Positions 1 to 64,000 of a DNA stretch of 64,000 bases are shown one piece after another (positions within the stretch are counted from its first letter, which is position 1; each line of letters opens with the position of its first letter). The stretch comes from Gaertneriomyces semiglobifer. Lineage: Eukaryota > Chytridiomycota > Chytridiomycetes > Spizellomycetales > Spizellomycetaceae. The notes beneath the pieces are model-generated. The model was not told the origin of the DNA and did no database searches. It was given only the letters and a program-made list of their open reading frames with translations. Made by a program: the position numbers and the translations under genes. The stretch spans positions 1,116,001 through 1,180,000 of the forward strand of contig JAHLKF010000004.1 in the NCBI GenBank assembly GCA_025558075.1, written 5' to 3'.

Positions 1-273
1 TGTCGGTGGTTCTCTGCCATCAGTTCCTCTGCTATTGTCGGTGGTTCTCTGCCATCAGTTTCTCTGCTATTGTCGGTGGTTCTCTGCCATCAGTTACTCT
101 GCTATTGTCGGTGGTTCTCTGCCATCAGTTCCTCTGCTATTGTCGGTGGTTCTCTGCCATCAGTTTCTCTGCTATTGTCGGTGGTTCTCTGCCATCAGTT
201 TCTCTGCTATTGTCGGTGGTTCTCTGCCATCAGTTTCTCTGCTATTGTCGGTGGTTCTCTGCCATCAGTTTTT
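1..273. repeat. 35-bp minisatellite
   Basis: About 7.8 head-to-tail copies of a 35-bp unit (TGTCGGTGGTTCTCTGCCAT plus 15 bp) run off the left edge of the window. Copies differ at one or two positions, mainly in the CAGTTNCTCT part. The period is not a multiple of three, so the three forward frames read the same peptide motif in rotation. I take it as noncoding satellite rather than a protein repeat. Confidence 0.95.
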
Positions 274-653
274 CTGGTGCCCTTGACCATACGGATTTCA
301 GATAGCTGGTGCCCTTGGCCATACGGATTTCAGATAGCTGGTGCCCTTGGCCATACGGATTTCAGACGACTGGTGCCCTTGGCCATACGGATTTCAGATG
401 ACTGGTGCCCTTGGCCATACGGATTTCAGACGACTGGTGCCCTTGGCCATACGGATTTCAGATGGCTGGTGCCCTTGGCCATACGGATTTCAGATGGCTG
501 GTGCCCTTGGCCATACGGATTTCAGATAGCTGGTGCCCTTGGCCATACGGATTTCAGATGACTGGTGCCCTTGGCCATACGGATTTCAGATGACTGGTGC
601 CCTTGGCCATACGGGTTTCGATGTCGCTGGTGTGCTTGGCCATACAGATCGCC
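274..653. repeat. 32-bp minisatellite
   Basis: About eleven copies of a 32-bp unit (CTGGTGCCCTTGGCCATACG plus 12 bp) abut the 35-bp array directly. The last two copies decay (GTTTCGATGTCG, then a truncated copy ending near 653). The two arrays share no unit sequence. The period is not a multiple of three, so apparent peptide repeats here are not evidence of coding. Confidence 0.93.
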
Positions 654-723
654 GTGTTGCGGGTACTGCTTTTGACTTGACCTGATCCCGTATGCACGCT
701 TTTCTGCCCTCTTGGATTACTGA

Positions 724-909
724 TACTGCTATTTAGCTATCTCCAATCGTGCAACGCGGGAAGCGGACGAGCGAGAGTCTCGAGAGCGGAAGCGCAGGTT
801 GGCGGATGCCTTGGACCTTGTGAGCGAGGAGAAGTTCTGCGCGAAGATGAGGAAGGCGAAGGTGAAGAAAGTAAAGGTCACTGCCGATGGCGTGGAACTT
901 GAATTGTAG
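724..909 (+). pseudogene. charged open fragment, possible 3' exon remnant
   Basis: After a TGA at 721-723 the frame is open to a TAG at 907-909. It encodes a highly charged stretch (RESRERKRRLADALD, then SEEKFCAKMRKAKVKKVKV). A splice-acceptor-like TATTTAG sits at 730-736. No good start codon is present. It resembles the C-terminal exon of a basic coiled-coil or transposon-type protein, but I do not recognise the family. With repeats on both sides it is more likely a remnant than a live gene. Confidence 0.25.
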
Positions 910-3212
910 GCGGATATTGTTTTTCCTTGTAAATATTGTTTTAGTAGTATTTCGGTTTATGTTCATTAAGATGCTGGTTTGTTCAACTATTTTAACTTCC
1001 TGAAATCAATCCCACGCTTTCTGTCTGCTTGCGGGTTGGGACAGTCAGTGAGTGAGTTATGGCGTTGAATTGAATTGGAACTGCGAATTGTGGTGGGTTT
1101 GGCGTTTTGATTCGTTCGCACGAACGAGGCGGTTATTGATGTGTTGTGACTACTGCAGCAACTTACACTCACTTAGTTCGGGAGAACTATGCTGTTAACG
1201 TAACAAACGGGCCGGCTTTCCACTACGGGCCACGGATTTTCGGTAAACACCACTGGAATCAATGTTGGAAAGTTTGCATTTCACTGACTGTATGTACGGG
1301 TGTTGAGTTAGCCATTACCATCTGAAAAGAAACTCAACAACCGCCATCCAAGACAAGTTGATCAGTTTGGGAACCACGCTAGACAGGACAGATTCTTCCC
1401 CTTATGGCTCGTGCGGTCGGCCGCTTAGGCCAAGCAGAATCCCACAGGTATTCTTATGGCTTTTGGCGTCAAATCGCACAGAACGTAGGACGAACCATGG
1501 CTTGTCTGGTCACAAGGCTACTATTGATATATTAGTTGGATAGTGTGCCAGCAATCCCAAGAGCGAACCTCGATGCACTTGTATCATTCATGATCTAATG
1601 CATGTGCTCCTTGTTGCTCTTGAGGTTCTTCTGTGCGCGTATTAGCGCCCCTTCTGGAAGCCCGAACATTTACCGATTGGATCATCCTATCATTGTTGTT
1701 CCTTCGAAGGCCGGCGACGTGACGAAGCGAAAGTGGTATGAGTGCACTTGTGCGGGCATTCATTTGACAGATAATGCGGGTAAGAAAAAGTCATATACCC
1801 GCACTAGCGCGCTCATACCCCGGAAGCTCAATTGAAGTGCGATCAAAAGTATATCGCAGGTGCAAATGGGGATTCTGAGTCTCTCGGGGCTCTGGCGAAA
1901 AGAGCCGAGAAGCATCCGGGTCGCATGAAGGTAGTGTACCGGTAGAGGGTTGTGCTGTCGGTTATTGCAAGGTCAGCTAATGATGGATTGCATCTAGAGT
2001 ATACCCACGTCAAGGTCCGCAAATCAGTACTGGCAGAATGAAGCTACCAAGGCCAAAAATGCTGCCAAAATCACAGTGGGTATATATGTTCTGCTGTGCT
2101 GCGGTTCAAGCTAAGATTATTGATTTTACTACTAGAAAACATACGCTCAACTACAAGACAAAATTGTTCAGGCTGCTACCGACGCATGTGACTCAGTGTG
2201 CCACTGACAATTTACCCCCTTCATCGGATGCTCTAGACACTTCAATCGACATCGCTAGGCGACCTGAACTCCCCGCTGCCTCCTTACCATGCCCTTCCGA
2301 TACTGGTGTCGCCAGCCCAGGTCCAATTCCTAATAAATCCCCTTTCGTCACCATCTATTGACAACCTTCCAACATTACACCGAGACGATGAGCGAGACGA
2401 CGAGCGAGACGACGAACGAAACGCGCATCAAGAGCTCGAAGACGGGTTGCCAAGCCCGTGCGTTGCAGCAGTGCCAGTGGCAAGCAGCGCTTCCGTTTGA
2501 TTGGAGATAGTTATCTTGCGTCATCCGGAACATCCTCGTCGTGACTCGGCAGCTGGTTCTTGCGATCCCGTAATGGCCGGCGTCGGCAAGAAAGATTGGG
2601 AGCTAGATATTGATGAAGCATCCGATTCTAGTACCACTACCTCTTTGTGAGATCCGGGTTGGTGATGTTCGGATCTCCCACCAACCCCGATCTCACAAAG
2701 TTGGCGCGGTTACCCCGCATAGCTCGCCCATTTCGGCCGAGAAACCGGGTCAAGCTTGATGGTGGTGTGTTCGAAGTGTTGTCAAAACATCGGCGGAGTG
2801 GAGAAATCATCATCTTATATCATCTTTGGCAGCTTGGCGACTTTCTTCCGCTGCTTGTCAGTCTCCAGCTCTAAAGGTTCGCACCGTTGACTGTCCTAAG
2901 TTAATACTGCATCATGAAAATAAAACAAGTGCAGATACCGAAAGACGACCAAATCACATTATGAGATCCGACGCCGCCATTGAGGGATTCGGATACTACA
3001 ATCTCCTGAGTGGAACTTTCAACCCTGCCTGCTTGTTCAGAAACCGACTGCGTTTTACCGTCGTGATGAACAGCTTGCCTGGTCATAATGCTCTGGTATT
3101 CTCAACACGAGAAGGCGGGGCGATAGCCATCGCGACAGAAACTGGCAATGTAACACTGGATAACTGGAACTAGAGCAGGTTCGCCTAACCCAATCATTTG
3201 CTGCGAGACATC
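910..3212. other. gene-poor decayed sequence
   Basis: I see no gene I can support. There are short open stretches with coding-like composition: one around 1700-1834 contains a WYECTCAGIH segment, one around 2540-2650 ends in SDSSTTTSL, and a small GACGATGAGC-type repeat lies at 2384-2420. None has a credible start, exon structure or family match. The region looks like old transposon or gene debris between satellite arrays. Confidence 0.5.
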
Positions 3213-4092
3213 TAATAGCTCAGTGGTGAGCTGCATGGTGATTGCTGAGAAACATCAAATGGACGTATAGCTCAGTGGTGAGCTGCATCTTGTATCTAGG
3301 GATGTATAGCTCAGTCGTAAGCTGCACGGTGATTGCTGAGAAACATCAAATGGACGTATAGCTCAGTGGTGCGCTGCATCTTGTATCAAGGACGTATAGC
3401 TCAGTGGTAAGAGGTGAGGCGGTTGCATCTCATAGCAAATGGACGTATAGCTCAGTGGTGAGTGGCATCTCATATCAAGGGACGTATAGCTCAGTGGTAA
3501 GAGGTGAGGCGGTTGCATCTCATGGCAAATGGACGTATAGCTCAGTGGTGAGCGGCATCTCGTATCAAGGGACGTATAGCTCAGTGGTAAGAGGTGAGGC
3601 GGTTGCATCTCATAGCAAATGGACATATAGCTCAGTAGTGAGCTGCATCTCATAACAATAACAAGGGACGTATAGCTCAGTGATAAGAGGTGAGGCAGTT
3701 CCATCTCATAATGAACGGACGTATAGCTCAGTGGTGAGCTGCATCTTGCATCAAATGGACGTATAGCTCAGTGGTGAGTGGCATCTCATAACAAGGGATG
3801 TATAGCTCAGTGGTAAGAGGTGAGGCAGTTGCATCTCATAATGAACGGACATATAGCTCAGTAGTGAGCTGCATCTCATAACAATAACAAGGGACGTATA
3901 GCTCAGTGATAAGAGGTGAGGCAGTTCCATCTCATAATGAACGGACGTATAGCTCAGTGGTGAGCTGCATCTTGTATCAAATGACGTATAGCTCAGTGGT
4001 AAGAGGTGAGGCGGTTGCATCTCATAGCAAATGGACATAGAGCTCAGTAGTGAACTGCATGGCGGTTGCTGAGAGACATCAAATGGACGTAT

Positions 4093-4297
4093 TGTTGTAA
4101 TAGGATCCCGGTGGCATACACGCCATTGGGGTTACCCCGTTATCGGTAACTGCTATGTCAGCACTGCCCTAAGTCATATGATCTTTTCCGTCGGGAAGCG
4201 CTTAACGCAACCGACAGTTTAGAACTTAGAACCTTAGACTTGAGAGATAACAGAGCTTATAAGAAGGATAAGAGCATCAGCAGGTTCCTCTGCAACA
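4093..4297 (+). repeat. 5' LTR, copy 1
   Basis: A 205-bp terminal repeat starts TGTTGTAATAGGATCCCGG and ends TTCCTCTGCAACA. It matches the 3' LTR at 4965-5169 except for two transitions. Confidence 0.92.
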
Positions 4298-4311
4298 GGT
4301 TATGAGCCCCG
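4298..4311 (+). other. primer-binding site for tRNA-iMet half
   Basis: GGTTATGAGCCCCG follows the 5' LTR with no gap. It is the exact complement of nt 26-39 (anticodon stem and loop) of the initiator tRNA-Met encoded at 63265-63336. The primer 3' end would therefore be nt 39, a 5' tRNA half, as established for Drosophila copia. The next base no longer pairs. Confidence 0.85.
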
Positions 4312-4392
4312 GCATCGACAGCTGTTACCTGCTTATGCTCTGCCCCTCAGTCTCCGGGTGGATCTGCCCGTTATTGACAGTTTCCGCCTGCA

Positions 4393-4663
4393 CCGTTAAT
4401 CCCCCTGCCAGCGATTAACGACGCCCGGCACCGTTGATCCCCCTGCCTGCGATCAACTGCTTACACCCCCGGACCGTTGATCCCCCTGCCTGCGATCAAC
4501 TGCTTACACCCCCGGACCGTTGATCCCCCTGCCTGCGATCAACGACGACTGCTATTGATCCCCCTGCCTGCGATCAACTGCTTACACCCCTGGACCGTTG
4601 ATCCCCCTGCCAGCAATTAACGACGCCCGACACTTATTGATCCCCCTGCCTGCGATCAACGAT
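4393..4663 (+). repeat. 43-bp minisatellite inside the retroelement
   Basis: Imperfect copies of a 43-bp unit are present (ACCGTTGATCCCCCTGCCTG, CGATCAACTGCTTACACCCC, CGG), with shorter variant units at both ends. Each unit contains GTTGATC...GATCAAC, an inverted repeat able to form a hairpin. Copy 2 of the element has exactly one 43-bp unit fewer. Confidence 0.88.
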
Positions 4664-4706
4664 GACTGCTTATTGAACACCTTGCCTGTGTATAACACTT
4701 TTTAAG

Positions 4707-4964
4707 ATGGCCTGCTCGACCCGCAGTGCCAAGGAGGAATTCTCGGCCCTCGACAACCCTCCGTCACTGTTCGCTGAACGACTGCCAAACCTGGAATCCG
4801 ACGCCGTGTGCCTCACGTGCATATGCGGCCTCAAACCGTCTGTTCGTGACCGCATTCGCAATCGAGTTGCCGCTGACAAGCAGACCCTTGACATCTTACA
4901 AGCTGTCGCCCTGGAACTGGATGCATCCGTGTACCGAAATGTCGTGTATGCACCGAGGGGAGAG
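4707..4964 (+). pseudogene. gag-like fragment of LTR element
   Basis: An open frame starts at ATG 4707 and runs into the 3' LTR. It contains ICGLKPSVRDRIRNRV followed by TLDILQAVALELD. That is the pattern seen near the end of the capsid region in Ty3-type gag (GLKP..R..V......TL..A...A). Only this end of gag survives; the zinc knuckle and pol are missing. The frame ends inside LTR sequence. It cannot encode a full Gag and is probably a passenger remnant or a packaging sequence. Confidence 0.55.
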
Positions 4965-5169
4965 TGTTGTAATAGGATCCCGGTGGCATACACGCCATTG
5001 GGGTTACCCCGTTATCGGTAACTGCTATGTCAGCACTGCCCTAAGTCACATGATCTTTTCCGTCAGGAAGCGCTTAACGCAACCGACAGTTTAGAACTTA
5101 GAACCTTAGACTTGAGAGATAACAGAGCTTATAAGAAGGATAAGAGCATCAGCAGGTTCCTCTGCAACA
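4965..5169 (+). repeat. 3' LTR, copy 1
   Basis: A 205-bp LTR is preceded by the purine tract GAGGGGAGAG at 4955-4964 and followed by the CGTAT target duplication, which resumes the interrupted tRNA-like unit. Confidence 0.92.
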
Positions 5170-6930
5170 CGTATAGCTCAGTGGTAAGAGGTGAGGCAGT
5201 TGCATCTCATAATGAACAGACGTATAGCTCAGTGGTGAGCGGCATCTCGTATCAAGGGACGTATAGCTCAGTGGTAAGAGGTGAGGCGGTTGCATCTCAT
5301 AGCAAATGGACGTATAACTCAGCAGGTGAGCTGTATCTCAGAACAAGGGACGTATAGCTCAGTGGTAAGAGGTGAGGCAGTTGCATCTCATAATGAACGG
5401 ACGTATAGCTCAGTGGTGAGCTGCATCTCATAACAAGGGACGTATAGCTCAGTGGTAAGAGGTGAGGCAGTTGCATATCATAATGAACGGACGTATAGCT
5501 CAGTGGTGAGCTGCATCTCATATCAAGGGACGTATAGCTCAGTGGTAAGAGCTGAGGCGGTTGCATCTCATAGCAAATGGACATAGAGCTCAGTAGTGAA
5601 CTGCATGGCGGTTGCTGAGAGACATCAAATGGACGTATAGCTCAGTGGTAAGAGGTGAGGCAGTTGCATCTCATAATGAACAGACGTATTGCTCAGTGGT
5701 GAGCGGCATCTCGTATCAAGGGACGTATAGCTCAGTGGTAAGAGGTGAGGCGGTTGCATCTCATAGCAAATGGACATAGAGCTCAGTAGTGAACTGCATC
5801 TCATAACAAGGGACGTATAGCTCAGTGGTAAAAGGTGAGGCAGTTGCATCTCATAATGAACGGACGTATAGCTCAGTGGTGAGCTGCATCTCATAACAAG
5901 GGACGTATAGCTCAGTGGTAAGAGATGAGGCAGTTGCATCTCATAACGAACGAACGTATAGCTCAGTGGTGCGCTGCATCTCGTATCAAGGGACGTATAG
6001 CTCAGTGGTAAGAGGTGAGGCAGTTGCATCTCATAACGAACGGATGTATAGCTCAGTGGTGAGCTGCATCTTGTATCAAGGACGTATAGCTCAGTGGTGA
6101 GTTGCACGGCGGTTGCTGAGAGACATCAAACGGACGTATAGCTCAGTGCAGAGCTGCATCTTGCATCAAGGGACGTATAGCTCAGTGGTGAGTTGCACGG
6201 CGGTTGCTGAGAGACATCAAATGGACATATAGCTCAGTGGTGAGCTGCATCTCGCATCACATGACGTATAGCTCAGTGGTAAGAGGTGAGGCGGTTGCAT
6301 CTCATAGCAAATGGACATAGAGCTCAGTAGTGAACTGCATGGCGGGTGCTGAGAGACATCACATGACGTATAGCTCAGTGGTAAGAGGTGAGGCAGTTGC
6401 ATCTCATAATGAACGGACGTATAGCTCAGTGGTGAGCGGCATCTCGTATCAAGGGACATATAGCTCCGTGGTAAGAGGTGAGGCGGTTGCATCTCATAAT
6501 GAACGGACGTATAGCTCAGTGGTGAGCTGCATCTTGCATCCAGGGACGTATAGCTCAGTGGTAAGAGGTGAGGCAGTTGCATCTCATAACGAACGGACGT
6601 ATAGCTCAGTGGTGAGCTGCATCTTGCATCAAGGGACGTATAGCTCAGTGATAAGAAGTGAGGCAGTTGCATCTCATAACGAAGGGACGTATAGCTCAGT
6701 GGTGAGCTGCATCTCATAACAATAACAAGGGACGTATAGCTCAGTGATAAGAGGTGAGGCAGTTCCATCTCATAATGAACGGACGTATAGCTCAGTGGTG
6801 AGCTGCATCTTGTATCAAATGACGTATAGCTCAGTGGTAAGAGGTGAGGCGGTTGCATCTCATAGCAAATGGACATAGAGCTCAGTAGTGAACTGCATGG
6901 CGGTTGCTGAGAGACATCAAATGGACGTAT

Positions 6931-7964
6931 TGTTGTAATAGGATCCCGGTGGCATACACGCCATTGGGGTTACCCCGTTATCGGTAACTGCTATGTCAGC
7001 ACTGCCCTAAGTCATATGATCTTTTCCGTCGGGAAGCGCTTAACGCAACCGACAGTTTAGAACTTAGAACCTTAGACTTGAGAGATAACAGAGCTTATAA
7101 GAAGGATAAGAGCATCAGCAGGTTCCTCTGCAACAGGTTATGAGCCCCGGCATCGACAGCTGTTACCTGCTTATGCTCTGCCCCTCAGTCTCCGGGTGGA
7201 TCTGCCCGTTATTGACAGTTTCCGCCTGCACCGTTAATCCCCCTGCCAGCGATTAACGACGCCCGGCACCGTTGATCCCCCTGCCTGCGATCAACTGCTT
7301 ACACCCCCGGACCGTTGATCCCCCTGCCTGCGATCAACGACGACTGCTATTGATCCCCCTGCCTGCGATCAACTGCTTACACCCCTGGACCGTTGATCCC
7401 CCTGCCAGCAATTAACGACGCCCGACACTTATTGATCCCCCTGCCTGCGATCAACGATGACTGCTTATTGAACACCTTGCCTGTGTATAACACTTTTTAA
7501 GATGGCCTGCTCGACCCGCAGTGCCAAGGAGGAATTCTCGGCCCTCGACAACCCTCCGTCACTGTTCGCTGAACGACTGCCAAACCTGGAATCCGACGCC
7601 GTGTGCCTCACGTGCATATGCGGCCTCAAACCGTCTGTTGGTGACCGCATTCGCAATCGAGTTGCCGCTGACAAGCAGACCCTTGACATCTTACAAGCTG
7701 TCGCCCTGGAACTGGATGCATCCGTGTACCGAAATGTCGTGTATGCACCGAGGGGAGAGTGTTGTAATAGGATCCCGGTGGCATACACGCCATTGGGGTT
7801 ACCCCGTTATCGGTAACTGCTATGTCAGCACTGCCCTAAGTCACATGATCTTTTCCGTCAGGAAGCGCTTAACGCAACCGACAGTTTAGAACTTAGAACC
7901 TTAGACTTGAGAGATAACAGAGCTTATAAGAAGGATAAGAGCATCAGCAGGTTCCTCTGCAACA
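6931..7964 (+). mobile_element. short non-autonomous LTR retroelement, copy 2
   Basis: This 1034-bp copy of the element at 4093-5169 has its 5' LTR at 6931-7135, primer-binding site at 7136-7149, minisatellite near 7230-7459, purine tract at 7750-7759 and 3' LTR at 7760-7964. The CGTAT duplication is at 6926-6930 and 7965-7969. It has the same two LTR differences as copy 1, the same target and the same flanking units on both sides. It therefore arose by segmental duplication of the array, not by a second insertion. Differences I found: one 43-bp unit fewer, and one substitution in the gag fragment (CGTGAC to GGTGAC). Confidence 0.9.
7502..7759 (+). pseudogene. gag-like fragment, copy 2
   Basis: Second copy of the fragment at 4707-4964, with one missense difference (KPSVRDR to KPSVGDR). 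It is equally truncated, with no protease, reverse transcriptase or integrase around it. Confidence 0.5.
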
Positions 7965-9774
7965 CGTATAGCTCAGTGGTAAGAGGTGAGGCAGTTGCAT
8001 CTCATAATGAACAGACGTATAGCTCAGTGGTGAGCGGCATCTCGTATCAAGGGACGTATAGCTCAGTGGTAAGAGGTGAGGCGGTTGCATCTCATAGCAA
8101 ATGGACGTATAACTCAGCAGGTGAGCTGTATCTCAGAACAAGGGACGTATAGCTCAGTGGTAAGAGGTGAGGCAGTTGCATCTCATAATGAACGGACGTA
8201 TAGCTCAGTGGTGAGCTGCATCTCATAACAAGGGACGTATAGCTCAGTGGTAAGAGGTGAGGCAGTTGCATATCATAATGAACGGACGTATAGCTCAGTC
8301 GTGAGCTGCATCTCATATCAAGGGACGTATAGCTCAGTGGTAAGAGCTGAGGCGGTTGCATCTCATAGCAAATGGACATAGAGCTCAGTAGTGAACTGCA
8401 TGGCGGTTGCTGAGAGACATCAAATGGACGTATAGCTCAGTGGTAAGAGGTGAGGCAGTTGCATCTCATAATGAACAGACGTATTGCTCAGTGGTGAGCG
8501 GCATCTCGTATCAAGGGACGTATAGCTCAGTGGTAAGAGGTGAGGCGGTTGCATCTCATAGCAAATGGACATAGAGCTCAGTAGTGAACTGCATCTCATA
8601 ACAAGGGACGTATAGCTCAGTGGTAAAAGGTGAGGCAGTTGCATCTCATAATGAACGGACGTATAGCTCAGTGGTGAGCTGCATCTCATAACAAGGGACG
8701 TATAGCTCAGTGGTAAGAGGTGAGGCAGTTGCATCTCATAACGAACGGATGTATAGCTCAGTGGTGAGCTGCATCTTGTATCAAGGACGTATAGCTCAGT
8801 GGTGAGTTGCACGGCGGTTGCTGAGAGACATCAAACGGACGTATAGCTCAGTGCAGAGCTGCATCTTGCATCAAGGGACGTATAGCTCAGTGGTGAGTTG
8901 CACGGCGGTTGCTGAGAGACATCAAATGGACATATAGCTCAGTGGTGAGCTGCATCTCGCATCACATGACGTATAGCTCAGTGGTAAGAGGTGAGGCGGT
9001 TGCATCTCATAGCAAATGGACATAGAGCTCAGTAGTGAACTGCATGGCGGGTGCTGAGAGACATCACATGACGTATAGCTCAGTGGTAAGAGGTGAGGCA
9101 GTTGCATCTCATAATGAACGGACGTATAGCTCAGTGGTGAGCGGCATCTCGTATCAAGGGACATATAGCTCCGTGGTAAGAGGTGAGGCGGTTGCATCTC
9201 ATAATGAACGGACGTATAGCTCAGTGGTGAGCTGCATCTTGCATCCAGGGACGTATAGCTCAGTGGTAAGAGGTGAGGCAGTTGCATCTCATAACGAACG
9301 GACGTATAGCTCAGTGGTGAGCTGCATCTTGCATCAAACGGACGTATAGTTCAGTGGTGAGCTGCATCTTGCATCAAACGGACGTATAGCTCAGTGGTGA
9401 GCTGCATCTTGCATCAAACGGACGTATAGCTCAGTGGTAAGAGGTGAGGCAGTTGCATCTCATAACGAAGGGACGTATAGCTCAGTGGTGAGCGGCATCT
9501 CGTATCAAGGGACGTATAGCTCAGTGGTAAGTGGTGAGGCAGTTGCATCTCATAATGAACGGACGTATAGTTCAGTGGTGAGCGGCATCTCGTATCAAGG
9601 GACATATAGCTCAGTGGTAAGAGGTGAGGCGGTTGCATCTCATAATGAACGGACGTATAGCTCAGTGGTGAGCTGCATCTTGCATCCAGGGACATATAGC
9701 TCAGTGGTAAGAGGTGAGGCAGTTGCATCTCATAACGAACGGACGTATAGCTCAGTGGTGAGCTGCATCTTGCA

Positions 9775-11274
9775 TCAAACGGACGTATAGCTCAGTGGTG
9801 AGCTGCATCTTGTATCAAGGGACGTATAGCTCAGTGGTAAGAGGTGAGGCAGTTGCATCTCATAACGAACGGACGTATAGCTCAGTGGTGAGCGGCATCT
9901 CGTATCAAGGGACGTATAGCTCAGTGGTAAGAGGTGAGGCAGTTGCATCTCATAACGAACGGACGTATAGCTCAGTGGTGAGCTGCATCTTGTATCAAGG
10001 GACGTATACCTCAGTGGTAAGAGATGAGGGAGTTGCATCTCATAATGAACGGACGTATAGTTCAGTGGTGAGCGGCATCTCGTATCAAGGGACATATAGC
10101 TCAGTGGTAAGAGGTGAGGCAGTTGCATCTCATAACGAAGGGACGTATAGCTCAGTGGTGAGCGGCATCTCGTATCAAGGGACGTATAGCTCAGTGGTAA
10201 GAGGTGAGGCAGTTGCATCTCATAATGAACGGACGTATAGTTCAGTGGTGAGCGGCATCTCGTATCAAGGGACATATAGCTCAGTGGTAAGAGGTGAGGC
10301 GGTTGCATCTCATAATGAACGGACGTATAGCTCAGTGGTGAGCTGCATCTTGCATCCAGGGACATATAGCTCAGTGGTAAGAGGTAAGGCAGTTGCATCT
10401 CATAACGAACGGACGTATAGCTCAGTGGTGAGCTGCATCTTGCATCAAACGGACGTATAGTTCAGTGGTGAGCTGCATCTTGCATCAAACGGACGTATAG
10501 CTCAGTGGTGAGCTGCATCTTGCATCAAACGGACGTATAGCTCAGTGGTGAGCTGCATCTTGTATCAAGGGACGTATAGCTCAGTGGTAAGAGGTGAGGC
10601 AGTTGCATCTCATAACGAACGGACGTATAGCTCAGTGGTGAGCGGCATCTCGTATCAAGGGACGTATAGCTCAGTGGTAAGAGGTGAGGCAGTTGCATCT
10701 CATAACGAACGGACGTATAGCTCAGTGGTGAGCTGCATCTTGTATCAAGGGACGTATACCTCAGTGGTAAGAGATGAGGGAGTTGCATCTCATAATGAAC
10801 GGACGTATAGTTCAGTGGTGAGCGGCATCTCGTATCAAGGGACATATAGCTCAGTGGTAAGAGGTGAGGCAGTTGCATCTCATAACGAAGGGACGTATAG
10901 CTCAGTGGTGAGCGGCATCTCGTATCAAGGGACGTATAGCTCAGTGGTAAGAGGTGAGGCAGTTGCATCTCATAATGAACGGACGTATAGTTCAGTGGTG
11001 AGCGGCATCTCGTATCAAGGGACATATAGCTCAGTGGTAAGAGGTGAGGCGGTTGCATCTCATAATGAACGGACGTATAGCTCAGTGGTGAGCTGCATCT
11101 TGCATCCAGGGACATATAGCTCAGTGGTAAGAGGTAAGGCAGTTGCATCTCATAACGAACGGACGTATAGCTCAGTGGTGAGCTGCATCTTGCATCAAAC
11201 GGACGTATAGTTCAGTGGTGAGCTGCATCTTGCATCAAACGGACGTATAGCTCAGTGGTGAGCTGCATCTTGCA
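9775..11274 (+). repeat. 750-bp higher-order duplication in the array
   Basis: Positions 9775-10524 and 10525-11274 are direct neighbours, each 750 bp, made of the same ordered series of 39/40- and 51-bp units. Reading frames of 207 and 221 residues are identical in the two blocks, so the copies are essentially the same at base level. Confidence 0.85.
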
Positions 11275-13404
11275 TCAAACGGACGTATAGCTCAGTGGTG
11301 AGCTGCATCTTGTATCAAGGGACGTATAGCTCAGTGGTAAGAGGTGAGGCGGTTGCATCTCATAATGAACGGACGTATAGTTCAGTGGTGAGCGGCATCT
11401 CGTATCAAGGGACGTATAGCTCAGTGGTAAGAGGTGAGGCGGTTGCATCTCATAGCAAATGGACGTATAACTCAGCAGGTGAGCTGTATCTCAGAACAAG
11501 GGACGTATAGCTCAGTGGTAAGAGGTGAGGCAGTTACATCTCATAACGAACGGACGTATAGCTCAGTGGTGAGCTGCATCTTGCATCAAGGGACGTATAG
11601 CTCAGTGGTAAGAGGTGAGGCAGTTGCATCTCATAACGAAGGGACGTATAGCTCAGTGGTGAGCGGCATCTCGTATCAAGGGACGTATAGCTCAGTGGTA
11701 AGAGGTGAGGCAGTTGCATCTCATAATGAACGGACGTATAGTTCAGTGGTGAGCGGCATCTCGTATCAAGGGACATATAGCTCAGCGGTAAGAGGTGAGG
11801 CGGTTGCATCTCATAATGAACGGACGTATAGCTCAGTGGTGAGCTGCATCATGCATCCAGGGACATATAGCTCAGTGGTAAGAGGTGAGGCAGTTGCATC
11901 TCATAACGAACGGACGTATAGCTCAGTGGTGAGCTGCATCTTGCATCAAACGGACGTATAGCTCAGTGGTGAGCTGCATCTTGTATCAAGGGACGTATAG
12001 CTCAGTGGTAGGAGGTGAGGCAGTTGCATCTCATAATGAACGGACGTATAGCTCAGTGGTGAGCTGCATCTTGCATCAAGGGACGTATAGCTCAGTGGTA
12101 AGAGGTGAGGCAGTTGCATCTCATAACGAACGGACGTATAGCTCAGTGGTGAGCGGCATCTCGTATCAAGGGACATATAGCTCAGTGGTAAGAGGTGAGG
12201 CAGTTGCATCTCATAATGAACGGACGTATAGCTCAGTGGTGAGCTGCATCTCATATCAAGGGACATATTGCTCAGTGGTAAGAGCTGAGGCGGTTGCATC
12301 TCATAATGAACGGACGTATAGCTCAGTGGTGAGCTGCATCTTGCATCCAGGGACATATAGCTCAGTGGTAAGAGGTGAGGCAGTTGCATCTCATAACGAA
12401 CGGACGTATAGCTCAGTGGTGAGCTGCATCTTGCATCAAACGGACGTATAGTTCAGTGGTGAGCTGCATCTTGCATCAAACGGACGTATAGCTCAGTGGT
12501 GAGCTGCATCTTGCATCAAACGGACGTATAGCTCAGTGGTGAGCTGCATCTTGCATCAAACGGACGTATAGCTCAGTGGTGAGCTGCATCTTGTATCAAG
12601 GGACGTATAGCTCAGTGGTAAGAGGTGAGGCGGTTGCATCTCATAATGAACGGACGTATAGCTCAGTGGTGAGCTGCATCTTGCATCAAACGGACGTATA
12701 GCTCAGTGGTGAGTTGCATCTCATATCAAGGGACGTATAGCTCAGTGGTAAGAGGTGAGGCAGTTATATCTCATAACGAACGGACGTATAGCTCAGTGGT
12801 GAGCTGCATCTTGCATCAAGGGACGTATAGCTCAGTGGTAAGAGGTGAGGCAGTTGCATCTCATAACGAAGGGACGTATAGCTCAGTGGTGAGCGGCATC
12901 TCGTATCAAGGGACGTATAGCTCAGTGGTAAGAGGTGAGGCAGTTGCATCTCATAATGAACGGACGTATAGTTCAGTGGTGAGCGGCATCTCGTATCAAG
13001 GGACATATAGCTCAGCGGTAAGAGGTGAGGCGGTTGCATCTCATAATGAACGGACGTATAGCTCAGTGGTGAGCTGCATCTTGCATCCAGGGACATATAG
13101 CTCAGTGGTAAGAGGTGAGGCAGTTGCATCTCATAACGAACGGACGTATAGCTCAGTGGTGAGCTGCATCTTGCATCAAACGGACGTATAGCTCAGTGGT
13201 GAGCTGCATCTTGTATCAAGGGACGTATAGCTCAGTGGTAGGAGGTGAGGCAGTTGCATCTCATAATGAACGGACGTATAGCTCAGTGGTGAGCTGCATC
13301 TTGCATCAAGGGACGTATAGCTCAGTGGTAAGAGGTGAGGCAGTTGCATCTCATAACGAACGGACGTATAGCTCAGTGGTGAGCGGCATCTCGTATCAAG
13401 GGAC

Positions 13405-15322
13405 ATATAGCTCAGTGGTAAGAGGTGAGGCAGTTGCATCTCATAACGAACGGATGTATAGCTCAGTGGTGAGCTGCATCTTGTATCAAGGACGTATAGC
13501 TCAGTGGTGAGTTGCACGGCGGTTGCTGAGAGACATCAAACGGACGTATAGCTCAGTGCAGAGCTGCATCTTGCATCAAGGGACGTATAGCTCAGTGGTG
13601 AGTTGCACGGCGGTTGCTGAGAGACATCAAATGGACATATAGCTCAGTGGTGAGCTGCATCTCGCATCACATGACGTATAGCTCAGTGGTAAGAGGTGAG
13701 GCGGTTGCATCTCATAGCAAATGGACATAGAGCTCAGTAGTGAACTGCATGGCGGGTGCTGAGAGACATCACATGACGTATAGCTCAGTGGTAAGAGGTG
13801 AGGCAGTTGCATCTCATAATGAACGGACGTATAGCTCAGTGGTGAGCGGCATCTCGTATCAAGGGACATATAGCTCCGTGGTAAGAGGTGAGGCGGTTGC
13901 ATCTCATAATGAACGGACGTATAGCTCAGTGGTGAGCTGCATCTTGCATCCAGGGACGTATAGCTCAGTGGTAAGAGGTGAGGCAGTTGCATCTCATAAC
14001 GAACGGACGTATAGCTCAGTGGTGAGCTGCATCTTGCATCAAACGGACGTATAGTTCAGTGGTGAGCTGCATCTTGCATCAAACGGACGTATAGCTCAGT
14101 GGTGAGCTGCATCTTGCATCAAACGGACGTATAGCTCAGTGGTAAGAGGTGAGGCAGTTGCATCTCATAACGAAGGGACGTATAGCTCAGTGGTGAGCGG
14201 CATCTCGTATCAAGGGACGTATAGCTCAGTGGTAAGTGGTGAGGCAGTTGCATCTCATAATGAACGGACGTATAGTTCAGTGGTGAGCGGCATCTCGTAT
14301 CAAGGGACATATAGCTCAGTGGTAAGAGGTGAGGCGGTTGCATCTCATAATGAACGGACGTATAGCTCAGTGGTGAGCTGCATCTTGCATCCAGGGACAT
14401 ATAGCTCAGTGGTAAGAGGTGAGGCAGTTGCATCTCATAACGAACGGACGTATAGCTCAGTGGTGAGCTGCATCTTGCATCAAACGGACGTATAGCTCAG
14501 TGGTGAGCTGCATCTTGTATCAAGGGACGTATAGCTCAGTGGTAAGAGGTGAGGCAGTTGCATCTCATAACGAACGGACGTATAGCTCAGTGGTGAGCGG
14601 CATCTCGTATCAAGGGACGTATAGCTCAGTGGTAAGAGGTGAGGCAGTTGCATCTCATAACGAACGGACGTATAGCTCAGTGGTGAGCTGCATCTTGTAT
14701 CAAGGGACGTATACCTCAGTGGTACGAGATGAGGGAGTTGCATCTCATAATGAACGGACGTATAGTTCAGTGGTGAGCGGCATCTCGTATCAAGGGACAT
14801 ATAGCTCAGTGGTAAGAGGTGAGGCAGTTGCATCTCATAACGAAGGGACGTATAGCTCAGTGGTGAGCGGCATCTCGTATCAAGGGACGTATAGCTCAGT
14901 GGTAAGAGGTGAGGCAGTTGCATCTCATAATGAACGGACGTATAGTTCAGTGGTGAGCGGCATCTCGTATCAAGGGACATATAGCTCAGTGGTAAGAGGT
15001 GAGGCGGTTGCATCTCATAATGAACGGACGTATAGCTCAGTGGTGAGCTGCATCTTGCATCCAGGGACATATAGCTCAGTGGTAAGAGGTAAGGCAGTTG
15101 CATCTCATAACGAACGGACGTATAGCTCAGTGGTGAGCTGCATCTTGCATCAAACGGACGTATAGTTCAGTGGTGAGCTGCATCTTGCATCAAACGGACG
15201 TATAGCTCAGTGATGAGCTGCATCTTGCATCAAACGGACGTATAGCTCAGTGGTGAGCTGCATCTTGTATCAAGGGACGTATAGCTCAGTGGTAAGAGGT
15301 GAGGCAGTTGCATCTCATAACG
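13405..15322 (+). repeat. 1.9-kb block duplicated from about 8700-10617
   Basis: This block repeats the order of variant units found 4705 bp upstream, including rare variants (GGATGTATAG, CATAGAGCTCAG, AGCTCCGTGG). I noticed only a couple of substitutions, for example GTAAGAGATG to GTACGAGATG. The match breaks down near 10618/15323. Confidence 0.8.
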
Positions 15323-17329
15323 AAGGGACGTATAGCTCAGTGGTGAGCGGCATCTCGTATCAAGGGACGTATAGCTCAGTGGTAAGTGGTGAGGCAGTTG
15401 CATCTCATAATGAACGGACGTATAGTTCAGTGGTGAGCGGCATCTCGTATCAAGGGACATATAGCTCAGTGGTAAGAGGTGAGGCGGTTGCATCTCATAA
15501 TGAACGGACGTATAGCTCAGTGGTGAGCTGCATCTTGCATCCAGGGACATATAGCTCAGTGGTAAGAGGTGAGGCAGTTGCATCTCATAACGAACGGACG
15601 TATAGCTCAGTGGTGAGCTGCATCTTGCATCAAACGGACGTATAGCTCAGTGGTGAGCTGCATCTTGTATCAAGGGACGTATAGCTCAGTGGTAAGAGGT
15701 GAGGCAGTTGCATCTCATAACGAACGGACGTATAGCTCAGTGGTGAGCGGCATCTCGTATCAAGGGACGTATAGCTCAGTGGTAAGAGGTGAGGCAGTTG
15801 CATCTCATAACGAACGGACGTATAGCTCAGTGGTGAGCTGCATCTTGTATCAAGGGACGTATACCTCAGTGGTACGAGATGAGGGAGTTGCATCTCATAA
15901 TGAACGGACGTATAGTTCAGTGGTGAGCGGCATCTCGTATCAAGGGACATATAGCTCAGTGGTAAGAGGTGAGGCAGTTGCATCTCATAACGAAGGGACG
16001 TATAGCTCAGTGGTGAGCGGCATCTCGTATCAAGGGACGTATAGCTCAGTGGTAAGAGGTGAGGCAGTTGCATCTCATAACGAACGGACGTATAGCTCAG
16101 TGGTGAGCTGCATCTTGTATCAAGGGACATATAGCTCAGTGGTAAGAGGTGAGGCGGTTGCATCTCATAACGAACGGACGTATAGCTCAGTGGTGAGCTG
16201 CATCTTGTATCAAGGGACGTATACCTCAGTGGTACGAGATGAGGGAGTTGCATCTCATAATGAACGGACGTATAGTTCAGTGGTGAGCGGCATCTCGTAT
16301 CAAGGGACATATAGCTCAGTGGTAAGAGGTGAGGCAGTTGCATCTCATAACGAAGGGACGTATAGCTCAGTGGTGAGCGGCATCTCGTATCAAGGGACGT
16401 ATAGCTCAGTGGTAAGTGGTGAGGCAGTTGCATCTCATAATGAACGGACGTATAGTTCAGTGGTGAGCGGCATCTCGTATCAAGGGACATATAGCTCAGT
16501 GGTAAGAGGTGAGGCGGTTGCATCTCATAATGAACGGACGTATAGCTCAGTGGTGAGCTGCATCTTGCATCCAGGGACATATAGCTCAGTGGTAAGAGGT
16601 GAGGCAGTTGCATCTCATAACGAAGGGACGTATAGCTCAGTGGTGAGCGGCATCTCGTATCAAGGGACGTATAGCTCAGTGGTAAGAGGTGAGGCAGTTG
16701 CATCTCATAATGAACGGACGTATAGTTCAGTGGTGAGCGGCATCTCGTATCAAGGGACATATAGCTCAGCGGTAAGAGGTGAGGCGGTTGCATCTCATAA
16801 TGAACGGACGTATAGCTCAGTGGTGAGCTGCATCTTGCATCCAGGGACATATAGCTCAGTGGTAAGAGGTGAGGCAGTTGCATCTCATAACGAACGGACG
16901 TATAGCTCAGTGGTGAGCTGCATCTTGCATCAAACGGACGTATAGCTCAGTGGTGAGCTGCATCTCATATCAAGGGACGTATAGCTCAGTGGTAAGAGGT
17001 GAGGCAGTTGCATCTCATAACGAAGGGACGTATAGCTCAGTGGTGAGCGGCATCTCGTATCAAGGGACGTATAGCTCAGTGGTAAGAGGTGAGGCAGTTG
17101 CATCTCATAATGAACGGACGTATAGTTCAGTGGTGAGCGGCATCTCGTATCAAGGGACATATAGCTCAGCGGTAAGAGGTGAGGCGGTTGCATCTCATAA
17201 TGAACGGACGTATAGCTCAGTGGTGAGCTGCATCTTGCATCCAGGGACATATAGCTCAGTGGTAAGAGGTGAGGCAGTTGCATCTCATAACGAACGGACG
17301 TATAGCTCAGTGGTGAGCTGCATCTTGCA

Positions 17330-19269
17330 TCAAACGGACGTATAGCTCAGTGGTGAGCTGCATCTTGTATCAAGGGACGTATAGCTCAGTGGTAGGAGGT
17401 GAGGCAGTTGCATCTCATAATGAACGGACGTATAGCTCAGTGGTGAGCTGCATCTTGCATCAAGGGACGTATAGCTCAGTGGTAAGAGGTGAGGCAGTTG
17501 CATCTCATAACGAACGGACGTGTAGCTCAGTGGTGAGCGGCATCTCGTATCAAGGGACATATAGCTCAGTGGTAAGAGGTGAGGCAGTTGCATCTCATAA
17601 TGAACGGACGTATAGCTCAGTGGTGAGCTGCATCTCATATCAAGGGACATATTGCTCAGTGGTAAGAGCTGAGGCGGTTGCATCTCATAATGAACGGACG
17701 TATAGCTCAGTGGTGAGCTGCATCTTGCATCCAGGGACATATAGCTCAGTGGTAAGAGGTGAGGCAGTTGCATCTCATAACGAACGGACGTATAGCTCAG
17801 TGGTGAGCTGCATCTTGCATCAAACGGACGTATAGTTCAGTGGTGAGCTGCATCTTGCATCAAACGGACGTATAGCTCAGTGGTGAGCTGCATCTTGCAT
17901 CAAACGGACGTATAGCTCAGTGGTGAGCTGCATCTTGCATCAAGGGACGTATAGCTCAGTGGTAAGAGGTGAGGCAGTTGCATCTCATAACGAAGGGACG
18001 TATAGCTCAGTGGTGAGCGGCATCTCGTATCAAGGGACGTATAGCTCAGTGGTAAGAGGTGAGGCAGTTGCATCTCATAATGAACGGACGTATAGTTCAG
18101 TGGTGAGCGGCATCTCGTATCAAGGGACATATAGCTCAGCGGTAAGAGGTGAGGCGGTTGCATCTCATAATGAACGGACGTATAGCTCAGTGGTGAGCTG
18201 CATCTTGCATCCAGGGACATATAGCTCAGTGGTAAGAGGTGAGGCAGTTGCATCTCATAACGAACGGACGTATAGCTCAGTGGTGAGCTGCATCTTGCAT
18301 CAAACGGACGTATAGCTCAGTGGTGAGCTGCATCTTGTATCAAGGGACGTATAGCTCAGTGGTAGGAGGTGAGGCAGTTGCATCTCATAATGAACGGACG
18401 TATAGCTCAGTGGTGAGCTGCATCTTGCATCAAGGGACGTATAGCTCAGTGGTAAGAGGTGAGGCAGTTGCATCTCATAACGAACGGACGTATAGCTCAG
18501 TGGTGAGCGGCATCTCGTATCAAGGGACATATAGCTCAGTGGTAAGAGGTGAGGCAGTTGCATCTCATAATGAACGGACGTATAGCTCAGTGGTGAGCTG
18601 CATCTCATATCAAGGGACATATTGCTCAGTGGTAAGAGCTGAGGCGGTTGCATCTCATAATGAACGGACGTATAGCTCAGTGGTGAGCTGCATCTTGCAT
18701 CCAGGGACATATAGCTCAGTGGTAAGAGGTGAGGCAGTTGCATCTCATAACGAACGGACGTATAGCTCAGTGGTGAGCTGCATCTTGCATCAAACGGACG
18801 TATAGTTCAGTGGTGAGCTGCATCTTGCATCAAACGGACGTATAGCTCAGTGGTGAGCTGCATCTTGCATCAAACGGACGTATAGCTCAGTGGTGAGCTG
18901 CATCTTGCATCAAGGGACGTATAGCTCAGTGGTAAGAGGTGAGGCAGTTGCATCTCATAACGAAGGGACGTATAGCTCAGTGGTGAGCGGCATCTCGTAT
19001 CAAGGGACGTATAGCTCAGTGGTAAGAGGTGAGGCAGTTGCATCTCATAATGAACGGACGTATAGTTCAGTGGTGAGCGGCATCTCGTATCAAGGGACAT
19101 ATAGCTCAGCGGTAAGAGGTGAGGCGGTTGCATCTCATAATGAACGGACGTATAGCTCAGTGGTGAGCTGCATCATGCATCCAGGGACGTATAGCTCAGT
19201 GGTATGAGGTGAGGCGGTTGCATCTCATAATGAACGGACGTATAGCTCAGTGGTGAGCTGCATCTTGCA
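17330..19269 (+). repeat. 970-bp higher-order duplication at the tRNA-proximal end
   Basis: Blocks starting at 17330 and 18300 repeat the same unit order with a 970-bp period, and part of the block also occurs at 11946-12451. The copies differ by isolated substitutions (TGTAGCTC against TATAGCTC). The second block is interrupted near its end, just before the intact tRNA. Confidence 0.8.
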
Positions 19270-19365
19270 TCAAACGGACGTATAGCTCAGTGGTGAGCTG
19301 CATCTTGTATCAAGGGACGTATAGCTCAGTGATAAGAAGTGAGGCAGTTGCATCTCATAACGAAT

Positions 19366-19437
19366 GGACGTATAGCTCAGTGGTAGAGCTTTCGGCTGCA
19401 GTCCGAAGGGTCGTTGGTTCAAATCCGACTGCGTCCT
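19366..19437 (+). tRNA. tRNA-Cys (GCA)
   Basis: A complete 72-nt cloverleaf without intron. Acceptor GGACGTA pairs with TGCGTCC (one G-U). The D arm is GCTC-AGTGGTA-GAGC, the anticodon arm TTCGG-CTGCAGT-CCGAA with anticodon GCA, the variable loop GGGTC, and the T arm GTTGG-TTCAAAT-CCGAC. The discriminator is U73, as expected for cysteine tRNA. The A box (TAGCTCAGTGG) and B box (GGTTCAAATCC) are both intact. It is the last, and only complete, member of the upstream array: the preceding 51-bp unit runs straight into its first base. A T8 terminator follows. Confidence 0.98.
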
Positions 19438-19438
19438 C

Positions 19439-19446
19439 TTTTTTTT
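19439..19446 (+). terminator. Pol III terminator of tRNA-Cys
   Basis: A run of eight Ts starts two bases after the discriminator base. The consensus array units contain no run of four Ts on this strand, so this is the first strong Pol III stop for transcripts entering from the array. Confidence 0.9.
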
Positions 19447-20589
19447 GATGTTTTTTGTCGTGCTTCCTCGCTTGTCGCGTCTGCAGGAGACCTTCCCGAA
19501 ATTGTTGGGCGTTTGCAAGTAACTGCCGGCAAAGTATATTTGGTGATGTATTTGTTACGTGGGTAATTTTTGCCGAGTGCCAGAAGCCAATGGCCTTTGG
19601 GGAGTTCCGAGCAGTTGCCCCACCCAAGTATCCACCGGGCTCCTTTTGCATGGCGTTGAACGACTGGTGAGGTGATGTTGTTATCCCAGGATCATCTGCA
19701 GAAAAGCCCGCAACCGCGGTCCACCCAATCGTTGCTCGCGCAACCATTGGGTTGGATAGCAACAAGGTTGCGAAGAAATCCGTATTGAGCCTCATAATGT
19801 ACTCTAGTCTCGTCAGATGGGCGGCACGACGGGTATAGTTACCTCCTGACGTACTGGTTGAGCAGGTTGAACTGCCCGAAGGAATGGAAAGTAACCATTC
19901 CATGGCCATCCTTCTCATCCTTCACAGTACTGTTGGATCCCGTTCAACCAAAGGGGACAATTACCCCGTCCTTTCGTTGAGCGGGATCAAACATGTTATC
20001 TTGTGCATCGTCGGGTGCACAAGTTTGCAGCATGTTGAGGTGCTCGGTGATGTCGCTGCTTTGGCTGAAAGCCGCCTGCATGAACGCCATCCTCAGTGAC
20101 GTTCCTGTCTCCAAGGCCATACTGGGGCACCGGAAGTCGTCGATGTTCCCGGCGTGCATGTGCATAAGAACGTCCGGCTTCCCCATCTTCCATATGGGTG
20201 AGAAGTTGACGGCGTCTCTCGGCGCTGCGCCTCTCTCCGACAGCATATCCTGCATCCTGTGTCCGCTGAACGGAGACTCTCATACGAGCTTCTCGAAAAG
20301 ATGGGTCGTTCAGATACGACTGGTCGCGCATGGCCGGGTTGTTCACATTGCGAAGTGCTATGTTGAGGTCGCCCACGGCCGCAAAACGGGCCATGTCTCC
20401 AAGGCCATACCCCAGTCCAGAACGTCGATGCAACCCTGTCACAGTGCATTCACGTTGTAGCCGTCGGCAAAAACGTGAAAGCACTATGACATCGGTGCGT
20501 ACCACTGCTGTAAGTTCGATGGATTGCTTTTTTGATTTAAGGTCTTCGAACATGGCCAATGCGATACCGGGAAACAAAGCTGGTAGCAC
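19447..20589 (-). pseudogene. decayed intronless reading frame, family unknown
   Basis: Coding-like protein sequence runs leftward from about 20589 but changes frame at least twice. Frame one covers 20589 to about 20200 (LNIALRNVNNPAMRDQSYL). A second frame covers about 20250 to 19850 (NFSPIWKMGKPDVLMHMHAG), with an in-frame TGA at 19944-19946. A third runs from about 19860 to the poly-T (NPMVARATIGWTAVAGFSAD). There is no clear intron at the shifts. The total would be about 370 residues. I do not recognise the protein. An endogenised fungal RNA-virus gene or a transposon gene are possible explanations for an intronless decayed frame beside a tRNA, but nothing I can see decides it. Short ORFs that read through the antisense of tRNA-Cys are artefacts. 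Confidence 0.45.
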
Positions 20590-21110
20590 TGGCTGACGAG
20601 TTTCCGGTCGTCTGAACGTCTACAGGCTGCTACAGAGCCACTGTTGAACATCTATTAGCGACATAATAAGAAGATGAGTGACAACTGCCGAGCGTCTCTT
20701 GAGCAAAGTCATCTTCACAGTACCTTGTTCTGTTTCATGATTCGTCAAGTCGGTTTGCCAATACTGGACAAGTCGGGCCGACGACAGCTACCAGCTGCCA
20801 CCGCAGTGTTAACGTCCCCAATTTTGACAGCTGTCAGTTGTTTGTCGGAAGCACTGACTCGCAACTTTCATGTCCTACAAGGCCCCACATTTCGTTGATT
20901 CCCAGCTCTAATATCGCCTTTTCCATCGTTACAGTTCTCTAGTATGTCTGGCTGTCGTTCAAGGCAGCGTATGATACCGACCGGTGGCCGTCAAGAAAAA
21001 GCCCCTTTTGAAATTGACGCTTCAAACGCGCTTGGTTCACCAACAGCATCCGTGCATCACTATATGATTAGACCCAGCCATCGTTTTCAAAAAGTATCAC
21101 AGAGTTGGCT
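20590..21110. other. intergenic, upstream of UBA-UBX-LRR gene
   Basis: No gene supported. It presumably holds the promoter and 5' UTR of the gene starting at 21111; I found no convincing core element. Confidence 0.4.
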
Positions 21111-24100
21111 ATGGACAAGGACCAGCTGATTGCTTTCGCCCTTTCTATGGGCTTCGAGCACCACGATGTTGCTGACGCCATTGCGGCCGGCTGCACAGAC
21201 TTGGAAGGTGTCGTCGCGTGGTATGCAGCCTCTCCTTCTCTCAGGCCGCTTCATGATGGAATCGCCTCATTCTTACCAACAGCATTATGGACAATGTCCG
21301 GCCAGCACTTCATCTCGGCTCGCCAAGAGGCTACGAGAACGCTTTTGGAAGGTTCGAATCCGCGCCAAGTGTACTGCAGCCCGCGACCGGCATGCCGGAA
21401 AGCGACGTGAAAACTCCTTCTGACATTGGCGCCACTGTAAGCGAAACCAGCTCCTCTCAGGCAGTTGAAGAGGGAACCAAAGTCAAAAGTAGATATGTGT
21501 CATCCAAAAAAGATTATATCGCTCAGGCACGGCTGAAAGAAGCCGAAGACGTCAGGAGAGTAAAACGGCAAATGGATCAGGTATGTCTTTCTTACCATCC
21601 ATGCAATGGGAAAAATTTTCAATTTTGAACCGTTGCATTTGTAAGACCAAGCAGCAAACGCTTGCGCAAATTCAGGAGGATCGCGAGCGGATGAAAGGGA
21701 AACGGCTACATCAGAGTACGCCACTATGTCATAATGGTTCTGCGACGAGTGATGAAATACCGAGTGTTGCAGCTGCGCCGGCAACGGGGTCGAACCAGGT
21801 GACTTTTCAACTCCGTGTGCCGCCGTTGTCCATTTGGAAAGGCCAGTCACCATTGCGAGTCAGTCTCCCACCTTTGTCGCCTCTTTCAGCCTTGTTTGAT
21901 TTTACGAGAGATAACGTTGGAGTTGCGGACATGCAATTCATTCAAATGTTTCCGAAACGCGTATATACCACAGATGAAGCTCATCAAACGCTGTCAGAAC
22001 TTGGTTTAACTGGGAACGTCGCGTTGACAGTGAAGGCAGTAGAGAATGGAGACGGAGCTAACCATGGGTCGTCTCCGTCGACGGCTGAGCAGATGCAACT
22101 CGATGAATCCTCCGATGTCTTACTTTCACCGGCTCGCAGCCCGTGGGGGCACGGCAGGCATCTCGCTGATCCTGACATTACAATTCCGTCTGGTTCAGCT
22201 TCAGACGGGGATCCAATGAGTGATACTGGTATACCTGACACGGATACGCTTGACCCCACGTCAAGAACAGCCGCCGCTTTGCCCAGTCATGGTGGGCAAT
22301 TGCTCCATAACTTCTCTGGAAGAGCTGATGGTAGTTCGACGCTTGCCCGCCATGCGTGGGGCAGAGGACAACGGCTGGATCCATCGCAGTCAGCGGCGGG
22401 GTCAGGGTCCGTTTCGAGCCCGATTTGGCCGACTGTCGAGACAACCCAAACTCCAACCCTCGTCCCCGATGACAGTAGCGACGATTCTGATTCTCTTCAT
22501 GGAGATTCAGACAATGACGACAATAACCCAATTAATCCTACCCTGGGAGGCCATCGTTTGGACGCCCCACCGTCGTCAAATATACCTCCTCATCTCACTG
22601 ACACACAGATGCCAGGGGGACCAGGTGGGAACCGTACGCGCCAAGTGCCCAAACTTTCCGACATTGCGCTCGCCCGTGTGCTAAAGGTCATTACTAAGGG
22701 CAAGTCCACAGGCATCCTCAACACACTCCCAACGGGCTTCAAATTCATGAGATACCTCCCTGGTAAAGTCGTCGAAAGGCTTGTTATAGGGGTTTTGAGT
22801 ACCTATGGCGGGCCACCTGGGTGGGTTTGGAATCTTTTCAAAGGAAGCGGAGTTCAAGAATTGGCACTCGAAGCGGTGGCAGCCCGCATCGCGGACACCA
22901 TCCTAGTTTCGCTTGCAGTTGCGTTCCCGGACTTGCGAGTTTTGAGACTACCGGGCTGTACACAGGTGACGAGCCACGGCTGGGACGCCATCGCAAAACT
23001 CACAGAGTTAGAAGTCTTGGATGTATCAGGATCACGAATGAAGGATCTCGCCTGCCTGAGATCGTTACATCATTTGAAATTGGTGAACCTGTCTGGAACC
23101 AAAGTGGATGCCAGCAGTTTACTGCATTTGCCCAATACTGTTGAAGAGCTGAATCTATCTTCTACCGATCTCCGAAAAGCATCAATGCTTCTCGCTACAC
23201 TGCCTTCCGCTCTGCGGTGGCTGAGCGTCCAGCAAACCGAACTACCTCTACAAACTTTCCCATCCGCGTCATCGCTGGTTACAGTGTTACCCCAACTGGT
23301 TTACTTGGATGCGTCGCACACAGCTGTTGACCTTTCCACCCTGTTGCGCATGCCTTCATTGGAGTCCCTCCGCTTAACCGGCTGTCCTCTTACCACTGAG
23401 GACATCACGGTGCTCATTCAACGGTTACCACTTGTGGAGCTCCCGGATTTTCGCCACTCATTGCCGGCGTTTCCCAGTGTCCTGAATGCCGTGTACACTC
23501 ACTTACCAAACACCATGATCCGTCTCTGCATCGACAACTACCCCATCACCGATGAAATGCTGGATGGAATGCAATCCTTGCAGAAGCTGGAGACACTGAG
23601 TCTTTCTGGTTCGAAAGTCACCACCAGTGGATTGGCAGCCATAGGCGGCATGACACACTTGACGGAGCTCTATTTGGACCGTACTGACGTGGATGACAAT
23701 GTGATTCAATATTTGCAACGTGAGTGTCACCTTTGGCAAAGTTTCTCACGGGCATTCTAGGAACCTGCATTTTTGGCAACTGCTTAACACCACCTGACGT
23801 ACTGACTCTGCTGACACTATGTATCATTCATTTCATTTCTTGGGACATTCCGGCGTCGTATAGCTCTTCGTTATCTGGCATGTCTTTCCCTGAATGCCAC
23901 ACGTCTCACCTCTCTCTTTCTGTCCCAACTCCCGACCCTCGCGTGCTACTCTTCGCTAACCACACTCCAGATTGGGCGTACTTCAATCCTGTTGTCTCCA
24001 AAAGCCCTCACGGTATTTGACGGGATGCAAAGGTTGAAAAGATTGGATGTTTCGGGTTTAGAAGTGGAAGATCCCATTGGCGAGGGTTTGACTGACAGCA

Positions 24101-24192
24101 CCCAAGAGCAAGTGCGGGTCGCAACATTGAAAATGGAGGTTTGCGACACTGTCAACAGAATCAAGAGGAGGGGCGTTATTGTCAGACGCTAG
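21111..24192 (+). CDS. UBA-UBX protein with C-terminal leucine-rich repeats
   Basis: Exons 21111-21220, 21283-21580, 21646-23719 and 23864-24192 give 936 residues with frame kept throughout. Residues 1-40 form a UBA domain (LIAFALSMGFEHHDVADAIA), a ubiquitin-binding fold. Residues 95-160 are charged and helical, like the coiled coil of UBXN1-type proteins. Residues about 182-268 form a UBX domain with the FPKRVYT loop, which in this family contacts the N domain of Cdc48/p97. A Ser/Asp-rich disordered stretch follows. From about residue 500 to the end come leucine-rich repeats of the RNI/AMN1 type (LEVLDVSGSRMKDLACL, LVNLSGTKVDASSLL). The inferred role is a Cdc48 adaptor whose LRR domain selects substrates. 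UBA-UBX is standard; the LRR tail is not known to me in this family. The first intron (21221-21282) is the least certain: it removes a Trp that usually ends the UBA helix. Confidence 0.8.
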
Positions 24193-25530
24193 TCAGGGAA
24201 TATCCCTATGCGAGCTGTACATAACATTTCTTCGCTGAATACTAGGCGTACCACCCAGAATGCTGCGTATTGCAAGGAATGCCTGGATGTCGATGGCTCA
24301 GAGACTTAAATTATGACAAAGTCATGCGCCGGCTGTAACCCCGCCGGATCCAGTCTGCAATTTCTCCTCATTGCCAGACATTCTCAGGCAAAAACGAGCA
24401 TACGTAACACCGAGGCAAATAGCAAGCTCTGCCTATGGCGTGCACAAACCAAAGCAAATCACATTGCAGTGCGCAAAATGTGCAGACCAAAGTTGGGCTT
24501 ACAATCGCAACTGCGTTAGCATGCTTCCATCACGCGTCAGAAGGTAGCCAAGCACCTTCGCACCCGGTTGGAATATCCGAGGCGATGGTCTTCAACCAGA
24601 GGGAGGTCATCTGACGATAGACACTCCAACCCCGCACTTCCCGTTATGGTGCTGGCTATTCCATTCATCATCGGCGTTGATATGTGCGACTTTGTTAGAA
24701 AACAAAGCGAGGTACGAACAACTGCATACAGATCCTGTAGAGTTGGTCGATGCGGAAAGAAGGAGGGGACGGGGGCGTGCGGGCTTTTATACCATTTGCG
24801 TTTCCATGACACCGTTACCGATGGCACAGCATCTTTGCAAAAACAAAAAAATGGGAGCGCGGCATCTTATCAATAGCTTGTGGCCGATTTTGAAACTTTG
24901 GATATGGAGTCAAAGTTTAGCGTTCACGACGTTTCCAAGACGAGAATAAACGTGAAATTCGGTGCATTGCGCAAAACCCGATAAAAGGCGCGGGGCTTCC
25001 ACGTACCAGGTCTCAGGCTCTTGCCAGCCCCGCGGGTTGACGTCCCGCATTACGGGAGTTATCGATTGAAACAAGTATTGAAAAGGATCGACAGGGGACA
25101 ATAACCGTGAATTAGAACGATCTATTATCATTGCTTCTCGCTGTCATATCAGCAAGTAGCGGCCGGCTGGGAGTTCGGATAACTGCCCCTCGCGCTTCAC
25201 ATCAGAAGCGTGTACGCTGAACTGTGAGAGTGTAAATCGACGAGAACCCACGAGTAATCGTGATCGCAAACCAGTTTCGGCGTCCTCGCAATTAGAGGTG
25301 CAAGAAGTGGAAGCATACGCTACAGATCCAACCACGGCGAACCATCATGCTGCGACGATATTGAATTAGAAGGACCTTCTGAGCAAACCATCGGCATCTT
25401 CGAAAGTTTTCGGCGATGACATGAGACTTCCACTGAGGCGTCGCGTGCAGAGACGCGTAGCTATTGCGCCTTGGTCAGAAATTTCTAACCATCTCGGTGA
25501 GCGACGGATGATACGTTCTGTCCACTCTTT

Positions 25531-25824
25531 TCAGCTCGCCGTATCTATTCCAAAGAACTTAGGGATTGAACTTTGCAAATGTTTGAAGTGAAACGCACCT
25601 CTTCCGCCTTGGGGATTCATAGTATTCGTTCGGAATGCCGCCGGGTCGACTTGTTGAGGATGGTATCCGTTGAGGTACCCAGCAATTTCTGCTTGACGGC
25701 GTTTGGGGAGGCGGTTGACAACGTTTTCCGATAGATAGTTCGGGAAGCTGACAGGTCGACTGTAGCCCTTTGCAGGAGACTGTGTGGCACGCGCGAAGAA
25801 CGCATTCAATGCCTTCTTCTGCAA
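25531..25824 (-). pseudogene. ORF remnant, unknown
   Basis: A 97-codon open frame with plausible amino-acid composition (SRPVSFPNYLSENVVNRL, RQAEIAGYLNGYHPQQ) but no ATG at its head and no flanking exons I can find. The inverted repeat at 25751-25843 overlaps its 5' part. I do not recognise it. It could be a gene relic truncated by the fold-back. Confidence 0.25.
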
Positions 25825-25843
25825 AGGGCTACAGTCGACCTGT
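25751..25843. repeat. 24-bp perfect inverted repeat
   Basis: Arms at 25751-25774 (ACAGGTCGACTGTAGCCCTT TGCA) and 25820-25843 are perfect reverse complements separated by 45 bp. Both include GTCGAC. The structure could extrude as a hairpin. No target duplication or transposase is evident. Confidence 0.9.
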
Positions 25844-28390
25844 AATGAGGCTTCTGGTTACTCCAATACGCGGTTTGAATTCCTTTCGCTCTTCCTCCGT
25901 CAGAGTGGACATATCACGTAACACCTTGGCCTTCCAGAGCAGAAACTAACAGTGAGCATAACTGTAGACCTGAGAATGCTTCGAGTGTAAAGTGATTCGT
26001 GCAGACGAACACTTGATTCCTGAGCGCTGGCTTACGTCAGCAGCAACCATCCCATGAAAAGCGTGGATTCCCCCAGTGGCAGTCCTTTCTGCGAGCCACG
26101 GTTCCAAAACTACGGACCGCGGTTAGCGGTACAACTTTTTTTTAGCTGCAAGTCGGAGTCCATGAACCGTTGAACACGGCCGCGCTCCGAGTGAAGTTGT
26201 GACTCGTGTTTGCCGATGGACTGATGTGAAAACGATCATCAGCGTTCGGGGTGTCGTGTCGTGTTGTTGTTGGTCGAGAAGAAAGAGCAGCAGCAGCAGC
26301 TGGGCGACGACGGGAGTGCCTTGCACATTGAAGTGCGTTGAGCACTATTAGATATATAGACCGTTGTGGAATGAGAAGGGAATCTCCCAGCGAGCATGTA
26401 CATGTATGCCAGAATTAGAATGAATTAGAATGTGAGGCGCATTCGTGGTTGTTGATGAATACGGGATTATTCAAGGTAAAACATTGGGCTGGGGATCCAG
26501 CACCCCCTTTATGATTATTTAGAGCTTTTTTCCTGGTCTCTCTCAATCGCCGGTATTTCCGGGTGGCCGAGGGGTAGTAGCTATGTTTAATACCGGCATT
26601 CATGTTCAATTCACCAAAATTGATGATGAATTCGGATTCCATCTAAACGGATGATTGCAACGCCTCCCTCTTCACCACCACCCACCGACCCGGGTCTGCA
26701 TATGTTCGGTGCCTGAGTACTGCAGACCTTTTCTCCTGACAGGTGATAAACCGCCGCCCGCGTTTGGTTCGTCGTTTTGTTGGCACAGGGAGAAGTGGGC
26801 TGTTTATTTTGGATGCGAACCGTCGATCCAACAGGCGCCTATTCACGGTTCATCGCTATTCCATAGACCTTTGGTCTTTCCCCGCCGGCAGTTCATTTTT
26901 GCGGGAAGGAACAGCGAAAACTTGTCGCGAGAATATAATTCTTCGCATAGCCCTCGGGTCCCCCCTCCCCCGTCACTTATATAACCTTTTCCCCACCACC
27001 GTCGCTCGGCGTATATTATCCCGTACGCCCCTGCCCAGTGGCATACCCTTCCTCCCCTCGCCCTTCCCCCCGTCCCTTACTGACGTCCCATCACACTCTT
27101 GATCTGCATAGACTAGATTTCACAGTAGACCCGCTGGAGATAGTGCACACTTTGATATAGACACATATCCCATTATCTATCGTAGAGGACCACCTACCTA
27201 GGCTTGTTGTATATGTAGCATACCCTTCCCTCGGCGTGCTATCGATCAGATTTACACTCTCTCTTACACACACTATCTACAAGGACAAACGAAAACACAC
27301 CTAGCAAAAGGGACACGACCCTGTAGCAACATATCATTATCATTACAAGCCGCCGAACGCAGCACCCCTACACACTTACTACCCGGCCAGCCGACTGTAA
27401 TACTGTGCGCGTAATCACCTGCATCTGGTATATCGTCGCTATTGGGTGCCTTCTCACGCATTCCAAGTTAAAAAGAACAATACATCCCTGGGCTCTTTTG
27501 TGACCGACTGGTAAGTAACATTTACTATCACACGTGAATGCAGCCGATGAGTTGGAACATGGGCAATTTCACCCCAGCTGAATGTGGTACCACCGTGTAT
27601 TGCTATGCACACATGGGTGGGAAGGGTGGGGGCCATGCATGGACATACGAATGGCGGGGGCGGGAGGGAGGGAGGAGGTTATAGTCCCTGGAATGCCAAT
27701 GACGTGCAGGCCAACGCTGCCATGCGTTTGTTGCAGCGATTGATGACCGGGAATGGGAGAGTGAGAAACAAGGATCAGGGCAGGTTGGGCACCGCGGTGG
27801 ACGTTATTGCGACTACGGGTCGACCGTGTTATCGGCGTATATACACATACACACGCAAGTCACTACGTTAGTGCTGCCGAGGGTCTTCATTGTTGGTCGG
27901 GCATCCCCATTTGGTGGTCCCTTGCAGACGCTGGTCAGCTTGTGGTGTTTCGAACAAATCCTGCCCCACCTCCTCACCATCGCGCTGACAAAAAGAAGTA
28001 GAGACGCTAACCCGCTCGTGCTCCCTTTTTCACACCTAGACACCACAGGTTGCATATACATTTCTAAACGCTCCGTCACCTTGATTCGCTGATTTCCCGC
28101 CGGTGCTCGACCAATTTGCCCGGACTCAACGTCACTTCTCCACACGCGGACCAATTTGACAACGCTTGACGGCTATTGTTTCGCTTGTTCTCGACAAATA
28201 GCTTATTTATCCAGCTGATTATTGAGCAGGCATTCTGGATACACCATCTTCACACTGGAATTCGCTCGCGACGGGCAACGGAGGCAACAATCTGCCAAAC
28301 GAACAGCAGCATTCTCTACGCGCTTCGATCAAGATACACTACAGGACTGTGAACGACAACCGACACAATTTACCGCCCGCGCATCAAGGC

Positions 28391-29891
28391 ATGCCTGCCA
28401 TTGACGTATCATTACCTATAAGTATGGCCTATTCACCCGCAAACGCTGACGCCGCCAACACATACCGGCGGCGATTTTCCATCATCGGTAGCTTGGGAAA
28501 ATCCCTTAGCACAAGTCTTAGCCGATCATTTACAACGGGAAGCTATGGACGCAACAGCTTCACTCGTGATAACTTCATCGAGTATGTATTCATCCTCTTA
28601 CAATGTGTGTCAACGCGGCGTGTAACTTACAACTCTATCTGTGCGCAGTGCCTACAACTTCCACTTGGGAGCTAGGTCTCCCGTTACCGCCGCATCACCA
28701 GCGCGCGATCTTGCTCACTTTGCTGGTCTTGAGGACCGCTTTTGCAAAGACTTCTTCTGCTGTGGAATGAACCTGGGCAATTTGCATGATCTACTTCAAC
28801 ATTTCGAAGAATGTCATGTGCGCGTGGAATCTGACGTGGACGATGACGAGGACCTGCCATTTGAGTTTGAAAGCATGGACGAGATGGATACCGATTTGAG
28901 CGATGGCGACAGTGTTGTCAGCACCGCGCAACAGACCTTCGCTGACATCTACCTCAAATCGCAACTATTGCAGAACCAAGCCAACCAAACACAACAGGCA
29001 GTGAACCTGTCCGATATTTATTCTGACGATTATCGTATTAGCAACCGATCAGGTCCAGCTGCCTCAGCTTTTGACACGTCGATCATAAGAAAGCGAATGC
29101 CGTCGGGGCCTACGTCAACAAGAGTCAAGAAAATCAAGTCTAGCTCTTCCGACTCGCAACCGACTCTTCCATTCTCTAATGATGGTCCAACACATATGGT
29201 CACCGATATGGACATTGATGAACCTGCCGCAGCCGCCACCCCTTCACCACCGCCTACCGCCTCTGCAATATCTACGCGAACAAGTCCTGCGCGTACCATA
29301 GCCACACCCTCTACCGTCAAATCACCTCAAAAACCGTCCATCTCTCAGCAGAAAGCCCAACACGCACAACAGTCCCAACAGCAACCGCAATCACAACCGC
29401 AAACACCACATCAACAGTCCATTGCTGCATTCACACCGCTTCCGACACCTAACCGCTGCACGACACCGCTGTCAACCGCACTTCCACTTCCTCCATTATC
29501 CGTTCCACAAGTTCCTCTTTCGCTCGCTGCTGCGTTTGAGAGTTCGATTGCACCCACTGCTACCGCGGCGGCACCGATGTTTACATCCATGGAAACGACA
29601 ACTGCGCCTGCCAGTACAGTGTCAATGTCTCAGCCACCACAGGAATTCAAGGACGACCGTCCATATAAATGCAAAGTTCACGGCTGCACAAAAGCGTACA
29701 AAAACCCTGGCGGTTTGAAATACCACATGCAGCACGGACATTGTGAAGACACGGGTGATCCGGAAATGAACAACATTATCCACAAGCCTTACCAGTGCAC
29801 CGTTCCTGACTGTGGCAAGCGGTACAAGAATCTGAACGGCCTGAAGTACCATATTGAGCATGCTCATATTTCCTTACTCGGGGCCTGCTGA
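28391..29891 (+). CDS. Sfp1/JAZF1-like C2H2 zinc-finger protein
   Basis: Exons 28391-28581 and 28649-29891 (67-nt intron, donor GTATGT, acceptor GCGCAG) give 477 residues. Near residues 95-121 is FCCGMNLGNLHDLLQHFEE, the degenerate N-terminal finger typical of Sfp1 and JAZF1 relatives. A long acidic and Pro/Gln/Thr-rich middle follows. Two fingers at the C terminus (about 403-429 and 445-470) share the form C-X4-C-X12-H with KNPGGLKYHMQHGH and KNLNGLKYHIEHAH. In yeast, Sfp1 drives ribosomal-protein and ribosome-biogenesis genes; whether this protein does so is inference, but two ribosomal-protein genes lie in the same window. The start at 28391 is the first ATG in frame. The GTG-led extension upstream has no ATG. 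Confidence 0.8.
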
Positions 29892-30778
29892 TCCCGCCAG
29901 ACTGGCCCATCTTTTGCTGGGCAAGTCGACCTTTAAAGAATCAAGCTTTCAAGCGAACGAGGAGCTGGCCCTGCGGTGATCGAATTCGAATGGTGACGCA
30001 CTCACCACTAAGAAAATAAGTCGTATTCGTAGCTTCGTTAGCGCCTGCTTCCGCTTCGAATATGTAGCAGTTACAGTTTACTCTCTTTATATGGGGCTGT
30101 ATTTTTTCTTCTCTCTCAAACGGCGAAGTGCTCTGTACTTGTGGTGTATTATTGTGTTCTCTTTCTTTGCATTTTGTACATGTAATTTGGTTCAAGGAAA
30201 TAAGAGAACCACATTACAAGAAGCCTAAACACCGCTGAAAACACCATCACCGTTGATCAACTCGAAAGAATTCATTTCCCATATCCGATATAGGGTTCCT
30301 TCCGCTCGTAGAGTGTTAATTCCGGAATTGAGTTCTCGACCAAAGCTCACGCTGTGGGTCAGTCGTGTACAATACAGAATTCAAACAACCTTCAGAGCCA
30401 CATGGTCATCGTCGATAGATTAAGAATCGTTGATTATCAACAGTGAAAACACTTCGGGCAGCCACTAGCCAACAGCATCGGCAACCGCAGTGCATCTGAC
30501 CTAGACGCACCGATATTTTATTTTACATAGTAAATTTTGGGCTTTGAATATTTGAGCGTCGCAGAGCAGGTCACGTCCCTTCGTTGACCCTTGCCATTCA
30601 TTTGCAAGAATTACTGACACCGACGACCTATTCTTATCCCTCTATCTAAACTGCGGACTTTTGGCCAAGCGAACAAGCTCAGGAAGACTGTCGACGTATC
30701 ACACGAACCTACAAGAATCGTCAGTCGTGCTGCATCAAGTTTGAATCAAGGGCAAACTTTCGTACGTAGCGTAGTAGC
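29892..30778. other. intergenic
   Basis: 3' flank of the zinc-finger gene and 5' flank of the next gene. No further gene, RNA or repeat recognised. Confidence 0.4.
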
Positions 30779-31882
30779 ATGTCGGCTATTTGCCTGCTAC
30801 CACCTCATTACTTTCATCGCATCGACACAGCTAATGTTCAAGGAGAATCGTACCTTTCATCCCACCCGAACATCAAATCACCGTCAACGTCAACGTCAAC
30901 CATAATGAATACGCCGCGTCAACCGCTGTTGCCCTCAGAGCAGCTGTTGGAGACTGCCCGCCACAATGCCGCGTTCTCGAGAACTACCCGCAATCCACCT
31001 AGGAAGCCCAAACGGCGTCAAAGGCGCCCCTATCCTCGGGCTCATGCCCTGCATTACGGCAAGCCGCCTCCAGGAAACCCCGGCAAGACCCTCCGCAGCA
31101 GCAGCCACCGACGCCCGTCTCAGCGTCCTGCGGCCCCGGTCGTAGCACTACCCATGGCGCCTATGTCCCAACCGGCGCTGCCGCTGGATATGAATGCGCC
31201 GCTAGATGCTGGGTCTGCTGGGTATGGTGGTATGGAGGTTACTTCACAATCAGGGAACGGAGCTAATGTAGCCACTGTTTCTTCTGTGAAGTGCCCTCAT
31301 TCCAAACGAATATCTCCATCGCCATCCAAACGCATCTCACAGCGTTCGCGCACTCAAAAGCAGCAACGACGGCTACATAAAAAGCAAATGCAACTACATC
31401 GTGAGCAATTCTCTGGACTCCCTGCTGTTTACGGCCGACGTATCCCGCGGCGCAAGTATCGCGATTCGTATCGACCAGACCCAACAATTCGCCCGCTATA
31501 CACTCCCGCGCCTGTGTTCACTATTCCGCTACCCATTGTGCCAACTACCGCTCTTGTATCGACTGCGCCACCAGAACCGGCAGCTCAAGAGACGTCTACT
31601 GAATCAAGGACGAAAGAACCGGACGAGGTGGACAAGCTCTTAGATGACGCTTTTGCCGAACTGGACCTCGAACTCTCCCCTGCCACAGACGACTCAGAAT
31701 CCGACGATTCGGATTCGGATGGCTCATGCACCCCACCTCTGTCGCAGTGGCAATATCCCACAACACCCTATGTTCATGATAGCAGTCGCTTCTCTGGAAT
31801 CGGTGGAAGCACGACCGACGGCACATTCATCGGAAACCCTTTATCAACCAATGTCTTGGGAAACTTTGACGGCTTGGTATGA
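30779..31882 (+). CDS. disordered basic/acidic protein, unknown
   Basis: A single open frame of 367 codons from ATG 30779. An in-frame ATG at 30905 (MNTPRQPLLPSEQLL) is an alternative start. The N-terminal half is Arg/Lys/Pro-rich and looks disordered (RNPPRKPKRRQRRPYPR). A Gln/Arg/His segment near residues 185-215 may be helical (RTQKQQRRLHKKQMQLHREQ). Residues 280-320 are acidic with an amphipathic stretch (VDKLLDDAFAELDLEL) that could be a binding motif. The charge layout suggests a nuclear protein, which is inference. No domain is recognised. Confidence 0.6.
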   Translation: MSAICLLPPHYFHRIDTANVQGESYLSSHPNIKSPSTSTSTIMNTPRQPLLPSEQLLETARHNAAFSRTTRNPPRKPKRRQRRPYPRAHALHYGKPPPGNPGKTLRSSSHRRPSQRPAAPVVALPMAPMSQPALPLDMNAPLDAGSAGYGGMEVTSQSGNGANVATVSSVKCPHSKRISPSPSKRISQRSRTQKQQRRLHKKQMQLHREQFSGLPAVYGRRIPRRKYRDSYRPDPTIRPLYTPAPVFTIPLPIVPTTALVSTAPPEPAAQETSTESRTKEPDEVDKLLDDAFAELDLELSPATDDSESDDSDSDGSCTPPLSQWQYPTTPYVHDSSRFSGIGGSTTDGTFIGNPLSTNVLGNFDGLV

Positions 31883-32650
31883 GAAAAAGGTTGCCAAACA
31901 CTGGTACCCATTGGAGTGCATTCCCTGCTCATTTTTTTCCTGTACATACGAGATGCGGAGAGATTGCCTTCGGCCCGTCATTTTTTTTTAACCTGCCTGT
32001 ATCATAAGTAGTAGTTTAGAGAGCATACCCGATGGTGTGGAGTGGCCGCGCCCAGAGTGCGCCCCTTTCAGAACCGATCACTATCGAAAATCGCAAGCTT
32101 AATACCATAATCCACCACGTTTTCACTTCCGGCCCTTTCGCCCTTCTGAGCACCTCTCTCGCCGAAACATCGCCGACTTTCTCTCGTCGAGCCTATGTCG
32201 AAACATTCGCGGCTCGTTGGGAAAGCCTGCTCTTACTTGTTTCGATAAGGTGATTGAAAGAAAGATGCGTGATCGGTTTGTTTTTGCATGTTCTGCTCTG
32301 TATCTGTTGAAAGCTGTTTCTCACCATTATCATACCCACCCTATGAGTTGAGGGACTTTACAGATGCTAGAGATGCAACGCGTAATGACCATGTCCTGTT
32401 TGGCCCATCGTCCATACAGAGGCGAAGAAGCGATACGCCCTGGCCGCGTCTGTTGGGCGTAGTTTGCAATCTCGGGTAAGTCGCTTCACGTCGTTTCGCC
32501 AACGTGCAGTACGTCGCGTGAGTAAGAGTATGTAAGGAATCACGAAGAGCAAGGAAGACGGTGAATGAACCAAAAAGATAAATATAAGGATAATTACACA
32601 CAACCAACTGTATGTATTCAATGGCGGGGTTGAATGTAGACAGAGAATAT
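31883..32650. other. intergenic between convergent genes
   Basis: 3' flanks of the + strand gene ending at 31882 and of RPL5 ending at 32651. A T9 run lies at 31981-31989. No gene supported. Confidence 0.4.
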
Positions 32651-34033
32651 CTATTCCTCGTCCTGGCCAAGCTTCTTCAAGAATGCTTCCTTCTTCTGCT
32701 TGACGCGGTCCTTGCGCTGCTTGAGGTTGAGGCGCTGCTTCCTGTAGCGCTTGAGCTTGTCCTTCTGCTCCTGTGTCATCGGGGCACGCTCCTTCTTCTC
32801 AGAAGCAGGGTTCTCACGGATAGCCTCATGTGCTTTCTCGTAAACCTCCTCAAGGTCATCAGGCTCAATCTCGTCCTCAATGTAGCTGGCGAACTGACGC
32901 TTGTATGCCTCGTCATCTTCCTCCTGTAGGTATTCCATGTAGTCGGCAACGTGACGACCGAAGATGTAACCACGAAGAAGCTCAGCGTCGAGCTCCTTAC
33001 CGTCCCAACCAGGGAAACGGGAGGCAGAGTGAGGGACACGGATACCACCATCAGCAGCACCCTTCAGGGCACCGAAGATACGGGCACCGGTGGTGGTACG
33101 GCGGAGACCAATGTCAAGGTAAGCGGTGAAAGGACGGGGACCATCCTCAAGAGGCTCAACCTCGAACTTCTCACCGTCAACTTCGGTCTGACCCTCGTAC
33201 TTCTCGTCCAAACCAAGCTTCTGGAGGACACGACGGGCGAGTAAGAGACCGGTAGCGTAGGCAGCAGCCCAGTTGGTCAAACCGTGCTTGATACCGTAGC
33301 GGGGAAGCTCGTGGGCGTAAGCGGCGGCGAGAACAACATCACCCTGAATCTTCGCGTAGATGACCTGGGTAATGATGTCCTTGTTGGTAATACGGACGAC
33401 CAAACGGTACTTGGGGGAGTTGTACTTGTTCTTGGCCTGAGTAACCAGACGCTTACGGGCGTAGTAGTCGGTCTTGCCCTCTAATCAGAAACACAGAAGT
33501 CAGCACTGCGTCAAGAGATATGGAAGCACGATCTCGACGAGCGGTTCAGCAGCATTTCCGGGGTATGTGCGGGTTCAGATAGGAGCGAAAGGATAAATCC
33601 ACATAATTTTAGTAGTCTCGGTTGAACTATGTAATCATCATAGTGCACATTCCCGAAGCTGATCGTCACCGCTCGTCACACGAGTTCAACGAAAGATGCT
33701 TACCCCGACGACGCCTGTACTTGGTCTGGTACCGCTTGTAGTACGCCTTGTTCTTGACTTGCTTGACGAAAGGCTGGGAGAAGTGACATGGGTCAGCTGA
33801 CATGGATCTACTGTTTGCCTGCCTCCTATCTCAACGCCATCATTCGAGTCCCGTGTTCACACTTCCAAATCCTATAACCGCCGTCGCCCATCCTCCAGTT
33901 TTCTTAAACTAGGGAACCTTTTCCTCCAACCATGCCGCCCAGACATTTCCTCACACCGGCCCTTCCACCTATGCTCTTGATCCATGCAACTGTCCTCACT
34001 TCTCTGTTATCCACCATAACCGATACGCACCAT
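32651..34033 (-). CDS. RPL5: 60S ribosomal protein L5 (uL18)
   Basis: Exons on the minus strand are 34031-34033 (ATG alone), 33704-33773 and 32651-33480, giving 300 residues, the usual size. L5 binds 5S rRNA and with L11 forms the 5S RNP of the large subunit. Diagnostic sequence includes [20 protein letters not shown] at the N terminus, [31 protein letters not shown], the [18 protein letters not shown] helix and the lysine-rich C terminus ([18 protein letters not shown]). The ATG-only first exon rests on a good Kozak context (CACAATG) and a consensus donor GTGCGT; a 257-nt intron follows. Intron 2 (33481-33703) contains a C/D snoRNA. Confidence 0.93.
33565..33650 (-). ncRNA. C/D box snoRNA, snR60/U80-like
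   Basis: It lies inside RPL5 intron 2. Box C is ATGATGA (33635-33641) and box D is CTGA (33575-33578). A 6-bp terminal stem (ATGTGC/GCACAT) closes the RNA. Upstream of D, CTTTCGCTCCTAT pairs with LSU rRNA AUAGGGGCGAAAG (13 pairs, one G-U); the D+5 rule selects the second G, yeast 25S G908. Upstream of a degenerate D' (CCGA), CATAGTTCA pairs with UGAACUAUG; the +5 rule selects yeast A817. These are the two targets of yeast snR60. rRNA sequence and numbering are from memory, but the spacing between the two sites counts out correctly. Confidence 0.88.
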
Positions 34034-34412
34034 TGTGAAAGATGATCCCGCCGAGGTAAAAACCCTGGTCTCTCGTCGACAGATGGGATTCCGGTGCCAG
34101 TGTCCAAAAGTAAACAAGAAGAAAAACGAGAGGCCCCCCCAACAACCGACCACCCAAACTCGCCGAAGAACAAAAATTTAATCAAAATAGGGTCACAACG
34201 GCACAGCCATGGTCACTACCCCTAACGCGTCTACGCATTACTCGTCCTCAACGCGTGTGCGCTCCGAAATATTTTTAACAGGCCAAGACTATTCCTGGCG
34301 AGATGTATTGTACGGAATTTCACTACATTGAGAACTACACTTGACTATCACCTGGTTAACATATCACAAGAATCTCCTTAACGTCCTTGTTGTCGCATTA
34401 AGTATATGCGTT
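34034..34412. other. RPL5 upstream region
   Basis: Between the 5' end of RPL5 and the 3' end of the secreted-protein gene, both on the minus strand. It should hold the RPL5 promoter. No specific site recognised. Confidence 0.4.
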
Positions 34413-35490
34413 TCATTTCACTGGTACTGGAATGATAAAGGTTGGTGTAGCCGCGGGGGCCACAACTGTTGTCAAGACCACCACAGTTGGGGTCTCCACC
34501 ACGACGGCCTCTGTGGTTGCCTCAGACCTTGCAGTGGTCGTAGCAGGTGCGGCGGTGGTTGTAGGCTCTACGGTAGTTGTAGGCTCTTCTGTGGTAGTGG
34601 TAGATTCTTTGGTGGTAGTGGTAGGCTCCTCCGTGGTGGTAGGCTCCTCAGTAGTCGTAGGCTCTTCCGTGGTGGTAGGCTCTTCCGTGGTGGTAGGTTC
34701 TTCCGTGGTGGTAGGCTCCTCAGTAGTCGTAGCCTCTTCTGTGGTGGTAGGCTCCTCCGTGGTGGTAGGCTCTTCCGTGGTGGTAGGCTCCTCCGTGGTG
34801 GTAGCCTCTTCCGTGGCCGTGGGTGCTGCCGCGGTGGTAACTTCATAGGACACCTCCACATATGAGGTGACTGGTACTATCGACACTGGAGGAACCACAA
34901 CGGGGATTACTATTGTGGTAACGTAAGGTTCCTCGGTCTCGGTAGCGTAGGTAACCGCGGTCGCCGTAACCTCGGGCTCTTCGTATGTACTACTCACTTC
35001 AACGGTCACAGGAGTTGGCCAGACTGAACCTTCATCGGTAGTAGTCTCCACTTCAACCGATGTGGCAGTTTCAGAGGCAGTAGTGGACGTATAGAATTCG
35101 GTGGTAGTGTAATATTCCTGCGTCGACGATGCCTCGATCGTTGTGGTGACACCGGCTGTGGTTGTAGCAGGTGTAGTGGTCGTGGTGGACGATGAAGAAG
35201 AAGGCACAGAGGGACACCTAGTAACGCAAATACGGTCATACTCTTCTCTGAACGCATAACACTGGTCCCTAATTGCGTCGGAGGTTTGAGCTTGACAAAT
35301 GAGGGTGGTGGCCTCGTAATTGTCGCGGCAGCGGCTCAGACATGACTCTGTACAACCGTACCATACCGTCACATCAAGTTCATAACGCGAACAACGCATG
35401 ATACTTACGCCGGCGGGACATGCGAACAGGAGCGGCATGGGTGGCAACCCCAAATGCCAAGATCGTCGAGATAATAAGATGAGCGCGCAT
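34413..35490 (-). CDS. secreted Cys-rich/Thr-Pro-rich mucin-like protein
   Basis: Exons 35409-35490 and 34413-35347 (61-nt intron, donor GTAAGT, acceptor GTACAG) encode 338 residues. The first 22 residues are a signal peptide (MRAHLIISTILAFGVATHAA). A small module with six cysteines follows (SCLSRC ... LIC ... QC ... RICVTRC), probably disulfide-bonded. The rest is Ser/Thr/Val/Pro-rich, with about fourteen TTTEEP-type repeats, and should be heavily O-mannosylated. The C terminus (VVAPAATPTFIIPVPVK) is not a clear GPI signal. The inferred location is the cell wall or outside the cell; adhesion or a wall structural role is possible. No family recognised. Confidence 0.8.
34600..34815 (-). repeat. 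18-bp coding minisatellite (TTTEEP)
   Basis: Repeats of an 18-bp unit (GGCTCTTCCGTGGTGGTA on the + strand) encode the TTTEEP motif of the secreted protein. Copies differ mostly at synonymous positions (CTCC/CTCT/TTCC, AGTAGTCGT), so selection on the protein seems to have kept them. The opposite strand reads a spurious VVVGSS repeat. Confidence 0.85.
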
Positions 35491-35940
35491 GTTTGCCTTC
35501 TTTTGAGACCTGCTCTGGCTGGATGTCTGGCCGCTTGTCAAGAACCGCTTGTGGAGCAGGTACGAATACTTCTCACCGCTACATTTTATACCGGAAGGAC
35601 CAACTGCGGGGGTTGGGGCGGGCAACTACAGGCGGGCCCTACCAGAGCGCTACATGACGCAAGGTCGCGCAGGCAGGATAAAGCCTCTGACAGCCAAGAT
35701 TGTGGTTGAATTTATCGAAGTTCCTATCAGACCCTCATATTGCATCAGAGGTGTCATCGGCGGAGTGTTGTATCAAGAGCAGATTGAAGGCAAGGGGGTA
35801 CCGGCCCATTGTATGGAAGGTGAGAATCGGCGGGTATTATAGCGCGTTGAACGTTGGCTAATACTCCGCCCTATCAATAATACCAATTAACGATAAACAA
35901 ATCACGTGATAGCATTCCCCAGATCGCAGCAGCAATAGCA
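35491..35940. other. divergent intergenic region
   Basis: Shared upstream region of the secreted-protein gene (-) and SAP18 (+). No gene recognised. It could hold both promoters. Confidence 0.4.
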
Positions 35941-37079
35941 ATGGACAACTCAAGAACTCCTTCCCAACATTGCGAAATTGCCAGTGTCGAGGATTTACCA
36001 TACAGAGCCCCCACACTACCAATGATGGCAACGGATCCCAAGGACGCCGAGATGGAAGCGTCTACCGAGTCGGAGAGCACATCTCGTCGTGAGTCGATGG
36101 ACGTGGACAAGGACGAAAGCAAGGGGCACAAGGAACTGGAAAGACAGGACGCGCCATCAGCGCACGAGGACGGCAAGGAGAGGCAGGTTGATGGGAAGCT
36201 AGGCAGGTCGAAGGTTGACAGGGCAAAGGTATGTGCTCCGAGCTGTTCCGGTGTGCGTCCTTCGTGATTTGCGGATTCTCATCCCATGGTGCTCGTCTGT
36301 TAGAGCTGTCCATTCTTGATACGCTTATTCGTGCGCAGTGTGCCAGAACAAAAGGAGATATCTGTAGATGAGCTGGAAAGAAACGGACTACCTTCCACAG
36401 GCGAAGTTTTCCTACATACTTGGTAAGTTCAGCGAAAGGTACTGAATTGGAGTATATCGGACCATTTTTTGACAACTTTCCCATCTACTATAGGAAAGAT
36501 GCGTCTTTGCGTGAACTGGCCTCGCTACTTCCACAAGAATTATCTCAAAATCCGAATGCACGATTTCATTTTCGCCACCTCACGTGTATGTCAAGTCGCC
36601 CCCTGAGGTACCGCGCGACAACACTCGGAACAGTTTCCAACTACAAGAGCACACCCGATGATTCCAGAACACTCGACAGCATGAGATTCGTCATTGGAGA
36701 TGGAATTTTGGTAACAATCTCTACCTCGTCAGATTTCCGACCGGACAGAGGTACAGACCGCATGGACCGGAAGAGCTTTGCAAGTGACAGAATGGACGAT
36801 AGAAGAGATAGAGGCAGCGCAAGTGAAGCGTGGGGTGGGAGAGTGCACGCTGACCGGCTGGCACGTTTTGGTGGATCGGATGTATCCTTTTCGAGACGTG
36901 GCAGTGACCGCAGCGATCGGGGCATTGACCGCCGTGGATCTGAACGTGGTTATGAGCGCAGAGGAAGCGAGGCACGGGGGTTCCATCCTTATGCTCGCCC
37001 CTCGACAGCCGGTCGAGATGGCCATGATAGGCGCGATCGTCAGGACTCCTATGCCAGGCGTGGCTCCAGGGCGGACTGA
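35941..37079 (+). CDS. SAP18 with long Arg/Asp/Ser-rich tail
   Basis: Exons 35941-36228, 36304-36422 and 36494-37079 encode 330 residues. Residues 1-96 are acidic and disordered. Residues 97-215 match SAP18: SCPFLIRLFVRSVPEQKEIS, LPSTGEVFLHTWKDASLREL, RFHFRHL, RPLRYRATTLG and TLDSMRFVIGDGILVTI. SAP18 is a ubiquitin-fold subunit of the Sin3-HDAC corepressor and of the ASAP/PSAP complexes with RNPS1 and Acinus or Pinin, acting in the nucleus on chromatin and splicing. The tail is rich in DRRDRG, RRGSDRSDRG and YERRGSE, resembling RS/RD domains of splicing factors. Human SAP18 is about half this length and has no such tail. It converges on DNAJC11 with only 200 bp between stops. Confidence 0.85.
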
Positions 37080-37276
37080 TGAGATTGTGATGTTACGTAG
37101 TCGATTGCGAAAAATGCGCCATCAGTTTGTACATACAATGCAATGTGAAGTATATGTATATGCGCGTAGGGCTGACCACGCCTCACACATCCGTGTCGCT
37201 CATAGGGACCTCTATCAAAATGCCTACGAATGGCTTTAACTTGAGCTATCTCAAAACTTTTCTGTACTGTTGCTAT

Positions 37277-39194
37277 CTATTCAACATCACCGACCGTATG
37301 CGCGCGTAGAGGAGCCGCAACAGCCTCCAAATCTCCTACCTCCACAACATGTAATTTACCTCCATACCGGTAAGTTATTCGAAGCCGCTTCGGAAGACCA
37401 AAGCAGGGATCGTAGAAACCTAGTATGCCGGACTGGAAAGAACCAACTATTAGAAGCAGTCGTTGCCTGTCCCAACAAGCGCGGTTTAAATACCTTGGAA
37501 TACCCTCCAGATATGTGCAGCTGCCCTCCGGTGACCAAACTCTGCACCACAGTGGTGACATCAATCACCTCATCTTGTCCCCGGTCCTCTCCCTCTGCAT
37601 AAAACAGTCCCTTCGGCTTGTCGAGCCTTCCATAGATAGCCTTAACGATTATAAGCCCACCCCGTTCCTTTTCCTGTTCCGTTTTTCTTTTCACAGCGTC
37701 GCCCATCAGTCTAACAGCTTCCTCGGCCTCCTTTCGGCGCTGCTCTAACACCTCCTTGTTTTGTTGTCTGACCTCTTCAAGTTTCTCGCGCTGAAGGCGT
37801 TTCCGGCGTGGCAACAGGACAAACCTATCGAGGACATATATCGAGGAGAGCGGGACAAGAAGCGAGTAGAATGCGAGGGTAGGGTTGAATTGTGGCGTCA
37901 GGGTGATTGGCAAACTCAACTTCTGCCCTAACCGAGCGAGTTTGACTCGGAACGTTACACCTGTGAGGGTGCCGAGGTCGACTCCCAACCCTAAGCGCGC
38001 GTGCTTGGTGATGCGTTTGTCGGTCGCAAGTGTGGTTGTAATGCCCATCGAGGTGCTTAAACTGACGCTGGCACGGGCGCGAATGGTTCGGGGAAACTTG
38101 TGGAAATAGGAAACGGAGACTAGAGAGTGGGAAAGGCCAGCGGACACATCCACATTCAACTGGCCGGAAGTGGTGCGGTGCATCAAGCCCAAGGAGCAGG
38201 TGGATTTTTCATCATTTTCATAATCGGCGCCCCAGGAGCCAAGTGTGTAACTACCGGTGCGGTAGGTCAGGTACCCCGTGGTTCTCTTTGTGAGCCGCCG
38301 GCCGATCACCGCGGTCAGGTGAGGAGGGCAATCAAGGGTGCTTGTGTTCGCCTGAAGAGTGCCAAAGCATGCTGGCGTAAAGTTTTGAACATATTTCGCT
38401 TCAAACGACTTTCCCTGGCCTACAGTAGTGCTAATCTCTCCCCACGATGTTGGCGAAATGATATGCCGGACGGTTCCGGCCACGACTCCGACACCAATTC
38501 CGTTTCTCGCGCGAACATTTCCATCCAAAATGAACGACGTTTGACCCGTGAGCTGCGTTTCCCATGAATGTCTTACGAAAGCCTGCGTCACATCAGGAAG
38601 CTGAAGTATATCGGCGAGTCCACGGCTTTGCGGCTCTTCAATGGGCGCAAACCTCCCGAGTGGCAAACGACGCCTAAACCTGCCAAGACGGACATCAGAG
38701 TCAAATATTTGCGAGGCATCCAGATTTAATTGAATTTCTCCCCGTGACTTCATAGTGCCTTCCTCTTCCATCAGTCGCTGCTGTCTCTTCATCCGCTCGT
38801 ACTCCTCACGTACTTCTTCGCGTGTCTTCCCTCTCACACCTAGGTCCCACTGCATATCCGCGGCTTCGGCACCATACGTATCATATATGTGTCTTTTTGT
38901 CGGATTGGACAACACGTCGTACGCTTTTTGGATCTTTTCAAACTTTGGCTGTGCGGCAAGCTTGGAATCTGCATCCGTGTGCTTGTCGGGGTGGAACGTT
39001 AAACACAAGCGCTTGTACGCATTCTTTATATCGTCGTCGGATGCAGTTGAGGGGACGTTCAGGATCGCGTAGTATGAATCCGCGGCGGCACGTTGCTCGC
39101 CTTCGGGGGTTGCGGGCGCATCGTGCTGGTCATCTACCGAGTCGAACGGGTCTTCGCCGCCGATCACTGTTGACTTTCCATATGGGTCCTCCAT
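37277..39194 (-). CDS. DNAJC11-like J-domain protein
   Basis: Exons 37494-39194 and 37277-37432 (61-nt intron with GTATTT donor and TTTCCAG acceptor) encode 618 residues. The J domain covers residues 40-108 with HPD at 68-70, so it should stimulate an Hsp70. The remainder matches DNAJC11, including a beta-rich middle (TAVIGRRLTKRTTGYLTYRT), one hydrophobic segment (LAFYSLLVPLSSIYVLDRFV), a coiled coil (LEQRRKEAEEAVRLMGDAVK) and the conserved end GFYDPCFG ... LHVVEVGDLEAVAAPLRAH. Animal DNAJC11 associates with the MICOS/SAM machinery of mitochondrial membranes. The last exon is needed to reach the conserved C terminus, which supports the splice. Divergent from EB1. Confidence 0.9.
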
Positions 39195-39645
39195 CTCGCT
39201 CGGCGGGGCGGCGGAACGCTTCCTCTAATATGCCCCTGGTACTGGTCTCCTGTTCCTTCAGAGCCTTGGAGAAGATCCTGCCTGACTGACTGACTGAAAC
39301 GCGACGCTCAAATGTGATCCTGGCACCCGTCGGTACAGTCACGTGATATAACCCTACACCCAGCGCGTTGCCCCGGACATGAGTTGCAATTCGTTTGGTC
39401 CGAAGGACGGACGTGTTCATCCATAAGCACTTTGTATCTTTACACAGGCCCATTCAAACGAACGTCTCTATAATAGTCTTTTCCTGTTGCTCGACCTGGG
39501 CCTCTTATACCCAACCCTCGCCATCCACTTTATTACTTTACCCGGCGCCACTGCAGGTGGGTTCTTCCATGCAAATCAGGACCTGGTTTGGGGCGTGTTT
39601 CTTAACGTACCTTCACACTTACGTTTTCAGGGTTTGTAGACTCCA
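39195..39645. other. divergent promoter region DNAJC11/EB1
   Basis: 450 bp between two divergent genes. TTTTCAG at 39624-39630, just before the EB1 start, looks like the 3' end of a 5'-UTR intron of EB1. No other gene. Confidence 0.4.
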
Positions 39646-40907
39646 ATGATGGGCGAATCGCGTACCGAGCTGCTGGCATGGTTAAATGATCTTCTCCAAC
39701 TTGGGTACACTAAAGTTGAACAGTGTGGAACTGGAGCTGCGCATTGTCAGATCATGGACAGTATTTTCCGCGATGTACGTGTGAAGTGCATTTCAACTAG
39801 TTCGAAACGGGGTGTGCGTGTGGGTGTGTGCGTCGCGTGTTGTTGAAATGCTTTATTATGCGGAGCGGATGTGAGATGCCTGTGTGTTGTCGTGGCAAAG
39901 GCTGGTTTTGATTGATGAAAAGCAAGCGTGCACATCTTGGTGTGCGTATCGTCACGCGCTTATGGCAACGAAGGAGTGAAAAACCGAGATGCCAGACTTT
40001 TCCTTTGTCCGTTAACCCTCTTACTCATCTGCTTTGCCCATTTCTGCAGGTTCCGCTGACAAAAGTCAAGTTTGACGCCAAGCACGAGTACGAATACGTA
40101 CAAAACTTCAAAGTGCTACAAGGGGTGTTCGACAAACACAAGATCGAGCAAGCGATTCCCGTCGAGAGATTGATCAAGTGCAAATTCCAAGACAATCTCG
40201 AGTTCTTGCAATGGGTGAAGAAGTATGTTTCATGTGTAGCGGCAACCCCCTGTCATCTGTTTTCCAACCCCCCGTCTTTGACACGCTTATGACAGATATT
40301 GGCACCAATTATACCCTGGAGGCGACTATGATGCTGTTGGTCGTCGTCGAGGCCAAGCCGTTGGCGCTTCCCGTGGACCATCAACCTCTGTTCCTCCGAG
40401 AAAGACGACATCAACGTCTTCGGTTTCCAAAGCCGGACGCGTGACGACCACAACGCACCGCCCACCTCCGCGGGCCTCCACACCCACCCAGAATGCGCGT
40501 TCGTCGTTCTCTCATAACCAAGTAGATCGCTCTGAGCTTGAGAATCTGCAGTCCGAGTACCAAAAGATGGTTGCGGAAATGCAGCAGCAGGTGATGGAGG
40601 CCAAGGTTGCTGTGGACCAAGTCGAGAAGGAACGAGAGTTTTATTTTGCCAAGCTGAGAGAGATTGAGGTTTACGTACAGAGCAAGTTGGAGTCTGGGCC
40701 AAACGATGATGTTGTCAGCGTGCTGAACGATGTGAGTCAGATAATGTACAAGGTAAATATGTTCGGTTTACGTTTGAGTTGCGTTGTTTTTTGATTTTCC
40801 CTCAGTCAAACTAACCACTTTTTGCGCGTTCTTGGGCCATGTAGACTGAGGATGGCTTTGAGATACCGGCGGAAGGTGCGCCAGAAGTGGAACAGGAAAC
40901 ATTTTAG
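39646..40907 (+). CDS. EB1 family microtubule plus-end protein
   Basis: Exons 39646-39774, 40050-40222, 40296-40752 and 40845-40907 encode 273 residues, typical of EB1/Bim1/Mal3. The N-terminal calponin-homology domain includes RTELLAWLNDLL, KVEQCGTGAAHCQIMD, VKFDAKHEYEYVQNFKVLQ and DNLEFLQWVKKY; it binds between tubulin protofilaments at growing ends. A basic Ser/Thr/Pro linker follows. The C-terminal coiled coil and four-helix EB domain start near residue 180 (SELENLQSEYQKM, EREFYFAKLREIEVYVQ) and recruit SxIP partners. The protein ends EQETF. An acidic tail with a terminal aromatic residue is the feature CAP-Gly proteins read. The start is the first of two adjacent ATGs. Confidence 0.93.
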
Positions 40908-41941
40908 GTTAATATCTGGTATTTACCGCAATGTGGGGTTTGGTAATGGCCCGTTTTCTCTGCACTCTATGAATGGACATGGATATGCATACCAAAAATT
41001 TGAGTCAATTTATAAAGATGATGAACTATTGAGCAAAAGGATTTCCCATGCGGGCTTTCGTCGGATGTCAGATCGTGTACCTGAGAAACGTAATACTGAT
41101 CTTTCCACAACGTTATGTTTGGCATAAAGTCATCAGCCACATTCCTGTTGCAAATGGAAAGCCCATATTACTCTGTTCCGCTTTGCTGGCGGAGGCTTGG
41201 GCAATGTTTCCCAATATGTTCAAAGGACAAGCAAGCAAAACTCTTAGAAGAAAAACAAAGGTGGGAATATTCGTAGAGACGTAATCATGCGCTGCTCTTT
41301 GCGCATTTGTGAAAACGACAAACTCTCAAAAGACTGTATGAAATGAAATGTAGTTGAACTAGCCCGTATGTCAACGTTCTCGTGTGCTGTATCATGGACT
41401 GTCGAGAGACAAGCAATTCTTTGACAGCCAAGCATTAGCGGTTCTCATCTGACACACTGACAAACGCACCGATGCATGAGGATGACTGCCCGTCCACACA
41501 TCCCCGATGAGCATTAACATGCGGATAAACATATCATATATATATACATGCTCTCATATATAATCCACTGAATTTGAACGCGTATGCAGCGTGACACGCT
41601 TCTCCGGCAATCGGAGAGCAACTTCAACGGCACAGTCACGTCCCACAACGGCACAGCCATCCTGTGAGGTGCGCATTGTTCAGCGGTGAAGGTACTCGTT
41701 TTATAGTTTCCTCAAAAAGAAAACCTATATAAAGCGTGCGTGGTGTGCGGTGTGATCGCCATGTAGTGAAAAAAGGCTAAAACTGCTTTATTTTTTTGTG
41801 AGTGGTTTGCGCGGGTTTCTTTCTGGTGGATCCCTCCATGATATAAGCGACAAGCAACGTGTGTTTATAGTAGAGGACACTTAGAGGGAACGGGATAATA
41901 GAGAGCTGTTTAAACGATAGAGAGGAGTGTATTTGAAAGAG
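40908..41941. other. intergenic
   Basis: About 1 kb between EB1 and the zinc transporter, both on the + strand. TATATATATA sits near 41535-41550 and CCTATATAAAGCG at 41725-41737; the latter is a plausible TATA box about 200 bp before the transporter start. No gene supported. Confidence 0.4.
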
Positions 41942-43379
41942 ATGGGACTTTCGAGACAGGCAAAGCTGATCACTTTGGCATGTGGGACAACATGTTTGTT
42001 TCTGGCGGAAATCATTGTTGGGTACCTGGCAGGGAGTTTGGCCCTGGTTGCCGATTCATTTCACATGGTAAGTTGGGAGAAAAGTTTATGTATATGTTGG
42101 AAACGCGAAGAAGGTTATTAAGGCGTGATGTCTTTTGTTTTACACAGCTGAGTGATATCGTGTCGATGGTTGTGGCGTGGTACGCTATTCGACTTGCAGC
42201 ACGTACAACCCGCACGCCACGTTTCACGTACGGTCTTCAGAGGGCAGAGATTCTCGGTGCGCTCGTGAACGGGGTGTTTTTGCTTGCACTCTGTTTCACG
42301 ATTGTTGTTGAGGCGATTCAACGGTATTTCAATCCCGAGGACATTGATAACCCCAAGTTGGTGTTGATTGTGGGATGTCTGGGTCTTGCTATCAATTTGG
42401 TTGGGTTGGTGTTGTTTAGAGGTCATGCGCATGGACATCATGGACATGGACATGGACACCAGACGTCCCGGGAAACGCAGGATGATGTCGCTACGCCCAG
42501 TGAGGCGAGGGCCACCCTGCGACGCATGCATCCCGACCATCCTTCTGAAGTCGCCGAGTCACCAGTGGAAGACGAACATGAACACCAGGGTGGTCATCAT
42601 CATACCCATGGACACTCTGATATGAACATGCACGGCGTGTTTCTCCATGTCCTTGGCGATGCGCTCGGATCGATTGGTGTGATTGTTTCCGCCATCATCA
42701 ATATTTACACGGAGGCGTCGTGGCGGCATTACATTGACCCGTCGGTATCGCTCCTCATCAGTTTCCTGATCATTCGGTCGACTGTCCCGCTTGTGCGGAA
42801 CGCGATGGGAGTGTTGATGATGAGTGTGCCTGGTGGCGTGAGCATGGATGTCCTACGCAAAGAAGTGCTCAAAGTGGACGGAGTGGAGGGTGTGCACGAG
42901 TTCCATGTGTGGAGTTTGAACGAGGGCAAGAGCGTTGCCAGTGTCCATCTGGTTGTGCGTGAACCGGGATGTGGAGGGTGCACGGGAACTGCGAGTCGAC
43001 CGTATATGGATATCGCGTCAGATGTGAAAAAGCGCCTTCATGTGAGTTTGCTCATTTTTGTCGTTTCCGCAACTCTTTTGGAAGATATTGAACATGCGCT
43101 ATGTAGGCTTATGGAATTCATTCTACAACGATTCAACCGGAATTTGTGAAACCGCCGCTTCCGAATGGGATGGATAGTCCCGCGGTGTCATCGGTTCGCT
43201 CGTCCGCACCTCAAGATATGGATGCGTCTGAGAGTACACCATTCATGGTTGACTCGTGTCTGTTGAAATGTAATGAGAGAAGCTGTGAGAGTATGAAGTG
43301 TTGTGTTGATGAACCTGTGGGGACTGGCGCTCGTGAGGTGGAGCTGGTAGATGTTGTTGTCAGCGAGCCAAGACCATAA
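41942..43379 (+). CDS. CDF-family zinc transporter, Zrc1/Cot1/ZnT type
   Basis: Exons 41942-42067, 42148-43041 and 43107-43379 encode 430 residues. Six membrane segments are visible, starting LITLACGTTCLFLAEIIVGY. The two HxxxD motifs of zinc-selective transporters are present: HMLSD (41-45, split by intron 1) and HVLGD (209-213). Between TM4 and TM5 is a His-rich loop (HAHGHHGHGHGH, GGHHHTHGHSD) that binds zinc. The cytosolic C-terminal domain contains VDGVEGVHEFHVWSLNEGK and GIHSTTIQPEF. In fungi such proteins use the proton gradient to load Zn into the vacuole or another organelle. The last 60 residues add a cysteine cluster (CLLKCNERSCESMKCC), unusual for this family and a possible extra metal site. 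Confidence 0.93.
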
Positions 43380-44669
43380 TAACGCATAGCGCTGCTGGTG
43401 GGACTTGTGCTTGTTCAAGTATATATACAGATGATTGCCAATGTACAAATTTGAGGAGAGGCTTGTATAGTATGTCCGTCTGTGGTATGAATTTGTATGA
43501 TTGCGCAGGATGCCAGGATCACTGGTGTGTTTTCCATGCGACGCCACAACGGTTGAGAACACCCGGTTTCCGCGGGATTGTATTATACACGAAGGGGATG
43601 TGCATGTGCAGTCCAGACCGAACTCCCCCGACTGGCCAATATTTGGAATTTGATAGCGGAGCATACTGTTTTCATTTCATCCCACCCTATCTAATATATA
43701 TATCTGATCTGACGTTGAAATTGACCTGCGTACCAAGGCCAATATCGCAGCAGGCGATTGGACGTGGGCAGGCCATCCTTACTTGCCTCTTGATCTCCCC
43801 ACACACATTCATTGCACATCCCGGTAATGTGGCATTCTGTACATGTATGACACACAATGGGGATATGTGGGGGGATTAATTCCTATCGGAAAGAAGGAGG
43901 GCAAGTCGATCGTACTCGTCCCGGAGGATATCCATTTGTGAACCCGCGTCTTTAATGGATGCATGAGTCATGGACCGAACGAATGTGGGGGGTTACACGT
44001 TACACAAACATCGGCTCGTGTGAATTACCTAATTACTCAAGCCCTAACACTGCACACGGCACCCAGCAGCCAATCAGAAGCGAGATAGATTGCGCGACCA
44101 TTTTTATTACTCGACTGGCGGTTGTGTGTTATTGTGATCTGATTATTATTTACTAGTACTAGAATATGATTAGTAAAGAAAGGGGCCAGTGAGTTGGGGG
44201 ACGGCAATGATGTGGGGTTTAAGAAGATGCGTTAACGTTAGGCCACTTGGTTGATCTTTGAATTTGAATCCATTTGAATAATGAAATTGAGGCCCTTTCA
44301 TGTCCTCCTTTGCCATTTGATCTTTGAATTGTGAATTCTGATTGTGAATTGAAATGTGCCAAGGCCAATGTCCCAGCGCTGTGTGTGTGTGTGTGTGTGT
44401 GCAAAGGTAAATTCGCAGTAATATACCCAGTTCCAAGCAAATCTCGGCTTGCCGGGACAAAAAGGGGGCGTCTCGCTCTCGATCGACGAGTCGGAACAAA
44501 AGGGCCTTGCGGGGGGCGAGTTAGGTGCTTTGATAGTTATTATAATGTACTACTAGTACTAGTTACTGGATATATACCACACACACATTGTATACACAGC
44601 ACAGATACGCATACGCATACGCATACGCATAACGGATCCGTTGTCTCCTCCGGACACCGCCCGCCGCGG
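43380..44669. other. intergenic with simple repeats
   Basis: About 1.3 kb. It has a (GT)n tract near 44381-44401, ATACGC repeats at 44606-44631, several TATA-like runs (43694-43705, 44568-44577) and CTAGTACTAG repeats. It should include the promoter of the zinc-finger gene. No gene or RNA recognised. Confidence 0.4.
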
Positions 44670-46053
44670 ATGAAAAGAAGCCTTGATGAGTGTGTGGGGT
44701 CAGAGTTCCCGATTGTGGGGAGGTAAGCCTCCTCCTCCAACCATGACTCCCTATACCTCTACCATTCCTACTACAACGACAACTCTGCCCAGGCTGCCTG
44801 AGCTCTCTCTGAGCTTAAATACGTCCGGCCTGCTTCGGCCTCCCCCTCATCTTCCATCATCATCATCAGCACATTCGGTCCAACGCCCTTCCCTGCAAGC
44901 TCTATTGAATCATAACGACTCTGACAACTCGGAGAGCGACGACGACGAAGACGACAACGACTACAATAATAACATTAACAACGAGATAGATACCGACACC
45001 ATGAAGCGCAGGTCATCCTCCTCTGATATGGACGACGGCAACTCGTCCTCTTCTTCAGATGCCAAGCGCAAGTACGCTTGTCCCAGCTGTTCTCTTACAT
45101 TCAGAAGAACAGAGCATCTTCTCCGTCACAAACTCACCCACAGCGGTGAAAAGCCTTATGGTTGCGACATTTGCTCCCGCGGTTTCTCGCGCATGGACGC
45201 GCTGAGGCGCCATCAAAAAGTCCACGCCATTCGCCCGCCGAGTCCCACTTTGAGTCATCTCCAACCACCACCATCTACCACTACCACACCTGACTCGCCC
45301 TCTTCATCATCCTCTTGTGCTTCTTCCGATGACGGGCTCAGTGATGACCATGTCGTCTTACCGCGACCCACTTCTGCCACATCTATCCGCCGTCCTCACT
45401 TTCTTCCGTCGCCCGAACCCGCCCCGGTTCCACGCACTGGCCCTTCCATCTGCCCATTGCGACTTCAAGACCTCTCTTCCTCTCCCGTCTCCATTCTAGC
45501 AAACGGCGACCGCGTCCTCTACCACTGTCCCGTCAGAGGCTGTCGTGACATGCTGTCCTCCGACACTCTTTCCCACAAACTTGAATCCCTCCGCCATCCC
45601 GACGCCTTCCACCAGACACCGCCCACCATCCAACATGCCAACAGAGATCTCCTCGCCTTTATCACACATATCTACGCTCACCACGCTATTCCCGGTATCT
45701 GCAGAGACTGTTCGCGAACGCATGACCGCTCAGACTATTTTTCCATCGAGAACGCGCCTTGCATATTACCGTTTCACCACCCATCATCAACATCGACGTC
45801 GAATGCGATTGGGCCGTGTGCGTCCTTGCAATCCATTCTGAACGGATCCGCACCGTTACCACCCAGTCTATCCAATCAAACCCACCAACGCACAACAACA
45901 ACGACGACGAGTACCCACAGCGACGCCCCCGATGACTCGCTTTTGCGAACGTTGGCACAGTGTGCAGCTCAGCAACTCGAGTTGGAAAGTCCGGCGTCGT
46001 CGTCGGCTGCTGCTGCGTATCGCATTCGAAAGATTCAGGATCTTTTGAATTGA
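44670..46053 (+). CDS. C2H2 zinc-finger transcription factor
   Basis: The favoured model is exons 44670-44722 and 44793-46053 (70-nt intron, donor GTAAGC, acceptor CTGCCCAG), 437 residues starting MKRSLDECVGSEFPIVG. An unspliced alternative starts at ATG 44743 or 44686 and keeps a low-complexity TSTIPTTTTT stretch. The body has an acidic Asp/Asn/Ser tract, then two adjacent classical fingers: CPSCSLTFRRTEHLLRHKLTH and CDICSRGFSRMDALRRHQKVH, joined by SGEKPYG. This is the Msn2/Rsv2/Mig-type two-finger arrangement, which commonly reads GC- or STRE-like sites. The C-terminal region contains further Cys/His pairs (YHCPVRGC, CRDCSRTHDRSDYF) of unknown fold. Targets unknown. Confidence 0.72.
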
Positions 46054-46769
46054 AGTGTGACGCATAAATTTGGGAGTTTTTTACTCTGAATACTTTTTTG
46101 GGTGGTTGATATACATATATTTGTAGCCATGAGGTCTGTTTTTTTTGGGAGTGCGGCGGGGTCAACAAAGGGTGGGAAAGAAATGAACTCGAAGGTTTTT
46201 GGGAATGTGTTTTGTTTTTGTGTGATGTGTGTGGTAGCAATTAAGGGTCTGTACTGTGTCATACCTTGTAAAAGAAATGCGATGTAGACACATTTCGCGA
46301 GAATATATAATGTTTATACCATAATTCTCTTCTCTCTCTCGCTCTCTCTGTTCTGCCTTTTCACTTGGGGGCCAAAGTACAAGATCGGTTTTGGTATATA
46401 TATATATATATATATATATTCATGATTTTAATACAATGATTCCTATCTGAATCAATCAACACATGATCTGACAAAAGGACAATGCAAAATCCGCAGCGCC
46501 AGCAACCACCAAGGTAAGGTAAGTAACTCTTCCAAAAGAATCGAAATTTTGTGTGACCAGCACAGTTTCTAAGGTGAATGATGAAACGGTGGGAATATGT
46601 GTGGGTTGCCCAAAAGTGACATTAAAATGTGGCAAGAAAACACAAGAAATATATATACAGGTAAATGTAAAAAAAAAAGGATGTGATGTGAAAATGGTGA
46701 TGTTGATGTGGTGATGTGAGTCGTTATTTTTCTGGCGTAGGCTGGTGTGTGCGTGTGTGCGTATGTCGA
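46054..46769. other. intergenic between convergent genes
   Basis: 3' flanks of the zinc-finger gene (+) and the histidine kinase (-). It contains a (TA)n tract near 46395-46420 and a CTCTCTCTCG run at 46330-46350. No gene supported. Confidence 0.4.
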
Positions 46770-49272
46770 TTATTCTTTTGTTGATGGGGACACGGAAGTG
46801 ACGGGTTTCGAGTGTGTGTCGTGAGCAGCAGCTGCATGTTGTCGTCGTTGATCCAATAAATCGGTGTACACTGTCAGCCGCGCTTTCAGAAAATCGCGTC
46901 GAAGGGGTTTATGCACGAAATCTACAAACATAAAATGTCAGTGAATTCTGGATGATGCGAGCCGACACAATATGTTTGTGTGTTTTAAAAGGAAAACGCT
47001 TTTACCATCCATGCCAGCGTCAACGCAAATCCGTTTCTCGCCTTCGAGAACTGCAGCTGTGAGACAGGCGATCACGGGTTGTGGGTGTCCGGCGGGTACG
47101 ATTTGTCGTATTCTCGCACATGCTTCGGCGCCTGTGAGGTTTGGCATGCGGTAATCTAGTAGTATCACTAAAAAACGAAAAAAAAAAGGCGGTGAAATTT
47201 GTCAGTTTATGGATTGTTCATATATGCGAAAGGCGATGAAAGGATTGTGTGTTGTTGTGTGCTTACCATCAAACATGCCTTTTCCTTCCTCCACACGTGC
47301 TTGACATGTCGCCACAGCTTCGGCACCGTCCGTCGCCATCGCGATCGCATCCGCGTCGTACCCAAACGTCCGCAAGAACTGATACAGAATCCGACGGTTG
47401 ATGGCATTATCATCCGCAACTAAAAACCGTAAGGGAGACAGCGGTATCTCTGCCGTCGGAGTTGCGTGTTCTAACGGTAGCGTGACGGACGATCCCAGAC
47501 ATCCCAACATGGACGGAGATGAAGACCCCGCCGCATCATTCAGTGACACACAGTCATCCACTTGTGCCCAGAACCAAAACCCAAACTCGCAGCCTTTGCC
47601 TGCACCATCACTCTTGACCCATATATCACCGCCCATCCTCGAAACCAACTGTTTGCAAATACTCAAACCCAACCCCGTCCCTTCAATATCCTGTCCATTC
47701 TCATCTTTACCGTTCCCGACCCGCGAGAAGGCTTTAAAGACTTTGTGAATGTCCGCTGACGATATCCCGACTCCATCGTCTGTGACTGTCACACGGATCT
47801 TTTTGAATGAGGTGCCGGCGGGTGCGATGAACGGACAGGTATCGAGTTGCAAGGGAGGAGGGTATATCGGACACGGCCCGTCTGTCGCTACTTTGACCGA
47901 CACCGTGCCCCCGTGAGGAGTGAATTTCGTAGCATTGCCCAGCAAGTTCACAAACACCTTTCGCAAACCCGTCTCGTCCGTTGTTAATCGTGTTGCGGTT
48001 CCCAATGTGTCAACAACGTCTTTGCCGAGGTCAGTGGTAAGGTTGATTCCTTTGGCTTCCGCTTGTCCCTGGACAATCCGGACCGCATCGTCCACACATC
48101 CAAATAATGAGAACTTGGACAGTTGTGGTAACGAGCGGGAGATTTGACTGAGGTCCAGAACGTCGTTGACAACGCTGAGGAGGTGCGAGCAGCATATATC
48201 CACTGTTTTGAACAATGACTGCACAGTGTCCGCTGTCGGTGTCACCATTGGCACACCATGTCGGCCCGTTTTGCTCACAAGCATTCCTTTCAACAGTTCA
48301 GCTGTGCCTATCAAACCATTCAACGGTGTGCGGATCTCGTGACTATCGTTTCTGCCCGTTAGAGAAATTGCAAACCCCTTCAAAAGGCCTTCGAAAGTAA
48401 GGACATACCTCATTGTCGATAAAAAGACAGTCTTGCTACGACACTCCTCATCAGCAGCCTCTTTGGCACGGACAAGCTGTTCCTCTACGGCTTTGCGTTC
48501 CCTCAAGTTCTTTATCCAGTACTCTAAAAAGACATCCGCCTTATTAGGCTTGCTCCAATCATCAGGCGGGATATAGTAAAAGTTGTCCAACAGTTCCGAC
48601 CCGATACAAGCAATGGGGTGAACGTTGATGAGATCCAACAACAACTTGGATTCAAACATATCCCTCCGATACTGACACACGGCGGTGACGTGTTTCTCGA
48701 TGAAGAGTTTGTTCACCATACTTTCATATCGAACATACGATTCCTCACAGTCGATCAATTTGAAGATCCAGCACATTTCACCTGTCACACGCATGCCGTT
48801 GTAGCCTTGCGCGATGGACTCGTCGGCCGTTTTGGCTAGAAAAGCTACCATGGCTTCTGGTAAAAAGACACCGTCGCGGAGATAGGCTTCCGATGATGTG
48901 ATGAACACACATTGTCCCTTTCTTTCCAACTCGGCAATGTCTACGGTTGGGTGGTCATCAAAGTAACTCTTTATCTCATCCGTCTGCAAAATGGACATGT
49001 GTGAGGCTACTGGCACAGAACTGTTTAAGAAAAACGCAGGTGCCTCTCACCGTATGTGCATCAGCTATATAGAGGATCTTGTCATTGTTTTTCACACCGT
49101 CGAGGACATAGCGCGTGAGGACTTCCCGATGTTCCTCTTCTGTTTCGTAGATGAAGCAGATGTGATCGCCATGCTGCATATCGGCCGCGAGCGGCCGTTT
49201 CGGCCTTGCATTCGCTGTGGGTGGTGGTTGGGAGTGAGAGCGGTCGACGCAGCAGAATGCTTGGGAAAGCAT
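46770..49272 (-). CDS. hybrid histidine kinase with MEDS sensor domain
   Basis: Five exons (49051-49272, 48409-48983, 47267-48342, 47006-47167, 46770-46921) encode 728 residues in frame. Residues about 30-235 form a MEDS sensory domain (HGDHICFIYETEEEHREVL, GMRVTGEMCWIF), named from bacterial DcmR regulators. A short coiled coil leads to the HisKA H-box SHEIRTPLNG, with phosphorylatable His267. The HATPase has the N box (VFVNLLGNATKF, about 394), G1 (DDGVGIS, about 452) and G2 (GTGLGLSI, about 483). A C-terminal receiver has the acidic pair in LVADDN, phosphoacceptor Asp629 (LLDYRMP) and Lys683 (VHKPLRR). All catalytic residues are present. It should pass phosphate to a histidine phosphotransfer protein. 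No membrane segment is seen, so it is probably cytosolic. The signal is unknown. Confidence 0.92.
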
Positions 49273-50135
49273 TTATTCTTCTCCGTGTTGAGTGGGTGGG
49301 TTGAAGGAATGAACGAGGTAGCGGGAGCGGGTGAACGTATAGGGGGGTGCGTAACCCCAAGTCTGGGTAGAAACGGTCACTTCAACCGTGGGTGCCCGCT
49401 AATCCAGAATACGTTTCCAAAAAACCAGGTCGGCAGGTTCAATTCAATTCAGAGATGATGGAAGTAAAGTGAATGGAAGCGACGTTTTTGTCTTTCCGTT
49501 TCGCCTAACTTTTGTCTGCGTTGAAATTGATAACGAGGACGGACCGGAACTTGTCCGTTTAGTGATGACGTTGGTTTTTTTACTTGTTTAGCGGTGGCCT
49601 GCGTTTTGCTTTGGCAACTTGCAACAACAAACAACACGGCGACCAAGTTGGCACTCGCCGTTTTTGTGGTGTGTTAAGTTGTTCGATGGAACGTTAGCCT
49701 TCCTTCGTATTGTTTTAATAACAGCGTAACTCGTTGAATTAATAGTAAGCTATTCTTACGCTGCGGAAATGAATCTCGGGTTAAACAATTATCCCCACGC
49801 GGGTTGTCAACCCAACAACCGCTAAATGAACATTACCAATCGCAGTGGCAACCCTGGTACCGACTGTACTGGTCAGTTCGCGAGCAACTACGTCATTCCC
49901 TGATTAAATGACTCATCAGGGCTTGATAATGGTGGCTCTAAACAAATTGGATATCGATAGCAGTTTTATTAAAGGTGCACAGTCATAATTTATAAAGCAA
50001 CGCTCTCACATCTCATGCAACGCAAGTAACAAACGTAGAGTGGTATTTAAAAAAAAGAAAAACCTGCAGAAAAGGTCTAATTGAAGTCTACTTAAGATAT
50101 GTCTGTCCATTGGGAAACACACACGGCAAGAGCGG
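49273..50135. other. intergenic
   Basis: Upstream region of the histidine kinase and 3' flank of the gelsolin-like gene (both minus strand). A-rich AAAAAAAAGAAAAA at 50047-50061. No gene supported. Confidence 0.4.
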
Positions 50136-53100
50136 TTATACGTGGACAGTAACACGTCGGGTCACTAATGCCTCTTGCTGTTGTGACGATCGTGGTGGGT
50201 GATGATGCTTACTATTCCCAAAATCGTCACCCACAGAACCATCCTGTCTCTGTCGCTGTTGCTGCTGCTGCTCCAGCATCTGCCGTCTCTGCGCTTCCTT
50301 GCGTTTAGCATTCGCAACATTCACAAACGCATTCCCAATTTCTCCCGTCCCTTTCACCTCCCTTTCATCCCATCCACAAAAGTAGCTCGTGAATTCTCCA
50401 GGTTCGTCTCCCTCCACAACCCAGACCACGTCGCCCACATCTGCATCAGGTTCTTCCGAATGGTATCCTTCATACAACCGCGTCTTGATCGCCTGTTCCG
50501 CTGCTTTCTTCGCAGCTCTTTTCATCGACCGCGTTGGCGTCGGTGATGACGCCTCTCCTAAAAGATTTGTCGAAGAAACACCATCGGTTCCCAAATATCC
50601 AGAACCATCTGCTGCCAGCGATTCGATGCTGTTTCCCAGCAGCGAAACTCCCGACCGGGTCCGCCAGGATCCTCCAAGCGCGTCACGACTCAGCCAGTTA
50701 GACCCAGGCATATCATCGTAGCTGCTCAGCTGCTCGCTCATAGCTGGCTCCAGTCGACTTGTGCTCGGCTGCCCAAAGATCGCCGGGATGCGTCCACACA
50801 CCCTTCCATCATCCAACCGTTCCAACCACACTTCAACACTCTTCCTACACAACTTTCGCACGACGTCGCTGGCGCCGCGTCCAACCCAGACCCACAGTTT
50901 CCGAGGCGCTCCTGGATCCACGATCACACAACTATCGCTCTGTAGATCAGTTTGTTGCCAGTAAACCACCTCTTCGATCTGGAAATACCCTTGCGAACAC
51001 GAACACCGCAGAAAACGCGGCGGTGGAACATAGTAATATTCAGTTCCGTCGTAGTATCGCTCATGTGGGGGTTGTAGCAGCATCATGAACCCGTTGGGTT
51101 CCAGATTCTGCGGTGCCACCTGCCAACTCGTCGATGCAGCAGCAGATAACGGTGAAGCCCCACCCGGACTGGAAGCTTCGTCCCTGCTCCCATTAGTTGG
51201 AATTTCCACGCTATCGTCCCCATAAAATGCCAATATTTGCTTGACGATCGTATCCGCCTTCCTCGCTTCCTCTTTACTTGCGCCTTTGCCGCGCCACAAA
51301 AAGCTGGGTATACCGTCCACTTGGGAGTACAAAAAGAAACAATCCCTCGACACCAGATTCCCCTTCTTTGGCAAAACTTCAGCGGCTCTTGTGGTCTTGT
51401 ATCGCGAGTCCGTCTTGATGTGATACATTCGTGATCGTGTCCAAGCAGGTTCACCGTCCGGTGCTAATGATCGCCCTTCCTTTTTAGCCAACCACCTTGT
51501 TCGACTTCCACGATGTAAAACGACAGAGTTCCCGAGGTGTGCCAACAATGCAATTGGCTCCTTCTGCTGATCTAACGTGACCACCCGGACGGAACATCCA
51601 TACATGTCCTGCATTAAGTTCTCCATCTCCTGCTGTGTCTTGAATTTAAACGTTGAGTACGCTAACCGACTGGCATGCCGACCCTGCCAAAAGTACACGA
51701 CACATTCGACAGAGGGCTCCAGCGTATCGAAGGAATTACCCTCATCAGATTCTTCACCGGATTTAATGGACGGACTGGGAGATGGCAGGTGGTAGCCATC
51801 TCGAAACGTCCGGTCAATAGACATTGCCGAGGACGCAGACTCGATTTTTATCCCTTGCTTCTTGCGTTCCACTCGACGCCGTTCCCGTTCTTCGCGACGA
51901 GCACGTTCCTTTTCCTCTTCCAAACGGTAAACGCAGAGAAACACGTACGCATCGTCCGTAAAGAAGTGCCCGCATTCGCTCTTCGGCAACTCCACAAATC
52001 GGCCACGCTGGTACACAAACGCAGAAAAGCTATGCAGTAAGGCATTGGCGTGTGTCAACGCATCTTCCACTGTGGTGCTCAGGGTATGACTTGGCGCAGG
52101 CGCGTACAAAGCGCGTACGTCCACTTGGATACCAGCAGCCTTGGATTTGGACTTTAACCGGCCCAAAGCGGCCTGCTCTTTGATATCAAGCCAGTTCAAA
52201 TCCTTGTCGGCCTTATCCCAGTCCGGAAACCTCATTTTGAACACTTCCGATTCATGATCCTCCGCAAGCCTGTCAAGTCCCAACCACTTGGGCCGCTTTT
52301 GCAAAGGAACTACGCGTGCCAGCAGTTCAGTCGCCGCAGCTCGAACACTAGCCGATGCTGCTTTGCCAATCCACATGAACAACTCGACGCCTGCATCCAA
52401 AATATACGCTCCATCAGAGGCAAGAAGTGATTTCCGGAACTGGCCTTTTGCGACGACATGAGCATCCAGGTCACTGTTGATGTCGTTGAGAGCCTGGTAT
52501 AATATTGCAGGTGCTTCTCCAATCATACGATATTCAAACTCATCGGTTCCTTCCTCTGCCTCATCAGCGCCCTGTTCAGAAGCTGTGCGTTCTCCACCAA
52601 GAATGTCCCAGAACCGAGGCGTCTCACTGCCTTCATCCAATTCCATTACACTGGCGCGTCCGACCCGTTCCAGGCGATTGATGCGGTCAGCCAGCATTCT
52701 ACATTTGGCTTTGTGATTCAGCCGAGCATCGCGACCATTCCACTGATACATCTCCAGGCCCCAGTCCAGCAGAAACACTACCGATGATTTGAGAGACCAA
52801 TAGCTTGGGTCAACCTATGAGAGCGGTCAGTGGCTGGACAATCACGATTGGAAAAAATACAAAATTCGCCATACCAAGCGTATTTTGACATCCCGACCGC
52901 CGTAGAGCATATACATACGTAGAGGGTAGCGCTTTTCCTTGGCAACAAATAAACCACTTTCGGTGGCAGCTGATGCATCTTCATGTGTAATCCTGCCACC
53001 AAAAAGATCGAGAAATTCCTTGCTTTCATCGTCCGGTGTCTCTCGATCGACGTTTTCTTTGACAGCCAGCCAATTTCGTAGACCAGTGCTATACATGGCC

Positions 53101-53963
53101 GCACAAAACCGCTTGTCCACCTCTGCCTCATCACCAATCCATACATAAATTTTGTGATCCAAGTTTGCTGCTGTGTCATTCTCATAATATTGGTCGTCTC
53201 GTAATTGACTGTTCAAAATAATATAACAGTCAGCTACGCAAAAGCGCCCGTTCGAGTCCGCATCCATGAGTACTGGAAACAAAGATTCTATTCGAAAAAC
53301 GTAGATACCGTCTTCCCCGCCAATCTCACTTGGGAATACTTCAGAGTAGTCAATGGCAGGGGCGTGTTGTCTGACCGCCTCGGTGAGTTTCGCCTTTGGA
53401 CGCGGTGGGGCAGTAGGCGGTTCAGTCTCTTCCATCGCATCTTCCGCGGACCGCAAATTCGCGATATTATTCAAAGCAGAAATAAAGACGCTTCCCTGTT
53501 GCTCCCGTGCTTTCGTTTGCTCAAAAAGCTGCAGTTCGTCCAGCGGGCTGCGATGGTGGAGCTCGGCGATCTCCGGGTTCTCCGGCGGGGCAGAGAAGTC
53601 AGCGCCGTAAAATTCTGCGGTTTGGAGAACATACTTCTTATCCGGTTGTTTGGTCGTCTGATCGTCCAACGTTGGCGAATCGGATGGGGTAAACAGTGAG
53701 GTGACAGAAGACATGATTAGTTTTAGGTACTCAAGTGACATGGACGCCTGCCGGCGTAACCCCTTTCCACCGCCATCATGCCTAGTTGGCGAATCAGATT
53801 CTACATTTCCATCCAATGTGATTGAATCAGCATCATCATCATCATCATCAACCAAACTCTCTTGCTCGTCTCCCAGAAGCGGACACGTGAAGGCTAAGGG
53901 ACCTCCCCAAAACGGGTCCGCAAAGGGATCTCCGTAGTGCACACAGGCGTCGACTGGTGCCAT
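50136..53963 (-). CDS. six-repeat gelsolin/villin-like protein
   Basis: Exons 52875-53963 and 50136-52814 (60-nt intron inside the second repeat) encode 1255 residues. After a disordered, Asp-rich N terminus, six gelsolin repeats are recognisable by their core strands and helices: HKIYVWIGDEAEVDKRFC, FLLDWGLEMYQWNGRDAR, YILDAGVELFMWIGKAAS, CVVYFWQGRHASRLAY, FLWRGKGASKEEARKAD and KLWVWVGRGASDVVRKLC. Such proteins sever, cap or bundle actin, often under calcium control. The repeat count and size resemble the C-terminal part of Flightless-I and villin, but no LRR or villin headpiece is visible. A charged helix (EEEKERARREERERRRVERK) is inserted around repeat four. The C terminus is Gln/His-rich. 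Actin regulation is inference from the family. Confidence 0.88.
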
Positions 53964-54328
53964 AGTACCAAATCGAAGCAGCAGTGTGAAATACGGATGC
54001 CCGCCTCAGATCCATATACAAAAATGGGCTCTTGCTTCGAAATTGGTGTTATCTCCACCACTCAGAAGAGCAGAAGAAGGTCTCCTTCTTTGCTTTCAAT
54101 CGAGCAGCTGTCAATATTACGCATCCGTGTCCTCAACAAAAATGTCCAAACGTTCGCTTCCCACCGATCCACTCAACAACTGGCAGCACTTTGTTGAATT
54201 CGACAGCCCCTCTCTTTATGAGCGGCTTAGCATTTCCCAAACAGTTTTTGGTTTTCGCCTTTAAATTTACGCCTTGTACTTGTGTCACCCGGCGTGTGTT
54301 GCGCTCGCACCGGCAACGCGTGGTTGGT
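53964..54328. other. intergenic or 3' end of the coiled-coil gene
   Basis: It may include the last exon or 3' UTR of the neighbouring minus-strand coiled-coil gene, whose splice acceptor I could not fix. It must also hold the promoter of the gelsolin-like gene. Confidence 0.35.
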
Positions 54329-54931
54329 TCATCTCCGCGAGCAAGAACCTCTCTTCGCATTCCACACCCTCATTTTACAACAAACATAGCAAGAAAGAAT
54401 ACTCACCGGCCTGCGCTTCAAAGTCCGGCTTCGACGCTTCTTCTCTTGTTGCCGCTTGCGTTCGCTAATGTACTGTTTGCGGTCATGTTCATGCTCAAGT
54501 TCGCGCATTTTCAGTCGCAGTGAGCTTTCCTGCTGCCACTGCTTCAGTTTACTGATCGAGTCATTCACATTGCGGTTCCACGTCGATATCGTTGCTCGGC
54601 GTTCCAAGTGCTGTTGCAGAGCACCCTTGGCTCGTTCTTCGCGTTCTTCCTTTTTCCGCTGGCGCTCTTCGGCGAGCTGATGCTCGAGCTGCTCCAGCTC
54701 TTCGTTGGGAGGCGGAGGCGCTCGGATCTTTGCACGCAGCGCACGGATGGCAGCGATCGGGTCCACGTCCACAAGCGCTTTTTCCTGTGAGAGGTCAACA
54801 ATAGAACTGCTCCGAGGCACAAAGTTGTCGAGAGAATCCACAGAGCGATCTCGTGAGAGGGCCCCGCGGGACATATGCGACAACTCTTGCGAGTCCGTTC
54901 GGCTGTGGAGACGAGACCGTATCTCGCTCAT
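54329..54931 (-). CDS. coiled-coil protein, 3' end uncertain
   Basis: Starts at ATG 54931 (MSEIRSRLHSRTDSQELSH). Residues 1-70 are Ser/Arg-rich with likely phosphosites (RSVDSLDNF, SSSIVDLS). From about residue 75 to 175 it is an almost continuous charged helix (NEELEQLEHQLAEERQRKKE, WQQESSLRLKMRELEHEHDR). The reading frame closes at 54329, but a consensus donor GTGAGT at 54401-54406 after codon 175 (KRRP) suggests the true exon 1 ends at 54407 and another exon lies to the left; I could not choose its acceptor. No family recognised. A structural or cytoskeletal role is a guess from composition. Confidence 0.6.
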   Translation of the reverse strand: MSEIRSRLHSRTDSQELSHMSRGALSRDRSVDSLDNFVPRSSSIVDLSQEKALVDVDPIAAIRALRAKIRAPPPPNEELEQLEHQLAEERQRKKEEREERAKGALQQHLERRATISTWNRNVNDSISKLKQWQQESSLRLKMRELEHEHDRKQYISERKRQQEKKRRSRTLKRRPVSILSCYVCCKMRVWNAKRGSCSRR

Positions 54932-55696
54932 TATGAAAGGCTTGGGAGAAAAGGATTGCACACAAAGTTCATGAGACCACCCTGGTAAGCTGTGAGGCGA
55001 TTTCTACCCATTTTGGTATCCCTCAAATCTCTCCGTTATAAGTAAGCCACCTCTCTAGACCTGTTACTATTTTTGGAACTCATAAAAGAGCAACGAAGCA
55101 TTCACTATTCGCTATGCTCATAAACAGTCCGCACTATTGGAGACTTGAGAACGTCCCAGAGCATGAAAGGAATTAGACAACAGTTAGCGGTATCACAATC
55201 GCACACATCAAACTGCTTTCCATCTCAACCGTCCTTCTCAGCACCAGTCCCGTTCTGAAGCACCATGGTTGGGGAAAGTAACGTATCACATATGCCGTAA
55301 CACTCTCTGGAACACGCTTGCGCTGAACCATTATTACGATCCAAGCGTTGACGGCATTCGTTTACAAGCTACGTTGGAAACCATCGTAAATATAGACGCT
55401 GGTCGGACTAGTCTGTCGTTCATGTACGCCGTGTTTATTATGCTCCTAATGTTCCTATTGCAAACAATGCAAAGCATAACCGGGTCACGTGCCGGAACTC
55501 GCCAAGCGTCGGGACTTCGCCCTCAATTTCAAGCTCAGCTTGCACTTCTACTTATGAAAACTTCTTTTGCTACTAAACTAAACCCTCCTGGGGGTACATA
55601 TACATTGCATCCTGCCGGCAAGACGAACGGATGATACACGAGCTCAACTCATGATGACTCCGTCTCATGTGCATATCGATCGGTCGACCTTGCAGT
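54932..55696. other. intergenic
   Basis: 5' flank of the coiled-coil gene and 3' flank of the sugar transporter. An open stretch at 55269-55634 has no ATG context or family signal and I do not call it. No other feature. Confidence 0.4.
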
Positions 55697-57408
55697 TTAC
55701 GGACTTTTCGCATCTCCAGCACTCTTGGTTTCGGTGAACCGCTCTTCAGTTTCTTTGCTTGCACCTCCAGCTTCAATGCCGAGCTTGCCCGCATTGTCTG
55801 AAGTTCCAAAAAGATCGTCCATTTGCTCCAACGTTTTGCCCATCGTCTCCTTGACAAACAGTAAGGTAAAGAGGAACATGCCAATGCAGGCTCCGCCGAA
55901 AACAAGGTATGTGTAAAAGTCAATGTTCTTGACCATGATTGGACCAACTTTAGCGATAACCGCATTCCATCCCCAGTTGGACATGGTGCCAATGCCAGTA
56001 CCCTTGCCACGCAGACGTAGTGGGAAGATTTCCGACTGGTAGACCCATACAATTGGTCCCCACGTGGAAGCAAAGCCAAGCACAAAGCCGTAAAGAGAGA
56101 AGATGGCAACCCAAGACCATGCGGAGCCGTGGTTTTCAGAAAGGCCGATTGCAAGACAGGCGATGAATTGGGAAACGCCCATTACAAGGGCACCCCCCAT
56201 CAGAAGCTTCTTACGGCCCATGCGCTCCACAAGGTACATGCCAGGGAATGTTCCAATGAAGTTGATAGCGTTGTTTGCGATCGTGAAGGGAATCGTCGCT
56301 TGCTCTTTGCTGAATCCCATTCTTTCGATCAACGATGTGGCGTAGTACATGATGAAGTTGATACCTGTCCATTGTTGTCCCAACTGCAACATGAAGGCGA
56401 TGATAACACGGTTGAAGATGCCGGGCATGAGCAACTCTTTGAGAGATCCGGTGCCGACTTGGCGTTCAAGTTCAATGCCCTCGCGAATCTCGCGAATTTC
56501 GGTTTGGACAACAGAGTCGTCAGCAGGAAGGCTGCGCAAGCGAGCTACTGTAGCCGTTGCTTCCTCTTCTCTACCACGAGTCATCAACCACCGTGGGGAA
56601 TATGGCATGAAGAAGTTGATGAGCAAAAGCGCGCTGCCAGGAACCAGCTGCATGCCCAGTGCGAGCCTCCATTCCACATTGGTTTTTTCTACGGTCTTGA
56701 TGATGATAGCGTTCACAATGGATGCGATCAGAATACCTAAAGTGCACACTCGCGTTAATGTCATCATGCAGAAAGAGCAAGGATGCCCGGGACATACCAA
56801 TAGTGATCATCAACTGTTGAACGGTAACCATGCGTCCTCGAAGGTGACTGGTGAAGCACAAAGTGAGAAGAGTGAACACTGCCGTGTGTCATATAAGCAG
56901 ATGGCGTACCTTGGAGCTGTCTCAGCAATGAAGAGAGGTACCACCATGGAGAGAATACCGACACCCAGACCGGCGACAACGCGACCGACGACGAGGACAC
57001 CGAAAGTATTGGCGATCACCTGCAAAATAGCACCAACGTTGAACAGCACACTGCCTGTCAGGATGGAGAACTTGCGCCCGATTTTGTCGGCAAGATAGGA
57101 TACGATGAGGGCACCGCCGAGGCAACCGAGGAGGAAAGTCATTGTAATGTCACCGGTCCGTGAGGTCTTCATTTCGCTTTCGAAGTCCGGATCAGCAAGA
57201 CCACGGTATCCAAAGTGCGTTCTGTCCAATCATTTAAAGAGTTGATGAACACCACGTTCGATGATCATGGGAGAACCAAACATGAGTGGTGCACTTACGC
57301 GAAAGTGTCCATTTCAAGGACTTGATTGATGACACCGACTTCATAACCGAAAAGCATACCTCCCATGGCAGCGCCGAACGCCACGAGGTAGTTGTAAAGG
57401 TTACCCAT
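55697..57408 (-). CDS. sugar porter (MFS) transporter
   Basis: Exons 57299-57408, 56910-57221, 56798-56847 and 55697-56736 encode 503 residues, the normal size for fungal hexose transporters, with twelve predicted membrane segments. Family signatures: LFGYEVGVINQ in TM1, GGALIVSYLADKIGRK after TM2, RVVAGLGVGILSMVVPLFIAE, SPRWLM after TM6, QLGQQWTGINFIMYY in TM7, LVERMGRKKL, WVYQSEIFPLRLRGKG and the C-terminal KETMGKTLEQMD variant of PETKG. It should carry a hexose or related sugar across the plasma membrane by proton symport or facilitation; substrate not predictable. The PESPR position reads PYSPR. A 50-nt exon sits between two introns of 62 and 61 nt. Confidence 0.92.
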
Positions 57409-58517
57409 GATGATAGGTGTTGGATAACTTTTTCACGTCGGAGAGCGAATTAGTGTTGGGACAGGATTCCTCCACACACAGAATGAGGCTGCGAATAAGA
57501 GGCGCTGAGAGAACGAAGATGCACGAGATGGATCGGTATTTATGGAGGCCCCAATGGCGAGGAAGGGTATGAACTGATGTATCTTTACGCCCTACTTGGG
57601 TGGGCCGCCCTTTTTAAACACTGAGGAGGGATCCGAGGGAACACTCAACATCAGCAAGACGTTTTTTCCGCTTTCGCTTAGAGTTTCGAATTTTCTTTCA
57701 ACGTCACCAGAAGTCATAGCACCCAGCGCCGCCGACTTGGTGAAAATCACGGTGATAAGACTTCTGCATAGATCATATCATGTGTCATTTGTAGATCATA
57801 TCCGAAAATGATATGCCCAATAGCAGCCAATAGTCGGCGTCAGCCAACCAAAGCCTCTTCATTTTTCATTTCTTTCTTTCGTTCCTTTTGTATTTTTATT
57901 TTTTTGTCATCGAGCCGACGCCAGACACGCGAGCAAACAACCGAGCACACAACGGCTGGTGGATGGATGGGACCAGGGCACTCTGGTTGAAAACGGCAAA
58001 TTGGGATCCAGGATCTGGAATGTCAATTAAGAAACACGGGCGCACTGGCGAAAGGAACGTTCGAAATTTCTCCTTCGTATGCGTGTATGTTGCGTGTGGC
58101 GTCGGAGGGCCGCACATATTTTCATCAGCGAATGCCGAGCACATACCGCCAGATGCTGTGAAATTTTGCGCCCATCGTGACCCCGCCAAAATAATGACCC
58201 CAACCCAAAAGAAAAAGGCCGACGGTCCAACCTCAGGACCGAATGATGTAATAACAACTCAAATGCATATCAATAACAACGCCCTTTGCATTGCTTATGC
58301 GATCAGGAAGTTGATAACATAAGCTGGACCGGCACAGTCACTTGAGAAGTCCTCCATTTTGATTGGCTGCAGCGCGAACTTTGTTTTTCTGCCATTTCAG
58401 CTTCGACGATTTCCCGTTTTCAGTTTTCAATTTTCTCCACCAACTGAACAAAGGCCATCTGGACGATCCTTTCTCGAAAGCATCGTTTGGTCTCATTCTC
58501 CACATCCGTCAATCAAG
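57409..58517. other. divergent promoter region, sugar transporter/RPL7
   Basis: 1.1 kb between divergent genes. It has T-rich tracts at 57863-57906 and palindromic ATATCATGTGTCATTTGTAG sequence near 57776. No gene supported. Confidence 0.4.
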
Positions 58518-60110
58518 ATGTCTGACGTGTACGTATAGAGTGCGACGGCCCATTGCAGATTTGGATTCTTTGGACACAACGGGACCGCAGTGAAAATACC
58601 GCCTGAGCGTACTGGGATGATGTTGAAAGGACATTCACGACCGCACCCATGACAAGCGGACGACCTCTGTCTTCCTCTTCTCTCATTGTCGTGCCAACTT
58701 GCCAATATGCATCCTTGAGCCGCGCTATATGCGATGCGCTTCAAGGGAGTTGGGAATTAAGGCACTTACATGTGCCTTTTTCCTGAAAATCATTCTGTGA
58801 AGTTTCGTGGTATCCTTGCTAGTGCATGGGCTTCCATGCCACTCTTTCCGTGTTCTGTACCTGGAATGCGGGTGAAGCCTTTTTTGGCTTGCTTGCAAGG
58901 AACCCGTCTTCTATTTCTTGGTTTAGTGCTCTTGCTTTGACAAAAGCGGGTCGCACAAAAACAAGGACATGCTGGTTGTGTCGCTGTAATAGCTTCACTC
59001 TGGTGAAACTTATTTGCTGGAACTGGTTGCTAGATGGGGCGTTTGAATTGCGTTTTTCATACCCCTTATGCACTGCGTTTCCTGCTTCCCTGTTCACAAA
59101 GTGCAAAGCTGCTATGAAGCCTGCTTGTATCAGTTGGCACACGTTGGTTCTGACTCTTGTTCCGTTTCAATAGTGCTAAGCAGTTCGTCCCCGAGTCTGT
59201 GCTCAAGAAGCGCAAGGCCGTTGAGAAGGTCGCCGCTGAGCGCGCTGCCGCCGCTGTCGAGCGTAAGAAGGTGTGTATTCATCCCATTTGTGCGTCGAGC
59301 AAGCCAGGTTCATCGGGGAGGAGTGATGACAAGCAAACCCGACTAGCGAATCCTACGGGACATGTAGCTGTCAGTTAACCATCTTTCGGGACTGACCTTC
59401 TTCGATGGACTGGAACTGCTCGATGAGTGGGGCCGTTTAATGTTCCAGTGTCCGAGCTGTGAGCTAATCCATTGTTCTGTGTAGGCTAACAAGGCCAAGC
59501 GCAAGGTTATCTTCAAGCGCGCCGAGCAGTACGTCAAGGAGTACCGCGCCAAGGAGGCCGATGAAGTTCGTCTCAGGCGCCAGGCCAAGGCCCACGGAAA
59601 CTTCTACGTTCCCGCTGACGCTCCCCTTGCCTTCGTTGTCCGTATCAAGGGTATCATGAAGATCCCCCCAAGCCCAAGAAGATTCTCCAGCTCTTGCGCC
59701 TCACCAAGATCAACTCTGGTACCTTTGTGCGTCTTACCAAGGCCACTCTGCAGATGTTGCAGTGGGTTGGTCCCTACGTTGCCTGGGGTTACCCCAACTT
59801 GAAGTCCGTGCGTGAGCTCGTCTACAAGCGCGGTTTCGCCAAGGTTGACAAGCAGCGTATCCCCATTCACGACAACTCCGTCATCGAGAAGTCCTTGGGC
59901 CAGTTCGGTATCATCTGTGTTGAGGATTTGATCCACGAGATCTTCACCGTTGGTCCCAACTTCAAGCAGGTCAACTCCTTCTTGTGGCCTTTCCACCTCT
60001 CCAACCCCAACGGCGGTTTCAAGGGCAAGAAGACCAACCACTTCATCGAGGGTGGTGAGAACGGCAACCGTGAGGACAAGATTAACGGTCTTATCCAAAA
60101 GATGCTGTAG
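58518..60110 (+). CDS. RPL7: 60S ribosomal protein L7 (uL30), one-base frameshift
   Basis: Exons 58518-58528 (MSDV), 59174-59270 and 59485-60110. With one base restored the product would be 244 residues, the same length as yeast Rpl7. Family sequence: [105 protein letters not shown] and [20 protein letters not shown]. At 59664-59669 there are six Cs where the conserved IPPKPKK needs seven, so the raw frame breaks there. Everything else is intact and codon use is strongly biased, so an assembly or sequencing error in the homopolymer is likelier than a real mutation. Intron 1 is 645 nt. Intron 2 (59271-59484) holds a C/D snoRNA. Confidence 0.92.
59317..59400 (+). ncRNA. C/D box snoRNA, snR39/snR39b-like
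   Basis: It lies inside RPL7 intron 2. Box C is GTGATGA (59323-59329) and box D is CTGA (59392-59395). The terminal stem is GGAGG (59317-59321) with CCTTC (59396-59400), including one G-U. Upstream of D, ACCATCTTTCGGG is complementary over 13 nt to LSU rRNA CCCGAAAGAUGGU. The D+5 rule selects the G of CCCG, yeast 25S G805, the snR39b site. Yeast snR39 and snR59, which target A807 two bases away, also sit in the introns of the two RPL7 genes, so the host gene is conserved. rRNA numbering is from memory. Confidence 0.88.
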
Positions 60111-60517
60111 AATGAGTTCTGCCTAGTAGCGTAGTGCGTTGGAAGAATATAAATACGTTCTGCGTCAGTTTTTCGTCTTGCGCTGTCCCGTACTTTATCT
60201 CCGCACGTTGCCTGCTGCGAAGTATTGTCTATTAGTGCCCCCACATGAGTTATTGCAGAGATCGGCAGCTTATTCAGTGGTGACTGACATTGTCTACTAT
60301 TCTATATTCTTTTGCGCCTGAAGTCCCTGAACACAGGTTTATGCATATTCCAACTGCGGGAATCAAGGAGGACGAACCCTCGCAAGTAAGCGGTCACAAT
60401 TTTGGGTTATATTAGATCCGTTTCATCTCGTTTTCGCAAACGACCATTTATCACGCTAACTATCTTAATTTTCGGAGGCACATGTTCAGAACGACACTGG
60501 CACGGTGCAATGTCAGC
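60111..60517. other. intergenic between convergent RPL7 and ALYREF
   Basis: 3' flanks of both genes. No gene or RNA recognised. Confidence 0.4.
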
Positions 60518-61505
60518 TCAGAGCGAAACGCTAAATGTTGTGCCCTTCTTTCCTAGCCGGTTCACCAACCGTCCACCAGCCGGGCTTTGTTGCTGTGCGA
60601 TCCGATCTGCGTACATTCCTCCAACTCGGCCCCCAAGTCGAGTCTTTCCGTTTGAAAAATCTCGGGCGGCGGGCGTGACAAGCACGGGTTGCTTCTGCTT
60701 CTTGACCTGCTGCGCTACTCCTGCAATACTTAATGACGACTCAACCTCTGATACCCTCAGAACGAGACCATCCGCTACTTGGTTGTTGAGCTTTTGGATG
60801 GCCGTGGTGGCCGCGGCGCGTGAAGAGTAGGTGATGTAGGCTGTAGTGGTCGGTGGGGAATGGCGCGTTTGCGGTGCGGGTTTAAGAGTGATGGTGATCA
60901 CTTTGCCATAACCAGAAACAATGGTCTGCACAGAATATAGTCTCAGCAGTCATTCCTGACTCGGCGCGCATATCAAAGTTGTCCCACCTTCAGATCCGCC
61001 TCGTTTACAGCCGGGTGCAAGTTCTCCACTTTGATGGTTGTTGCGTCTTGTACCTGACTTGCTCCGGCAATACTCAGTCCTGAACGAGAAGCGCCTAGTC
61101 CCGAACGAGGCGCGCCTGATGGAGGCTGTGACAGTACTTGTCGTAGATCCTCAGCTTGCCCACGGAAGTCGCGCTTTACACCAGGAAACTTGTCATGCTG
61201 CCACTTGCCGTTGATAGAAGAATTGCGCGGTGTAGGTTTCTGGCAGCAGGACCACAATAAATTGATTTGTCAACGTAGTCGCTGGGATGACGATGTAGCT
61301 ACCTGATATGGTGCTGCTCGTCCCCTCAATTTTCCAACACCTCCGCCGACTACTGGTTGCTTTTTGGGCTTATGGGTCGGCTTTTTGGTCTGATGTTTCT
61401 TAGTTGTGATAATATCATCTAGACTCTGTGCGATGATTTAGTCCGGCTGCGCTGTGAGATGTACGTGGTCGACCAGCGTGATTGTACCATGTCCATTTTG
61501 TCCAT
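60518..61505 (-). CDS. ALYREF/Yra1-type mRNA export adaptor
   Basis: Exons 61488-61505, 61303-61425, 60988-61239 and 60518-60925 encode 266 residues. The N terminus MDKMDMSLDDIITTKK is the UAP56-binding motif of ALYREF and nearly identical to the animal form. A basic Gly/Lys region follows (HQTKKPTHKPKKQPVVGGG). An RRM spans about residues 114-190, with IKVENLHPAV as RNP2 and AYITYSSRAAATTAIQKL over RNP1. The tail is basic with SLSIAG repeated on both sides of the RRM. In the TREX complex these proteins load the export receptor on spliced mRNA. The first exon is only 18 nt; the family motif crossing the 62-nt intron confirms it. Confidence 0.9.
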
Positions 61506-61559
61506 CGTGGATAGCTCTCTCAGACGTTTAGGCGTAACAAATTAACGACAACGTTCCCG

Positions 61560-61844
61560 TCAGTTCTTGGCGATAGTTGTTTGAGGTATTTGCTTCTGCA
61601 GAATTAAATCACATGTTAGATAACCAATACTGAACGTTCCGCACATGTCACTCGTCAAGGTCAGTCTTCCTTCAATAATGGCGCGCAGATCGTCAACCTC
61701 AGCACCGACACGTCGCCACCACACCGTGTTCTTCGGAACCATACCCACCTTATATAGTATGTCTTGACCAAAGCCCGGCTTCCGTTTACTGAGAAGATCG
61801 ATTCCCGTCGTCGTCGTCGTCGCCGTCCTCAATCCGCTGAACTT
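61560..61844 (-). CDS. small ORF, unknown, incomplete model
   Basis: An open frame of about 95 codons follows an in-frame TGA and has no ATG at its head. It contains GIDLLSKRKPGFGQDILYKV and NTVWWRRVGAEVDDLRAIIE, which look like real protein. An acceptor-like TTCTGCAG precedes the final KQIPQTTIAKN, so introns may be involved. Its upstream exon would overlap the 5' region of Get5 on the other strand. I do not recognise it. It may be a small mitochondrial or membrane-linked protein, or chance. Confidence 0.35.
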   Translation of the reverse strand, partial: KFSGLRTATTTTTGIDLLSKRKPGFGQDILYKVGMVPKNTVWWRRVGAEVDDLRAIIEGRLTLTSDMCGTFSIGYLTCDLILQKQIPQTTIAKN

Positions 61845-61971
61845 CAATCACGACGCGAACTGTTGCTGTGGCAACTCTGGTGGCACAGTCATATTGACGC
61901 GGGTAAGCTTTGGGCAGATCCAAAATCGAACACTTTCACTGACCCAAAAGCCGCACACTGCGAGAACAGCA

Positions 61972-62850
61972 ATGGCCGCCACAATGAATCCCGCGGAAGA
62001 GGTGAGCTGAAACAGCGATGCATTCTCTTACATCTGTCTCATCGTTTGTTATCCTACAGCTCAAGTTCGCAACCCATTTCCTCCATTCAATATCGTCCCT
62101 TCCGATCAAGTACCAACCAGACTATGTCCCTCCATTGTCCCAGTGGTTTCCTACCCTTCCGACTGCTAGCCGACCATTTGCTTTGAGGGTACGTGACTTT
62201 GGGAGTGATAAGATGTACCATGGTATTCACGTGTATTGTACCAGGACAAGTCCAACCCAACGACGGAACCCAGCATTACCATTACGCTTAAGCCACTCAA
62301 ATCGCCGATCACCTTGACTCAATCAAAGTACACACTCCCACCTCTCACCCCAATTCACTCTCTCAAGTCGCAAATAGCCGCTTCGACAAAGCGCGCATCA
62401 TCCTCCCTTCGCCTCGTCTATAAAGGCAAAGTCCTGGTAGACACAAAGACACTTCAGGATTATGATATGAAAGATGGGGCAACGGTGCATTTAATGTTAG
62501 CGGCAGGTGCGAAACAGGAGGAACAAGTGCAGGAGCAGCAGACCGTGCCGGCCGTGCAGGAAACCGTAAGCAATCGGCCTGCAGATGACGATGAATCCAT
62601 CTATAAAGCCAAAGGATGTGATGCCCAGCTGTGGACAGATCTTAGAGGTGTGGTAAACAAGCACTTTGACGATAAACATGCTGAAAAGGTATGGTCGAAT
62701 CTCATGGAAGGTGCTTTTGTTTTTTTCGGCTGACGTATTCATGTTACTCAGGTACTGGGAGAGTTTGTAAAATCCTACCATCAGCTATGCGGCCCGTTAA
62801 GCGTAGGCGATAGGGATGCACTACGAAAGGCCGAAAAGGGATCGGCGTGA
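61972..62850 (+). CDS. Get5/Mdy2 (UBL4-type) GET pathway protein
   Basis: Exons 61972-62001, 62060-62188, 62245-62688 and 62752-62850 encode 233 residues; yeast Get5 is 212. Three Get5 modules are seen in order. First, a Get4-binding N-terminal segment (FATHFLHSISSLPIKYQPDY, PPLSQWFPTLPT). Second, a ubiquitin-like domain at about 62-140 (SITITLKPLKSPITL, LRLVYKGKVLVDTKTLQDYD, GATVHLMLA). Third, a C-terminal helical homodimerisation region (LWTDLRGVVNKHFDDKHAEK, VLGEFVKSYHQL). With Get4 and Sgt2 it hands tail-anchored membrane proteins to Get3 in the cytosol for insertion into the ER. The linker between modules is Glu/Gln-rich. Confidence 0.85.
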
Positions 62851-63264
62851 ACTGATATTGTCTACCTCGCGCTGGCGGGTGCATGATTAGAACGTTCGAG
62901 ACGCATTGCATAGCGCACAAAGTGACCATAATATGCTTCTTTTGAAACAGTCCATATTGCACATCAGGTTACTGTCCAGCCCACTCCTTGCCCTTTCAAC
63001 CCAGTGCATATTGCATAGCATGTGTCTGTTACTGTCCAGCCCACTACTAGTCTATACTTGCCCTTTCAACCCAGTGCATATTGCATAGCGCGCTTCCTCT
63101 GAACGCTTGGCGAAATGGGGTTTATATTTACGCAAAAACGCAATGATGTGTGGATGCGGTTCTTAAATAATCATTATTCCCTGATCTCCACATTCTTGTT
63201 TCTTCTCGCAAATTGAGGTGTGTTGATGCATGAGAAGGTACGAGTAAAAAAAGCAAAAAGAAAG
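62851..63264. repeat. intergenic with a two-copy direct repeat
   Basis: TTACTGTCCAGCCCACT and CTTGCCCTTTCAACCCAGTG with CATATTGCATAGC occur twice, at about 62970-63020 and 63028-63090; the second copy has a short insertion (ACTAGTCTA). No gene recognised. The right end holds the T-run terminators of the tRNA on the minus strand. Confidence 0.7.
63246..63259 (-). terminator. Pol III terminators of tRNA-iMet
   Basis: Read on the minus strand, T5 (63255-63259) and T7 (63246-63252) lie 6 and 13 nt beyond the discriminator base. Confidence 0.85.
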
Positions 63265-63336
63265 TAGCACCACCTGGTTTCGATCCAGGGACCTCGGGGT
63301 TATGAGCCCCGCGCGCTTCCTCTGCGCTATGGTGCT
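63265..63336 (-). tRNA. initiator tRNA-Met (CAT)
   Basis: A 72-nt cloverleaf without intron. Acceptor AGCACCA/TGGTGCT gives the A1:U72 pair of eukaryotic initiators. The D arm is GCGC-AGAGGAA-GCGC. The anticodon arm CGGGG-CTCATAA-CCCCG has the three initiator G:C pairs. The T arm CCTGG-ATCGAAA-CCAGG carries A54 and A60, again initiator-type. Discriminator is A. Its nt 26-39 are exactly complementary to the primer-binding site of the retroelements at 4298 and 7136, so this gene, or an identical one, makes their primer. Confidence 0.97.
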
Positions 63337-63841
63337 CCGGTTATACTCCTCAATCGTAACCCTATTATATACCCACCAGACTGTTGTATAGTGATTGGTT
63401 TCTTTTCCTTCCTCATTTATACCCGCACATTCTTGTTCTGTGGATCCTACCATTCTGGTTAATTTCCTTTAAAAGGTGCACCAGCACCAAGTAGAGGATC
63501 AAAACAGCCAAATGCCTCCCGCCTTAAGCTTAGTACAAATTACCCCATCAGTGGTGCCTACTTTTGTCCCCTGTCATCCAGACCGCTATATAACGCTGAT
63601 GACTGTCACAGTGCATGTGCGCATGTACGTATCGAACAGTGCATGCATTGTGACAGGCATCAACTACATTGTAGATCCTGGTCGGCCCAATGGCGGAAGA
63701 GTAATTAGCTCCATCTGCCATGCTTGACCTGTAATAGCTGCCTACGCGTGGGAGGGTTAAACTCTGTCAACTCACGCGTTACACCTTGTGATTCGCGAAT
63801 TACTCGAAAACCAAAAATTCGAATGTATTAAAACTTCAAGG
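63337..63841. other. intergenic
   Basis: Upstream of tRNA-iMet and downstream of the partial gene at the right edge. No other gene supported. Confidence 0.4.
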
Positions 63842-64000
63842 TCAAGACGCAAAGCTCGCGACAGTGTCCAGTCGAATGCTCTTCCATTCTTCCCTATCCA
63901 CCATCCGATCAAGTTCAACCTCCACCTCTTCCCTGTCGACCGCCAAATAAGGGTCGCTTGATTTTAGCTTGCCCTTCGGAAGTGAAAGCACAGCGAATAT
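63842..64000 (-). CDS. 3' end of an unidentified gene, cut by window edge
   Basis: On the minus strand the frame is open from the window edge to a TGA at 63842-63844. It encodes 52 residues of clearly protein-like, acidic sequence (VLSLPKGKLKSSDPYLAVDR, EEVEVELDRMVDREEWKSIR, LDTVASFAS). The regular helical pattern with a conserved-looking C-terminal cap suggests the tail of a larger protein. The family cannot be judged from this piece. Confidence 0.55.
   Translation of the reverse strand: MFAVLSLPKGKLKSSDPYLAVDREEVEVELDRMVDREEWKSIRLDTVASFAS

Follow-up and report, generated by a model that had tools for sequence, protein, structure and literature searches.

Tandem arrays of truncated tRNA gene starts adjoin intact tRNA genes in the chytrid Gaertneriomyces semiglobifer

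The origin of satellite DNA can usually not be learned, since its parental sequence no longer exists. At the locus analyzed here, a satellite still lies beside the gene from which it probably arose. In a window of 64,000 nucleotides of G. semiglobifer (contig JAHLKF010000004.1, positions 1,116,001 to 1,180,000), a row of short repeats runs into an intact tRNA-Cys(GCA) gene (19366..19437; 19366-19438 according to ARAGORN), which is followed by a T run and forms the downstream edge of the array. All positions below are those of the window, and all features lie on its forward strand.

The whole window was scanned on both strands with the 19-nt head of the tRNA-Cys gene, allowing up to 5 mismatches. 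This revealed 314 matches on the forward strand (gene included), all between 3209 and the gene itself, and none on the reverse strand or elsewhere in the window. The array thus comprises 313 head-to-tail units (3209..19365; 311 of them uninterrupted, 38-52 nt), each starting with approximately the first 19-25 nt of the gene, and the row reaches the gene unbroken. A satellite made of truncated tRNA-Cys starts, the last of which passes directly into the gene, had been proposed in the first-pass annotation, and both points hold. The accompanying statement that every unit starts with nt 1-19 holds exactly in 189 of the 314 heads (gene included), while the others carry 1 (n=90), 2 (n=22), 3 (n=9), 4 (n=3) or 5 (n=1) mismatches. 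Furthermore, the proposed single row from position 3213 has to be amended at its start, since a first, degraded head lies at 3209, and in its continuity, since two LTR elements interrupt it. Head-to-head distances are 51 (n=135), 39 (n=120), 40 (n=39), 52 (n=10), 38 (n=4) and 45 (n=3), with 1134 and 1091 at the two interruptions. The units fall into type A (39-40 nt; e.g., 19276..19314), type B (51 nt), to which the last unit directly before the gene belongs (19315..19365), and type C (52 nt; e.g., 6080..6131), a kind that also occurs at C6 and C39 and is present among the left-edge units (3209..4092).

Similarity of the Cys units to the gene ends at nt 25 in 126 of 311, at nt 24 in 49, at nt 23 in 124 and at nt 20-21 in 12, so that the units stop short of the B box. 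The remainder of the unit had been described as unrelated to tRNA-Cys, and indeed this spacer shows no significant resemblance to the remaining part of the gene. ARAGORN predicted one tRNA at the array, i.e., the repeated unit does not hold a whole tRNA gene. A foldable D arm, thought to be kept by the units, was found in part of them: a GCTC/GAGC stem enclosing a loop of 5-8 nt occurs in 135 of the 313 Cys units (123 with the exact loop), but in 0 of the 126 units of the Arg array described below. No homologous protein was found for an ORF reading through the array, and an exact 23-mer of the unit had no match in viral contigs. The contig is 1.26 Mb long and carries a nuclear-type protein gene, which argues against a plastid location; chytrids are not known to have a plastid.

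The interior of the array is informative about its expansion. The interruptions are two copies of an approximately 1.05-kb LTR element. Copy 1 (4093..5169) has two 205-bp LTRs and CGTAT at both sides, and copy 2 (6931..7964), with a 43-nt gap in the copy-copy alignment, has the same CGTAT. Since CGTAT and the neighboring units are identical, the copies represent one insertion duplicated together with an array block, at an offset of 2838 bases and 12-15 kb from the tRNA-Cys gene. In addition, a 28-unit block (8747..9999) is repeated unchanged at 13452 (13452..14704, the end being deduced from equal length). Exact duplicated runs of at least 8 units contain 221 of the 313 units (longest run 28; at most 5 in 200 shuffles). 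The array is therefore satellite DNA in the usual sense, being long, head-to-tail and composed of near-identical units homogenized by block duplication. Growth at the tRNA end, as initially suggested, is not supported by these interior duplications, by the distance of the LTR-bearing block from the gene, by the unit beside the gene, which is unique and 1 change away from its closest relative, or by the occurrence of the gene's GGTAGAGC in 0 of 313 units, none of which copies its present D arm. As for the reported left-to-right gradient of divergence, divergence is concentrated at the left edge, where units of the first bin differ from their closest counterpart by 1.22 on average (0 to 0.35 in each remaining bin), rather than forming a smooth gradient.

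A genome-wide search with the tRNA-Cys head (up to 2 mismatches) gave 304 + 23 matches, whereas the reversed pattern used as control gave 1 + 0, and the loci read account for all but one (reverse strand) of the 327. The search proposed earlier thus located the Cys unit at two further tRNA-Cys genes. The three tRNA-Cys genes found have 313, 17 and 1 upstream units, which directly abut the gene in every case, and their flanks are unrelated. Moreover, the same design with other sequences was found upstream of a tRNA-Arg(TCG) gene (126 truncated units) and a tRNA-Ala(CGC) gene (4 full units), and arrays of this design also precede tRNA-Ser(GCT) (4 units), tRNA-His and tRNA-Pro(TGG) genes, whereas a tRNA-Trp gene has a degraded array with one clear unit. 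The head repeated in each array is that of the adjoining gene, and in the readable families the A box is kept and the B box is absent. Given the unit at two more tRNA-Cys genes and the recurrence of the design elsewhere, the Cys array is not an unrelated satellite that shares only the A box. A tRNA-Arg(TCT) gene carries a mirror-image 3' array downstream, and two small degraded clusters without a tRNA lie at C7 and to the left of the window. These results suggest that satellite DNA in this chytrid can originate repeatedly from tRNA genes.

The association was also evaluated in 143 tRNA genes, a part of the full set. Of the tRNA candidates, 63 of 1078 were scored by Rfam; further genes came from the listed matches to B-box patterns combined with a T run. 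Loci without an ARAGORN tRNA were dropped (8 of 60 and 2 of 32), and a few ARAGORN predictions are doubtful, e.g., the intron-bearing Trp in L091. An upstream tandem repeat with a period of 30-100 was present at 11 of 143 genes, whereas 466 control tiles yielded 7 (p 5.8e-4), the tiles being drawn from flanks of the fetched loci and not a random sample. Two of these 11 arrays, at Pro-AGG genes, have no recognizable tRNA part. In 8 of 143 genes, nt 1-22 of the gene itself recurred within 120 bp upstream (up to 6 mismatches); when genes were paired with the upstream region of a different gene, this was the case for 3 of 3448 combinations (p 8e-10). Among the 61 genes whose downstream side was covered, one had a tandem repeat, no richer than the control.

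Regarding the spacers, their ends resemble the ordinary leaders of this genome, in which CAA occurs at -12 to -1 in 55% of 111 genes, against 18-23% further upstream. The possibility that the spacer is a remnant of the gene's 3' two thirds found no support in Cys, Arg, Ala, Pro or Ser (p 0.28-0.93 against shuffles); the corresponding values were 0.087 for His and 0.016 for Trp. Of 42 spacer pairs, one within a family, most between-isotype pairs are not alike, with similarity above shuffles in some of them (Arg-TCG/Pro-TGG, p 0.0015; Cys type C/Ala-CGC, p 0.005). By eye, ungapped similarity to the gene stops at nt 22-25 in most families, but the alignment is less tidy. In the Arg units it ends at nt 24 in 23 of 126, at 23 in 1, at 19 in 91 and at 18 in 11, and single-unit extension gave ends at 29 for Ala, 26 and 22 for Pro, 34 for His, 25 and 15 for Ser, and 32 for Trp. 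We consequently discarded the idea of a sharply defined common breakpoint where the D stem ends, as the aligned ends spread over nt 15-34 across families. Simulation of seven ends falling within 10 nt gave p 1e-4 or 1.4e-3, which is not counted as evidence because one chosen unit represented each family and secondary values were left out. Given this scatter, we specify the breakpoint only as lying between the A box and the B box.

Direct observations comprise the layout of the arrays, the fact that it recurs at several unrelated tRNA genes, the interior block duplication and the lack of any unit with the present D arm. In our opinion, the arrays probably arose by tandem duplications with one breakpoint inside the tRNA gene, followed by unequal exchange. 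One breakpoint would lie in the gene, between the two boxes, and the other in the 5' leader, and the product would be a truncated copy, made up of the tRNA start and the leader, in front of an intact gene that remains at the downstream edge. Block duplications and expansion up to 313 units could then result from slippage and unequal exchange among the units, while selection would hold the intact gene at the edge and the truncated units, presumably without a function of their own, would drift and become homogenized. The founding duplications may have resulted from faulty replication or repair at the Pol III transcription complex, possibly triggered by fork stalling; fork pausing at yeast tRNA genes is on record (PMC5368702). 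Recurrence at several isotypes, the excess of upstream repeats and of recurring gene starts in the survey, the interior block duplications, the Arg(TCT) mirror array, the orphan clusters, the leader-like spacer ends and the fork pausing in yeast speak for this duplication model. On the other hand, independent founding does not predict the spacer likeness of some isotype pairs, and the Pro-AGG arrays without a tRNA part, the non-random control tiles and the downstream result also weigh against it. A further point against it is that same-family genes have the unit in common but differ in their flanks; the founding may thus have happened long ago, and the leader involved is not seen.

Some features could also be read as function. 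The units may be Pol III half-promoters, whose rows would serve for docking of TFIIIC/TFIIIB, as a boundary, or to define where transcription of the gene next to them starts; a start-like leader and A box are kept without a B box in the readable families, and the units directly abut the gene at three tRNA-Cys genes. Single-unit changes in the Cys array number 5 within heads and 15 outside them, with about 8.7 expected in heads by length (hand estimate). However, the Arg head is no better conserved, with 7 extra alleles in the tRNA-derived part (43 site positions) and 7 in the spacer (56 site positions; both unit lengths summed), so selective head conservation, toward which the Cys counts lean, is not retained. 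With the foldable D stem restricted as above and 132 of 143 surveyed genes managing without an array, we regard half-promoters as unlikely. Insertion of a mobile or copied spacer at tRNA genes, with the tRNA start as target-site duplication and arrays as repeated insertions, would account for the between-isotype likeness and for same-family genes sharing spacer and unit but not flanks, yet it is quite improbable, as most spacer pairs are unlike and spacer ends look like this genome's own leaders.

An assembly artefact deserves mention, as arrays of such length are hard to assemble and were read here from the assembly. It is very hard to believe, however, because the arrays occur at many independent loci distributed over different contigs, the variant units follow an order, the LTR insertions inside the Cys array are unique, and arrays of a few units would be resolved by any assembly. 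A tRNA-derived SINE-like retroposon turned satellite would explain the tRNA-related head with its A box. Nevertheless, the unit has no B box, each array uses the head of its adjoining gene, and outside tRNA loci no more than two clusters, both small and lacking a tRNA, were located. Dispersed full-length copies with target-site duplications were not located, 1 of 327 genome-wide head matches being unplaced; the combination of A and B boxes, tail, dispersed copies and target-site duplications typical of tRNA-derived SINEs is thus lacking, and this origin is highly improbable. A broader version of the duplication model is conceivable but doubtful: a genome-wide, tRNA-gene-specific process, in which the Pol III start region and D arm (on the other side, the T arm and terminator) would be repeatedly copied by a replication, repair or reverse-transcription step with breakpoints set by the anticodon arm, tRNA genes would continually give birth to satellites, and some A-box rows might be kept as Pol III docking arrays. 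If the breakpoints are truly set by tRNA arms, the mechanism could be tested in laboratory yeast.

Among known systems, plastid trnF pseudogene arrays, described in Solanaceae and also in Brassicaceae and others, are similar in that tandem partial copies lie close 5' of the intact gene in units of tens of bases (32-73 bp; PMC3786074). According to the same text, however, they are plastid, concern one gene with 1-7 copies and are based on the anticodon domain, with acceptor stems rare (PMC3786074). The chytrid arrays are nuclear, involve several isotypes with up to 313 units, and contain the 5' acceptor strand and D-arm region; with ends at nt 20-25 (Cys), 18-24 (Arg) and 15-34 (others), the anticodon loop is absent or barely reached. 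In Entamoeba, tRNA genes are likewise tied to tandem repetition, but whole tRNA genes are placed in the unit there and short repeats between genes (PMC2652664), a contrast correctly drawn beforehand, as the chytrid unit is truncated and the whole gene occurs once. Replication fork barriers at yeast tRNA genes might explain how local duplications arise at Pol III genes, although the portion of that work available describes no satellite birth (PMC5368702). A nuclear satellite of truncated tRNA starts was not found among the literature matches listed, which does not establish its absence from print. Satellites with higher-order repeats have discrete unit lengths, multi-unit block duplications and a decayed outer edge, all of which the Cys array has in common with them; unlike them, it is still edged by its intact parental gene. 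In this chytrid each array is still bordered by its intact parent; such arrays occur at several unrelated tRNA genes and represent stages between 1 and 313 units, and satellite birth can thus be compared within one genome, at sites tied to Pol III genes, which are known fork-stalling places in yeasts.

To map the array of truncated tRNA starts, the window was scanned with the head, i.e. the first 19 nt of the tRNA-Cys(GCA) gene at 19366. The scan gave 314 copies including the gene, all on a single strand and spanning 3209 to the gene, and none in the rest of the window, which confirms the 16-kb satellite of tRNA-Cys starts described in the first-pass annotation. Heads occur throughout the row, but the statement that every unit begins with nt 1-19 holds only loosely, as 189/314 (gene included) are exact and 279/314 carry at most one mismatch. 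Unit lengths are 39 or 40 nt (type A), 51 nt (type B) and 52 nt (type C), with 38 or 45 nt being rare, and 69 distinct sequences are present among the 311 uninterrupted units. The last unit passes without a break into the intact gene, as had been proposed, and a T run follows the gene. Since the two main units add up to 90 nt, both strands of the array stay open for about 420 codons at 15630-16945; no protein homologue of the + strand ORF was found in a homology search.

Across the assembly (20.86 Mb, 66 contigs) of Gaertneriomyces semiglobifer, a chytrid related to Spizellomyces, 327 head matches with at most two mismatches were obtained, versus 1 for the reversed pattern. The window, on contig C4, encodes on its - strand (37356-39194) a protein with 98% identity to a G. 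semiglobifer protein across 93% of the query. The search for the Cys unit beyond the window, suggested at first pass, yielded two further tRNA-Cys loci and two clusters lacking a tRNA. The three tRNA-Cys genes score equally among 63 tRNAs scored; the one on contig C6 has 17 heads upstream and that on C39 exactly one unit. The tRNA-less clusters comprise four heads at 487.6 kb of contig C7 (locus L011) and a decayed group on C4 (locus L042, 7947-8110) that lies some 5 kb to the left of the array in the window. The 1500 bp downstream and the regions left of the arrays could not be aligned among the three loci beyond short matches, and thus the shared block consists of the unit(s) and the gene. 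On C6, at about 49428-61169 (loci L009 and L043), one LTR end occurs four times at an equal spacing of 3913-3914 bases, the last copy adjoining the left edge of the tRNA-Cys array; these look like a tandem row of LTR elements with shared LTRs.

The same architecture was detected at other tRNA genes. When every tRNA was compared with the DNA upstream of it, a hit emerged for tRNA-Arg(TCG) on contig C23, where 126 units of 49 nt (102) or 50 nt (24) extend over 6.2 kb, each combining the start of this tRNA with a spacer unlike that of Cys, and the intact gene stands at the array end. A wider survey based on B-box patterns added further loci, and 143 tRNA genes from 40 anticodon families were covered in all. 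Upstream arrays include four full 50-nt units at Ala(CGC), four units of 46-48 nt at one Ser(GCT) gene, 59-nt units interspersed with an 18-nt piece at Pro(TGG), a second gene of which has one diverged unit, two arrays at His(GTG), one with a clear unit and one diverged, and 39-nt derivatives plus one unit whose tRNA start is clear at Trp(CCA). Two Pro(AGG) genes follow 46-47-nt repeats whose tRNA part is not recognisable. Overall, an upstream tandem repeat with a period of 30-100 was found at 11/143 genes (8/40 families), versus 7/466 control tiles taken from the flanks of fetched loci rather than at random (p 5.8e-4) and 1/61 downstream windows. Furthermore, nt 1-22 of the gene itself recurred, with at most 6 mismatches, within 120 bp upstream of 8/143 genes, versus 3/3448 pairings in which a gene was set against the upstream region of a different gene (p 8e-10). 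Only tRNA-Arg(TCT) represents the downstream side, and its arrays mirror the upstream ones: the unit comprises the gene's final 28 nt, the terminator and 24 nt of flank, present as four copies and a degraded one at one gene (L048, 346-616) and as one copy and a fragment at another (L047, 353-470).

In the readable families the copies retain the A box and stop short of the B box. Of 311 Cys units, 299 resemble the gene as far as nt 23-25 and 12 as far as nt 20-21; of 126 Arg(TCG) units, 24 do so up to nt 23-24 and 102 up to nt 18-19. In single units of the other families the similarity stops between nt 15 and 34. The spacers end like ordinary leaders of this genome, in which CAA lies within -12 to -1 of 55% of 111 tRNA genes, compared to 18-23% further upstream; the unit is therefore best interpreted as the start of the gene together with a leader. 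Spacers showed no resemblance to the remainder of their own tRNA, perhaps excepting Trp and His, in agreement with the earlier view that the Cys spacer is unrelated to the rest of tRNA-Cys. Between families, likeness above shuffles was seen for Arg(TCG)/Pro(TGG) (p 0.0015) and Cys type C/Ala(CGC) (p 0.005), these being the two lowest between-family values in a set of 42 spacer pairs, with some strings including a few tRNA-derived bases.

Growth at the tRNA end, as initially suggested, is not supported by our analysis. The GGTAGAGC of the gene occurs in 0/313 units, and therefore no unit is a fresh copy of its present D arm; the unit adjoining the gene is unique in the array. Exact duplicated runs of at least 8 units take in 221/313 units, the longest having 28 units (1253 bp), while runs in 200 length-preserving shuffled arrays never exceeded 5. 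In addition, a short LTR element lies at both 4093-5169 and 6931-7964; it has two LTRs of 205 bp and an internal tandem repeat of roughly 43 bp. The two copies, at a 2838-base offset, have CGTAT on both sides, matching LTR pairs, and flanks with 200 identical bases before and 796/800 after, so that a single insertion was followed by duplication of the block carrying it, at a distance of 12-15 kb from the gene. Growth of the Cys array is thus internal. Of the proposed gradient of divergence, the diverged left edge was recovered, but divergence is concentrated there; exchanges losing the intact gene may be selected against, which would account for the asymmetry. Exact runs in the Arg(TCG) array are shorter (longest 10 units).

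A tandem duplication that breaks once within the gene and once within the leader would leave the intact gene at the array edge, preceded by truncated copies, and breakpoints on the 3' side would instead give the arrangement seen at Arg(TCT). The question is then why such duplications are so frequent at tRNA genes. In yeasts, forks are described as pausing at tRNA genes, which become recombination hot spots if fork protection fails (PMC5368702), and we favour this as the putative trigger. It is possible that the arrays function as A-box arrays, but this has little support, since the Arg(TCG) heads are no better conserved and the units do not preserve the D stem; the earlier description of a D arm able to fold is weakened accordingly.

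We consider the feature real and surprising. The nearest described case found is the plastid trnF pseudogene array, for which partial copies are likewise reported 5' of the intact gene, although with 1-7 copies and the anticodon domain as their basis (PMC3786074). Entamoeba array units, as previously noted, are described as holding whole tRNA genes, unlike the truncated starts of the chytrid (PMC2652664). Among the papers listed by the literature searches, no nuclear counterpart appeared. The chytrid arrays represent a form of tandem tRNA pseudogene array that is nuclear, involves several tRNA families and reaches a much greater size; in them, satellites are found still joined to their parent genes.

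Some further observations concern the genome and the window. Contigs C53 and C9 (the latter at about 101-122 kb) share several tRNA genes at matching spacing, as would be seen after a segmental duplication or where haplotypes were left unmerged. Window positions 1-649 hold two neighbouring minisatellites (35 and 32 bp), and an 18/72-bp repeat at 34555-34839 encodes a TTEEPTTTEEP tract in a - strand ORF (34413-35453).
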